DNA from: Clostridia bacterium
GTDB lineage: Bacteria > Bacillota > Clostridia > Christensenellales > Aristaeellaceae
Reading direction: 5' to 3'
Length of the DNA stretch: 38,731 nucleotides
NCBI GenBank assembly: GCA_017550745.1
Contig: JAFZOG010000071.1
Location: 1-38,731, forward strand
The notes below the pieces were generated by a model, which saw only the letters and a list, made by a program, of their open reading frames with translations, was not told the DNA's origin and searched no databases. Shown piece by piece: positions 1 through 38,731 of the stretch (position 1 is the stretch's first letter; the number at the start of each line of letters is the position of its first letter). A program made the position numbers and the translations under genes.

Positions 1-102
1 CACAGTCTCAAGCTTTTAACTCATTTCAGAATTAACTGTCTTTCTCCTCATTCTCTCTGTATCGTTTTCAAGATTCCCGCGCCCTCTCTTGAGCGCTTGG
101 TT

Positions 103-131
103 AGAATACCACATCATCCGCTCTATGTCAA
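103..131 (-). promoter_or_regulatory. Sigma-A promoter directed out of the left edge
   Basis: On the minus strand a perfect -35 box TTGACA (complement of 126-131) is followed, after exactly 17 bases, by TATTCT (complement of 103-108). It would transcribe leftward into a gene outside the window. The roughly 95 bases left of it contain a purine-rich GAGGAG stretch but no usable start codon, because the only nearby ATG is closed two codons later. The target gene is therefore not visible. Apart from this promoter and the one at 194-222, bases 1-321 show nothing recognisable; they are AT-rich. Confidence 0.6.
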
Positions 132-193
132 CTCCTTTTTTGAAATTTTTATACTTTGCATTTTCCCTGAAAATGTACATTTTTTCAGAAGCC

Positions 194-222
194 TTGCCAG
201 AAAAGATGAACAGTGTTATAAT
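194..222 (+). promoter_or_regulatory. Promoter of the DtxR-type regulator gene
   Basis: TTGCCA at 194-199, a 17-base spacer and TATAAT at 217-222, with a TG one base before the -10 (extended -10). The start codon is at 322, which leaves a leader of about 90 bases. No clear operator palindrome is seen around the -10. Confidence 0.7.
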
Positions 223-321
223 GAAAGAGGAATAAAGTTATACTCAAATTAAAACAGCTTTCAGGAAACTGAAAGAACCGTCGCGTTCAGGTCCGCGACA
301 GGCTGGGAAAGGCAGTATGAT

Positions 322-693
322 ATGAATATTCATGAATCCGCGGAAGACTATTTGGAAATGATTTTGATGCTTTGGGAAAAAAAGGGATATGTCCGATCGG
401 TGGATATTTCCCAGGCTTTGGGTGTTACAAAGCCATCCGTCAGTTTTGCCATGAAAAATCTGCGTCAGGACGGCTACATCATTGTGGATGAGCATAACGA
501 AATTTCCTTGACCGACAAGGGCATGGAAATCGCGCGGCGGATTTACGACCGGCATAAGGCCCTCACCAGTTTTTTGATTCAGCTTGGTGTGGACGAAGCT
601 GTAGCGAAGGAAGATGCCTGCAAAATCGAGCACGACATTTCAGAAGAAACGTTCCAGGCGGTGCTGAGGCAGCTCAAGGAAAACGTCAAATGA
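322..693 (+). CDS. DtxR/MntR-family metal-dependent repressor, short form
   Basis: Predicted iron- or manganese-responsive transcription factor of 123 residues. Residues 7-65 form the winged helix (recognition helix around TKPSVSFAMKNL, wing around 55-65) and residues 66-123 form the metal-binding dimerisation domain. Candidate metal ligands are D9, E12, H78, C100, E103 and H104. The stretch DACKIEHDIS matches the DtxR pattern with Cys, where B. subtilis MntR has Glu, so iron or a mixed specificity is possible. There is no SH3-like C-terminal domain, and the protein is about 20 residues shorter than MntR. It stands alone with its own promoter at 194-222 and a strong terminator behind it. No metal transporter is adjacent, so its targets lie elsewhere. 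The family call is firm; the metal is inferred. Confidence 0.88.
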   Translation: MNIHESAEDYLEMILMLWEKKGYVRSVDISQALGVTKPSVSFAMKNLRQDGYIIVDEHNEISLTDKGMEIARRIYDRHKALTSFLIQLGVDEAVAKEDACKIEHDISEETFQAVLRQLKENVK

Positions 694-705
694 TTCAGAA
701 AACAT

Positions 706-756
706 GGGCACGGAATCCCCGGCCGGTTCGACGGGATTCCGTGCCCTTTTCCTTTT
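706..756 (+). terminator. Rho-independent terminator after the DtxR-type gene
   Basis: A perfect 14-bp stem (706-719 with 733-746) and a 13-base loop are followed by TTTTCCTTTTT. It begins 12 bases after the stop codon at 693. On the other strand the stem is followed only by a weak T-rich stretch, so it may also help to end the convergent glycosyltransferase transcript. Confidence 0.88.
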
Positions 757-778
757 TGGAGTCATCATTTCTTTTCCG

Positions 779-1831
779 TCAGCCAAATTTCATCAGCCTA
801 TGTCCAAGCCTGTATGCGCTGACCAGCAGGCGCTTGCCCAATCCGGTGCGCCAGTGTGCCATATGTCCAACGGGGTGGCGGAGAATGGCTTTGTAAAACT
901 CTCCGTCCCATGTTTGGATGGAGCGCCACAGGTTTTCGTTCAGCATTTTGCTTTCTTCTGTATTGGCAATATGGTGCAGTGCACACAGCGACCAGATTTG
1001 CCCGGATACGTTATTGACCATGTACTGCCGAAGCCGTTTCGGCAGCTGGTTCAAGCTGGCCATGTGCCAGGAGGTGGCCATGGCTGTGATCATGTTTGTC
1101 AGCTGATCCAGCCGCTTGATCAGGTTCTTTTCGTTTACAGACTGATCTTCGCGGCCCACGTTGTAACCGTAGACGTTTTTATGCAGGTACAGGAGCTTTT
1201 TCACCCATGGCAGCGGCTGGTAAACGTATAGGTTGTCCTCGTAGAAGGTATGCTCCGGCAGGCTGTACTGATGCTCCCGCAGCAGCCCAACCCGATAGAC
1301 CAGGCAGTGAATGATGAACTGATTGGACAGGTTGAACCGCCGGCACTCCTCCCAAGTGAACAATTTCCCCTGGGGAAAAGGACCGGCATAACTGATGCTG
1401 AAAACCTGCCGTTCCTCGCCGTGGTCATATACATAATCATGCACCACCAGATCGGCTTGGTTTTCCTGGGCGGAATAGGCGCGAAGGAGGTCCAGCAGCG
1501 CTTTCAGCCCGTCTGCGTCCAGCCGGTCGTCGGAGTCCACCACCTTGAAGTAAATGCCCTTCGCTGTTTCGATTCCCCGGTTCAGGCCGGAGCCGTGGCC
1601 GCCGTTGGGCTGATGGATCACCCGTACGATGTCCGGATGCTCCTGCGCCAGGCGATCGGCGATGCTGCCTGTATCATCTTTTGAGCCGTCGTCCACCAGC
1701 AGCACGTCCATTTCCCTGCCTCCCACAAGCAGGCTTTTTACGGCCTCCTCCATATAAGCGGCGGAATTGTAGCAGGGCACCACCACAGTAAGCAGTTTAT
1801 TTTCGGATGCGATATCAGCGTTCTGCTGCAT
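779..1831 (-). CDS. Family 2 glycosyltransferase
   Basis: Inverting GT-A sugar transferase of 350 residues, predicted cytoplasmic because no membrane segment is seen. The N-terminal GT2 core has VVPCYNS, the nucleotide-binding DDGSKDDT, then NGGHGSGLNRGI, and the metal-binding DSDD in VVDSDDRLD. The C-terminal half is helical and rich in Trp and Tyr, with no further domain recognised. The frame stays open upstream to 1915, but the Shine-Dalgarno AGAGGGG lies 9 bases before the ATG at 1831, and that start places the GT2 core at the N-terminus as usual. The sugar donor and acceptor cannot be read from the sequence. There are no other glycan genes nearby, so it could decorate cell-wall polymer or a lipid. 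Confidence 0.88.
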   Translation of the reverse strand: MQQNADIASENKLLTVVVPCYNSAAYMEEAVKSLLVGGREMDVLLVDDGSKDDTGSIADRLAQEHPDIVRVIHQPNGGHGSGLNRGIETAKGIYFKVVDSDDRLDADGLKALLDLLRAYSAQENQADLVVHDYVYDHGEERQVFSISYAGPFPQGKLFTWEECRRFNLSNQFIIHCLVYRVGLLREHQYSLPEHTFYEDNLYVYQPLPWVKKLLYLHKNVYGYNVGREDQSVNEKNLIKRLDQLTNMITAMATSWHMASLNQLPKRLRQYMVNNVSGQIWSLCALHHIANTEESKMLNENLWRSIQTWDGEFYKAILRHPVGHMAHWRTGLGKRLLVSAYRLGHRLMKFG

Positions 1832-1867
1832 CAATACGTTCCCCTCTTCTCTCGCTTTGCAGGAAAG

Positions 1868-1896
1868 AATATAAAATAGAAATAACACATAATCAA
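1868..1896 (-). promoter_or_regulatory. Likely promoter of the glycosyltransferase gene
   Basis: On the minus strand TTGATT (complement of 1891-1896), a 17-base spacer and TATATT (complement of 1868-1873) lie about 37 bases before the start codon at 1831. An overlapping alternative, TTGGCA-17-TATTTC, exists slightly upstream. The DegV gene ends only 50 bases away, so cotranscription is also possible. Confidence 0.45.
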
Positions 1897-1945
1897 TATG
1901 CTGCCAAAACCCCATTGCTGCCCTGCGAGATAGAGCAGAATCGGC

Positions 1946-2827
1946 TTATTTGACCGCAACGGGCGAGAAGAAGAAAAGCGCCACAGCGCCGGGGCCGACG
2001 TGAGAGCCGGTGCCCGGTTCATAACAGCGGATGAGCACATCCTTGAGGTCGCGCTTTTTTCTGAGCTGATCGGCCAGGAAAAGCGCGTCCTGTTCACAGT
2101 CGCTGTGCGCGATGGCTACGATGTCCTGTTCCGTTTGGGGCGCGTTTTTATCGAATAGATCCGCCAGCGCCAGCAAGGATTTTTTACGCCCGATCACTTT
2201 GCCGCAGCTGACAATTTTCCCTTCCGAGTTTCCCATCAGCAGCGGTTTGATATTGGCAATGGAGCCGATGCGAGCGGTCAGGCCGGAAATGCGCCCGCCT
2301 TTATGAAGGAACATCAGGTCATCCACAGTAAAGAACTGGCACATGCGGCGTTTATTGCTCTCCGCCCATTCAGCCGTGGATTCCAGGCTTTCTTTTGCGG
2401 TACGCATCATGGACGCTTTCAAGGCAAAAATCCCCTCGCCAAAGGACGCGGCCAAAGTATCGACGATCCTGATGACCCGTCCGGGATACTTTTTCATCAA
2501 ATCCCCCGCAGCCTGAAGGGCGGATGCGCATGTTCCGCTGATACCGCTGGACATAGCCACATACAGGATATTTTTTCCGGCCTTAACGACAGGCTCGAAG
2601 GCCTGGATGAACTGGGCGCAGTTGACCATAGAGGTTTTAATGGGGCCGGTTGCGCGCAGCGACTCATAAAACGCGTGGGCGTCGAAAGGCTTCGTATCGT
2701 CATAAGCGGGCATCTCCCCCGCCTGCGTCAGGCAGGTCAGGGGAATGACTTCAATGTCGGCTTCATGCGCCAGGTCGGGGGTCAGGTTGGCGGAAGAATC
2801 CGTCATGATCGCATAGTCTTCCATCAT
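1946..2827 (-). CDS. DegV family fatty-acid-binding protein
   Basis: DegV/FakB-type protein of 293 residues. Characterised family members bind a fatty acid and present it to a FakA kinase for phospholipid synthesis. The N-terminus has the hallmark ITDSSANL-like motif (MTDSSANLTPDL), then the DegV core with SSGISGTCASAL, VDTLAAS, DLMFLHKGGRIS, KPLL, and a C-terminal PGTGSHVGPGAVALFF, which is a family signature around the lipid pocket. Length is typical. Three possible starts lie in a row (TTG 2830, ATG 2827, ATG 2824). The Shine-Dalgarno GGAAGG favours 2827, with 8 bases of spacing. A promoter at 2863-2891 precedes it. No FakA homologue is in the window. Confidence 0.9.
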   Translation of the reverse strand: MMEDYAIMTDSSANLTPDLAHEADIEVIPLTCLTQAGEMPAYDDTKPFDAHAFYESLRATGPIKTSMVNCAQFIQAFEPVVKAGKNILYVAMSSGISGTCASALQAAGDLMKKYPGRVIRIVDTLAASFGEGIFALKASMMRTAKESLESTAEWAESNKRRMCQFFTVDDLMFLHKGGRISGLTARIGSIANIKPLLMGNSEGKIVSCGKVIGRKKSLLALADLFDKNAPQTEQDIVAIAHSDCEQDALFLADQLRKKRDLKDVLIRCYEPGTGSHVGPGAVALFFFSPVAVK

Positions 2828-2862
2828 CAAGAATACCTTCCTTTTATCTGGTATCGGATTTC

Positions 2863-2891
2863 ATGTTAAAACATTTTTTCCATAAAGTCAA
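2863..2891 (-). promoter_or_regulatory. Promoter of the DegV gene
   Basis: On the minus strand TTGACT (complement of 2886-2891), a 17-base spacer and TAACAT (complement of 2863-2868) lie about 35 bases before the ATG at 2827. It is back to back with the plus-strand promoter near 2936. Confidence 0.55.
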
Positions 2892-2932
2892 GTAAACGGT
2901 CAGATGAATTGATGGCATTTCGTAAAGTGATG

Positions 2933-2941
2933 TGTTATAAT
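2933..2941 (+). promoter_or_regulatory. Extended -10 promoter of the DUF1836 gene
   Basis: TGTTATAAT at 2933-2941 is an extended -10 box. No good -35 box is found at 16-18 bases; the nearest is TTGATG at 2909, 21 bases away. It lies only 22 bases before the ATG at 2964, so the leader would be very short and would just include the Shine-Dalgarno site. Confidence 0.5.
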
Positions 2942-2963
2942 TGTGTCAGAAAGGAGGATGGGC

Positions 2964-3503
2964 ATGGTTGATAAAGATAAGCTGCGTGAAAAACTGCTGC
3001 AATGGGAGGACTTATTTCAGGATTATTCTCTGCCTACGTGGAATGATTTTCCTGCCCTTCCGCTGTATATGGATCAGGTCATTATCCTGTTGAACCGGTA
3101 TTTGGCGCTTTTGCCGGAGCAGGCAGAGCAAAAACAGATAACGCCTGCCATGGTCAATAATTATGTGAAGCTGAAAATCATCCCTCCGCCGCTAAAAAAA
3201 CGGTATAACCGGGTGCATCTGGCCTATCTCATGATCGTTTGCGTGTGCAAGCAGACGCTGAATACCAATGATATAAAAAAACTGATGCCCCTTTCACTGT
3301 CTGACGATGAGGTTCGCTGCGTTTATGAGGATTTTGCCAGCGCGTTCGGCAGTATCCAGGTGTATTTCCGCGCAGAAGTCCGCAAAGCCGTCGCGCCTGT
3401 TCTTTCAGACGAAAACGTGCCGGTGACGCATTTGCTGTTCCGCACCGCGGCAGCAGCCAACCTGACGAAACAGCTTACGGAAGAAATATTGCGGCTTGCA
3501 TAA
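2964..3503 (+). CDS. DUF1836 domain protein
   Basis: Protein of 179 residues and unknown function. The central part carries the DUF1836 hallmark: a helix-turn-helix-like stretch with MVNNYVKLKIIPPP, then KKRYNRVHLAYLMIVC and a Lys/Gln-rich helix. This resembles MerR-like recognition helices, so a DNA-binding role has been suspected for the family but is not proven. It is rich in hydrophobic helices, without signal peptide or membrane spans. The start at 2964 is chosen because AAAGGAGG lies 6 bases upstream; the GTG at 2943 and the ATG at 2958 are before or on the Shine-Dalgarno site. It is a monocistronic gene divergent from the DegV gene, with a hairpin cluster downstream. Confidence 0.82.
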   Translation: MVDKDKLREKLLQWEDLFQDYSLPTWNDFPALPLYMDQVIILLNRYLALLPEQAEQKQITPAMVNNYVKLKIIPPPLKKRYNRVHLAYLMIVCVCKQTLNTNDIKKLMPLSLSDDEVRCVYEDFASAFGSIQVYFRAEVRKAVAPVLSDENVPVTHLLFRTAAAANLTKQLTEEILRLA

Positions 3504-3625
3504 AAACCCGGATGATAACGAATAAAAGTGTCTTTATAGAGAAACGCAAATTCTCAAAGCGAAAGCAGCCGTAGTATGTTTTGTTTCCTGACCGGCAGCC
3601 GAAAACAACGACAAAAGCGATTACG

Positions 3626-3654
3626 AAAAAAGCGGGCGCCGATGCGGCGCCCGC
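3626..3654 (-). terminator. Terminator for the MATE gene
   Basis: Read on the minus strand, the left copy of the GC-rich palindrome (3632-3654) is followed directly by six T (complement of 3626-3631). It can terminate transcripts from the MATE gene that ends at 3834. The right copy (3791-3813) lies nearer to that gene but has no T tract on either strand. Confidence 0.7.
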
Positions 3655-3813
3655 ATAGATTGTCGAAAAACACCTGGGATGCATCGAAGGGCCGCAGCCC
3701 TTCGATTACAATCCGCAGGCGGCGTGTACGTCGCCGAGGAGCAACAGAATGTTGCTTCCGCTATCGAAAATACTTTTTCCGACAGCCTCAGCGGGCGCCG
3801 ATGCGGCGCCCGC
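3632..3813. repeat. Cluster of five hairpins bounded by two identical palindromes
   Basis: The same 23-base palindrome (9-bp arms GCGGGCGCC and GGCGCCCGC around GATGC) occurs at 3632-3654 and at 3791-3813. Between them lie a 9-bp stem with a CGCA loop (3684-3705), a GGCGGC/GTCGCC stem (about 3719-3735) and GCAACA-GAA-TGTTGC (3741-3755). TGTCGAAAAA after the first palindrome and TTTTTCCGACA before the second are near inverted repeats. This looks like a REP/BIME or MITE-type element between the DUF1836 gene and the convergent MATE gene. The gap 3504-3833 holds no credible gene. Confidence 0.7.
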
Positions 3814-3833
3814 AAATCATTTGATACTGTGCG

Positions 3834-5282
3834 TCAAACCTTCTTGTCCTTCCATTTCCCGCTGGCAAAGCGCGGATAGAAGAAAGCAAAGCGCAGCACA
3901 ATTTCAGACAGGCCGAAGATCCATGTGCCGGTCAGCCCAAGATGCAGCACGTTCACGGCAATGAAGCCCATGATAGGCCGCACCACAGACACACAGACGG
4001 TGGCAATCATCGCCACATAGAGGTTATCCCCCGCGCCGCGAAGAGAACCGGACAGCACAACGCTGCTGGTCTGGAAGGGCTGGATGGCGGCGAGCACCAG
4101 CATCGTGCTGGCTGCGTAAGAAACCACCACATCCGCATTTGGGGTATTTTCCCCGATGAACCAATCAGCGATATGGTATCGGAACGCCACGATCAGCACA
4201 CCCAATACGATGGAAATCATCACCGCGAAGCGCTGGCTGATTTTCCCGTATAGCATCGAAAGGTCAGCCCGGTTCCGGCCCAGGTTCTGGCCCACAAGGG
4301 AGGTTGCCGCCACGCCCAGGCCATCGCCGAAGGTGAAGGTAATGGAGAGCAGCTGCATGCATATCTGATTGGCAGCATACATGACCGTGCCCAGCGAAAA
4401 CAGAATGCGGGCATACACGAAAAACCCGAATCGCACGCCAAACTGCTCAACAGCTGCGTTGCCGCCCACCTTCACGATGGAGCGCATGCTCTCTTTGTCA
4501 AAACGCCAGGAATCGCGGAGGGACAAATGCAGATAACCCTTATATTTTCCGGAAGCTGCCACAGTAGCCAGCGCCAGCAGGAAGCCCGCCACCATGCCGA
4601 TTGCGGAGGCTAAAGCCGCGCCGCGGACCTCCATGCGCGGAAATCCCAAATGACCGCCGATCAGGCAGTAGTTAAAGAACACGTTGATCAGGTTGCTTGC
4701 CATGTTCACCCACATGGTGATCCTGGTTTTTCCGATCCCGCGCTGAGCCGCGCAGATGCACATGGACAGCGCGTTTAAAGGCAGCGCGTAGGTCATGATA
4801 CGGAAATAATCCACCGCGTCGGCAAACACTTTTTCGCTTTCCGCCGTATCACCGCCCGCCAGCCGCATGAGCGGCTCAGCAAACGCAACGGCAATCAGCA
4901 TCAGCACGACAGACAGGCCCGCGGCCAGCATCAGCGCGTTGCGAAGGGTGGCATTGGCGTCCGCCTGCCTTTCCTCCCCTTTCCGGCGGGCCACGATGGC
5001 GGTCACGCCTACGTTCAGCGCAAAAAACAGGCTCAGCAGCAGCATCCGTGGCTGGGTGGGAAGCCCAACGGAAGAAAGCGCTTCCGCCCCCAGCTCATTG
5101 CCCACCATCATGGTGTCCACCGAGCCGATCAGGCTCATGAGCACCATTTCAACGATCGAGGGCAGCGCAATGCGTATCACGTCCCGGTATGCTGTTTTTC
5201 CGTCCGGCAATTCACCCAGACGGTGTTCCCGCTTCACCAGATATTCCGGGGCCAGCAGGCGCTTGATCACATTCCCTTGCAT
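3834..5282 (-). CDS. MATE family efflux transporter
   Basis: Multidrug and toxic-compound extrusion antiporter of 482 residues, a normal length, driven by Na+ or H+. It has twelve hydrophobic segments in two homologous halves. The N-terminal half carries ALPSIVEMVLMSLIGSVDTMMVG and the typical QPRMLLLSLFFALNVGVTAIVARRKG; the C-terminal half carries AANQICMQLLSITFTFGDGLGVAATSLVGQNLG, a MATE hallmark. About 35 polar residues precede the first membrane span. The Shine-Dalgarno AAAGGAG lies 12 bases before the ATG, which is long, but no better start exists. A promoter is seen at 5324-5352. Substrate is unknown. Confidence 0.93.
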   Translation of the reverse strand: MQGNVIKRLLAPEYLVKREHRLGELPDGKTAYRDVIRIALPSIVEMVLMSLIGSVDTMMVGNELGAEALSSVGLPTQPRMLLLSLFFALNVGVTAIVARRKGEERQADANATLRNALMLAAGLSVVLMLIAVAFAEPLMRLAGGDTAESEKVFADAVDYFRIMTYALPLNALSMCICAAQRGIGKTRITMWVNMASNLINVFFNYCLIGGHLGFPRMEVRGAALASAIGMVAGFLLALATVAASGKYKGYLHLSLRDSWRFDKESMRSIVKVGGNAAVEQFGVRFGFFVYARILFSLGTVMYAANQICMQLLSITFTFGDGLGVAATSLVGQNLGRNRADLSMLYGKISQRFAVMISIVLGVLIVAFRYHIADWFIGENTPNADVVVSYAASTMLVLAAIQPFQTSSVVLSGSLRGAGDNLYVAMIATVCVSVVRPIMGFIAVNVLHLGLTGTWIFGLSEIVLRFAFFYPRFASGKWKDKKV

Positions 5283-5323
5283 GAGTCAGTGTTTCTCCTT
5301 TGCTTCCAGTAAAATACACACAA

Positions 5324-5352
5324 ATTGTATCACACGACATGATAGATAACAA
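5324..5352 (-). promoter_or_regulatory. Promoter of the MATE gene
   Basis: On the minus strand TTGTTA (complement of 5347-5352), a 17-base spacer and TACAAT (complement of 5324-5329) preceded by TGA, giving the extended -10 TGATACAAT. The same extended -10 recurs before the peptidoglycan-binding-repeat gene (9642-9650). Confidence 0.6.
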
Positions 5353-5404
5353 TCCCATTTTTAAGTGTTCTTCTCCAAATCAATCATATTCATTCATAAA
5401 AGCC

Positions 5405-5433
5405 TTGCGTTCCGGCCGGGTTTGCCTTATCAT
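5405..5433 (+). promoter_or_regulatory. Possible promoter of the secreted phosphatase gene
   Basis: TTGCGT at 5405-5410, a 17-base spacer and TATCAT at 5428-5433, about 33 bases before the start codon at 5466. The match is moderate. Confidence 0.4.
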
Positions 5434-5465
5434 ATGGTATAGAAAAGAAACGGAGGGTTTTGAAA

Positions 5466-6611
5466 ATGAAGAAGCCGCTTTCTGCGCTCCTCGCCTTCTG
5501 CCTGGCCCTGAGCATCGCAATGCCTGTCCTGTCAGAAGCCGGGGTCCCGATCACCGTGACGGGCATTCAGAAATACGGCAACCTGGAGCTTTCCGTCACC
5601 GGCACCGAGTTTCTTGCCATGGGTTATGACTACGGCGACATCGTCACGGTGACCATCAACGGCCAGGAGATGGATATGCCCGTGGGGTCAAACTATTCCG
5701 ATGTAGACCAGGGCAGCATGATCTGCCGCGTGGTGGTCAAGCCCGACACCAACGAGGATTACCTGATCCTGGCAATCAACATGGGGGACCTGGCCACTGC
5801 CGTCCTGATTGCCGAAAAGGAAAAAATCGAAGCCGATCCCGGCTATGTGTGGAACTACAAGGTAGATCAGCCCGTGCCGGTAGGCTTTGCCATGAAGGAA
5901 AAGGGCGGTTATTACGATCAGTGGGTGATGCATCAGCTGGTGCGCAGCGAAAAACGCGAAGATTATCCGGATCTGTCCGATATGGAATTTGCCAACTTCC
6001 GCGTGATCGCCACCACCGGTATGGGAGAAGGCAAGCTGTACCGTTCCTCTTCTCCCGTGAATCCTGAAATCAACCGAAATCATGAAGCCGATGCCGCCGC
6101 CGCGGACGCCGGTGTGCGCACCTTCATCAATCTGGCTGACAATGACGAAACCATGAAAAACTATGAAGGCTATGCCGATTCCTATTACGCGGGGCAGAAC
6201 ATCATCGCCCTGAACCTGGGCATCGACTTCTCAGCGGATGATTTCAAAGAGGGGTTAAAGGAAGGCTTCCGCTTCATCGCCGCCAACGAAGCGCCTTATC
6301 TGTTGCACTGCAACGAGGGCAAGGACCGCGTAGGCTTTGCTGCCGCCGTGCTGGAAGCGCTGGTGGGCGCGACCGCCGAGGAAATCATCGCTGACTATAT
6401 GGTGACTTATTATAACTTTTACGGCGTGCAGCCCGGCACCGTGCAGTACGACGTCATCAGCGCCAGCAACATTCAAAAGAGCCTGGCCGCCGCGTTTGAA
6501 ATGGATTCCATCTTTGACGGCGATTTGCAGGCCGCCGCGGTCAAATATCTTTCGGATATCGGCCTGAGCGCCGAGGAAATCGCCGCTGTGCAGGCAAATC
6601 TGGGGCAGTAA
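5466..6611 (+). CDS. Secreted tyrosine-phosphatase-like protein with SAM-hydrolase-C-like N-domain
   Basis: Predicted exported protein of 381 residues. Residues 1-25 are a signal peptide. Residues 28-125 resemble the small C-terminal beta-barrel domain of the SAM hydroxide adenosyltransferase (DUF62, fluorinase-like) family: ITVTGIQKYGNLEL, GDIVTVTINGQ, PVGSNYSDVDQG and ILAINMGDLA. The catalytic N-terminal domain of that family is absent. Residues 175-381 form a cysteine phosphatase domain with P-loop HCNEGKDR (C282, R288, the CX5R signature) and upstream YRSSSP and FINLADN motifs typical of bacterial PTP-like enzymes. The ATG at 5466 is chosen over the TTG at 5460 because GGAGGG sits 8 bases before it. 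The substrate could be a phosphoprotein, a phosphoinositide or phytate-like compound. The phosphatase call is good; the N-domain match is by eye. Confidence 0.8.
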   Translation: MKKPLSALLAFCLALSIAMPVLSEAGVPITVTGIQKYGNLELSVTGTEFLAMGYDYGDIVTVTINGQEMDMPVGSNYSDVDQGSMICRVVVKPDTNEDYLILAINMGDLATAVLIAEKEKIEADPGYVWNYKVDQPVPVGFAMKEKGGYYDQWVMHQLVRSEKREDYPDLSDMEFANFRVIATTGMGEGKLYRSSSPVNPEINRNHEADAAAADAGVRTFINLADNDETMKNYEGYADSYYAGQNIIALNLGIDFSADDFKEGLKEGFRFIAANEAPYLLHCNEGKDRVGFAAAVLEALVGATAEEIIADYMVTYYNFYGVQPGTVQYDVISASNIQKSLAAAFEMDSIFDGDLQAAAVKYLSDIGLSAEEIAAVQANLGQ

Positions 6612-6629
6612 TAAGGATACCGCAAAAGA

Positions 6630-6664
6630 ACGTCAGGGGTTCTAAATGCCCCTGGCGTTTTTTT
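6630..6664 (+). terminator. Terminator of the phosphatase gene
   Basis: A 10-bp stem (6630-6639 with 6649-6658, one G-U pair) and a 9-base loop, followed by a seven-T tract. It lies between the convergent phosphatase and spoIID-type genes, 19 bases after the first stop codon. Confidence 0.88.
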
Positions 6665-6670
6665 GCGCCC

Positions 6671-7675
6671 TTACCAGAGCTTTTCCACCGTCACGCCGTT
6701 GAAGTAATACACCACGATTTCTTCAGCGGTCTTACCTTCCTCCGCCATGCCGTAAGCGCCCCACTGCGGCATGCCTACCCCGTGTCCATAGCCCTTTCCG
6801 GAAAAAACCACCTTTCCGTCCTGCACGTCGATATCAGTGATCAGGGTGGAGCGCAGCTTCGTTGCGTCCAGGGCCAAACGAAGCTCCGGCGCGGAGACAC
6901 TTTCGCCGTTGACCCGCAGCGTCACAGCGCGTCCGCTTTCCCCTTTCTTTCCAATTTCGACGCTGGAGATCTGCCGGATGTCCTTTACGCCGATCTTTCC
7001 CAGGGCTTCAATCATTTCCCGCTCCGCAAACGCCGCCCGCCATTCCCGGGTATCCTCCGGAGCCTGGGCGCTTTCCCGGCCTTGGGTCACCTTTGTGTAG
7101 CCCGGTTCTTCCTTCTCATAGTTCAGCCCTTCCACTGCCCGCTCCGTCGCGCCGCCGGAATGCGCGTGAAACCAGGCATACGGAAATTCGCCATGATAGG
7201 AAAGGACCATTCCCCGGGTTTCCGCCACCGCCTGCTCCACACGCTCGTTGACGCCGGTGGCGTCATACGCCTGCGCCTCCTCAACGTCAGTGGAAATATC
7301 CGCGCCGTGGTACTTGCTTTCCTTTTCCGTGCAGAATTTCAGCACGAAGGTGCGGGCCAGGATCGCCTGGGCTTTCAGCGCTTCCATAGGCCAATCGTTT
7401 TTCATTTCACCCGCGACAACGCCCAGCAGATAGGTTTCCAAATCCATCTCTTTCGTTTCTTCCTCATCCACTTGGTACACCCGCAGCAGCGGTACTCCGT
7501 CTTTGTTGAGGGCCAGCTTTTCCGGCAGGGGAGGCAGATTGTCTGCCTGCCGGTTTTCTGTATGGTCAGCATCCTTCCCCTCCTCCGCTCCGCCGGCGCT
7601 TCCGCAGCCGCACAGCAGGATCGCCATCAGCAGGGCGAACAGGGCGCATACCGTTCTTTTTCCTTTACGATTCAT
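6671..7675 (-). CDS. SpoIID/LytB domain lipoprotein
   Basis: Membrane-anchored SpoIID-type lytic transglycosylase of 334 residues. In sporulating Firmicutes SpoIID cleaves glycan strands stripped of stem peptides during engulfment. The N-terminus is a lipoprotein signal with LLCGCG at the lipobox, then a charged Asp/Glu-rich linker. The SpoIID domain shows GEMKNDWPMEALKAQA (with the glutamate that is catalytic in the family), YAWFHAHSGGATE, and the C-terminal GYGHGVGMPQWGAYGMA and YYFNGV. Frame continues upstream to 7720, but the Shine-Dalgarno GGGGGA and the lipoprotein signal fix the start at 7675. It could be true SpoIID or a vegetative LytB-like paralogue. No spoIIIJ, murA or other sporulation genes are adjacent. 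Confidence 0.88.
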   Translation of the reverse strand: MNRKGKRTVCALFALLMAILLCGCGSAGGAEEGKDADHTENRQADNLPPLPEKLALNKDGVPLLRVYQVDEEETKEMDLETYLLGVVAGEMKNDWPMEALKAQAILARTFVLKFCTEKESKYHGADISTDVEEAQAYDATGVNERVEQAVAETRGMVLSYHGEFPYAWFHAHSGGATERAVEGLNYEKEEPGYTKVTQGRESAQAPEDTREWRAAFAEREMIEALGKIGVKDIRQISSVEIGKKGESGRAVTLRVNGESVSAPELRLALDATKLRSTLITDIDVQDGKVVFSGKGYGHGVGMPQWGAYGMAEEGKTAEEIVVYYFNGVTVEKLW

Positions 7676-7762
7676 TTGCTTCCCCCTTTCTTCATCAACG
7701 TTTATCTTTACCCACAGCAAGAAAACAATGCGAAGGAATGACTGGAAGCATAAAACCGGCAG

Positions 7763-7798
7763 AAAAAAGCAGCCCGCCGATGCTGCTCGGCGGGCTGC
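7763..7798 (-). terminator. Terminator of the peptidoglycan-binding-repeat gene
   Basis: A perfect 11-bp stem (7769-7779 with 7788-7798) and an 8-base loop are followed on the minus strand by six T. It separates the gene ending at 7821 from the spoIID-type gene downstream, which therefore needs its own promoter; none is convincing. Confidence 0.92.
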
Positions 7799-7820
7799 TG
7801 ATAATTTATTTTTGAGATCG

Positions 7821-9578
7821 TCAATACTTGGTCCAATCCACGACCTGCTGCATCACCACGAAGGTAGCGGGGCCGGCGATGCCGTCCACAGAGGTGATGG
7901 GCGTCGTGCTGTTGTAATTCTTGTAATCCCACTGGAACTGGCGCACAGCGGCCCAGGTCAGGGTGCCATAAATGCCGTCGATGTTGCCGTAGTAATAACC
8001 CATATCCCGCAGGGCGTTCTGCAGCTTCTTGACGTCGTTGCCATGAGAGCCGATGCGCAGCGTGCGGTTGAAGCCGCCCACATACGTGGTATTGTTCGTC
8101 ACATGGGTCTGCTCGGCGCCCCAGCTGCTCAGTTCGGTATTGATCGCCACCCAGGTCTTGGGGCCGACAATGCCGTCCACCTTCAGGCCGTACAAAGCGC
8201 TGTAATCCCGCTGGAACCGCTTCACAGCGGCCTTGGTGAGGGCGCCGTAGATGCCGTCCGCATTACCGGTCATGTAACCGGAGCCCAGCAGCTTCATCTG
8301 GATGGCCTTCACGTCTTCGCCGTAGGAGCCCACCTTCAGCGTGCGTCCCACATAGGGATCGTCAGGCGTCCCTTCGAAGCTCTGCTCGATGGCTTCCTCG
8401 ATCTCAACGACGGTGGGCCACAGATAACGGCGCATGGTGCTGTCATAAATGCCGGTCACCTTTAGGCCGTTCTTCTGCTGGAACCTCTTCACCGCAGAGA
8501 CGGTGGAATCGTCGAAATAGCCTTCCTCGTACCAGTTGTCGAACGTATAGTTCAGGTTGATCAGCTTATCCTGCAGGATTTTCACGTCCCAGCCGCGGGA
8601 GCCCTTGCTCAGCTCGCGGGAGGGAATACCGCCGTTAAAGATGATGCCGTTGCGGTTATACAGGGCGTCAAACGTACGGGGGCCAACCTTGCCGTCTACG
8701 CTCAGGCCGTTGGAAGCCTGGAAAGCCTTCACGGCGTTCTGCACCGCGGTGCCGAAGATGCCGTCAATGGTGCCGCTGTAGTAGTAGGTGTTCCGAAGCT
8801 GACGCTGCAATTCCTTCACATCTTCGCCGCTCATGCCGATACTGAGGGTGGCGATATTGTAATCAGGATAGTCGGCCTTGATCACGGAATCGGAATACAT
8901 CAGCATCCGGGTGTTGTAGCCGATCTTGCCGTCCACGGTGATTTCGTTCTTCGCCTGCATCTGCTTGACGGCATAAACCATGGAGTCGTTGTATTCCCCG
9001 TCCAGTTCGCCCAGATAATAGCCCAGCTGCGCCAGGCGCTTCTGCGCGGTGAGCACTTCCTCGCCCTTCATGCCCTTTTCCAGGGTGAAGGTGTTCGGAG
9101 GCGCCGTGACCTTGGCTTCGGAACCGAAAAGAACGGCACGGGTAGAAGGGCCGACCACGCCGTCCACAGCCAGGGCGGGCTGATCAGGATTGTAACTGTT
9201 CCAATCCGTCTGGAAAAGCCGCACGGCATAAGCCAGGGATTCGTTGAATTCGCTGTTCAGCAATCCCTGATAATACCCCAGGGCCTGGAGCTTTTGCTGC
9301 ACCAGCAGCACGTCGCTGCCGGTCATGCCCTGCCTCAGCGTGCGCGTCACAACCGCAGGCGCGGGAGTCGACGTAGGAAAGATATAACCCGTCGTCTTCG
9401 GATTATAGGTAGGCAGCGGCCTGGACGTAGGATCAGGCGCCGTGGTAGGGGTGACGACGGGCGGCGTATAAGGGGGACTGGTCGGCTCATCGTCAAATGA
9501 AACGACCGGGATATCCGCAAAAGCGGCGGTCGGAATCACAAGCGCCAGAATCAGGAACCAAACTAAAAAACGTTTCAT
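7821..9578 (-). CDS. Secreted protein with six peptidoglycan-binding repeats
   Basis: Exported protein of 585 residues. It has a signal peptide (residues 1-21), a Pro/Thr-rich linker (about 27-75), then six tandem PG_binding_1 modules of 70-85 residues, ending at the C-terminus. Each begins with a motif like TLRxGxxGxDVxxLQ, continues with GYYxGxxDGxxG, AVxxFQ, and ends near VDGxxGPxT. The fourth is the most divergent, with a Tyr/Trp-rich insert and VTGIYDST at its end. There is no catalytic domain such as an amidase, peptidase or transpeptidase, so it probably coats or cross-links the wall, or acts as a cortex or septum scaffold. Asn and Tyr content is high, as in exported proteins. The Shine-Dalgarno AAGGAG lies before the ATG. 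Confidence 0.9.
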   Translation of the reverse strand: MKRFLVWFLILALVIPTAAFADIPVVSFDDEPTSPPYTPPVVTPTTAPDPTSRPLPTYNPKTTGYIFPTSTPAPAVVTRTLRQGMTGSDVLLVQQKLQALGYYQGLLNSEFNESLAYAVRLFQTDWNSYNPDQPALAVDGVVGPSTRAVLFGSEAKVTAPPNTFTLEKGMKGEEVLTAQKRLAQLGYYLGELDGEYNDSMVYAVKQMQAKNEITVDGKIGYNTRMLMYSDSVIKADYPDYNIATLSIGMSGEDVKELQRQLRNTYYYSGTIDGIFGTAVQNAVKAFQASNGLSVDGKVGPRTFDALYNRNGIIFNGGIPSRELSKGSRGWDVKILQDKLINLNYTFDNWYEEGYFDDSTVSAVKRFQQKNGLKVTGIYDSTMRRYLWPTVVEIEEAIEQSFEGTPDDPYVGRTLKVGSYGEDVKAIQMKLLGSGYMTGNADGIYGALTKAAVKRFQRDYSALYGLKVDGIVGPKTWVAINTELSSWGAEQTHVTNNTTYVGGFNRTLRIGSHGNDVKKLQNALRDMGYYYGNIDGIYGTLTWAAVRQFQWDYKNYNSTTPITSVDGIAGPATFVVMQQVVDWTKY

Positions 9579-9641
9579 ATGGAAAAACTCCTTCCTCTCT
9601 GAGTAAACAGAAGCTCAGTCTGGATTTTCACATCCGCACAT

Positions 9642-9650
9642 ATTGTATCA
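9642..9650 (-). promoter_or_regulatory. Extended -10 element before the peptidoglycan-binding-repeat gene
   Basis: The minus strand reads TGATACAAT (complement of 9642-9650), identical to the extended -10 of the MATE promoter. The -35 region (TAGGAA) is poor. It lies about 65 bases before the ATG at 9578. Confidence 0.4.
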
Positions 9651-9802
9651 CAAACATGATGAAATTCCTATTCCAGAAATGTTTCAAAATGCAGAATTTA
9701 CATGTAACATATGTAAACAACGCATCACGAGAACGAAAAGGAAAGATAAAGAATCCATGTAGAAACAGGCAAGAAATGTTTGCTGCCTTTCCTTATTCCG
9801 GT

Positions 9803-9821
9803 AAAAAGACCGCGTTTCGCG
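9803..9821 (-). terminator. Weak terminator after the asparaginase gene
   Basis: A short CGCG-AAA-CGCG hairpin (9811-9821) is followed on the minus strand by GTCTTTTT, directly downstream of the stop codon at 9830. The stem is short, so this is tentative. Confidence 0.4.
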
Positions 9822-9829
9822 CAACTTCG

Positions 9830-10750
9830 CTAATCCACTGCCTTCAGCTTTTTTTCATCTGCCGCCCGGATTGCGCCGTCAGAAGCATTTTCTACCATAT
9901 ATAATGCCGCCGCTGTCCCGCTGCCCGCCGCGAACGGGAATACGGGCAGGGTAGTGGCCGCGCCGATCGCGCCGTCGGGCGACAGGGCGATCAGGCTGAT
10001 GCTGCCGCTTTCCTCCTCAAGCTCCTTTTTCCGCGCGGACAGGGCGTCCAGGGCTTTCCTGCACGCTTCATGCGGTGACATGCCCCGGCGCATTTCCGCC
10101 ACCGCCTCGTAGGAAAGGCAGCCGCGCATAATGTCTTCGCCCAGGCCGGTGGCCGCCGCCGCCCCGAAACGCGCGTCGCAGTAAAACCCGGAACCGACCA
10201 GCGGCGTGTCTCCCACCCGCCCGGGCTCCTTCATGAAAAGCCCGGATGTGGACGTGCCCGCCGCCATATTTCCGCTGTCATCCAAGGCCAGCACACATAC
10301 GGTATCATGTCCCCTATAGGCTTCCCATGCGGCGTCCGGCTGCGCCGCGACAGCTTCCCGCCAGCGATTCATGCTTTCCACGGTGCGCATATCCCGTAAA
10401 GGCAGTCCCGCGCGGATCGCGAATTCCTCCGCTCCCCGCCCCGCCAGGAGGCAGTTTGTCTTTCGCCCGCACAAACGGTAGGCGGCAAGAATGGGATTTT
10501 GGATGTTTTCCACGCTCATCACGCCGCCCACGCGCAGGGTTCGCCCATCCATGAATGCGGCGTCCAGCGTCACATGCCCGTCCTTTCCGGGCAGACCGCC
10601 ATATCCTACAGAGCGGAACAGCGGCTCATCCTCCACCCGCTTTACGGCGTGTACAACCGCTTCACCGGCGCAGACGCCGTCCTTCAGCATCCGAAGGCCT
10701 TCTTCCACGCCAGCAAAGCTCATTTTCCAGGTACCGATGATCGCGCGCAT
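9830..10750 (-). CDS. Ntn-hydrolase, glycosylasparaginase/isoaspartyl peptidase family
   Basis: N-terminal-nucleophile amidohydrolase of 306 residues. Family members cleave themselves before a threonine and hydrolyse N4-(GlcNAc)-asparagine or isoaspartyl bonds. The predicted cleavage and nucleophile is T150 in GHDTVCVLALDDSGNMAAGTSTSG; the segment after it, with GDTPLVGSGFYCD and a GxGE-type motif (ATGLGEDIMR), is the conserved beta-subunit core. There is no signal peptide, so it is cytoplasmic. The cutC-like gene lies just upstream with a gap of 2 bases, and the two share the promoter at 11535-11563. Glycosylasparaginase (aspartylglucosaminidase) is favoured by length and by the IGTWKMSF N-terminus; plant-type asparaginase is the alternative. 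Confidence 0.85.
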   Translation of the reverse strand: MRAIIGTWKMSFAGVEEGLRMLKDGVCAGEAVVHAVKRVEDEPLFRSVGYGGLPGKDGHVTLDAAFMDGRTLRVGGVMSVENIQNPILAAYRLCGRKTNCLLAGRGAEEFAIRAGLPLRDMRTVESMNRWREAVAAQPDAAWEAYRGHDTVCVLALDDSGNMAAGTSTSGLFMKEPGRVGDTPLVGSGFYCDARFGAAAATGLGEDIMRGCLSYEAVAEMRRGMSPHEACRKALDALSARKKELEEESGSISLIALSPDGAIGAATTLPVFPFAAGSGTAAALYMVENASDGAIRAADEKKLKAVD

Positions 10751-10752
10751 CT

Positions 10753-11496
10753 TTATCCTAACCTCCCGCGAACCGCCGCAACGTATTCCCGGTCCGTCAC
10801 CTCGAAGCGGTCTTCCGGCGGATACAGCGCGCCGCCGTAGTATATACTGCGGTTATTCTGCACCGACGTATCCGGCACGGATCGATGCCGGGCCAGATGC
10901 ACCTGCGCGCATCCGGTGGCGTCCACGACCTTGCGGACGTTTTCCAGCGTCACGCCCGCGCCGGGCAGGATTTCAATCGCGCCGTCCGCATACCGTATCA
11001 TTTCCGCGATGGTATCCAGCGCAAAGAAAACGTCGCTTTGCTGCCCGCTGGTCAGCACGCGGGTGACGCCCAGCGCAATCAGCGTGTCCAGCGCCTGCTT
11101 CCAGTCGGGCACCACGTCGATTGCCCGGTGAAATACGCAGGGCTTTCCATCCGCGATGCGGACCAGCTCTTTCGTCCGTTCCCTGTCCACGGTACCGTCC
11201 TCATGCAGGAAGCCGAAAACCAGCCCGTCCGCTCCGTTCTCCAGCAGCATCCGCGCGTCCTCTTTCGCCACCCGGTACTCTGTGTCCGTATAGCAGAATC
11301 CTCCGGCTCTGGGCCGCACCATCGTCATGATGGGGATCCGCGTCTCTTTCTTCGCGATTTTCAGCGAACCCACGGTCGGGGTCAAGCCTCCCTGAAACAG
11401 ATTGCTGTTCAATTCCACACGGTCGGCCCCGCCTTTCGCGGCCTCGATCACGTCGTCCGCCGACCCGCAGCAGATTTCAATCAGAACCCTGTTCAC
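10753..11496 (-). CDS. cutC: CutC family protein
   Basis: TIM-barrel protein of 247 residues, the size of E. coli CutC. It begins LIEICCGSADDVIEAAKGGADRVELNSNLFQGGLTPTVG, followed by IMTMVRPRAGGFCY, GADGLVFGFL, HRAIDV, RVLTSGQ and ILPGAGV, all CutC signatures. The family was named for copper tolerance, but the biochemical role is not settled. The start is taken as the GTG at 11496, 7 bases after GAGGTG; the frame runs on to 11544 without a Shine-Dalgarno site. It is the first gene of a two-gene operon with the Ntn-hydrolase, an association that points more to amino-sugar or glycopeptide use than to copper (inference). Confidence 0.92.
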   Translation of the reverse strand: MNRVLIEICCGSADDVIEAAKGGADRVELNSNLFQGGLTPTVGSLKIAKKETRIPIMTMVRPRAGGFCYTDTEYRVAKEDARMLLENGADGLVFGFLHEDGTVDRERTKELVRIADGKPCVFHRAIDVVPDWKQALDTLIALGVTRVLTSGQQSDVFFALDTIAEMIRYADGAIEILPGAGVTLENVRKVVDATGCAQVHLARHRSVPDTSVQNNRSIYYGGALYPPEDRFEVTDREYVAAVRGRLG

Positions 11497-11534
11497 GTAT
11501 TCACACCTCTTTATTCCCACATGTATCCGGATCC

Positions 11535-11563
11535 AGTATAGCATTTCATTCCAATTTTCGCAA
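11535..11563 (-). promoter_or_regulatory. Promoter of the cutC operon
   Basis: On the minus strand TTGCGA (complement of 11558-11563), a 17-base spacer and TATACT (complement of 11535-11540) with TG one base upstream. The start codon at 11496 is about 39 bases downstream of the -10. Confidence 0.6.
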
Positions 11564-11629
11564 TCAAAAAGTCCGTTGAATCCCGGATGGCGAAATCTGT
11601 TCTTAATTTGTCCTTTCCGCTTTATCCCC

Positions 11630-11659
11630 TTGCGCGGGTCTTTTCATTTCGCATATAAT
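11630..11659 (+). promoter_or_regulatory. Promoter of lysA
   Basis: TTGCGC at 11630-11635, an 18-base spacer and TATAAT at 11654-11659. The lysA start codon is at 11710. No lysine riboswitch fits in the roughly 45-base leader. Confidence 0.55.
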
Positions 11660-11709
11660 GACAGTGGATTGTATCCAATGCCGCAAATGATCAGGAAGGA
11701 TGAAAGATT

Positions 11710-12957
11710 ATGCCGAATTTCGCTTTGAGTGACGACGTATTTATCCGGGCCGCGGAACAGTTTCCAACGCCTTTTCATTTATATGACGAAGCGGGCATCC
11801 GAAAAACTGCCCGCAGCCTGAACGCCGCCTTCGCGTGGGCGCCGGATTACAAGGAATACTTTGCTGTCAAAGCCCTGCCGAATCCGGCTATCCTGAAAAT
11901 CTTCAAAGAAGAAGGCTGCGGCTTGGATTGCTCCAGCGAATGTGAGCTGCTGCTGGCGGAGATGTGCGGCTTCCAGGGGGACGAAATCATGTTCAGCGCC
12001 AACGCCATGCCACCCGCTGAATACGATCACGCCCGCAGGCTGAACGCCATCGTGAACCTGGATGACATCAGCGATATCGATACCCTCTCCGCCCACGGCG
12101 GCATCCCGGAAACCGTGTGCGTCCGCTATAACCCGGGCGGGGATTTCACGCTGGGCAACGCCATCATGGGTTCTCCCGGCGAGTCCAAGTATGGCTGGAC
12201 GAAGGAACAGCTCGTCCAGGGGCTTTCCCGCCTCAAAGCCTTGGGCGCGAAGCGCTTTGGCCTGCACGCGTTCCTGTCCAGCAATACCATCGACAATTCC
12301 TATTATCCCAAGCTGGCAGGCATCCTGTTTGCGTTGGGCGCGGAAATGTCGGAAAAGTGCGGCCTCGGCCTTGCGTTCGTCAACCTGTCCGGCGGCATCG
12401 GCATCCCTTACCGCCCTGGCGTTCCGGCCGTGGACATCGCCGCTGTCGGGGCAGGCGTGGAGAAGGAATATGTCCGCATATTCGGCAGCCCGGCATCGGC
12501 AGGCGTTAAGATCAAGACAGAGCTGGGGCGCTACATGACGGGCCCTTACGGCTGGCTGGTGACCCATGCGGTGCATGAAAAGAATATCTACAGGCATTAC
12601 ATCGGCGTGGACGCCTGCGCCGCCAACCTGATGCGCCCCGCTATATACGGCGCGTACCACCATATCCACGTATGCGGCAAGCGGGACGCGCCCGCCGACC
12701 ATGTGTACGACGTGACCGGCTGCCTATGCGAAAACAACGACAAATTCGCCATTGAACGCCCCTTGCCTGAAATCAAAAAAGGAGATCTGCTGGTCATTCA
12801 TGACACCGGCGCCCATGGCTTCTCCATGGGATACCAGTACAACGGCCGTTTGCGCAGCGCGGAAATCCTGTACACCCGGGACGGGCAATTCCGCATGATC
12901 CGCCGCGCCGAAACCCCGAAGGATTACTTCGCCACGCTGGTTTCATCCGATGCTTGA
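11710..12957 (+). CDS. lysA: Diaminopimelate decarboxylase
   Basis: PLP enzyme of fold type III, 415 residues, that makes lysine by decarboxylating meso-diaminopimelate. The PLP lysine is K54 in YFAVKALPNP. Then come the barrel motifs GLDCSSECELLLA, FGLHAFLSSNT, LSGGIGIPY and KTELGRYMTGPYGWLVT, and the C-terminal beta domain with GCLCENNDKFA (substrate Cys/Glu region) and DTGAHGFSMGYQYNGRLRSAE, which are DAP/ornithine decarboxylase signatures. The latter motif favours LysA. The Shine-Dalgarno AGGAAGGA is 9 bases before the ATG. Its stop codon overlaps the -35 box of the next transcription unit. The N-terminal half has some shortened loops compared with classical LysA. Confidence 0.85.
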   Translation: MPNFALSDDVFIRAAEQFPTPFHLYDEAGIRKTARSLNAAFAWAPDYKEYFAVKALPNPAILKIFKEEGCGLDCSSECELLLAEMCGFQGDEIMFSANAMPPAEYDHARRLNAIVNLDDISDIDTLSAHGGIPETVCVRYNPGGDFTLGNAIMGSPGESKYGWTKEQLVQGLSRLKALGAKRFGLHAFLSSNTIDNSYYPKLAGILFALGAEMSEKCGLGLAFVNLSGGIGIPYRPGVPAVDIAAVGAGVEKEYVRIFGSPASAGVKIKTELGRYMTGPYGWLVTHAVHEKNIYRHYIGVDACAANLMRPAIYGAYHHIHVCGKRDAPADHVYDVTGCLCENNDKFAIERPLPEIKKGDLLVIHDTGAHGFSMGYQYNGRLRSAEILYTRDGQFRMIRRAETPKDYFATLVSSDA

Positions 12958-12982
12958 CAGATTTGCCTTTTCGCTGTATACT
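12954..12982 (+). promoter_or_regulatory. Consensus promoter of the T-box/alaS unit, overlapping the lysA stop codon
   Basis: TTGACA at 12954-12959, a 17-base spacer and TATACT at 12977-12982. The TGA inside the -35 box (12955-12957) is the stop codon of lysA. The match to the sigma-A consensus is nearly perfect. Confidence 0.8.
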
Positions 12983-12988
12983 TACCGC

Positions 12989-13249
12989 AATTGCATACGC
13001 GCCATGAAGCAGAAGGAACGCGGAAAGCCGCCGCAAAGCGAGCCGGGGAGGGTGGAAGCCCGGCCGGGGGAAAAGCGTTTCGCCGCTGCCGAGCCATCCG
13101 CCCGAACGCCGAAAGGCCAGTAGGACGGGTCGGGTCTTCCCCGTTATCAGAATTGAGGTGGACGCAATGCCCAGTGATTGCGTCAATTGAAGTGGTACCG
13201 CGAATTTAGTGTGTCTGTTCGTCTTCAAGGAGATACAGGCACACTTTTT
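12989..13249 (+). ncRNA. Alanine T-box riboswitch leader
   Basis: This tRNA-sensing leader controls the downstream alanyl-tRNA synthetase gene by antitermination. The conserved T-box core GTGGTACCGCG is at 13192-13202; its TGGT pairs with the ACCA end of a tRNA with discriminator A, as in tRNA-Ala. The Stem I apex is recognisable around 13036-13072 (GCGAG, then GGTGGAAG between GCCGGG and CCCGGC). The specifier probably lies at 13082-13090, which reads GCC GCT GCC; every in-frame choice there is an alanine codon, so the exact one is not fixed. The terminator is a 10-bp stem (13209-13218 with 13235-13244) and five T (13245-13249). The mutually exclusive antiterminator would use the T-box sequence. 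Confidence 0.88.
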
Positions 13250-13352
13250 CATTCCGGGCGGCAGGACGATCGGCTTTCAATGATCGGCGCGCTGACGCCC
13301 GAAGCACAATTACCGGCAAACAAAAACAATTCAGAAAAGGAGACTGATTCCC

Positions 13353-15323
13353 ATGCGATCCCTGAACGCCAACGCGCTGCGCGCCCTGTGGCTGCAATTC
13401 TTCCAGGAAAAAGGCCACGCCGTCATTCCCTCCGCCTCCGTCATTCCGGAGAACGACCCCACCGTGCTGTTCACCACCGCCGGTATGCACCCCCTGGTGC
13501 CCTACCTGCTGGGCCAAAAGCATCCTGCGGGCAACCGCCTGACCGACGTGCAGAAATGCATCCGCACCGGCGATATTGACGACGTGGGCGACATGAGCCA
13601 CCTGACCTTCTTTGAGATGCTGGGCAATTGGAGCCTGGGCGATTACTTCAAGAAGGAAATGATCCCCTGGAGCTGGGAATTCCTGACCGGCGAAAAATGG
13701 CTGGGCATCGATAAGGACAAGCTGGCCTTCACCGTTTTCGAGGGCGACAGCGACTGCCCCCGGGACGAGGAAGCCGCCAACCTGTGGCGCTCCTGCGGCG
13801 TGAAGGACGACCACCTGTTCTACCTGCCCAAGGAGCACAACTGGTGGGGCCCCGCCGGCATTACCGGCCCCTGCGGCCCGGACACCGAAATGTTCATGAT
13901 CGTCAAGCAGCCCTGCGGCCCGAATTGCTCTCCCGCCTGCAAGTGCGGCGCGTATCTGGAAATCTGGAACGACGTGTTCATGCAGTACAACAAGCAGGCG
14001 GACGGCACCTTTATTCCCCTGGATCAGAAGAACGTGGACACCGGCATGGGCCTGGAGCGCACCGTCTGCGTGCTGACGGGCAAAAAGAGCGTCTACGAAA
14101 CCGACATTTTTGAGCGCATCCTGGCAAAAATCGCTGAGCTTTCCGGAAAGACCTACGACAGCGGCGAAGCCACCACGAAGGCGTTCCGCATCATCGCCGA
14201 CCATATGCGCACCGCCACCTTCATCCTGGGCGACCCCCGCGGCGTGTCCCCCTCCAACGTGGATCAGGGCTATATCCTGCGCCGCCTCATCCGCCGCGCC
14301 GTGCGCTATGCCATGCAGCTGGGCATGGAAGCCGGCTTCACCTGCGAGATCGCGAAGGTCATCATCGACCAGTACAGCGACGTGTATCCCGAGCTTTCGC
14401 AGAATTCCGCCTTCGTGCTGGAACAGCTGAAGCTGGAGGAAGACCGCTTCGCCCGCACGCTGAAGCAGGGTGAAAAGGAATTCGACAAGGTGTACAATAA
14501 CATTCTGAACACCCGCGCGCTGCTGGACAGCATCCTTTCCGCCGCCGACCCGCTGTCCTGCGCCCGGGACCACGCCCAGACCAAGAAGCTTAGGCCCTCC
14601 CCCGATATGATGCCCATTATCGAAGCGGCGCAGAAGGATGACATCACAGCGCTGAAAACGGCCATCGCCGCCCGGCTTGCCAGCCTGACCACCCTGGACG
14701 GCCGCAGCGCCTTCAAACTGTACGATACCTACGGCTTCCCCATCGAAATGACCAAGGAATTGGCCGCCGAAAAGGGCCTGACCGTGGATGAGGAGGACTT
14801 CGCCCAGCGCTTCAGGCAGCATCAGGAGACCAGCCATGCCGGCGCGGAGCAGCGCTTTAAGGGCGGCTTGGCCGACGCCAGCGAGCAGACCGCCTGCCTC
14901 CACACCGCCACCCACCTGCTGCAGGCCGCCCTGCGCAAAGTCCTGGGCGACGAAGTGCACCAGAAGGGCAGCAACATCACCGCCGAGCGCCTGCGCTTCG
15001 ACTTTACCTTCGGCCGCAAAATGACCCCCGAAGAGCTGGCGGAAGTGGAACGCCTCGTGAATGCGGCGATCCAGGCGAAGGCTCCCGTTACCATGGAAGA
15101 AATGACCGTGGCCGAAGCCAAAGCCCAGGGCGCAATGGGCCTGTTTGAGAGCAAATACGGCGAGCGCGTGAAGGTATACACCATGGGCGAGTTCTCCAAG
15201 GAAATCTGCGGCGGACCCCATGCCTCCAATACCGGCGACCTGGTTTACTTCAAGATCCAGAAGGAAGAATCTTCCTCCGCCGGTGTGCGCCGCATCAAGG
15301 CCACCATCGGGCGGCAGGCGTAA
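13353..15323 (+). CDS. alaS: Alanyl-tRNA synthetase, short form without C-Ala domain
   Basis: Class II aminoacyl-tRNA synthetase that charges tRNA-Ala, 656 residues against about 870 for the usual bacterial enzyme. The catalytic domain has NDPTVLFTTAGMHPLVPYLLG, VQKCIRTGDIDDVGD, FFEMLGNWSLGDYFKKE, NWWGPAG and MGLERT. An anticodon/acceptor-recognition helical domain follows. The editing domain keeps all four zinc ligands: H517 and H521 (HTATH), C619 and H623 (CGGPH). The protein ends right after EESSSAGVRRIKA, so the C-terminal oligomerisation/C-Ala part is absent. A helical insert near residues 390-450 (around DHAQTKKLRPSP) is unusual. The wording of the motifs is that of short AlaRS known from Patescibacteria (CPR), so horizontal origin is possible. 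AAAGGAG lies 10 bases before the ATG; a T-box leader precedes it. Confidence 0.93.
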   Translation: MRSLNANALRALWLQFFQEKGHAVIPSASVIPENDPTVLFTTAGMHPLVPYLLGQKHPAGNRLTDVQKCIRTGDIDDVGDMSHLTFFEMLGNWSLGDYFKKEMIPWSWEFLTGEKWLGIDKDKLAFTVFEGDSDCPRDEEAANLWRSCGVKDDHLFYLPKEHNWWGPAGITGPCGPDTEMFMIVKQPCGPNCSPACKCGAYLEIWNDVFMQYNKQADGTFIPLDQKNVDTGMGLERTVCVLTGKKSVYETDIFERILAKIAELSGKTYDSGEATTKAFRIIADHMRTATFILGDPRGVSPSNVDQGYILRRLIRRAVRYAMQLGMEAGFTCEIAKVIIDQYSDVYPELSQNSAFVLEQLKLEEDRFARTLKQGEKEFDKVYNNILNTRALLDSILSAADPLSCARDHAQTKKLRPSPDMMPIIEAAQKDDITALKTAIAARLASLTTLDGRSAFKLYDTYGFPIEMTKELAAEKGLTVDEEDFAQRFRQHQETSHAGAEQRFKGGLADASEQTACLHTATHLLQAALRKVLGDEVHQKGSNITAERLRFDFTFGRKMTPEELAEVERLVNAAIQAKAPVTMEEMTVAEAKAQGAMGLFESKYGERVKVYTMGEFSKEICGGPHASNTGDLVYFKIQKEESSSAGVRRIKATIGRQA

Positions 15324-15435
15324 GGGACGCATCTTTTCCGGCCCCTGTCCTGCGCTTTGAGCCGCCTTCCCGGGCCGCCGCCCTGCCTTCGCTGAAACAG
15401 GCGGCAGTACCGATCAGTTTTTGCAAACAAATCAT

Positions 15436-15470
15436 GCGTTTCCCGCCAGGCATCCGGGAAACGCTTTTTT
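15436..15470 (+). terminator. Terminator of alaS
   Basis: A perfect 10-bp stem GCGTTTCCCG/CGGGAAACGC (15436-15445 with 15455-15464) is followed by six T. It is about 110 bases after the alaS stop codon; the bases between are GC-rich without a gene. Confidence 0.92.
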
Positions 15471-15530
15471 GTGTTATCAGCTCACCCGGCGGCGAATCTT
15501 TCTTCTGTTTCGAATACTGCATACAGGATA

Positions 15531-15559
15531 TTGACGGGCAGCTGAAAACAGAATAAAAT
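15531..15559 (+). promoter_or_regulatory. Promoter of the AmmeMemoRadiSam operon
   Basis: TTGACG at 15531-15536, a 17-base spacer and TAAAAT at 15554-15559. The first start codon is at 15649, so the leader is about 80 bases; no riboswitch is recognised in it. Confidence 0.65.
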
Positions 15560-15648
15560 GGTTCTATGGGAGCGGCATGCTTTGATCCCCTTTCAGGAAA
15601 AAAGGGAATTCAAGCAACGCATTTGATAATCGAAAGGAATGAAACGAT

Positions 15649-17034
15649 ATGCCCGTCATCGCGGCCTATATGGTTCCGCATCCTCCGATGATCGTGCCCG
15701 AAGTGGGCCGCGGCAGCGAGGAACAGGTGAAAGCCACAACCGCTGCATATAAGAAGGTCGCGGAGGATATCGCAAATCTGAAACCTGAAACAATCATCAT
15801 TTCCAGCCCCCACGCCACGATGTACGCTGACTATTTCCATATTTCCCCGGGCCGGGGAGCCGCCGGTTCCTTCGCGCAGTTTCACGCGGGCCAGGTACGC
15901 TTCCGGGAGGAATACGACGAAGAACTGGTCAAAGCCATCGAAAGGCTGGCGAAGGAAAACGGCTTCCCTGCGGGAACACAGGGGCAGCGGGAGCCCGCGC
16001 TGGATCACGGGACGATGGTGCCGCTGTATTTCGTGCGCCAGTTCTATTCCGATTTCAAGCTGATTCGGGTGGGCCTGTCGGGCCTGCCGCTGGAAGATCA
16101 TTACAGGCTGGGTCAGCTCATCCGGCAGGCAGTGGAGGAAACAGGCCGCAGGGCAGTGTATATCGCCAGCGGCGACCTTTCCCATAAGCTGCAGGCCTAT
16201 GGGCCTTACGGTTTCTCCCCGGAGGGCCCCCAATACGACGAGCGCGTCATGGATGTATGCGGACGCGCCGCGTTCGGGGAGCTGTTCGATTTCAGCGAGA
16301 GCTTCTGTGAACACGCGGCGGAATGCGGCCACCGCTCCTTTTTGATGATGGCGGGGGCGCTGGACGGCGTTGCTGTGGAAGCGGAGCGGCTGTCCCATGA
16401 GGATGTGACCGGCGTAGGCTACGGCATCTGTACCTTTCATCCGATGGGAACGGACGGCAGCCGCCGATTTCTGGCCATTCGGCAGAAACGCGAAGAACAG
16501 CGGCTTTCTGAGCAGCATCAGAACTGCGACCCATGGGTGCGGCTGGCCTGGCAGTCGGTGGAAAGCTTTGTGCTGCATCGCCGCGTCATGGCTGTTCCGG
16601 ACGGCCTGCCGGATGCGCTGTTCCACCGCCGCGCCGGGGCGTTCGTGTCCATCCACAAGCAGGGGCGGCTGCGGGGCTGCATCGGCACCATATCCCCCAC
16701 GCGGGACAGCCTGGCGGAAGAAATCATCCGCAATGCCGTGAGCGCCGCCGTTCATGATCCCCGGTTTGATCCCATCCGTGCTGATGAGCTTCCGTGGCTG
16801 GAAATCAACGTGGACGTGCTGGGGGAACCGGAAGAGATTCAGTCCGAATCTGAACTGGACGTCAAGCGCTACGGCGTGATCGTGAGCAAGGGCAGCCGCC
16901 GGGGCTTGCTGCTGCCCGACTTGGAGGGCGTGGACACGGTGGAACAGCAGGTGGCGATCGCAAAGCAAAAAGCAGGCATCGGGGCGAAGGAGAAGGTTTC
17001 CTTGCAGCGCTTTGAAGTGGTCAGGCATACCTGA
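15649..17034 (+). CDS. AmmeMemoRadiSam system MEMO-AMMECR1 fusion protein
   Basis: Two-domain protein of 461 residues whose biochemical role is not established. Residues 1-270 are a MEMO/LigB-type fold related to class III extradiol dioxygenases: MVPHPPMIVPEVGRG, SSPHATMYADYF, LDHGTMVPLYF and ASGDLSHKL carry the His and Asp residues at the usual metal site. Residues 285-461 are AMMECR1 (AmrA): GAFVSIHKQGRLRGCIGTISP with the invariant LRGCIG, then DPRFDPIRADELPWLEINVDVL and VSKGSRRGLLLPDLEGVDTVEQQ. In many genomes these are separate proteins beside a radical SAM enzyme; here they are one chain, followed 17 bases later by that enzyme. There is no signal peptide, so it acts in the cytoplasm. Confidence 0.92.
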   Translation: MPVIAAYMVPHPPMIVPEVGRGSEEQVKATTAAYKKVAEDIANLKPETIIISSPHATMYADYFHISPGRGAAGSFAQFHAGQVRFREEYDEELVKAIERLAKENGFPAGTQGQREPALDHGTMVPLYFVRQFYSDFKLIRVGLSGLPLEDHYRLGQLIRQAVEETGRRAVYIASGDLSHKLQAYGPYGFSPEGPQYDERVMDVCGRAAFGELFDFSESFCEHAAECGHRSFLMMAGALDGVAVEAERLSHEDVTGVGYGICTFHPMGTDGSRRFLAIRQKREEQRLSEQHQNCDPWVRLAWQSVESFVLHRRVMAVPDGLPDALFHRRAGAFVSIHKQGRLRGCIGTISPTRDSLAEEIIRNAVSAAVHDPRFDPIRADELPWLEINVDVLGEPEEIQSESELDVKRYGVIVSKGSRRGLLLPDLEGVDTVEQQVAIAKQKAGIGAKEKVSLQRFEVVRHT

Positions 17035-17051
17035 GATGGAGGAAAAAAGCA

Positions 17052-17912
17052 ATGGCGCGGTGTGATGTTTGCTTTCGCCACTGTGAAATACAGGAAGGAC
17101 ATAAGGGCTTTTGCGGCGCGCGAACCTGCGCGGGCGGCAGGATCATTGCGGAGAATTACGGAAAGGTCACCGGCATAGCGCTGGATCCCATTGAAAAGAA
17201 GCCCCTGCGCCGCTATCTTCCCGGCAGTATGATCCTGTCCGTGGGAAGCTACGGCTGCAACCTGCGGTGCCCCTTCTGCCAGAATCATGATATTTCCTGG
17301 TCAGCGGAGGCCATGGCCTGGGCGGACAAGGCGGAAACCGTCACGCCGGAGGCATTGGTTGATCTGGCGCTCCGGCTCAAAGCCCGCGGCAACATCGGCC
17401 TGGCGTTCACCTACAATGAGCCGTTGATCGGCTGGGAGTTCGTTCGGGACACGGCAAAGCTGACCCATGAAGCCGGGCTAAAAAATGTGCTGGTTACCAA
17501 TGGAACCGCCGAGCTTCCTGTTCTGGAAGAACTGCTGCCCCACATCGACGCCATGAACATCGACTTGAAAGGGTTTACGGAACGCTATTATACCCAAGTG
17601 CTGGGCGGCAGCCTGGACATGGTGAAAGCCTTCATCGCCCGGGCGGTTCAGGGGTGCCACGTGGAACTGACCACCCTCATTGTGCCAAACGAGAATGATT
17701 CCGAGGATGAAATCAGAGCACTGACCGCCTGGGTTTCCGGTTTGAAGGATGGAAACGGACGCGTCATCGGCCCGGAAATCCCGCTGCACATCTCCCGCTT
17801 TTTCCCGCGCTTCCATATGGCGGACAGGCAGGCGACAGAAGTCAAGCGCGTTTACCGCCTGGCTGAAATCGCGCGGGAACGGATAAGATCCGTATACACC
17901 GGGAACTGCTGA
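17052..17912 (+). CDS. amrS: AmmeMemoRadiSam system radical SAM enzyme
   Basis: Radical SAM protein of 286 residues. An N-terminal Cys cluster (C4, C7, C11, C21, C26) resembles the auxiliary cysteines of PflA-like AmrS proteins. The [4Fe-4S] motif is C69-x3-C73-x2-C76 in GCNLRCPFCQNHD. Then follow the SAM-binding FTYNEP and VTNGT stretches, DAMNIDLKG, and a C-terminal HISRFFPRFHM, a signature of this subgroup. The reaction is unknown; a modification carried out with the MEMO-AMMECR1 protein is inferred from gene linkage. GGAGG lies 9 bases before the ATG, and the gene is cotranscribed with the fusion gene upstream. Confidence 0.92.
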   Translation: MARCDVCFRHCEIQEGHKGFCGARTCAGGRIIAENYGKVTGIALDPIEKKPLRRYLPGSMILSVGSYGCNLRCPFCQNHDISWSAEAMAWADKAETVTPEALVDLALRLKARGNIGLAFTYNEPLIGWEFVRDTAKLTHEAGLKNVLVTNGTAELPVLEELLPHIDAMNIDLKGFTERYYTQVLGGSLDMVKAFIARAVQGCHVELTTLIVPNENDSEDEIRALTAWVSGLKDGNGRVIGPEIPLHISRFFPRFHMADRQATEVKRVYRLAEIARERIRSVYTGNC

Positions 17913-17938
17913 GCAGCACCCATGTAAACCCGTTCAAA

Positions 17939-17973
17939 GCGGCAGCATGCTTTGTATTCTGCCGCCATTTTAT
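17939..17973 (+). terminator. Terminator of the AmmeMemoRadiSam operon
   Basis: GCGGCAG (17939-17945) pairs with CTGCCGC (17959-17965); the 13-base loop and a following CATTTTATT make a moderately strong plus-strand terminator 26 bases after the amrS stop codon. Confidence 0.7.
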
Positions 17974-18056
17974 TCTGAATGACAAGCATGTACATATGCC
18001 GGGCGAGAAAGGCGCTCCAGCGCTGTGCTGCCCGGATTGAAGCGGCGCCGGGACGG

Positions 18057-18076
18057 AAAAAAAGCCTCCGGCTTTT
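18057..18076. terminator. Bidirectional terminator between convergent genes
   Basis: AAAAGCC (18060-18066) and GGCTTTT (18070-18076) with a TCC loop. The A and T runs on either side make it usable in both directions, between amrS and the CPBP gene that ends at 18133. The bases between the two terminators contain further GC-rich inverted repeats. Confidence 0.65.
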
Positions 18077-18132
18077 GCGCCTGACTTGAGTGGCAGGATA
18101 AAAAACTGCATATTGAAAGGCATAAAACAGTA

Positions 18133-18978
18133 TTATTCTTCTGATATGGTCTGCAGCAGCCTGCCCACATGGCGGGTTTCAAAGAACATATCTTTGTTTG
18201 CCATCACGATCACGGCCGCGGCTGCGGTGACGACGATGGTTTCCACGCATTTCGTTTCCGGCGTCATGGCGATTTTTTCCTGCATGAAATTGACAAACAG
18301 ATGAAACACCATGCAGGCAAGGATGCTTCGGTCGCTCACCAGATAGACCCATGTGATGATGAAGCCCAGCGGGATGCCGCTGATAAAGAAATTGACCACA
18401 TACAGGGGATTCACCATCAGGCCCGCCTGGTAAGTGCCGCGAATGAAGATGAGGGGAAGATGCCACAGGGACCACAGCGCGCCAAAGATCATGGATTCCC
18501 AAAACCAATTCATATATTGGCCTATGGAATCCTCGCAGTATCCTTTCCAGCCCACTTCTTCAATGATGGAAGCGAACAGGATCGTAAGCAATGCGCTGCC
18601 GATGCCAACGCCGGTAAAGGAAAAATCCTCCGTCCAGGAAAACTGATTCAATGATTGCCCAAACGCGAGGGACAGCAGGATAGAACAAACCACGACAAAA
18701 GCGAACAACAGCACCGCCAGAAAAACATTGACCCACTTCACCTTATAGAATCCGACCAGCTTATTCTTCAGATCCCGCTTCAATACATCCGACTTTGACA
18801 GCAGCACAAACAGCGTGGAAACGACAGCCGGCGCGATGAGGCCAAGGGCCATCAGCGCAACGCCAATGTCTTCTGAAACAAAGATCGCCGGGATCCAAAA
18901 AATCCAGGTAAAGAGATACGCCAGGGCGAAAAACTTCACGGGCTTGTATTTATAGCTGTCCTGATACACGATGGTCAT
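18133..18978 (-). CDS. CPBP family intramembrane metalloprotease
   Basis: Membrane protein of 281 residues with about seven hydrophobic segments. It carries the CPBP (Abi/Rce1-like) motifs: E140-E141 in EEVGWKGY (motif 1), H173 in ALWSLWHLPL (motif 2) and H226 in MVFHLFVN (motif 3). All three presumed zinc or catalytic sites are intact. Homologues act as Rce1-like proteases, in bacteriocin immunity or in signalling; the substrate here is unknown. It is the last gene of the TetR-MFS-CPBP operon. Its ATG is 1 base from the MFS stop codon and its Shine-Dalgarno site GGAGG lies inside the end of the MFS gene, so translation is coupled. Confidence 0.9.
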   Translation of the reverse strand: MTIVYQDSYKYKPVKFFALAYLFTWIFWIPAIFVSEDIGVALMALGLIAPAVVSTLFVLLSKSDVLKRDLKNKLVGFYKVKWVNVFLAVLLFAFVVVCSILLSLAFGQSLNQFSWTEDFSFTGVGIGSALLTILFASIIEEVGWKGYCEDSIGQYMNWFWESMIFGALWSLWHLPLIFIRGTYQAGLMVNPLYVVNFFISGIPLGFIITWVYLVSDRSILACMVFHLFVNFMQEKIAMTPETKCVETIVVTAAAAVIVMANKDMFFETRHVGRLLQTISEE

Positions 18979-18979
18979 T

Positions 18980-20227
18980 TTATCGTTCCTCCTTCATCGG
19001 CTGCTGCTCCAGTTCTTTGATTTGTTTGGGAATCAGGATCGAGGCGGCGACCACGGAAAGACAGATCCCCGCAGCAAGGATCACCGCCGCCGCGCCTCGG
19101 CCCACGCCGCGCCCGGTGAGCCGGCCCAGCGCGTCTGCCGCCGCGCCGGAAACGGCGTAAGCGACCACGTAGCCCAATTGGGAAAGAAAACCGATCAGCC
19201 CCCAGGCCCGGCCCTGCACATCGTCCGGGATATTGGTGCGGATCAGGTAATCCAGGCAATTGTTGGCAAAGGGAAGCGCCGCAAAGAACAAAAAACCGAA
19301 CACGCACAGCAGGGGGATATTCTCAAACAGCGGAAAGCCTGCCATAAAGCATCCCGCCAGGATCAGGGAAAGCCCCAGCGTATGAACATAGTGCCCTTTC
19401 AAGCCCTTCACGCCTAAGACCACGCCGCTGACCAGCATTCCGCAGGCGCACACCGATTCCGCCACACCCAGGGTTTTGGCGTCGGAAAAGGACAGGATCA
19501 ACGGCTCGGCTAAAATCTGAAACATACCCATGAACAATGTGACGCCGGAGGAAACCGCCACCAGCAGCAGGATGCCTTTCTTTGCGCGGAGCGCCTGCCA
19601 GCCTCCTTTAACGCTTTGCAGGAAGGCTTCCTTCTTTTCTGCCTCTTTGGCGCCGATGCCCCTTCGCACCACCGCCGCGCCGGCCACAGTCAGGAAGAAG
19701 GTGCAGATGTCGATCACCAGCAGCAGCTTCACGTCGCTGACCGTAAGAAGGAAACCGGCAATGATGGGAGACAGCAGGTATCGGGCGCTGCCGGCCAGCG
19801 AAACAAGGCCGCTGGCCTGGGAGTATTCTTCCCTGGTCAGCAGATCGGTGATCGTAGCGCGGAACGAGGGCTCCAGCAAAGCGGAAAATACCGCGCTGAA
19901 AAATATCCCTACGCAAATCTGCGTCAGCGTCGCGCCGCCCCGCATCATGCAGATCAGGATATACAGGATGCCCAGCGCGGAGCACCCGTCCCCGGTCATC
20001 ATAAGCAGCCGCCGGTCATACCGATCCGCCAATACGCCTGCCGGCACGCTCAAAAGCAGCGTGGGCAGAAAGCCCAGCAGCGTCACCAGCGCCATGCTGG
20101 CGGCGCTGCCCGTCTGCTGAAAAATGTACACGCCCAGGCCGAAGCTGGTCAGCCCTCCGCCGATGGAAGATACCAGTTCGCCTGTCCACAGAAGCAAAAA
20201 ACGGTTGAAATTCTTTCCCTTTTTCAT
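18980..20227 (-). CDS. MFS exporter, MefA/enterobactin-exporter-like
   Basis: Major facilitator protein of 415 residues with 12 predicted membrane segments. The N-terminus FNRFLLLWTGELVSSIGGGL and motif A GVLADRYDRRLLM are typical of the MFS_3 group that includes macrolide exporters and EntS. LEPSFRATITDLL and IRTNIPDDVQGRAWG are further group signatures. It probably exports a toxic small molecule, in a locus controlled by the TetR gene just upstream (gap 11 bases). The stop codon abuts the CPBP gene. The true substrate cannot be read; drug and siderophore are both possible. Confidence 0.9.
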   Translation of the reverse strand: MKKGKNFNRFLLLWTGELVSSIGGGLTSFGLGVYIFQQTGSAASMALVTLLGFLPTLLLSVPAGVLADRYDRRLLMMTGDGCSALGILYILICMMRGGATLTQICVGIFFSAVFSALLEPSFRATITDLLTREEYSQASGLVSLAGSARYLLSPIIAGFLLTVSDVKLLLVIDICTFFLTVAGAAVVRRGIGAKEAEKKEAFLQSVKGGWQALRAKKGILLLVAVSSGVTLFMGMFQILAEPLILSFSDAKTLGVAESVCACGMLVSGVVLGVKGLKGHYVHTLGLSLILAGCFMAGFPLFENIPLLCVFGFLFFAALPFANNCLDYLIRTNIPDDVQGRAWGLIGFLSQLGYVVAYAVSGAAADALGRLTGRGVGRGAAAVILAAGICLSVVAASILIPKQIKELEQQPMKEER

Positions 20228-20238
20228 TTGAATCTCCC

Positions 20239-20829
20239 TTATCGGATCAACTGGCGGATGAAGCCCATGGCGCCGGGCGCGGCCCCCAGCAGCTTTTCCG
20301 TCACATCGATATATACTTCTATTTCATCGGCGGTAAAGCTGGCTTCATCAAATAACCCGCTGCTGAGGATCAGCAGCATTTTGACGCGCTCCGCAATGTG
20401 ATCGCAGGAAAAAACGCCGCGCCGAATCCCCTCCTCCACTGCTTCCGACAAAAGCGGCACGATGATTTCCAGCAGCCTTTGTCCGATTTTCTTGTGCATC
20501 AGAACGTTTTCGGGCCGGTTCAGCGCGTTCTCTATGGGAAGCTCCTCCCGGGATGGACGGAGGGAAGCGATGATCCCCGCGATCTTCTGCGGCACGTCCA
20601 TTTCGGACGCCAGCACCTGCCTGGCACGTTCCGCTTCTTCTTCCAGCATCATCCCAATCACGTCTTCCAGCATCTGTTCTTTGCTTGCAAAATAGTAGTA
20701 ATACGTGCCTTTGGCGATGCCCGCTTCTTCGATGATCTCGTCCACGCTGGTATGCTCATACCCCCTGGAAAGAAACATTCGATACGCGATCTGAAGCAGG
20801 TCCCGCTTCCTCTTTTCTCCTTTCCTCAT
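20239..20829 (-). CDS. TetR/AcrR family repressor of the MFS-CPBP operon
   Basis: DNA-binding repressor of 196 residues. Residues 8-55 form the TetR helix-turn-helix (AYRMFLSRGYEHTSVDEIIEEAGIAKGTYYYYFASKE in outline, with the typical GTYYYYF). The remaining two thirds form the helical ligand-binding and dimer domain, with no close match to a known effector class. AAAGGAGG lies 7 bases before the ATG. It is the first gene of its own operon, and two palindromes around the promoter are likely its operators, so it should repress itself and the exporter until a ligand binds. Confidence 0.92.
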   Translation of the reverse strand: MRKGEKRKRDLLQIAYRMFLSRGYEHTSVDEIIEEAGIAKGTYYYYFASKEQMLEDVIGMMLEEEAERARQVLASEMDVPQKIAGIIASLRPSREELPIENALNRPENVLMHKKIGQRLLEIIVPLLSEAVEEGIRRGVFSCDHIAERVKMLLILSSGLFDEASFTADEIEVYIDVTEKLLGAAPGAMGFIRQLIR

Positions 20830-20845
20830 GCGTCAGCCTCCTTTC

Positions 20846-20860
20846 TCGACTATCAGTCGA
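20846..20860. promoter_or_regulatory. Operator 1, likely TetR-family site at the transcription start
   Basis: TCGACTATCAGTCGA is a perfect inverted repeat (6 + 3 + 6). It lies over the transcription start, between the -10 box and the start codon of the regulator gene. Confidence 0.7.
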
Positions 20861-20865
20861 TAATG

Positions 20866-20894
20866 AGTATAACGCTTCTTTTTCCAGCTGTCAA
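20866..20894 (-). promoter_or_regulatory. Consensus promoter of the TetR-MFS-CPBP operon
   Basis: On the minus strand TTGACA (complement of 20889-20894), a 17-base spacer and TATACT (complement of 20866-20871). The -35 is perfect and the -10 is one base off consensus. Transcription would start near 20859, inside the downstream operator. Confidence 0.85.
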
Positions 20895-20912
20895 TACTTT
20901 TTTCGACCGTTA

Positions 20913-20927
20913 GTCTAAAAAAGCACG
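20913..20927. promoter_or_regulatory. Operator 2, likely TetR-family site upstream of the -35
   Basis: TCGACCGTTAGTCTA matches operator 1 at 11 of 15 positions and keeps the TCGAC...AGTC core. The centres of the two sites are 67 bases apart, with the promoter between them. Confidence 0.6.
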
Positions 20928-21047
20928 GTGTTTTTCAATATCACAATCAAATTGGTGCATTCTGCGACACCCGGCGGCCGCAGTTGCGGTTTGTAACGGC
21001 CACCGGGCGGAAGCAGAACGGCCGGATTGCGGCGTATGAGCGGCCGC

Positions 21048-21251
21048 CTAAATCCTGGGAGCAATGACCACGGTGAAGTGCTTTGTGGCTCTCTTCAGCA
21101 GGGCATTAGAAGCCACTTCGTCATTGTAGATCATGGCTGTCCAGCTTTTAGGTTCACGCTGGGAACAGATGATTGTACTGTTGCCTAACTCGGATCGTTT
21201 CTCCATGATTTCAAACAGGACTTTGATTTCGCGTTCATCCGTGATCGAGTG
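21048..21251 (-). pseudogene. Remnant of an IstB-like transposition helper ATPase (IS21 family)
   Basis: The last ~65 residues of a minus-strand frame match the C-terminal part of IstB: DEREIKVLFEIMEKR, STIICSQREPKSW, NDEVASNALLKRATKHF. Walker A and B regions are missing, and upstream (to 21386) the frame no longer looks like IstB. The IstA partner is also absent. The flank at 20940-21047 is GC-rich and could be the end of the old element, but no terminal repeats can be defined. It marks an old, decayed insertion between the TetR operon and the two-component genes. Confidence 0.6.
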
Positions 21252-21684
21252 CAGGCGCGCTTTATCTGGGTAGTGTGAACACTCTCTAATCACCGGAAAC
21301 TTGATAACATGATCGGCGAGTATGTAAAGCAAAAGAGGAAATATTTGTAAAGGATCCCGTGACAGGTTTGAGCCGGGGCGAAGCATTGAACTTCCCCTGG
21401 CTTTTTGCTTTTTTCCTTATTCCGCCTACGATTTTTCGGTATAATTAAATGGGTTTTTCTACGATTTAAAAATGCCAGAAAGCAGCAGATATTTAGCGGC
21501 AAAAGCAATGGAAAAGAACGAACCATTTGAGAAGATGAAGCCTTCGAGAGAGCTGGCAGTTTCCATACACATAACATGGATCATCATGATTTTGGTCTTA
21601 CATGCGATGATCGAGGCGTTTGACGCATTTTCAATCCGCATGAAGCTCCAAGCCATCCGGAACAAAATAGGTGGCGAAATCATT
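21252..21684. other. AT-rich stretch without a recognisable gene
   Basis: Base composition is clearly lower in GC than the neighbouring genes. A 74-codon frame on the minus strand begins at 21683, only 1 base after the response-regulator stop codon (TAAAATG), but it has no Shine-Dalgarno site and no similarity I recognise. An overlapping plus-strand frame from 21472 runs into the antisense of the regulator gene. Both are treated as non-coding. The stretch adjoins the IstB remnant and may be insertion debris. Confidence 0.5.
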
Positions 21685-23280
21685 TTACTCGGAGGTCTCT
21701 TCCAGCTTCAGCATAGAGGCTCTGTATTGCTGCGGGCTTACACCGGTTTCCTTTTTGAAGAGCGTTGAAAAATAAGAAAAATTATCAAAACCGGTTTGCA
21801 TCGCAACTTCCGAAACGGAAAGCTCTCCTCTGGAAAGCAGCTTTCGCGCTTGCTCCAGTCGGTAATCCCGCAAAAAATCCATCATGAATTTACCGGTTTT
21901 TTTGCTGTACAGCTTTGCTAAATATTGTGGTGTCAGATGGAACTCCGCTGCAATCTGATCTCGACTTAAGGGTTCAAAATAGTGAGCCACCATATAGGCG
22001 TTCACCCGGTCCACCAGGCTGTCCGTCCGGCTTTGTTCCTCCATTGTCTGGAATGCTTTTTCCAGCAGATAATTGGCCCAGCGGATCAAATCCATGGGCG
22101 AGCGGCAGGCGTTGTCCGACAACCGGTCAAAGGCTTCGTCCCCAACCGCTTTGGTCGCCGATACCCCTTCCCTGAGCATATGCGCGTACACAGCCTGGGT
22201 GACTTCCTTCCGCAAGGTATACAGAGTGTGTTCGTTCAGCCGGCGCATGGATAAGCGGATGTCCATTTCCCGCTTGATGCGGTTCAGGATTTCCCGCTTG
22301 TCCATCCGAATCAACAGTGTTTCGATTTCCTGCAAATTCAGAATGGATTGGTCGCCGCTTTCCCGTTCCACCTGACCCTCCCGGAAATATCCGCCAAAGT
22401 GCCCTACGCTGCTGACCATGTTTTTCTGAATCTGCATGAACCCAGATGCCAATTCTGTCAGGGGGCGGGGAAGTCCCACACAGCAGGTGCCATGCAAATG
22501 CAGGGTTTGCTCGCACCGAAGCAGCACCCTTTCGCAGGCTTGTTCCAATTCCGGGCTGTTTTCGGCGGCGGCGACGATCCAAACGTCCGTATCTTCAAAG
22601 CGGATGACAGTGCGGGCGCTGTCCGGCTGATGGAAGATTTCCTCCGCGTACAGGCTTTTCAGGAAGAAAACGAACAGCTTGTTGCCCATCTCCTCCATCT
22701 TCACGGCGTAATCCGTGATGCGGGTGACGATCAGGCAATAGGCTGCGTCGGCGGAAATGAGCAGGCCCCTGGCCGCAAGATCAGCCCGCAGGGTTTGCAA
22801 ATCACCGACAGGCATATTGAGCAGGGACAGCCAGAATGCATTTTCGTCCCGCGTCCGGTTTTTGACGTGCCAATCCCCAATCTCAAGCCGCGCTTGTTCT
22901 TCCTTCTTCCTGGCGATTTTTTTCGCGCATCGCCGGATGGTCAGCTTCATGATTTCCGGATCGAAGGGCTTGATGATGTACTCCATCACCTCCATTTTGA
23001 TGGCGGTGGCGGCGTATTCAAATTTTTCATGGCAGGTAAGCAGCACAAATTCGGTGGGGATGCCCTGCTCCCGAATCCATTGCAGCAGCTCCAACCCGGA
23101 GCCCTTGGGCATTTCAATATCGCTGATGACCAGATCGATACTTTCGCTGCGCAGAATGGCCTTGGCTGGCTGGCAGCTATAGGCGGTATGCACCTTTTTG
23201 ATGCCTAAGGCAGGCCAATCGATGGAGGATAAAATCAGGTCCATGGTGGGAATATCGTCGTCAACCAACAAGATGTTCAT
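21685..23280 (-). CDS. YesN-like response regulator, AraC family
   Basis: Transcription activator of 531 residues. Residues 1-120 are a receiver domain: VDDD at the acidic pocket, phospho-acceptor D54 in VISDIEMPKGSG and the lysine in YIIKPFD. The middle part (about 130-410) is variable and helical, as in YesN proteins. The last ~100 residues form two AraC helix-turn-helix units with IAAEFHLTPQYLAKLYSKKTG and VSEVAMQTGFDNFSYFSTLFKKETGVSPQQYR. The start at 23280 follows GGGAGG by 5 bases; it overlaps the kinase gene by 20 bases, so the two are translationally coupled. The neighbouring Lpl-type transporter and esterases are the likely targets. Confidence 0.93.
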   Translation of the reverse strand: MNILLVDDDIPTMDLILSSIDWPALGIKKVHTAYSCQPAKAILRSESIDLVISDIEMPKGSGLELLQWIREQGIPTEFVLLTCHEKFEYAATAIKMEVMEYIIKPFDPEIMKLTIRRCAKKIARKKEEQARLEIGDWHVKNRTRDENAFWLSLLNMPVGDLQTLRADLAARGLLISADAAYCLIVTRITDYAVKMEEMGNKLFVFFLKSLYAEEIFHQPDSARTVIRFEDTDVWIVAAAENSPELEQACERVLLRCEQTLHLHGTCCVGLPRPLTELASGFMQIQKNMVSSVGHFGGYFREGQVERESGDQSILNLQEIETLLIRMDKREILNRIKREMDIRLSMRRLNEHTLYTLRKEVTQAVYAHMLREGVSATKAVGDEAFDRLSDNACRSPMDLIRWANYLLEKAFQTMEEQSRTDSLVDRVNAYMVAHYFEPLSRDQIAAEFHLTPQYLAKLYSKKTGKFMMDFLRDYRLEQARKLLSRGELSVSEVAMQTGFDNFSYFSTLFKKETGVSPQQYRASMLKLEETSE

Positions 23281-24973
23281 GGCTGCCTCCCTTTTCAGGT
23301 TCAGTGCTGTATTCATGGAGCGGTTTGCGCGGGACATACATGGTATTCATGCAGCCGTGGGGCGTAATGTTGGAAAACTGGATAAGGCCCTGGCGCTCGT
23401 ACATCAATTCCAGGATGCGGCGGATGCTCCACAGCCCCACCCGATTCCCATCGGCGCTGGGCTGAACGTCTTTGCTGTTCATGGCCTCCAGCACTTCGGC
23501 TGGATAACCCTTGCCGTCGTCCTCGATGGTGATTTTCAGCATTTGCTCCCCGTCCAGTTTGCATAAGCTGACCCGGATGAGGATGGTCAGCACGTCCTCC
23601 ATGGACACGGCATATTTGTATTCGTTTTCGATGATGGTCTGGATCAGCATTTGGGGAATGGGCCAGCCGGCCAGTTCCTCCGGCAGATCGATCCAATGGA
23701 AAATGCAGCCGGGATACACGCATTCCTGCATGGAGAAATAGTTTTCGATATGCTGTATTTCTTCCTTCACCGGCACCGTATGCAGGCCAGAGCGGAACAT
23801 GTAGCGGATATTCCGGGAAAGGGCGTCCACGTACACGCTGATTTCCTTGTTCCGGTTCTGCTGTTCCAAGCTGGAAATGGTGGTGATGGCGTTCAGGAAA
23901 AAGTGGGGGCGAAGCTGCAGACGGATGCTTTTCAGCTCCATGTCCTGCAAGGCGATGATCTGCTCATAGCGGTTGATTTTCAGGTTCACGATCTCATCCA
24001 TCAGGTGGTTGAAGCTGTTTTTCAACTGCTCAAATTCCCTCGTTCCGAAGGACTCCATGATGCGCACATCATACTCCTGCCGCTCGATGCGATCCATGAC
24101 CTCGGACATTTTCTGCATGGGCGCGTACAATTGCTTCCGCATATATCGAAACAGCAGCATGGTCACAGCCAGAGCCACCAGGATCATCAGCAGTACGGCG
24201 GTCATATTGGTACGCAGCAGCGGCCAAAGGAAATGGGGCTGAACCAGACAGGATAAAATCAGCTCCCCGTTCAAAAGGGGCTGGCTGGCAATCAGCGTGC
24301 CACGGCTCAATGTCTCCTGGTTAGCGCTGGTTCCCGTGGAACTGAGAAGGTTGCCCTCCTGATCGGACAGCACGAAATAAAACCCCGTTTCCGTTTTGGG
24401 GAGCATAGCGGTCAGCTGGGCAGCCCGGTAATAGGCCATAACAGCGCGGCCCTCGAACAAATAGACCCGATACACATATTCTTGCTGATTCAGCACAGCG
24501 TGGCTCCATTGCTGGTCCGTGCCCAAGGTGTACGCAAATGATTTGGCAAACTGCCGCAGGGCTTCCCGATCCCAGTAATTCAGACCGCTGACCGCGTAAT
24601 CCAGGCAGATGTCATAAGCGTTATCCGCGACCACCAGGCATTCAGCCCGGGTCTTGTTGTTCGCCAGAACGTCCTTCAGGTAACGGAAAACGCTCTGGGC
24701 AGCGTAAAACCGGCCCGCTTCTTCCGGGTTTTTCAAAAGCTGCAGATTGACATATTGCCGCTGGAGGAGATCCCGCACGCTCATATCCATCTGCTCCAGG
24801 ACAGCCTGGATTTCCACGCCGTGGATTTCCGCCTGTTTGGTGCCTTCCTGGCGTTCTTCCCGCGCCATCACGTCATAGAACGTCCACAAATACGCGCCCA
24901 GCAAAAAAGCCAGCAGGGCCACCATGCTGAAAAACAAAAGGAAAATTTTCTTCAAAAAGGATGGCTTATCCAT
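23261..24973 (-). CDS. YesM-like sensor histidine kinase
   Basis: Membrane histidine kinase of 570 residues. A first membrane span at about 10-30, an extracytoplasmic sensor to about 255, a second span at about 258-277 and a HAMP linker with APMQKMSEVMDRI follow in order. The His_kinase family phospho-acceptor is H357 in QLRPHFFLNAITTISSL. The ATPase domain has an N box around IIENEYKYA and G1 box EDDGKGYP, then GLWSIRRILELMY. The start at 24973 follows AGGAG by 6 bases; a TTG two codons upstream is less likely. It forms an operon with the response regulator and has its own promoter at 25021-25049. The signal is probably an oligosaccharide taken up by the transporter upstream (inference). Confidence 0.92.
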   Translation of the reverse strand: MDKPSFLKKIFLLFFSMVALLAFLLGAYLWTFYDVMAREERQEGTKQAEIHGVEIQAVLEQMDMSVRDLLQRQYVNLQLLKNPEEAGRFYAAQSVFRYLKDVLANNKTRAECLVVADNAYDICLDYAVSGLNYWDREALRQFAKSFAYTLGTDQQWSHAVLNQQEYVYRVYLFEGRAVMAYYRAAQLTAMLPKTETGFYFVLSDQEGNLLSSTGTSANQETLSRGTLIASQPLLNGELILSCLVQPHFLWPLLRTNMTAVLLMILVALAVTMLLFRYMRKQLYAPMQKMSEVMDRIERQEYDVRIMESFGTREFEQLKNSFNHLMDEIVNLKINRYEQIIALQDMELKSIRLQLRPHFFLNAITTISSLEQQNRNKEISVYVDALSRNIRYMFRSGLHTVPVKEEIQHIENYFSMQECVYPGCIFHWIDLPEELAGWPIPQMLIQTIIENEYKYAVSMEDVLTILIRVSLCKLDGEQMLKITIEDDGKGYPAEVLEAMNSKDVQPSADGNRVGLWSIRRILELMYERQGLIQFSNITPHGCMNTMYVPRKPLHEYSTEPEKGGSHEHLVG

Positions 24974-25020
24974 ATTCAACTCCTGCCAAATCGGGTCGAA
25001 GCTGCCTGTATACGCTTTCG

Positions 25021-25049
25021 ATTATACGCGAAAAAACGAATGAATGCAA
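25021..25049 (-). promoter_or_regulatory. Promoter of the kinase-regulator operon
   Basis: On the minus strand TTGCAT (complement of 25044-25049), a 17-base spacer and TATAAT (complement of 25021-25026), 48 bases before the start codon at 24973. Confidence 0.75.
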
Positions 25050-25098
25050 CAAAAAGAAGGTTCTTCACGGAAAGTTATGGAAAAAAATAAGCCTTCAT

Positions 25099-25223
25099 TG
25101 TCATCTTGAGCGGAGTGGAGCGAGAGCGGAACGGAGTCGAAAGATCTGTAGGTTGGCTTAACGATTCACTGACAGATCCCTCGACTAAGCCTCGCCTCTG
25201 GTTCGGCTTCGCTCGGGATGACA
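25099..25223. repeat. Imperfect inverted-repeat element, copy 1
   Basis: The element begins TGTCATCTTGAGC and ends GCTCGGGATGACA, imperfect inverted termini. Inside it, GTCGAAAGATCTGT and ACAGATCCCTCGAC form a second inverted repeat around a central AT-rich loop. The outer ends match those of the element at 30904-31004. It has no coding capacity. It lies between the esterase operon terminator and the kinase promoter. Confidence 0.7.
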
Positions 25224-25274
25224 TCGTAGGTTTGTAGTTTGATGGAACATTTCCCTATCAATTCGTGAAGAGCC

Positions 25275-25320
25275 AAAAAGAAAGGGGGACTGATGCAGTT
25301 TTTGCTTCTGCACCAGCCCC
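25275..25320 (-). terminator. Terminator of the esterase operon
   Basis: GGGGACTGATGCAG (25285-25298) pairs with CTGCACCAGCCCC (25308-25320) with one bulged base; on the minus strand it is followed by a CTTTCTTTTT tract. It lies 55 bases after the last esterase stop codon and separates the transport-esterase genes from the two-component genes. Confidence 0.75.
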
Positions 25321-25375
25321 GCAAAAGACCATCATGAAAGAGATTTTTCGTGTTTTCGTAATGTCGGGAATCATG

Positions 25376-26167
25376 TCAGAGTTTTTGTTCCCGTCCTAAG
25401 AAACGGAAGGCTTCCTCCAGATGCGCGTCCCAATAGATGTAATCATGGCCGCCGGGGCCGTTTACGGTTTGGTGAACAACGTGATACTGCTCCATCCAAG
25501 CGTCGAAGTGTTTGCAGGCGTCCCGTACCAGAATATCTTCCTCCCCGCAGCACATCCAGATGGGCGGGATAGGTTTTCCTGCCTCCTTCGCGGCTTCAAT
25601 GGCGCGAAAAGCGTTCAGGCGGGGAGAAGTCATGTAAGCATCCATGCCGCCGATCACTTCCGTGAACATGGAAGCGGGGATAGCTCCCGGAATATCCGGC
25701 TGGTGCAGCAGCAGGGAATCAGCCTCCACCGCAGGAGAGAACAGGAGGATTTTGGAATACAGTTCTTCATAGTGCAGCCCCAGCACGGCAGCCCCATAAC
25801 CGCCCATGGAGATCCCGGCGATAAAGGTGTCTTCCCGTTTATGGGACAGGCAGGGGAACAGCTTCCGGGTGATTTCCAGCAGTTCCTTCCCGGCGTATTG
25901 GCCCATGCTGGCGGCCCGCTCCGGGTGGTCGGTATAGAACAGGTTTTCCCCGTCCGGCACCACAACGGCGATACCGTATTTGGCTGCCATCTGGCGGAGG
26001 GGCAGGGCGAAGATGATTTCCTCCCCGTTGCAGGAAAAACCCGGCAGGAAGTACAGGGTGGGATAGGGCCGCTCGACGTCCGGCGCGCCGTCATGGTACG
26101 GGAGGATGACATGGAAATCCACGCCTCGCATGAGGGACTGGGATTTGGCCGTTGCTTTCAGATACAT
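25376..26167 (-). CDS. Esterase family alpha/beta-hydrolase, paralogue 3
   Basis: Cytoplasmic esterase of 263 residues without signal peptide, related to tributyrin esterase/esterase D-like carbohydrate esterases (often called acetyl or feruloyl esterases). Catalytic Ser is S120 in AGISMGGYG; the Asp is probably in CCGEEDILV and the His in GPGGHDYIYW. The oxyanion region is LYFLPGFSCNGEE. It is closest to the paralogue just upstream (both begin with a PYPxLYFLPG strand, have DTFI.GISMGGYG and PDGEN/ADGEN). The start codon directly follows the upstream stop (TGAATG), with AGGAGG in the upstream gene. Its likely role is removing ester groups from imported oligosaccharides. Confidence 0.9.
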   Translation of the reverse strand: MYLKATAKSQSLMRGVDFHVILPYHDGAPDVERPYPTLYFLPGFSCNGEEIIFALPLRQMAAKYGIAVVVPDGENLFYTDHPERAASMGQYAGKELLEITRKLFPCLSHKREDTFIAGISMGGYGAAVLGLHYEELYSKILLFSPAVEADSLLLHQPDIPGAIPASMFTEVIGGMDAYMTSPRLNAFRAIEAAKEAGKPIPPIWMCCGEEDILVRDACKHFDAWMEQYHVVHQTVNGPGGHDYIYWDAHLEEAFRFLGREQKL

Positions 26168-26950
26168 TCAGGCATCCTCCTTTCCCGTCAGGAAGCGGAA
26201 GGCAGGGAGCAGGGCCTGCTTCCAGAAAGTGTGATCGTGGCCGCCCGCCGCCTCATACCAGGTCAAGGGCTTATGCAGAAGCTCCATGCGGGCGGCAAAT
26301 TCTTTCGCCGGCTGGATCAGGGGGTCGGACTGCCCGCAGGCTAAAAACATCTCCGGACAGTTTTCCGGGGCCTTGGCCGCTTCCGCCGCGGCGTGCAGAT
26401 AATCCCGGTAGCTCCCGGCGTATTCCGCCCAGGTGCCTAATGTGGCAATCAGTTCGCCTTTGGGGGACGGACAATCCGGCCGGGGATTTTCGTCCGGGGT
26501 CTTAAAGCCCAGGGCTGGGGAGAGCATGACGATTTTGGAAAAGGTCTCAGGGAAGCGCAGGCCGTTGATCAACGCGCCGTAGCCGCCCATGGATATCCCG
26601 CCGATGAAGGTATCCTCCCGCCGATGGGACAGAGGCAGCACCGAACGGGTGACCTGCACCAGCTCTTCCCCCACATAACGGCTGAACAGCGCGCCCCGCT
26701 GTTCATCGTCCGTATAGAAGGAGTTTTCCCCGTCCGCCAGCACCACGGCCACGCCGAAACGCATGGCGAACAAGGCGAAATTGCTGAACATGGCCGTTTC
26801 CAGCCCGCCGCCGGAATAGCCCGGCAGGAAATACAGGGCAGGGTACGGCGGCTCCACGTCCCGCCACAGGTTCAGATCCGGCAGGAATACCACCGGATAA
26901 ACGCTGCGGGAAATGCAGTCCGAGCGAAAGTTCATATGCAGATAGGCCAT
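26168..26950 (-). CDS. Esterase family alpha/beta-hydrolase, paralogue 2
   Basis: Esterase of 260 residues, no signal peptide. Nucleophile S120 in GGISMGGYG; likely acid in LACGQSDPLI and histidine in GGHDHTFWK. The N-terminus has PPYPALYFLPGYSGGGLE. The middle cap differs from the third paralogue, with a Pro-rich stretch (FKTPDENPRPDCPSPKGE). GGAGG lies 5 bases before the ATG. It is joined end to end with the next esterase gene and separated by about 120 bases from the first paralogue upstream. Substrate is inferred from context to be an acylated sugar. Confidence 0.9.
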   Translation of the reverse strand: MAYLHMNFRSDCISRSVYPVVFLPDLNLWRDVEPPYPALYFLPGYSGGGLETAMFSNFALFAMRFGVAVVLADGENSFYTDDEQRGALFSRYVGEELVQVTRSVLPLSHRREDTFIGGISMGGYGALINGLRFPETFSKIVMLSPALGFKTPDENPRPDCPSPKGELIATLGTWAEYAGSYRDYLHAAAEAAKAPENCPEMFLACGQSDPLIQPAKEFAARMELLHKPLTWYEAAGGHDHTFWKQALLPAFRFLTGKEDA

Positions 26951-27073
26951 TTTTGCCTCCTTCTGTAGTGTTCAAGGCGTTCCGCGCCAGGGCAGGCTCA
27001 CCGGTATAAACGCGCAAGGGCCCTTCAAGCCACAGTTAAAACCGAGGCAGCCATGAAGAGCCCGGCCTCGCGT

Positions 27074-27895
27074 CTATTCTCCATGATCCGCCGCCTTGCT
27101 TTCTTCTCCTTTCAGCCATTCCAGACCCTTGGGCAGGGCATAATTCCAGAAATCGAAATTATGCACGCCGGGATGGGTGAGCCATTCATGTTCGACGCCC
27201 TGGACGGTCAAATAATTGTGCATGTCCAAATTGTTGGGATAGAGGAAATCCTCGGTGCCGCAGGCCAGGAAGATACGGGGCAGGGTCTCCCCCGCTTCCT
27301 TTTTCTTCTTTGCCAGGGCCTTTGGGTCTCTGTCGCTGCCCAGGAGGGCGGCAGGCGCGCCGAAGGTATTCACATAGTATTCATACGGGGCCATGAAGTT
27401 GCCCGTGCCGGGCTTCATCTGCGCCACCTCGTCGGTGATCAGGGCAGAGGACAGGGCGATGACCGCGCTGAACACATCGTTGAAATACAGGCCGTTGCGC
27501 AGCGCGCCGAAGCCACCCATGGACAAGCCGCCGATGAAGGTATCTTCCCGCTTATGGGACAGGGGGAACAGCCGCCGGGTCACGTCCACCAGTTCCCTGC
27601 CGATAAAATCAGCGTAGCCCTCGCTGCTGTTGGTATTGTTCAGGTAGAAGCTGTTATCCCCTTCGGGCATCACGACGGCGATGCGGTGCAAGCCCGAAAG
27701 CTCCATTACATGGCCGTTGTACAGCCAGTCCATATGATTGCCGGAAAAACCGTGAAGCAGGTACAGGGTCGGGAAAGGGCCGTCGATGTAACCCACTTTT
27801 CCGTCCGCCTGAAATACTTCTGTAGGAATGGCAGCGGAAAAAGATACGCTCCGCTTCCGTACCACGGAATAATACTGCCCGGTAAAAACCGCCAT
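27074..27895 (-). CDS. Esterase family alpha/beta-hydrolase, paralogue 1
   Basis: Esterase of 273 residues. Nucleophile S125 in GGLSMGGFG; LLHGFSGNHMDW is a more canonical oxyanion motif than in the other two; the acid is probably in LACGTEDFLYPNN and the histidine in GVHNFDFW. It begins with a strand VRKRSVSFSAAIPTE that resembles tributyrin esterase EstA. The start at 27895 follows AAAGGAG by 6 bases; the frame runs further up to 27943 without support. It is the most divergent of the three tandem copies and the first to be transcribed. Confidence 0.9.
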   Translation of the reverse strand: MAVFTGQYYSVVRKRSVSFSAAIPTEVFQADGKVGYIDGPFPTLYLLHGFSGNHMDWLYNGHVMELSGLHRIAVVMPEGDNSFYLNNTNSSEGYADFIGRELVDVTRRLFPLSHKREDTFIGGLSMGGFGALRNGLYFNDVFSAVIALSSALITDEVAQMKPGTGNFMAPYEYYVNTFGAPAALLGSDRDPKALAKKKKEAGETLPRIFLACGTEDFLYPNNLDMHNYLTVQGVEHEWLTHPGVHNFDFWNYALPKGLEWLKGEESKAADHGE

Positions 27896-27952
27896 AAAGT
27901 ACTCCTTTCCTTGCAAAACGCAGCAAACCGCAATATCTGCCAAAATGGAAAC

Positions 27953-27987
27953 GGGAAAGCGCGCTTCTCAAAAAAGCGCGTTTTCCC
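27953..27987. other. Intercistronic hairpin between the NIF3 and esterase genes
   Basis: 14-base arms GGGAAAGCGCGCTT and AAGCGCGTTTTCCC with one G-U pair and a 7-base loop sit 6 bases after the NIF3 stop codon. On the minus strand only GTTTCCATTTT follows, so termination is likely to be partial; it could set relative expression or protect the upstream message. Confidence 0.55.
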
Positions 27988-27992
27988 TTCGT

Positions 27993-28838
27993 TTACAGGT
28001 ACAGGAACGGTTCCTCCGCATCGGTGAAATACAGGGGAATATCGCCGGTAAATTCCCGCATCCATTCGCCCAGCCACTTCATACCGGGTTCCTCGCTGCG
28101 CTCATGGCCCAGCACGATGATGGCCTTGTTCATGCCCATTTGGGCCGCGTCCCGCACATAAGCAGGGAGCGTCCATTCTGTGATGTCGCCGCAGAGGATC
28201 ACGTCCAGGTTCCGGCGGCGCATGAGCTGCATGGGCATTTCCTCCACGCCCAGGCCCAGGCTGCCACCACCGGGGAGCACGCCCACCCGGGAAACGGGCA
28301 TGTCCGGATTGCCGATCACGCGCAGGATGGTCATGCCGATGCTTTTCTTCAATTCATCGCACAGTCCGCGCAGCGTGGTTTCGGGGATCTCATAACACCC
28401 GTCAAAGCGGCCTTTGAGGAACGCGGGCCCGGCAGGGTCGTACAGGATGGGCATGCGGTACTGCGCCCAGCCCGTTTCCTGGTCAAAGCCCCGGTAAATG
28501 CCGTCCTGCTGGGCGAAGTGCATGTGGTCATGAAAACGCCAGATGGCCACGCCCGTTTCCTCGATCAGCTTCTTTTTCTCCAAATACACCGGGTCGCCAG
28601 CCAGCCAGTCGGTCGCGTCCATGCCGGTGAACCAGGTGGGCTCATGGGTGATGATCAGGTTCGCCCCCAGCGCCGCCGCCTTTTTGATCACGTTTACCGT
28701 GGCCATAAAGGTCATGGCAATGCCCTTCACTTCCGTATCCCACGATCCCGCCATCAGCCGGTCGCAGGTGTCTTTGAGCGGGAGAGGCGGCACCCCGGTC
28801 TTTTTGATCATCGCGTCTGTGATTTCGCGTACAGTCAA
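27993..28838 (-). CDS. NIF3-like dinuclear-metal-centre protein
   Basis: NIF3/YbgI/DUF34 family protein of 281 residues. Members form toroidal hexamers with two metal ions per subunit; the reaction is not established. Metal-site motifs are IITHEPTWF, WRFHDHMHF and the C-terminal LGHERSEEPGMKW. The N-terminal VREITDAMIKKTG and the mid-region ILCGDITEW are also typical. The start is a TTG at 28838, supported by AAGGAG 9 bases upstream and by the family N-terminus; no ATG fits. A TATAAT at 28890-28895 (complement) without a good -35 might add local transcription. The position between sugar permeases and esterases suggests a role in the same sugar pathway. Confidence 0.88.
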   Translation of the reverse strand: MTVREITDAMIKKTGVPPLPLKDTCDRLMAGSWDTEVKGIAMTFMATVNVIKKAAALGANLIITHEPTWFTGMDATDWLAGDPVYLEKKKLIEETGVAIWRFHDHMHFAQQDGIYRGFDQETGWAQYRMPILYDPAGPAFLKGRFDGCYEIPETTLRGLCDELKKSIGMTILRVIGNPDMPVSRVGVLPGGGSLGLGVEEMPMQLMRRRNLDVILCGDITEWTLPAYVRDAAQMGMNKAIIVLGHERSEEPGMKWLGEWMREFTGDIPLYFTDAEEPFLYL

Positions 28839-28961
28839 TTCTTTTCACTCCTTATTTGAAGATGGAGTTACGTAAAGTACAGCGTTCAGATTATATCGTT
28901 TTGGCAAAGACGGGTGCTGTCCAGGTAACTGTATCTGCACTCTGTACTCTGGTCTTCGCCT

Positions 28962-29858
28962 TCAGCCTTTCACCGCCCCCAGCACGACGCCCTTGATGAA
29001 GTACTTCTGCACGAAGGGGAAGATGATGACCACGGGCAGCATCCCGATCACGGCCATGGCCATGCGCACGGAGGTGCCGGGGAGGTCCACTTGCTGGGTG
29101 CCCAACAGCGCGGCGTTGCTGCTGCTCTTTAGGAACTGGATGTTGTTCATGATACGGATCAGCAGGTTCTGGATGCCGAACAGGGTCGGGTCGGTGATGT
29201 AATAGAGGCCGTTGACCCAGTCGTTCCAGTATGCCAGGCCGGAGAACAGCGCCACCGTGGCAATCACCGGGATGGACAGCGGCAGCATGATTTTCAGGAA
29301 GATCACAAACTCGTTGCCGCCGTCGATCTGGGCGGATTCGATGAGGGCTTCGGGAATGCCGGTGGCATAGTAATTCCGCACCAGGAACACATTGAAGGCC
29401 GTCACCAGGTAATTAGGCACGATCAGCGCCCAGATGGTGTTGCGGATGGAGATGATGCGGCTCCACATGATGTAGCTGGCCACCACGCCGCCGTTGAACA
29501 GCATGGTGAAGAACACGAAGAAGGACATGATGTTGCGGTACTTGAAGCTGCTGCGCGCCATGGGATAGGCCAGCATGGTGGTGAACAGCACGCCGCCCAG
29601 GGTGCCCAGCACGGTGGTCAGGATGGTGATGCCGTAGGAGCGCAGGATCATACTGCCCTGGCGCACCATATAGTAATAGGAATCGGTGCTCAGCTTGGAC
29701 GGGAAGAAGGTGTAGCCGTTGGCCAGCAGCGTCTTTTCATCCGTGACGGAAGCGATGACAATCAGCAGGATAGGCAGCAGCGCGATGATGGCCAGCACCG
29801 TCAGCACAACGGTGCAGAACAGGCGGAAGCGCCTGGAATCGGAATAATTCTGATCCAT
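28962..29858 (-). CDS. Carbohydrate ABC transporter permease, LplC/YtcP type
   Basis: Inner-membrane permease of 298 residues with six membrane segments, CUT1 family. The EAA loop that contacts the ATPase is in PEALIESAQIDGGNEFVIFLKIMLPLSIPV. N-terminal SDSRRFRLFCTVVLTVLAIIALLPILLIVIASVTDE and the ending KYFIKGVVLGAVKG are characteristic of the LplC/YtcP subgroup. It is 15 bases downstream of its partner permease and uses GGAAGGGGTG as Shine-Dalgarno. No ATPase gene is in the window. Confidence 0.93.
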   Translation of the reverse strand: MDQNYSDSRRFRLFCTVVLTVLAIIALLPILLIVIASVTDEKTLLANGYTFFPSKLSTDSYYYMVRQGSMILRSYGITILTTVLGTLGGVLFTTMLAYPMARSSFKYRNIMSFFVFFTMLFNGGVVASYIMWSRIISIRNTIWALIVPNYLVTAFNVFLVRNYYATGIPEALIESAQIDGGNEFVIFLKIMLPLSIPVIATVALFSGLAYWNDWVNGLYYITDPTLFGIQNLLIRIMNNIQFLKSSSNAALLGTQQVDLPGTSVRMAMAVIGMLPVVIIFPFVQKYFIKGVVLGAVKG

Positions 29859-29873
29859 GATTTCACCCCTTCC

Positions 29874-30803
29874 TTAAAAGAGCGCGTTTTCGGGATCCAG
29901 CCTGCGAACCAGCGCATTGGCGCCGATCACCAGCAGGAAGCCCACCACCGATTGATACAGCGCCGCCGCCGCCGCCATACCCACGTCGTTGAGCTCCATC
30001 AGGCCGCGGTACACGTAGGTGTCGATGGTCTGGGTCACGTCAAAGAGGCGGCCCGAGTTCTGCGGTACCTGGTAGAACAGGCCGAAGTCGGAATAGAAGA
30101 TGCGGCCGATGGCCATAAGGGTCAGAATCATCACGGTGGGGCGCAGCATGGGAATGGTGATGCGGAAAATCTGCTGCCATTTCCCAGCGCCGTCCAGGTC
30201 GGCGGCCTCGAAAATACTCTTGTCCATGCCCGCGATGGTGGACAGGTAGATGATGGAATTGCAGCCCGCGTACTTCCACAGGTACACCAGCGTCAGGATA
30301 AAGGGCCAGGGTCCGGGGGTGGTATACCAGTTGACGGGCTCCGTGCCCAAGGCCGCGGCCACGGTCTTGTTCATGAAGCCCGTGTCGGCGTTCAGGAAGG
30401 CATACACGATGAACCCGATCACCACCCAGGAAAGGAGGTTGGGCAGCAGCAGCGAGGCCTGGAAAAATTTCACTCGCCTGCGGGTGCCCAGCTCATGCAG
30501 CAGGATTGCCAGGAAGATGGAAAACACTGTGCCCAGAATGATGAACGCCGCGTTGTACAGCAGCGTGTTCCGGGTGATCAGCCAGGCGTCCCGCGTGCGG
30601 AAGAGGAACTCGAAGTTCTGAAAGCCGCACCATTCGCTGCCAAAGATGCCCTGGAAATAGTTGTAATCCTTAAAGGCCAGGAATACGCCGAACATGGGGA
30701 TGTAGTTGTTGATAATCAGGTACAGGATACCGGGCAGGGCAATCACAAGCAATTGCCAGGTATTGGCCCGCCCCCGGCCCATCCCTTTTCTTTTCTTTTT
30801 CAT
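29874..30803 (-). CDS. Carbohydrate ABC transporter permease, LplB type
   Basis: Permease of 309 residues with six membrane segments. A short Lys/Arg-rich N-terminus precedes NTWQLLVIALPGILYLIINNYIPM, typical of LplB. The EAA loop is in MDKSIFEAADLDGAGKWQQIFRITIPMLRPT. It pairs with the LplC-type permease to form the channel for an oligosaccharide delivered by the solute-binding protein. It starts about 340 bases after the solute-binding protein gene; the gap carries a terminator and a nested inverted repeat, so permease expression is probably lower than that of the binding protein. Confidence 0.93.
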   Translation of the reverse strand: MKKKRKGMGRGRANTWQLLVIALPGILYLIINNYIPMFGVFLAFKDYNYFQGIFGSEWCGFQNFEFLFRTRDAWLITRNTLLYNAAFIILGTVFSIFLAILLHELGTRRRVKFFQASLLLPNLLSWVVIGFIVYAFLNADTGFMNKTVAAALGTEPVNWYTTPGPWPFILTLVYLWKYAGCNSIIYLSTIAGMDKSIFEAADLDGAGKWQQIFRITIPMLRPTVMILTLMAIGRIFYSDFGLFYQVPQNSGRLFDVTQTIDTYVYRGLMELNDVGMAAAAALYQSVVGFLLVIGANALVRRLDPENALF

Positions 30804-30903
30804 GGAACCACCCCTTCGTTTTCTCTTGGGTCATTGGTCATATATTGATTTCAAGGGCACATGAAATATGTAAAGGGATCAGTGATCAGGAAAGAACGCA
30901 CCC

Positions 30904-31004
30904 TGTCATTCTGAGCAATGTCATCCCTTCGACTACGCTCAGGGCAGGCTCTGAGCGTAGTCGAAGGGATGACAGACGAGGTATCGCGGCGGCTCAGGAT
31001 GACA
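30904..31004. repeat. Nested inverted-repeat element, copy 2
   Basis: Outer termini TGTCATTCTGAGC (30904-30916) and GCTCAGGATGACA (30992-31004) are inverted with one mismatch. Inside, a perfect 24-bp inverted repeat (30919-30942 with 30951-30974) around an 8-base loop begins with TGTCATCCCTTCGACTACG. The string ATGACAGACG also occurs twice in direct orientation (from 30969 and 30999). The ends match the element at 25099-25223. It looks like a MITE- or REP-type element that has inserted in or duplicated within an older copy. Confidence 0.8.
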
Positions 31005-31096
31005 GACGTAGTTGTTCGCCTAATCCCTATTCCCTGATCCCTTTACTTACAGTGCTCTACAATCCATTTCGACCGAACACCTTCTCCCACAGCATG

Positions 31097-31128
31097 AAAA
31101 ACCGCGGCACGGTAAAATGCGTGCCGCG
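31097..31128 (-). terminator. Terminator between solute-binding protein and permeases
   Basis: A perfect 9-bp stem CGCGGCACG/CGTGCCGCG (31103-31111 with 31120-31128) is followed on the minus strand by GTTTTT. It lies 14 bases after the solute-binding protein stop codon and before the permease genes of the same transport system. Confidence 0.78.
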
Positions 31129-31142
31129 TGAAGGTCAGGGCA

Positions 31143-32627
31143 TTACTTTCCCTGCGCTGCCAGCCAGTCGTCCAACTGGGCCTGCTTGGCGGCGATGATG
31201 TCGCCCAGGCCGGCGTCGTTCAGGCGCTGGAGGAAGATTGGGATTTCGGTTTCGGGGTCAACAGCGCCGCACATGAGGCCGGCCAGGTACTGCTCGATCA
31301 CGTTGCTGACGGCGGTGTACTGGGTCTTGACCCGCTTGTTGTCGAAGGTGAAACCCATGGCTGCGGAGGTTTCGGCGTTCCTGTTCTGCTCCTGCTCCCA
31401 GACCAGGGAATCGGGATCGGTGCCCTCCATGGGATACATGAGGAAGAAGTTGCCGAAGGTGCCGCAGGAAAGCTGGGCGGTATAAGGTACGCTGGCGGCT
31501 TCCAGACCGTCGGGATAGCGCACGGTGCCGTCGTCGTTCTTCACATAGTCGCGTCCTTCGATGCCGTAGATCACCAGGTTGATGATGTCTTTATCGCAGA
31601 AGGTCAGGTTCAGCAGCTTCAGTGCGGCGTCCGGCACCTTGGAAGTGGAGGACACCATCCAGCTCAGGGCGTTCACGGCGCTGGTATCCAGGAACGCGCT
31701 GCCTACGATCTTCGCGCCCAGCTTGTAGCCGCCGCATTGGGCTTCCAGGGAAGCGGCGGTATCGGCTTCGGGATAGCTGTAGGAGGCGATGTAGCAGAAG
31801 TAATTGCCGCTGCTCATGAGTTCGGCGGCGGTGGAGGAGGTGGTGGCGGCGTCCTTCATCACCAGGCCCTCGTTGTACCAGGTGCGGGCCAGTTCGCAGG
31901 TGCTCTTAAAGATGTCGGAGGCGTAGTAGTCCACCACGGTCAGTTCGCCGTTCATCAGCATGCCCTTGGGGGAATAGTAGTCGTCGGACAGGTAGTCCAC
32001 ATGGGGGATGGTCAGGTTCAGGCCGATGTTGCCGCCGTTCACTGCGGCCAGGGGGGTCAAGTCAGGCTTGGCTTCCTTGACCTTGCGGAAGATGTCGGTC
32101 AGGTCGTTGACGGAGGACACGGCGCTCATGTCCAGGCCCAGTTCATCCGCGATGTCCTGGCGGTACACCACCATGGGGGTGAGGGCGATGGGCTTGAGGG
32201 TCGGGATGCCATAGATGCGTCCCTTGTTGCTGCACGCTTCCAGCCAGTCCTGGCCCACCAGCTCGCAGGCTTCGGGGGCGTCGGCAGCCAGCATGTCGGT
32301 CAGGTCGCGGGCCATGCCTGTGCTGACGCAGTTATTGAAATCGCCTAAGCTCTGGAACAGGTCGACCTGGTCGCCGCCCTGGAGCATCAGGCTCACCTGG
32401 GAGGAGTAGTCCCAAATCACGATGGGCATCAGCTTCACTTCCACGCCGATCTTGGCGCGGGTGATCGCATTGATGGCTTCTTCCACCACGGCCAAGTCTT
32501 CGGCGGTGGGGATGTTGTTAAAGGTGGCATAGGAAAGCACGACTTTATCGTAGCTTTCCGCAGAAGCGGTACACGCGATGCCGCATACCATCAGCAGCAC
32601 CAGCAAGAGAGACAACGCTTTCTTCAT
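31143..32627 (-). CDS. Extracellular solute-binding protein of a carbohydrate ABC transporter
   Basis: Exported binding protein of 494 residues. A signal peptide ends near ACTASAES; the Cys in GIAC could be a weak lipobox, so either lipid anchoring or plain secretion is possible. The mature protein is of the LplA/YtcQ-like family 1 solute-binding type: VVLSYATFNNIPTAEDLAVVEEAIN with IGVEVKLMPI, a central GRIYGIPTL, and a hinge and C-terminal lobe with many aromatic residues. The start at 32627 follows GGAGGAAG. It is the first gene of the transport locus and is separated from the permeases by a terminator. Ligand is unknown; oligosaccharides of plant or host glycans fit the downstream esterases. 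Confidence 0.92.
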   Translation of the reverse strand: MKKALSLLLVLLMVCGIACTASAESYDKVVLSYATFNNIPTAEDLAVVEEAINAITRAKIGVEVKLMPIVIWDYSSQVSLMLQGGDQVDLFQSLGDFNNCVSTGMARDLTDMLAADAPEACELVGQDWLEACSNKGRIYGIPTLKPIALTPMVVYRQDIADELGLDMSAVSSVNDLTDIFRKVKEAKPDLTPLAAVNGGNIGLNLTIPHVDYLSDDYYSPKGMLMNGELTVVDYYASDIFKSTCELARTWYNEGLVMKDAATTSSTAAELMSSGNYFCYIASYSYPEADTAASLEAQCGGYKLGAKIVGSAFLDTSAVNALSWMVSSTSKVPDAALKLLNLTFCDKDIINLVIYGIEGRDYVKNDDGTVRYPDGLEAASVPYTAQLSCGTFGNFFLMYPMEGTDPDSLVWEQEQNRNAETSAAMGFTFDNKRVKTQYTAVSNVIEQYLAGLMCGAVDPETEIPIFLQRLNDAGLGDIIAAKQAQLDDWLAAQGK

Positions 32628-33012
32628 CTTTTCTTCCTCCTGTGCGTCCATATCGGGATGGACAATTCTTTGTATTAGGATACCATTTTGTCCGCAGCCA
32701 TGCTTTATTTTTTAACGTCTATCTTTTTGATTTTGAAAACACCCCCTTGCTTTCTTCTGTTGATCCTTTTCTCTGACGCGGATAAACCGGAGGAGTTACT
32801 CAAATGGATGACGTGGCAGTTTCACCGCGCAGTGTACGAAAAACACTGGAATGCGTTTGCTTAGCACAGGGCAGGAAAAACGCATCTCCTGTATCCCCTG
32901 GCCGCGCACCGGTCATGTATATAGCTGCTTCAGTGAATCTGAAGGCAATCTGGTGATGGCCAAATCATTGAAGGAGGATCGGTGGAAATCGCTGACTTGT
33001 TCTTCACACGGT
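32628..33012. other. Intergenic region upstream of the solute-binding protein
   Basis: This region must carry the promoter of the transport locus on the minus strand, but no convincing -35/-10 pair or catabolite (cre) site was found. A perfect 11-bp inverted repeat, GCTTCAGTGAA (32927-32937) and TTCACTGAAGC (33012-33022), flanks 74 bases and overlaps the stop codon of the PAS-HD gene. On the plus strand a 29-codon open stretch (32775-32864) reads like the tail of a protein (EELLKWMTWQFHRAVYEKHW) and may be debris of a lost gene. Confidence 0.45.
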
Positions 33013-34302
33013 TCACTGAAGCGCTTTATAAGCCTCGCTGTCCATAAAAAGATGCAGGATTTCTCCGTCTATCTTGCCTTTTCCTGCCATTTCGCTTAAT
33101 ACTTTATATGCCTGGTCTATGGAATAAGGTTTTTTATATGGCCGGTCCTTTGCCGTCAATGCCTCGAAAATATCAAGGATTGTTAGAAGTCTCACTTCTT
33201 TGCTTATCTCAGGCGCTTTCAGATGTTGAGGGTAGCCACTGGCATCCAGGAATTCATGATGGCTGGCAGCCCATATCGGAACAGCATGATATCCCTCCGG
33301 AAAGCCAACTTCATTCAGGATGCGTCCCGTGACTAATGCATGGCTCTGAATCAGCTTCCTTTCTTCCTCAGTCAGGGTGCCTTTGCGGATATGCAGGCAC
33401 GCGATTTCCACTTCTGTCAGAAGCGGTTTTCTTTCCCCGGCTTCATCGATCCAGGTTTCTTTTTCAAGCATTTCGATAAATGCCTCATCCTCCGGAGAGA
33501 ATGTGACGCCGGAATCAATCCTTATGAGAAATCCCAGTATCTTCGCAAGCCGCTCATCGCGCTCTTTCCATTCTGTTTCACTGATCGTTCCTTCCAGTAA
33601 AGCGACGCGGTTTAAAAGCCGGATTTTGTCGATGCGGTCTCTGATCGCGGGAAGGCTTGCCCCGAAACGGGTTGCCTTATTCAGCACATTCAGCGGTATT
33701 GCAAGCTTTCCAATGTCATGCAGCCAGACGGTCATTAAAAAGGCGTGCTCCTGCTCCTCACTAAACTTCCAGGCGTTACCTGACCGATTCAGCCAAGCAA
33801 AAAATGCCCGCGCCATATTTACCATATTTTTCGTATGGTTGGATGAATAATGGGATCTCTCGTCAACGGCCTTTGAAAAAGCCCTGACCAGGGAATCCAA
33901 CAGATCAGATACCTGCTGCGCATGCCGTATTTTCAGTTCCGCCAGTTCGGTGATATCCGCTAAAACAACGATGACCCCAATACGCTTCTGTTCATTTGTG
34001 AGATATGAAGTGATAATCCGGATCTGCCGGATTTCATTGCCATTATTGTATGGAACCAGATTTTGCTGCAAAGTTTTATGATAAACCGCGTCGATGACAG
34101 CCTGATTGAAAGCGTCGTTTTCCTCATTCTTCAGGAAAATGGAAGCGAAGCTTTTCCCGATCATATTCTGCGCGCTTTGACAAAAGATGCTCTCAGCAGC
34201 CGGATTAATATACTGGATGATACCGTCAAAGCTGACGGTCATCACCCCTTCCGACATGTCTTGGATAATATTATCTTTCATCAAACTTCCTGAATCGTAC
34301 AT
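33013..34302 (-). CDS. PAS domain and HD-GYP-like protein with long insert
   Basis: Soluble signalling protein of 429 residues. Residues 8-120 form a PAS domain (MSEGVMTVSFDGIIQYINPAAESIF with IVVLADITE at its end). The HD domain follows: H151 (YSSNHT region), H195-D196 in LHDIGKLAIP, H348-H349-E350 in HHEFLDASGYP. This is the HD-GYP signature with one Gly replaced by Ala, so cyclic-di-nucleotide phosphodiesterase activity is possible. Between HDIGKLAIP and RKGTLTEEERKLIQSH there is an insert of about 95 residues, not found in standard HD-GYP. It is the last gene of the partner-switching operon, 20 bases after the second STAS gene. An alternative start at M8 (34281) cannot be ruled out. Confidence 0.88.
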   Translation of the reverse strand: MYDSGSLMKDNIIQDMSEGVMTVSFDGIIQYINPAAESIFCQSAQNMIGKSFASIFLKNEENDAFNQAVIDAVYHKTLQQNLVPYNNGNEIRQIRIITSYLTNEQKRIGVIVVLADITELAELKIRHAQQVSDLLDSLVRAFSKAVDERSHYSSNHTKNMVNMARAFFAWLNRSGNAWKFSEEQEHAFLMTVWLHDIGKLAIPLNVLNKATRFGASLPAIRDRIDKIRLLNRVALLEGTISETEWKERDERLAKILGFLIRIDSGVTFSPEDEAFIEMLEKETWIDEAGERKPLLTEVEIACLHIRKGTLTEEERKLIQSHALVTGRILNEVGFPEGYHAVPIWAASHHEFLDASGYPQHLKAPEISKEVRLLTILDIFEALTAKDRPYKKPYSIDQAYKVLSEMAGKGKIDGEILHLFMDSEAYKALQ

Positions 34303-34322
34303 ATGTCCTCCAGGCTTATTCT

Positions 34323-34622
34323 TTACAGGAGCGTTAATACCTTGGACAAACCGGTTACATCAAACACTTCCCTGATATCCGGCCGAACATGATAAATCAG
34401 AAGATTCCCGCCGACTTTATTCATCAGGTTTTTCGCGGCATATAAAACCCTCAGGCCCGCGGAAGAAATATATACCAGCTTATCCAGGTCAAACACAATT
34501 TCCGTGATGCCGTCCAGAGACGTTCTGAGCAGTGCTTCGAGCTGGGGCGTTGTGACTGCGTTCAGGCTTCCTTCCAGCGTGATCCGTAAAGCTTTGTCTA
34601 TTCGGCTTTCCGTGATTATCAT
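34323..34622 (-). CDS. STAS-domain anti-sigma-factor antagonist, second copy
   Basis: SpoIIAA/RsbV-like protein of 99 residues that would bind and sequester an anti-sigma-type kinase when unphosphorylated. The phosphorylation site is a Ser in VYISSAGLRVL. Preceding strand EIVFDLDKL and the C-terminal VFDVTGLSKVLTLL are typical. It lies 28 bases after the SpoIIE-fusion gene and is about half identical by eye to the STAS protein at 36923-37219, so the pair arose by duplication. Confidence 0.92.
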   Translation of the reverse strand: MIITESRIDKALRITLEGSLNAVTTPQLEALLRTSLDGITEIVFDLDKLVYISSAGLRVLYAAKNLMNKVGGNLLIYHVRPDIREVFDVTGLSKVLTLL

Positions 34623-34650
34623 ATCCCTGATTCCTTCCTTTCGGAATACA

Positions 34651-36921
34651 TCAAATGAACTGTTTTTTGACAGTCAGTATATTATGTCCATCCACCCTTT
34701 CATAGCTGACGTCATCCATCGCGTTTTTCACCATATAAATGCCGAAGCCGCCATGCTGCCGGTCTTCCACGCCCATGCCCAGGTCGGGATCGGGCTTTTG
34801 CAGGGGATCATAGGGAACCCCTGCGTCGATCATAGTGACTGTGACAGAGTGCTGACGGATTTCTGTTTTGACCCAAATTTTCCCATCCCGGACTTCTGGC
34901 GGATAGGCGTAGGAAGCAATATTGACGAAGATTTCCTCCACCGCCATGCCGACCTGCTTTTTCTCCTTTTTCCCGCAGCCCGCCGTGTCCAGCTGATCTT
35001 CCACAAAGGAAAGCGCATTGTACAGCTGTTCGGTCTTTGCATCGAATTCTTTTTCTTTGATGCAGGCCATGGCTGTATGCTCCTTCCCGGCGTAATACAG
35101 GCATACCTGGGTGATGTCGTCAAACTGCGGCTCCCCCTCGGCGAAGCCGTCTATGCTCCGCCGCACGGTTTCACAGATCTTTTGGCAGGCGGCGTCCCCG
35201 GCACCGTAATCTTCGGAAAGCAGCGCCAGCAGCCTGTCGTTTCCAAACATTTTACCGCCGGAAGCGGTGGCTTCCGTCACCCCGTCCGTATAGAGATACA
35301 GGATGTCCCCGGGCTCCAGCTGCAGCTGCTGCTCCCGGTAGCGCACCCCTTCCATCATGGCCATCACCAGGTTCGCTTTCTGCTGGATGAAGGACGCCTT
35401 GCCGTTGCGGATCAGCACCGGCGCGTTATGGCCCGCGTTGATGAAGCGCACCAGGCCGGTATCGGTGTCCAGGAAGCCCATCCAGGCCGTCAGGAACATT
35501 TGGGCGTCGTTGCCTTCGCAGAGCTTGGCGTTGGCATGGATGAACACGTCGCAGGGCGCGTCGCCCCGCTCCGCGTAATCCCGCAGCACGGTTTTGGAGG
35601 TCATCATGAACATGGCGGCGGGGATGCCTTTGCCGGATACGTCGGCGATCAGGAACGCCAGCCGGTTTTCGTCCAGCAGGTAGAAATCATAGAAATCGCC
35701 GCCCACCTCTTTGGCTGTGTGCATGGCGGCGAAAAGGGAAAAGTCGGTACGGTCCGGGTAAGGGGGAAAGACGGAGGGCAGTGCGGATTCCTGAATACTC
35801 TTGGCAAAGGCCAGCTCCTCGTCGATCCGGGCGGCAGCCGCGGCAATATAGTGCTTGAGGGTGTCTACAGTAGAATTGATGTCGTCGGAAAGGTCGGAGA
35901 ACTCCGCGTTGGAGCGCACGTTCACCACCTCGTCCAGATCGCCCGCCGTGATCCGGGACAGGGAGGAATTGACCCTGCCTAAATTATCCAGTACCAATCT
36001 TTTGACCAACAGGAAAATGACCGTAAACAGCACGATGAACAGCAGAATCTCCATGATGCCCATGACCCGCAGGGAGGAATCCCGCTCAAGGATGATCTCG
36101 TTTTCCGGCAGTACGGAGACGATATAATAGCCCTCGGCAAAGATATACACGCAGGAGCAGGCTTCGCCATAGACCCGGGCATGGAACACCTCGTTCTCCG
36201 GCATGGTAGCCCGGTCGATAAAGACGCCGGTTTCCGTTAAGTTTTTTCCCGCAAGCCCATAGCGGTCGCTGACAATATTCCAGTCCTCATTGGCGATGAT
36301 CACGCAGCCGGTGGAGCCCACATGGCGGTTTCTCGCCGCGTTGATCACGTATTGGTCAATGTCCCGCTGGAAGCGTTCCCCGTCGTAGCCCACCTGCACA
36401 AAGCCGCCCGCTTTCAAGGCAACAGCGGCGTATTTGCGGAAAAGGGCGGGATCACGAGACGTGGGCTGATAGGTCTGCACATGCTCGCTTTCCGTGCCTT
36501 CCAGCAGGGGAAGGAACTCCGCGGACTGCGCGCCGTTTCGCATATCGTAGTTCATGAACTCTTCCAGGGTGCTGGAAATGATGATGCCGCCCGCGTCAAT
36601 GAGATTGATCTCCGCCACGTCGTAGGCGGCCAGCATGCTTTCCAGGCCGGAGAGGTCGGTAGGCGCTCCGCTGTTGATATCCTCCGCGACCCTGCGCGTC
36701 AGCTTCAGCAGGTTTTCATCGGAAGCGTCGATGACATCCTGCCGCACGTCCTCCACGTTGAGATGGAGCAGGCTGTCCGCCCAGGTTTGGGACAGATTGG
36801 TCTGGTGGATCCAGGTGAAGGCCATGGACGAAAGAAAAGCTACCGCCACGATCAACAGCAGCCATCTGAAAAAGGCGCTGGAAATGGTGATCCTTCGCTT
36901 TCCCTGTTTTGCCGCGATCAT
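34651..36921 (-). CDS. Membrane sensor / SpoIIE phosphatase / HATPase fusion
   Basis: Signalling protein of 756 residues. A membrane span at 19-38, an extracytoplasmic Cache-like sensor to about 285, a second span at 288-308, a HAMP domain (about 309-360), a PP2C SpoIIE domain (about 370-610) with the metal Asp residues D409 in GGDFYDF and D427 in IADVSGKG and the closing FDDITQV, and a C-terminal HATPase (about 630-756) like RsbW/SpoIIAB: AVEEIFVNIASYAYP (N box), MIDAGVPYDP (G1) and GGFGIYMVKN (G2). One chain thus holds both the phosphatase and the kinase of a partner-switching circuit. It starts 1 base after the upstream STAS gene and precedes another STAS gene, so both substrates are encoded next to it. 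Confidence 0.92.
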   Translation of the reverse strand: MIAAKQGKRRITISSAFFRWLLLIVAVAFLSSMAFTWIHQTNLSQTWADSLLHLNVEDVRQDVIDASDENLLKLTRRVAEDINSGAPTDLSGLESMLAAYDVAEINLIDAGGIIISSTLEEFMNYDMRNGAQSAEFLPLLEGTESEHVQTYQPTSRDPALFRKYAAVALKAGGFVQVGYDGERFQRDIDQYVINAARNRHVGSTGCVIIANEDWNIVSDRYGLAGKNLTETGVFIDRATMPENEVFHARVYGEACSCVYIFAEGYYIVSVLPENEIILERDSSLRVMGIMEILLFIVLFTVIFLLVKRLVLDNLGRVNSSLSRITAGDLDEVVNVRSNAEFSDLSDDINSTVDTLKHYIAAAAARIDEELAFAKSIQESALPSVFPPYPDRTDFSLFAAMHTAKEVGGDFYDFYLLDENRLAFLIADVSGKGIPAAMFMMTSKTVLRDYAERGDAPCDVFIHANAKLCEGNDAQMFLTAWMGFLDTDTGLVRFINAGHNAPVLIRNGKASFIQQKANLVMAMMEGVRYREQQLQLEPGDILYLYTDGVTEATASGGKMFGNDRLLALLSEDYGAGDAACQKICETVRRSIDGFAEGEPQFDDITQVCLYYAGKEHTAMACIKEKEFDAKTEQLYNALSFVEDQLDTAGCGKKEKKQVGMAVEEIFVNIASYAYPPEVRDGKIWVKTEIRQHSVTVTMIDAGVPYDPLQKPDPDLGMGVEDRQHGGFGIYMVKNAMDDVSYERVDGHNILTVKKQFI

Positions 36922-36922
36922 T

Positions 36923-37219
36923 TTATTCGATCTCCATGATGTCGGTAAGCCCGGTCACGTCGAATACTTCCATTACATCCGGCTGGGTGTGGATGATCTT
37001 CATACGGCCCTGACGGTTCATCACCTTTTGCGCTACGGAAAGCACCCGCAGCCCCGCGGAGGTGATATAGGACAGGTTTTCAAAATCAAAGACCAATTCC
37101 GCCACGCCGTCGATGGACGTGCGCAGCTCTTTTTCCAGCTGCTGGGAAGTGATGGTATCCAGCCGCCCGTCCAGTGCGAATGTCAGTTTATTTCCCTCTC
37201 TGTTTTTCGTGATTTCCAT
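36923..37219 (-). CDS. STAS-domain anti-sigma-factor antagonist, first copy
   Basis: RsbV/SpoIIAA-like protein of 98 residues. Phosphorylatable Ser lies in SYITSAGLRVLSVAQ; strand AELVFDFENL and C-terminal EVFDVTGLTDIMEIE complete the STAS fold. AAGGAG lies 6 bases before the ATG. It follows the NHLP-type exporter gene by 84 bases and touches the SpoIIE-fusion gene (1-base gap). No sigma factor gene is visible, so its final target, sigma factor or the exporter itself, is open. Confidence 0.93.
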   Translation of the reverse strand: MEITKNREGNKLTFALDGRLDTITSQQLEKELRTSIDGVAELVFDFENLSYITSAGLRVLSVAQKVMNRQGRMKIIHTQPDVMEVFDVTGLTDIMEIE

Positions 37220-37303
37220 GCTCGTCTCCTTATCCTTTCAGATTCCGTATAAGCGTTTTATATTGCTTTCCCGGAAAGGGATGTCCCTCAGAAACTTCTC
37301 GCG

Positions 37304-38731
37304 TCACGCGCTTTGATCCAGCCGCTGCCGGGCCACCAGCTCAGCGAAAAAGCCGTTTTTTTCGATCAATTCTTCATAGGTGCCGTCCTCGATGATGTGC
37401 CCGCCGTCCAGCACGATGATCCGGTCGCACTGCCGGATGGTGGAAAGCCGGTGGGCGATGACGATGCGGGTGCATTTCATCTTGTCCAATGCTTCCGATA
37501 CCTGCTTCTGGGTCACATTGTCCAGGGCAGAGGTGGCTTCGTCAAACATGAGGATACGGGGCTTGGGGGCAACGGCCCGGGCGATCATCAGCCGCTGGCG
37601 CTGCCCGCCGGAAATGCCGCCCTGCCCTTCGGAGATCAGGGTGTTCATGCCCATGGGCATGGCGCGGATGTCCTCGGCAAAGCCCGCGATTTCCACCGCT
37701 TCCCAGGCGTCATTCAACGAAAGCCACGGGGCGGAGATGGTGATATTGGAGAATATATCCCCCATGAACAGCCTGCCGTCCTGCATCACCGTGCCGATGC
37801 GCCGGCGCAGGGATTTGGGATCCAGGGTTTTCAGGTCCCGCCCGTCAAAGAACACCGCGCCTTTCTGGGGCTGCTCAAAGCCCAGCAGGATGCGCATGAG
37901 GGTGGATTTGCCGCATCCCGTTTTCCCCACGATGGCCACGTACTGGCCGGGCCGGATTTTCAGGCTCAGGTTATCCAGAATCAGGGGCATATCCTCCCGG
38001 TAGCGGAAGGAAACGTTATTCAATTCCACCCCGCCGGACAGCCGCGTTACCATGGCTTTGCTCTCGTCGATCTCCGGCACCGTTTCCATGATGGGTTTTA
38101 CCATTTCCAGGATGGGGCGAATCTGCGCCACAGACGTGGCGATCCCCGCCAGGGCCATGAACGCGCCGCTGACCGTGCCGTAGGCGGAATTAAAGGCGTA
38201 ATACTGGGAAACGGACACGCCGCTGTTCACCGCCGCATAGTAGAGCGCCATGGTGCCGATGAGGGAAATGGCCATGCTGATGACCCCGCTCATTTTCAGG
38301 AACATAGGCGGATTGTAGGTCAGCGCGGCATTTTGGGAATAAACCCGGCCCCAGCGGGCGAACATGCGCTTTTCCGCGCCTGCCAGCCGGATCTTCTGGA
38401 TGCCGGTGATCAGCGCGTGGGTGAGGCCGCTTTCCTTGGCGGCCAGCTTCATCTGCTGCCGGGAGATACTCACCTGGAGCAGCATCGTCGCCGTAGAAAC
38501 GGCAACTGTCAGCAGCGTCATCAGCAGGGCGGGCACCACCAGGGCGGGGGCATAGATGAAGATCTGCGAAATGTAGGCCAGGGAAAACAGGCTGGTCAGG
38601 CCCGTGGACAGCGCCATATTCACCAGCTGGTTCGCCAGGGAATTCATGTATCCCACGCGGCTGGATAGCTCGCCGGTGTTATACTGCTTGAAAAACGCCA
38701 CCGGCAGGGACAGGACGCGCATCATGCTGGC
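37304..38731 (-). CDS. NHLP/NHLM-type bacteriocin export ABC transporter, permease-ATPase (partial)
   Basis: C-terminal 475 residues of a fused membrane/ATPase half-transporter; the frame is open to the right edge, so the N-terminus lies outside. The membrane part has LPVAFFKQYNTGELSSRVGYMNSL and ISQIFIYAPALVVPALL; the ATPase has Walker A GKTGCGKST, signature ISGGQRQR, Walker B ILMFDEATSALDN and H-loop IAHRLST. These wordings match the NHLM-system ABC subunit without peptidase domain, used to export peptides with nitrile-hydratase-like leaders. The peptidase-ABC partner, HlyD-type protein and precursor are not in the window and would be expected to the right. Downstream genes are a partner-switching set in the same orientation. 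Confidence 0.85.
   Translation of the reverse strand, partial: ASMMRVLSLPVAFFKQYNTGELSSRVGYMNSLANQLVNMALSTGLTSLFSLAYISQIFIYAPALVVPALLMTLLTVAVSTATMLLQVSISRQQMKLAAKESGLTHALITGIQKIRLAGAEKRMFARWGRVYSQNAALTYNPPMFLKMSGVISMAISLIGTMALYYAAVNSGVSVSQYYAFNSAYGTVSGAFMALAGIATSVAQIRPILEMVKPIMETVPEIDESKAMVTRLSGGVELNNVSFRYREDMPLILDNLSLKIRPGQYVAIVGKTGCGKSTLMRILLGFEQPQKGAVFFDGRDLKTLDPKSLRRRIGTVMQDGRLFMGDIFSNITISAPWLSLNDAWEAVEIAGFAEDIRAMPMGMNTLISEGQGGISGGQRQRLMIARAVAPKPRILMFDEATSALDNVTQKQVSEALDKMKCTRIVIAHRLSTIRQCDRIIVLDGGHIIEDGTYEELIEKNGFFAELVARQRLDQSA

Follow-up and report, generated by a model that had tools for sequence, protein, structure and literature searches.

The five-gene row at the right end of the window, which is the entire 38731-base contig C109 of a Clostridia genome, probably carries a membrane-anchored partner-switching module built into a peptide export operon of the double-glycine/Nif11 type, where it would govern the production or export of the precursor. 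This reading draws on the tight same-strand spacing of the genes, the phosphatase, kinase and phosphosite motifs, the excess of linkage between such modules and NHLM exporters, the scatter of that linkage over the exporter tree, and the operon-like gene orders.

Exporter, sensor and STAS genes of the window

The sequence-only reading had described an NHLP-type exporter joined to partner-switching and HD-GYP genes, with gaps of 84, 1, 28 and 20 bases. Re-measurement confirmed the order, the shared minus strand and all four gaps (Table 1). AG-rich, Shine-Dalgarno-like stretches were judged by eye to lie 5' of the STAS 1, STAS 2 and HD-GYP genes, and promoter- and terminator-like matches in 32640-37400 were near chance (5 vs a mean of 4.4; 8 vs a mean of 5.7); the row may be co-transcribed. 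The right contig end cuts the exporter gene, the 5' part of which is absent from the window. This edge looks like an assembly fork, because its last bases repeat the end of contig C138 exactly. In a hunt for the missing upstream contig, the matches were confined to C109, C138 and a stretch of C164 at 79%. The source genome is a draft assembly whose contamination stands at 7.45%, a point counted against the main reading.

Table 1 Features of the five-gene row and its right edge
Feature	Position	Strand	Evidence or remark
PAS + HD-GYP protein, 429 aa, likely cyclic-dinucleotide phosphodiesterase	33013..34302	-	PF00989 2.3e-10; PF13487 5e-30
STAS protein 2, 99 aa, 49% identical to STAS 1	34323..34622	-	PF01740 1e-13
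Membrane sensor with HAMP, SpoIIE/PPM phosphatase and RsbW-like HATPase, 756 aa	34651..36921	-	PF00672 (below cut-off), PF07228, PF13581; motifs
HATPase_c_2 kinase domain, sensor aa 626-753	34663..35046	-	PF13581 9.3e-24
SpoIIE/PPM phosphatase domain, sensor aa 417-608	35098..35673	-	PF07228 4.5e-49
STAS protein 1, anti-sigma-factor-antagonist type, 98 aa	36923..37219	-	PF01740 2.6e-13; TIGR00377 63.3 bits, cut-off 53.45
Spacer, 84 bases, window copy	37220..37303	-	At this place C138 and G014 have ~450 bases that encode a double-glycine precursor of 89/90 aa
NHLM-type ABC exporter permease/ATPase (ABC2), last 475 codons, the 5' part being lost at the contig end	37304..38731	-	TIGR03797
Assembly-fork stretch, 141 bases, identical to end of C138	38591..38731	.	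Exact comparison

The assignment of the exporter to the NHLM type held. The fragment scored 600 bits over positions 216-685 of the 686 in TIGR03797, far ahead of the runner-up model at 345 bits, and a general drug ABC exporter was rejected on these scores. The cut-off of 709.4 bits applies to a full-length protein, of which the contig end leaves a fragment here; the homologue in the closest relative, G014, exceeded it with 732.7 bits. Walker A, ISGGQ and AHR motifs were present, and the Walker B pattern used had no match, the sequence there being ILMFDEA.

By sequence, the partner-switching set is complete, comprising a PPM phosphatase, an RsbW-like kinase and STAS proteins with the phosphosite serine. 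The sensor carries four PPM motifs in its phosphatase domain and, in its kinase domain, an EIFVN N box together with G1 and G2 boxes. Its HAMP domain scored 23.0, slightly below the Pfam cut-off of 25. The serine was found in both STAS proteins of the window and in all 67 of the 67 aligned STAS proteins, in a column that we take to be the SpoIIAA phosphosite; phosphorylation of both proteins is presumed. STAS 1 shares 83-86% identity with its counterparts on C138 and in G014. The sensor presumably spans the membrane and responds to an outside signal; at E values up to 1, the sole Pfam match of its N-terminal part was RDD at 0.82, with no nameable sensory fold. A sporulation SpoIIE identity was rejected (TIGR02865, 32 bits vs a cut-off of 490.8).

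The PAS-HD-GYP protein has HDIGK at 188 and HHEFLDASGYP at 341, with about 150 residues between, and its nearest solved structure by sequence is a 3'3'-cGAMP phosphodiesterase (5z7c, 2.3e-15). Its proposed place as an integral piece of the operon's signalling did not survive comparison: among the 59 relatives, a partial 40% match was found in one only, so HD-GYP was dropped as a core part, and this poor conservation also weighs against the main reading. The STAS 2 and PAS-HD-GYP pair occurred at no other NHLM cassette read.

Precursors and transport partners in related loci

A peptidase-ABC, an HlyD-type protein and NHLP-leader precursors had been expected beyond the right edge. All three kinds of part, and a radical SAM maturase, are missing from the window and present in relatives or on other contigs, in altered form for two of them. 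Most other loci held ABC1-ABC2 pairs, and the peptidase-ABC of G014 scored 931.4 bits against TIGR03796 (cut-off 853.3). The HlyD-like proteins are short, 69-229 aa in 27 family-level loci vs 421 model positions in TIGR03794; the one protein tested, from G021, matched the first 61 positions only, with 29.7 bits, far below the cut-off of 156.2. As precursors these loci carry Nif11-like peptides or short peptides of the double-glycine kind. Among four tested, the one on C138 exceeded the cut-off of the Nif11-type model TIGR03798 (33.2 vs 32.3 bits) and has a VAGG site, and the other three fell below it at 23.4-30.1 bits; across the 60 genomes analysed (the source genome and 59 relatives), this model scored above cut-off in five. 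The NHLP leader model TIGR03793 matched none of the 60 genomes and none of 10 chosen genomes, control genomes being equally silent in both searches.

Nor do the precursors lie only beyond the exporter. Both G014 and C138, the second copy that the source genome carries, have a precursor gene between exporter and STAS, whereas the spacer of the window copy has none. In the exporter tree, the window groups with G014 to the exclusion of C138, which suggests that the gene was lost from the window copy, not gained elsewhere. Relatives show gene orders that look like operons: the order is precursor-HlyD-precursor-ABC1-ABC2-precursor-STAS-SpoIIE/HATPase in G014, STAS-SpoIIE-HATPase-HlyD-ABC1-ABC2 in G021, Nif11-like peptide-SpoIIE-STAS-HlyD-ABC1-ABC2 in G010, and STAS-HlyD-ABC1-ABC2-two GG peptides-SpoIIE in G281.

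Linkage, mechanism and competing explanations

The linkage recurs in related genomes. A SpoIIE gene lay within 10 kb of 8 of the 33 NHLM exporter loci among the matches listed, vs 0.66 expected from density in the 60 genomes, a 12-fold excess; the Poisson test applied to it ignores shared ancestry. The exporter scan scored at most 15 candidates per genome and gave the top matches of these, which means that some exporters may be absent from the count. The 33 loci are the 34 strong ABC2 rows (at least 449 bits) minus G014:C149, which has a long branch (2.78) on the exporter tree and by its looks belongs to an unrelated lineage; the linked G020:C78, with ABC1 and no ABC2, was not counted. Against the main reading, 25 of the 33 had no SpoIIE gene within 10 kb on the contig, among them the source genome's own cassette on C164, and 11 of these 25 sit on contigs shorter than 10 kb, too short for a verdict in some cases. 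The tree was built from 59 of the 60 exporter-bearing loci (L078, without ABC2, was left out); on it, linkage requires 12 changes, at least five of them forced, a scatter that points to repeated separate linkage; 5 of the 17 linked rows (L094, L095, L122, L131, L152) came from a search that used SpoIIE itself and are therefore biased. Similar modules also adjoin some peptide-synthetase genes: condensation domains near SpoIIE were found for four proteins by BLAST marker and at six linked loci by position, the marker having missed L205 and L218.

Under the reading we favour, the sensor would read an extracellular signal and respond by tipping the activity of its phosphatase domain against that of its kinase domain. 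The outcome would decide how far STAS 1, the relay kept beside this exporter, is phosphorylated. The unphosphorylated protein would then act on a partner whose gene lies elsewhere, and the making and export of the precursor would follow the signal. STAS 2 and the PAS-HD-GYP protein would be additions of the window copy, most likely linking the same sensor to a cyclic dinucleotide, and this copy would have lost the precursor gene that lay between exporter and STAS. In a bolder version, which strikes us as improbable, the STAS relay acts directly on exporter or precursor with no sigma factor; the sensor's kinase and phosphatase would form a post-translational gate on export, and clostridia of the gut would have equipped both Nif11/NHLM and peptide-synthetase clusters with it on repeated occasions.

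The most serious competitor, possible although we hold it only tentatively, is the classical route, in which the STAS proteins release a sigma factor whose gene lies elsewhere and which transcribes the cassette. The absence of a sigma factor had been noted and holds for this operon, which counts against the route, but not for the genome, which has SigG and, on contig C131, a SigB/F/G-like factor. The latter stands beside a weak RsbW-like protein with no STAS gene next to it, a pairing that favours this route, yet the neighbour falls under the Pfam cut-off (19 vs 27.4 bits), the factor is below all sigma-family cut-offs except that of the ECF superfamily, and its link to the row comes only from the absence of another partner. 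ECF genes within 5 kb of the exporter gene at 9 of 60 NHLM loci (L030, L053, L084, L179, L181, L185, L186, L189, L190) offer a further candidate. SigBFG matches above cut-off in 50 of the 60 genomes say little, because the match in the source genome is SigG. It is unlikely that the true output lies in the HD-GYP pair, with STAS 2 switching a cyclic-dinucleotide phosphodiesterase and the exporter a mere upstream neighbour. The 20-base gap between these two genes fits such an arrangement, as does the STAS-SpoIIE-HD-GYP order in an Aeromonadales MAG (L154), the sole HD-GYP marker beside SpoIIE among 80 loci kept of 584 confirmed in the SpoIIE locus search; however, C138 and G014 keep STAS 1, sensor and exporter without HD-GYP, which gave one partial match among the 59 relatives. 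Slightly less likely again is a neighbourhood without functional meaning. Partner-switching modules are common here: 27 of the 60 genomes together hold 68 strong SpoIIE loci (HATPase-only rows, second pieces of one gene and rows weaker than ~1e-36 excluded). Among 69 SpoIIE proteins read, contig-end pieces and one split gene included, 41 had no exporter or peptide-synthetase gene nearby; the modules are therefore general devices, and their place in this row may have other causes. Likewise, for 75 of the 80 loci kept, the flanking sequence retrieved was free of NHLM exporters. One further search round used a strict cut-off of 1e-170 and scored three candidates per genome. Chance is nevertheless hard to square with the excess over density, the repeated linkage on the tree and the interleaving of the module with precursor genes on one strand.

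No description of a partner-switching module paired with an NHLM exporter was found in the literature searched. The control reading, if true, would offer a way into the regulation of peptide clusters in gut and rumen clostridia; should the modules sense their surroundings and switch the clusters on, they would hint at how to wake such clusters in the laboratory and would carry partner switching over to peptide export.

Comparison with known systems

As in NHLM/NHLP export (Haft 2010; TIGR03794/03796/03797), an ABC1 peptidase-permease and ABC2 occur with adjacent Nif11-like precursors, but here the HlyD-like protein is short, partner-switching genes are added and no NHLP leader was matched, in searches where controls were silent too. 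A word search of the PMC2887384 main text gave no instance of sigma, SpoIIE or phosphatase. The phosphatase, kinase and STAS protein of RsbU-RsbW-RsbV and SpoIIE-SpoIIAB-SpoIIAA have counterparts here with motifs in place, whereas phosphatase and kinase are fused to a membrane sensor and the operon lacks a sigma gene. Rv1364c is likewise a fusion of phosphatase and kinase. The PPM domain of the window matches this type (3ke6, 4.9e-09); unlike it, the present system has STAS as a separate gene, a transmembrane sensor and a peptide-export context. SiaA of SiaABCD is the sensor's best NCBIfam match, at 70 bits far below the cut-off of 700. HsbA, BgrV and SiaC are known STAS or STAS-like modulators of a diguanylate cyclase (PMC8457831; PMC5085249), a precedent that favours the main reading. 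SiaABCD, HsbA-HsbD and BgrV-BgrR of Pseudomonas and Sinorhizobium share with the row a STAS or STAS-like protein, which there modulates a c-di-GMP-making enzyme, whereas the row has an HD-GYP protein in place of a diguanylate cyclase as the neighbouring enzyme, and an exporter besides.

The gene row and its exporter

The five-gene row described in the sequence-only reading was recovered in full, with all members on the minus strand and gaps, from right to left, of 84, 1, 28 and 20 bases. All catalytic motifs sought in the row proteins were present except Walker B (pattern as written). Serine occupied the candidate phosphosite column in both window STAS proteins and in 67 of 67 STAS proteins in the alignment, a column that we take to be the position phosphorylated in SpoIIAA. 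The assignment of the exporter to the NHLM type was upheld: TIGR03797, the model of the permease/ATPase subunit (ABC2), gave 600 bits over model positions 216-685, versus 345 for an HlyB-type model, 328 for the NHLM peptidase-permease subunit (ABC1) and 278 for MsbA. As expected for a gene truncated at the contig end, with model positions 1-215 missing, the fragment fell below the 709-bit full-length cut-off; its full-length homologue in G014, a genome of the same genus, scored 733 bits.

The row runs to the end of contig C109, whose 38,731 bases make up the entire window, in a draft genome of 3.75 Mb, 186 contigs and 7.45% contamination. Its final 141 bases recur without a mismatch at the end of C138, a contig of the same genome with a second cassette copy, and past them the similarity of the two contigs was ~85-93% in each 150-base stretch of the exporter. 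We read this end as an assembly fork, at which one upstream node serves either two copies of the cassette or alleles from two strains. A search of the genome's contigs found no further one with this end; the window's own upstream genes are therefore unreadable, and relatives stand in for them.

Features of the window and of other loci
Feature	Location	Coordinates	Strand	Remark
ABC exporter fragment	window	37304-38731	minus	rightmost of five-gene row
STAS protein 1	window	36923-37219	minus	second from right
756-aa HAMP + SpoIIE-type phosphatase + RsbW-like HATPase protein	window	34651-36921	minus	
STAS protein 2	window	34323-34622	minus	
PAS-HD-GYP protein	window	33013-34302	minus	leftmost of five-gene row
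Solute-binding protein	window	31143-32651	minus	next same-strand gene left of row
Uptake permease gene	window	28962-29858		
Three consecutive putative-esterase genes	window	25376-27943		PF00756 each
Protein with six peptidoglycan-binding stretches	window	7821-9578		PF01471
Response regulator + histidine kinase, then radical SAM/SPASM maturase	L074 (own genome, C161)	1-6594		
SigB/F/G-like sigma	L193 (own genome, C131)	5055-6164		neighbour is a weak RsbW-like protein
SpoIIE split into two open frames	L078 (relative G020, C78)	8187-9974		inside cassette row lacking ABC2
STAS fused to APH-type phosphotransferase domain	L036	10899-12077		PF01740 + PF01636; domains tested in L036 only

Recurrence of the exporter-SpoIIE linkage

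Comparison of gene order in related genomes, as the sequence-only reading had proposed, bore the linkage out. Across 60 genomes (its own and 59 relatives), the count came to 33 NHLM ABC2 loci, spread over 21 genomes, and 68 SpoIIE loci, spread over 27. A SpoIIE gene lay within 10 kb of ABC2 at 8 of the 33 loci, against 0.66 expected by density (Poisson 5e-7; shared ancestry not removed), and 11 of the 25 unlinked loci were on contigs shorter than 10 kb. Of the 59 ABC2 proteins placed on a tree, 17 were linked, a set biased by the five rows that came via the SpoIIE search. Linkage is somewhat clustered on this tree, yet not of single origin, because it needed 12 changes, at least five of them forced by well-supported branches, and 15 of 500 label shuffles gave as few (mean 15.1).

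A larger sample of the class, 291 genomes, contained 16 (its own included) with an ABC2 match at 1e-170; among 20 regions from the other 15, STAS was near the exporter in four and SpoIIE too in one (L182). Among 80 of the 584 loci from a sensor-alignment search, five carried an NHLM exporter (L094, L095, L122, L131 and L152). Among these five, a Lachnoclostridium MAG had the order STAS-MATE-SpoIIE-HlyD-ABC1-ABC2, and an Oscillospiraceae MAG the same with one more gene ahead of SpoIIE.

A broader look covered 69 SpoIIE-type proteins of the 60 genomes, of which 28 had a neighbour of at least one of four kinds within 8 kb and 41 had none. NHLM exporters accounted for 10, condensation domains for 4, AMP-binding genes for 3 and MATE exporters, whose genes are common, for 14 (three also under NHLM). 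SpoIIE within 10 kb marked 6 of 25 condensation-domain loci versus 0.38 expected (shared ancestry not removed). The loci in which a SpoIIE-type gene neighbours the condensation domain of a non-ribosomal peptide synthetase are L196, L090, L028, L237, L218 and L205. MATE exporters lay near STAS and/or SpoIIE genes in L033, L035, L039, L041, L122 and L131, some of these loci also encoding either a protein that resembles LPG synthase (PF09924 in L035) or one of 199 aa that matched no Pfam family. By BLAST, proteins similar to the STAS-APH fusion of L036 occurred in L101, L104, L111 and L116 and recur near SpoIIE genes.

Cassette composition and the HD-GYP gene

ABC1, an HlyD-like protein, precursors and a maturase start, all predicted beyond the right edge, were found in relatives or on C138; the precursors, predicted with NHLP leaders, were Nif11-like or double-glycine peptides and also lay between ABC2 and STAS. 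G014 had the order precursor, short HlyD-like protein, precursor, ABC1, ABC2, 90-aa double-glycine precursor, STAS and SpoIIE-HATPase. On C138, ABC2, an 89-aa double-glycine precursor, STAS and SpoIIE-HATPase were followed by a histidine kinase, a response regulator, a pair of Nif11-like precursors whose cores are rich in Cys, and a maturase start closely resembling the radical SAM/SPASM protein on C161. Nine open frames beside the C161 maturase matched Nif11-like precursors by BLAST. In the window copy, 84 bases replace the ~450-base stretch holding the small precursor. Its loss there is the simpler reading, because the exporters of the window and G014 are sisters on the exporter tree, with C138 outside. 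Other relatives showed STAS, SpoIIE, HATPase, HlyD, ABC1, ABC2 (G021); Nif11-like peptide, SpoIIE, STAS, HlyD, ABC1, ABC2 (G010); and Nif11-like peptide, SpoIIE (two frames), STAS, HATPase, HlyD, ABC1, without ABC2 there (G020).

The HD-GYP protein did not hold as an integral part of the module. In 58 of the 59 relatives, nothing matched PAS-HD-GYP at E 1e-20; the remaining one, G023, gave a 40% partial match to a protein that by eye resembles GAF-HD-GYP. Neither STAS protein 2 nor PAS-HD-GYP occurred in the stretches read of C138 and G014. The HD-GYP combination is not unique, because an Aeromonadales MAG (L154) has the order STAS-SpoIIE-HD-GYP, but it lies outside the core of the module.

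Output of the module and known systems

Peptide production and export are probably controlled by the partner-switching module. Its output may be an unlinked sigma factor, a reading somewhat less likely than not, or else a direct STAS target. The proposal of control without a sigma factor stood for the operon, which encodes none, but the genome has SigG on C87 and a SigB/F/G-like factor on C131, below those families' cut-offs, and of the 60 loci carrying an NHLM exporter gene, 9 had an ECF sigma gene within 5 kb. The C131 factor is a possible common target of the scattered STAS proteins; no STAS gene was near it in the 11 kb read.

The NHLM exporter families were defined in Haft 2010 (PMC2887384), whose main text, by word search, lacks sigma, SpoIIE and phosphatase. 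Among the matches listed from open-licence literature, nothing linked the exporter or its peptides to SpoIIE, STAS, anti-sigma or partner switching, which is weak evidence; nor, by title and abstract start, did the listed matches from broader open-licence NHLP, Nif11 and HlyD literature. The main text of a rumen bacteriocin survey (PMC13289728) contains no sigma, SpoIIE, STAS, NHLP, NHLM or Nif11. The association is real and recurrent and is undescribed in the literature searched, its parts themselves being known. The original observation was confirmed and its interpretation supported in part. According to PMC8457831 and PMC5085249, SiaC activates the cyclase SiaD unless SiaB phosphorylates SiaC, HsbD is modulated by the STAS protein HsbA, and BgrR by the STAS protein BgrV. 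These cases are precedents for outputs without a sigma factor.
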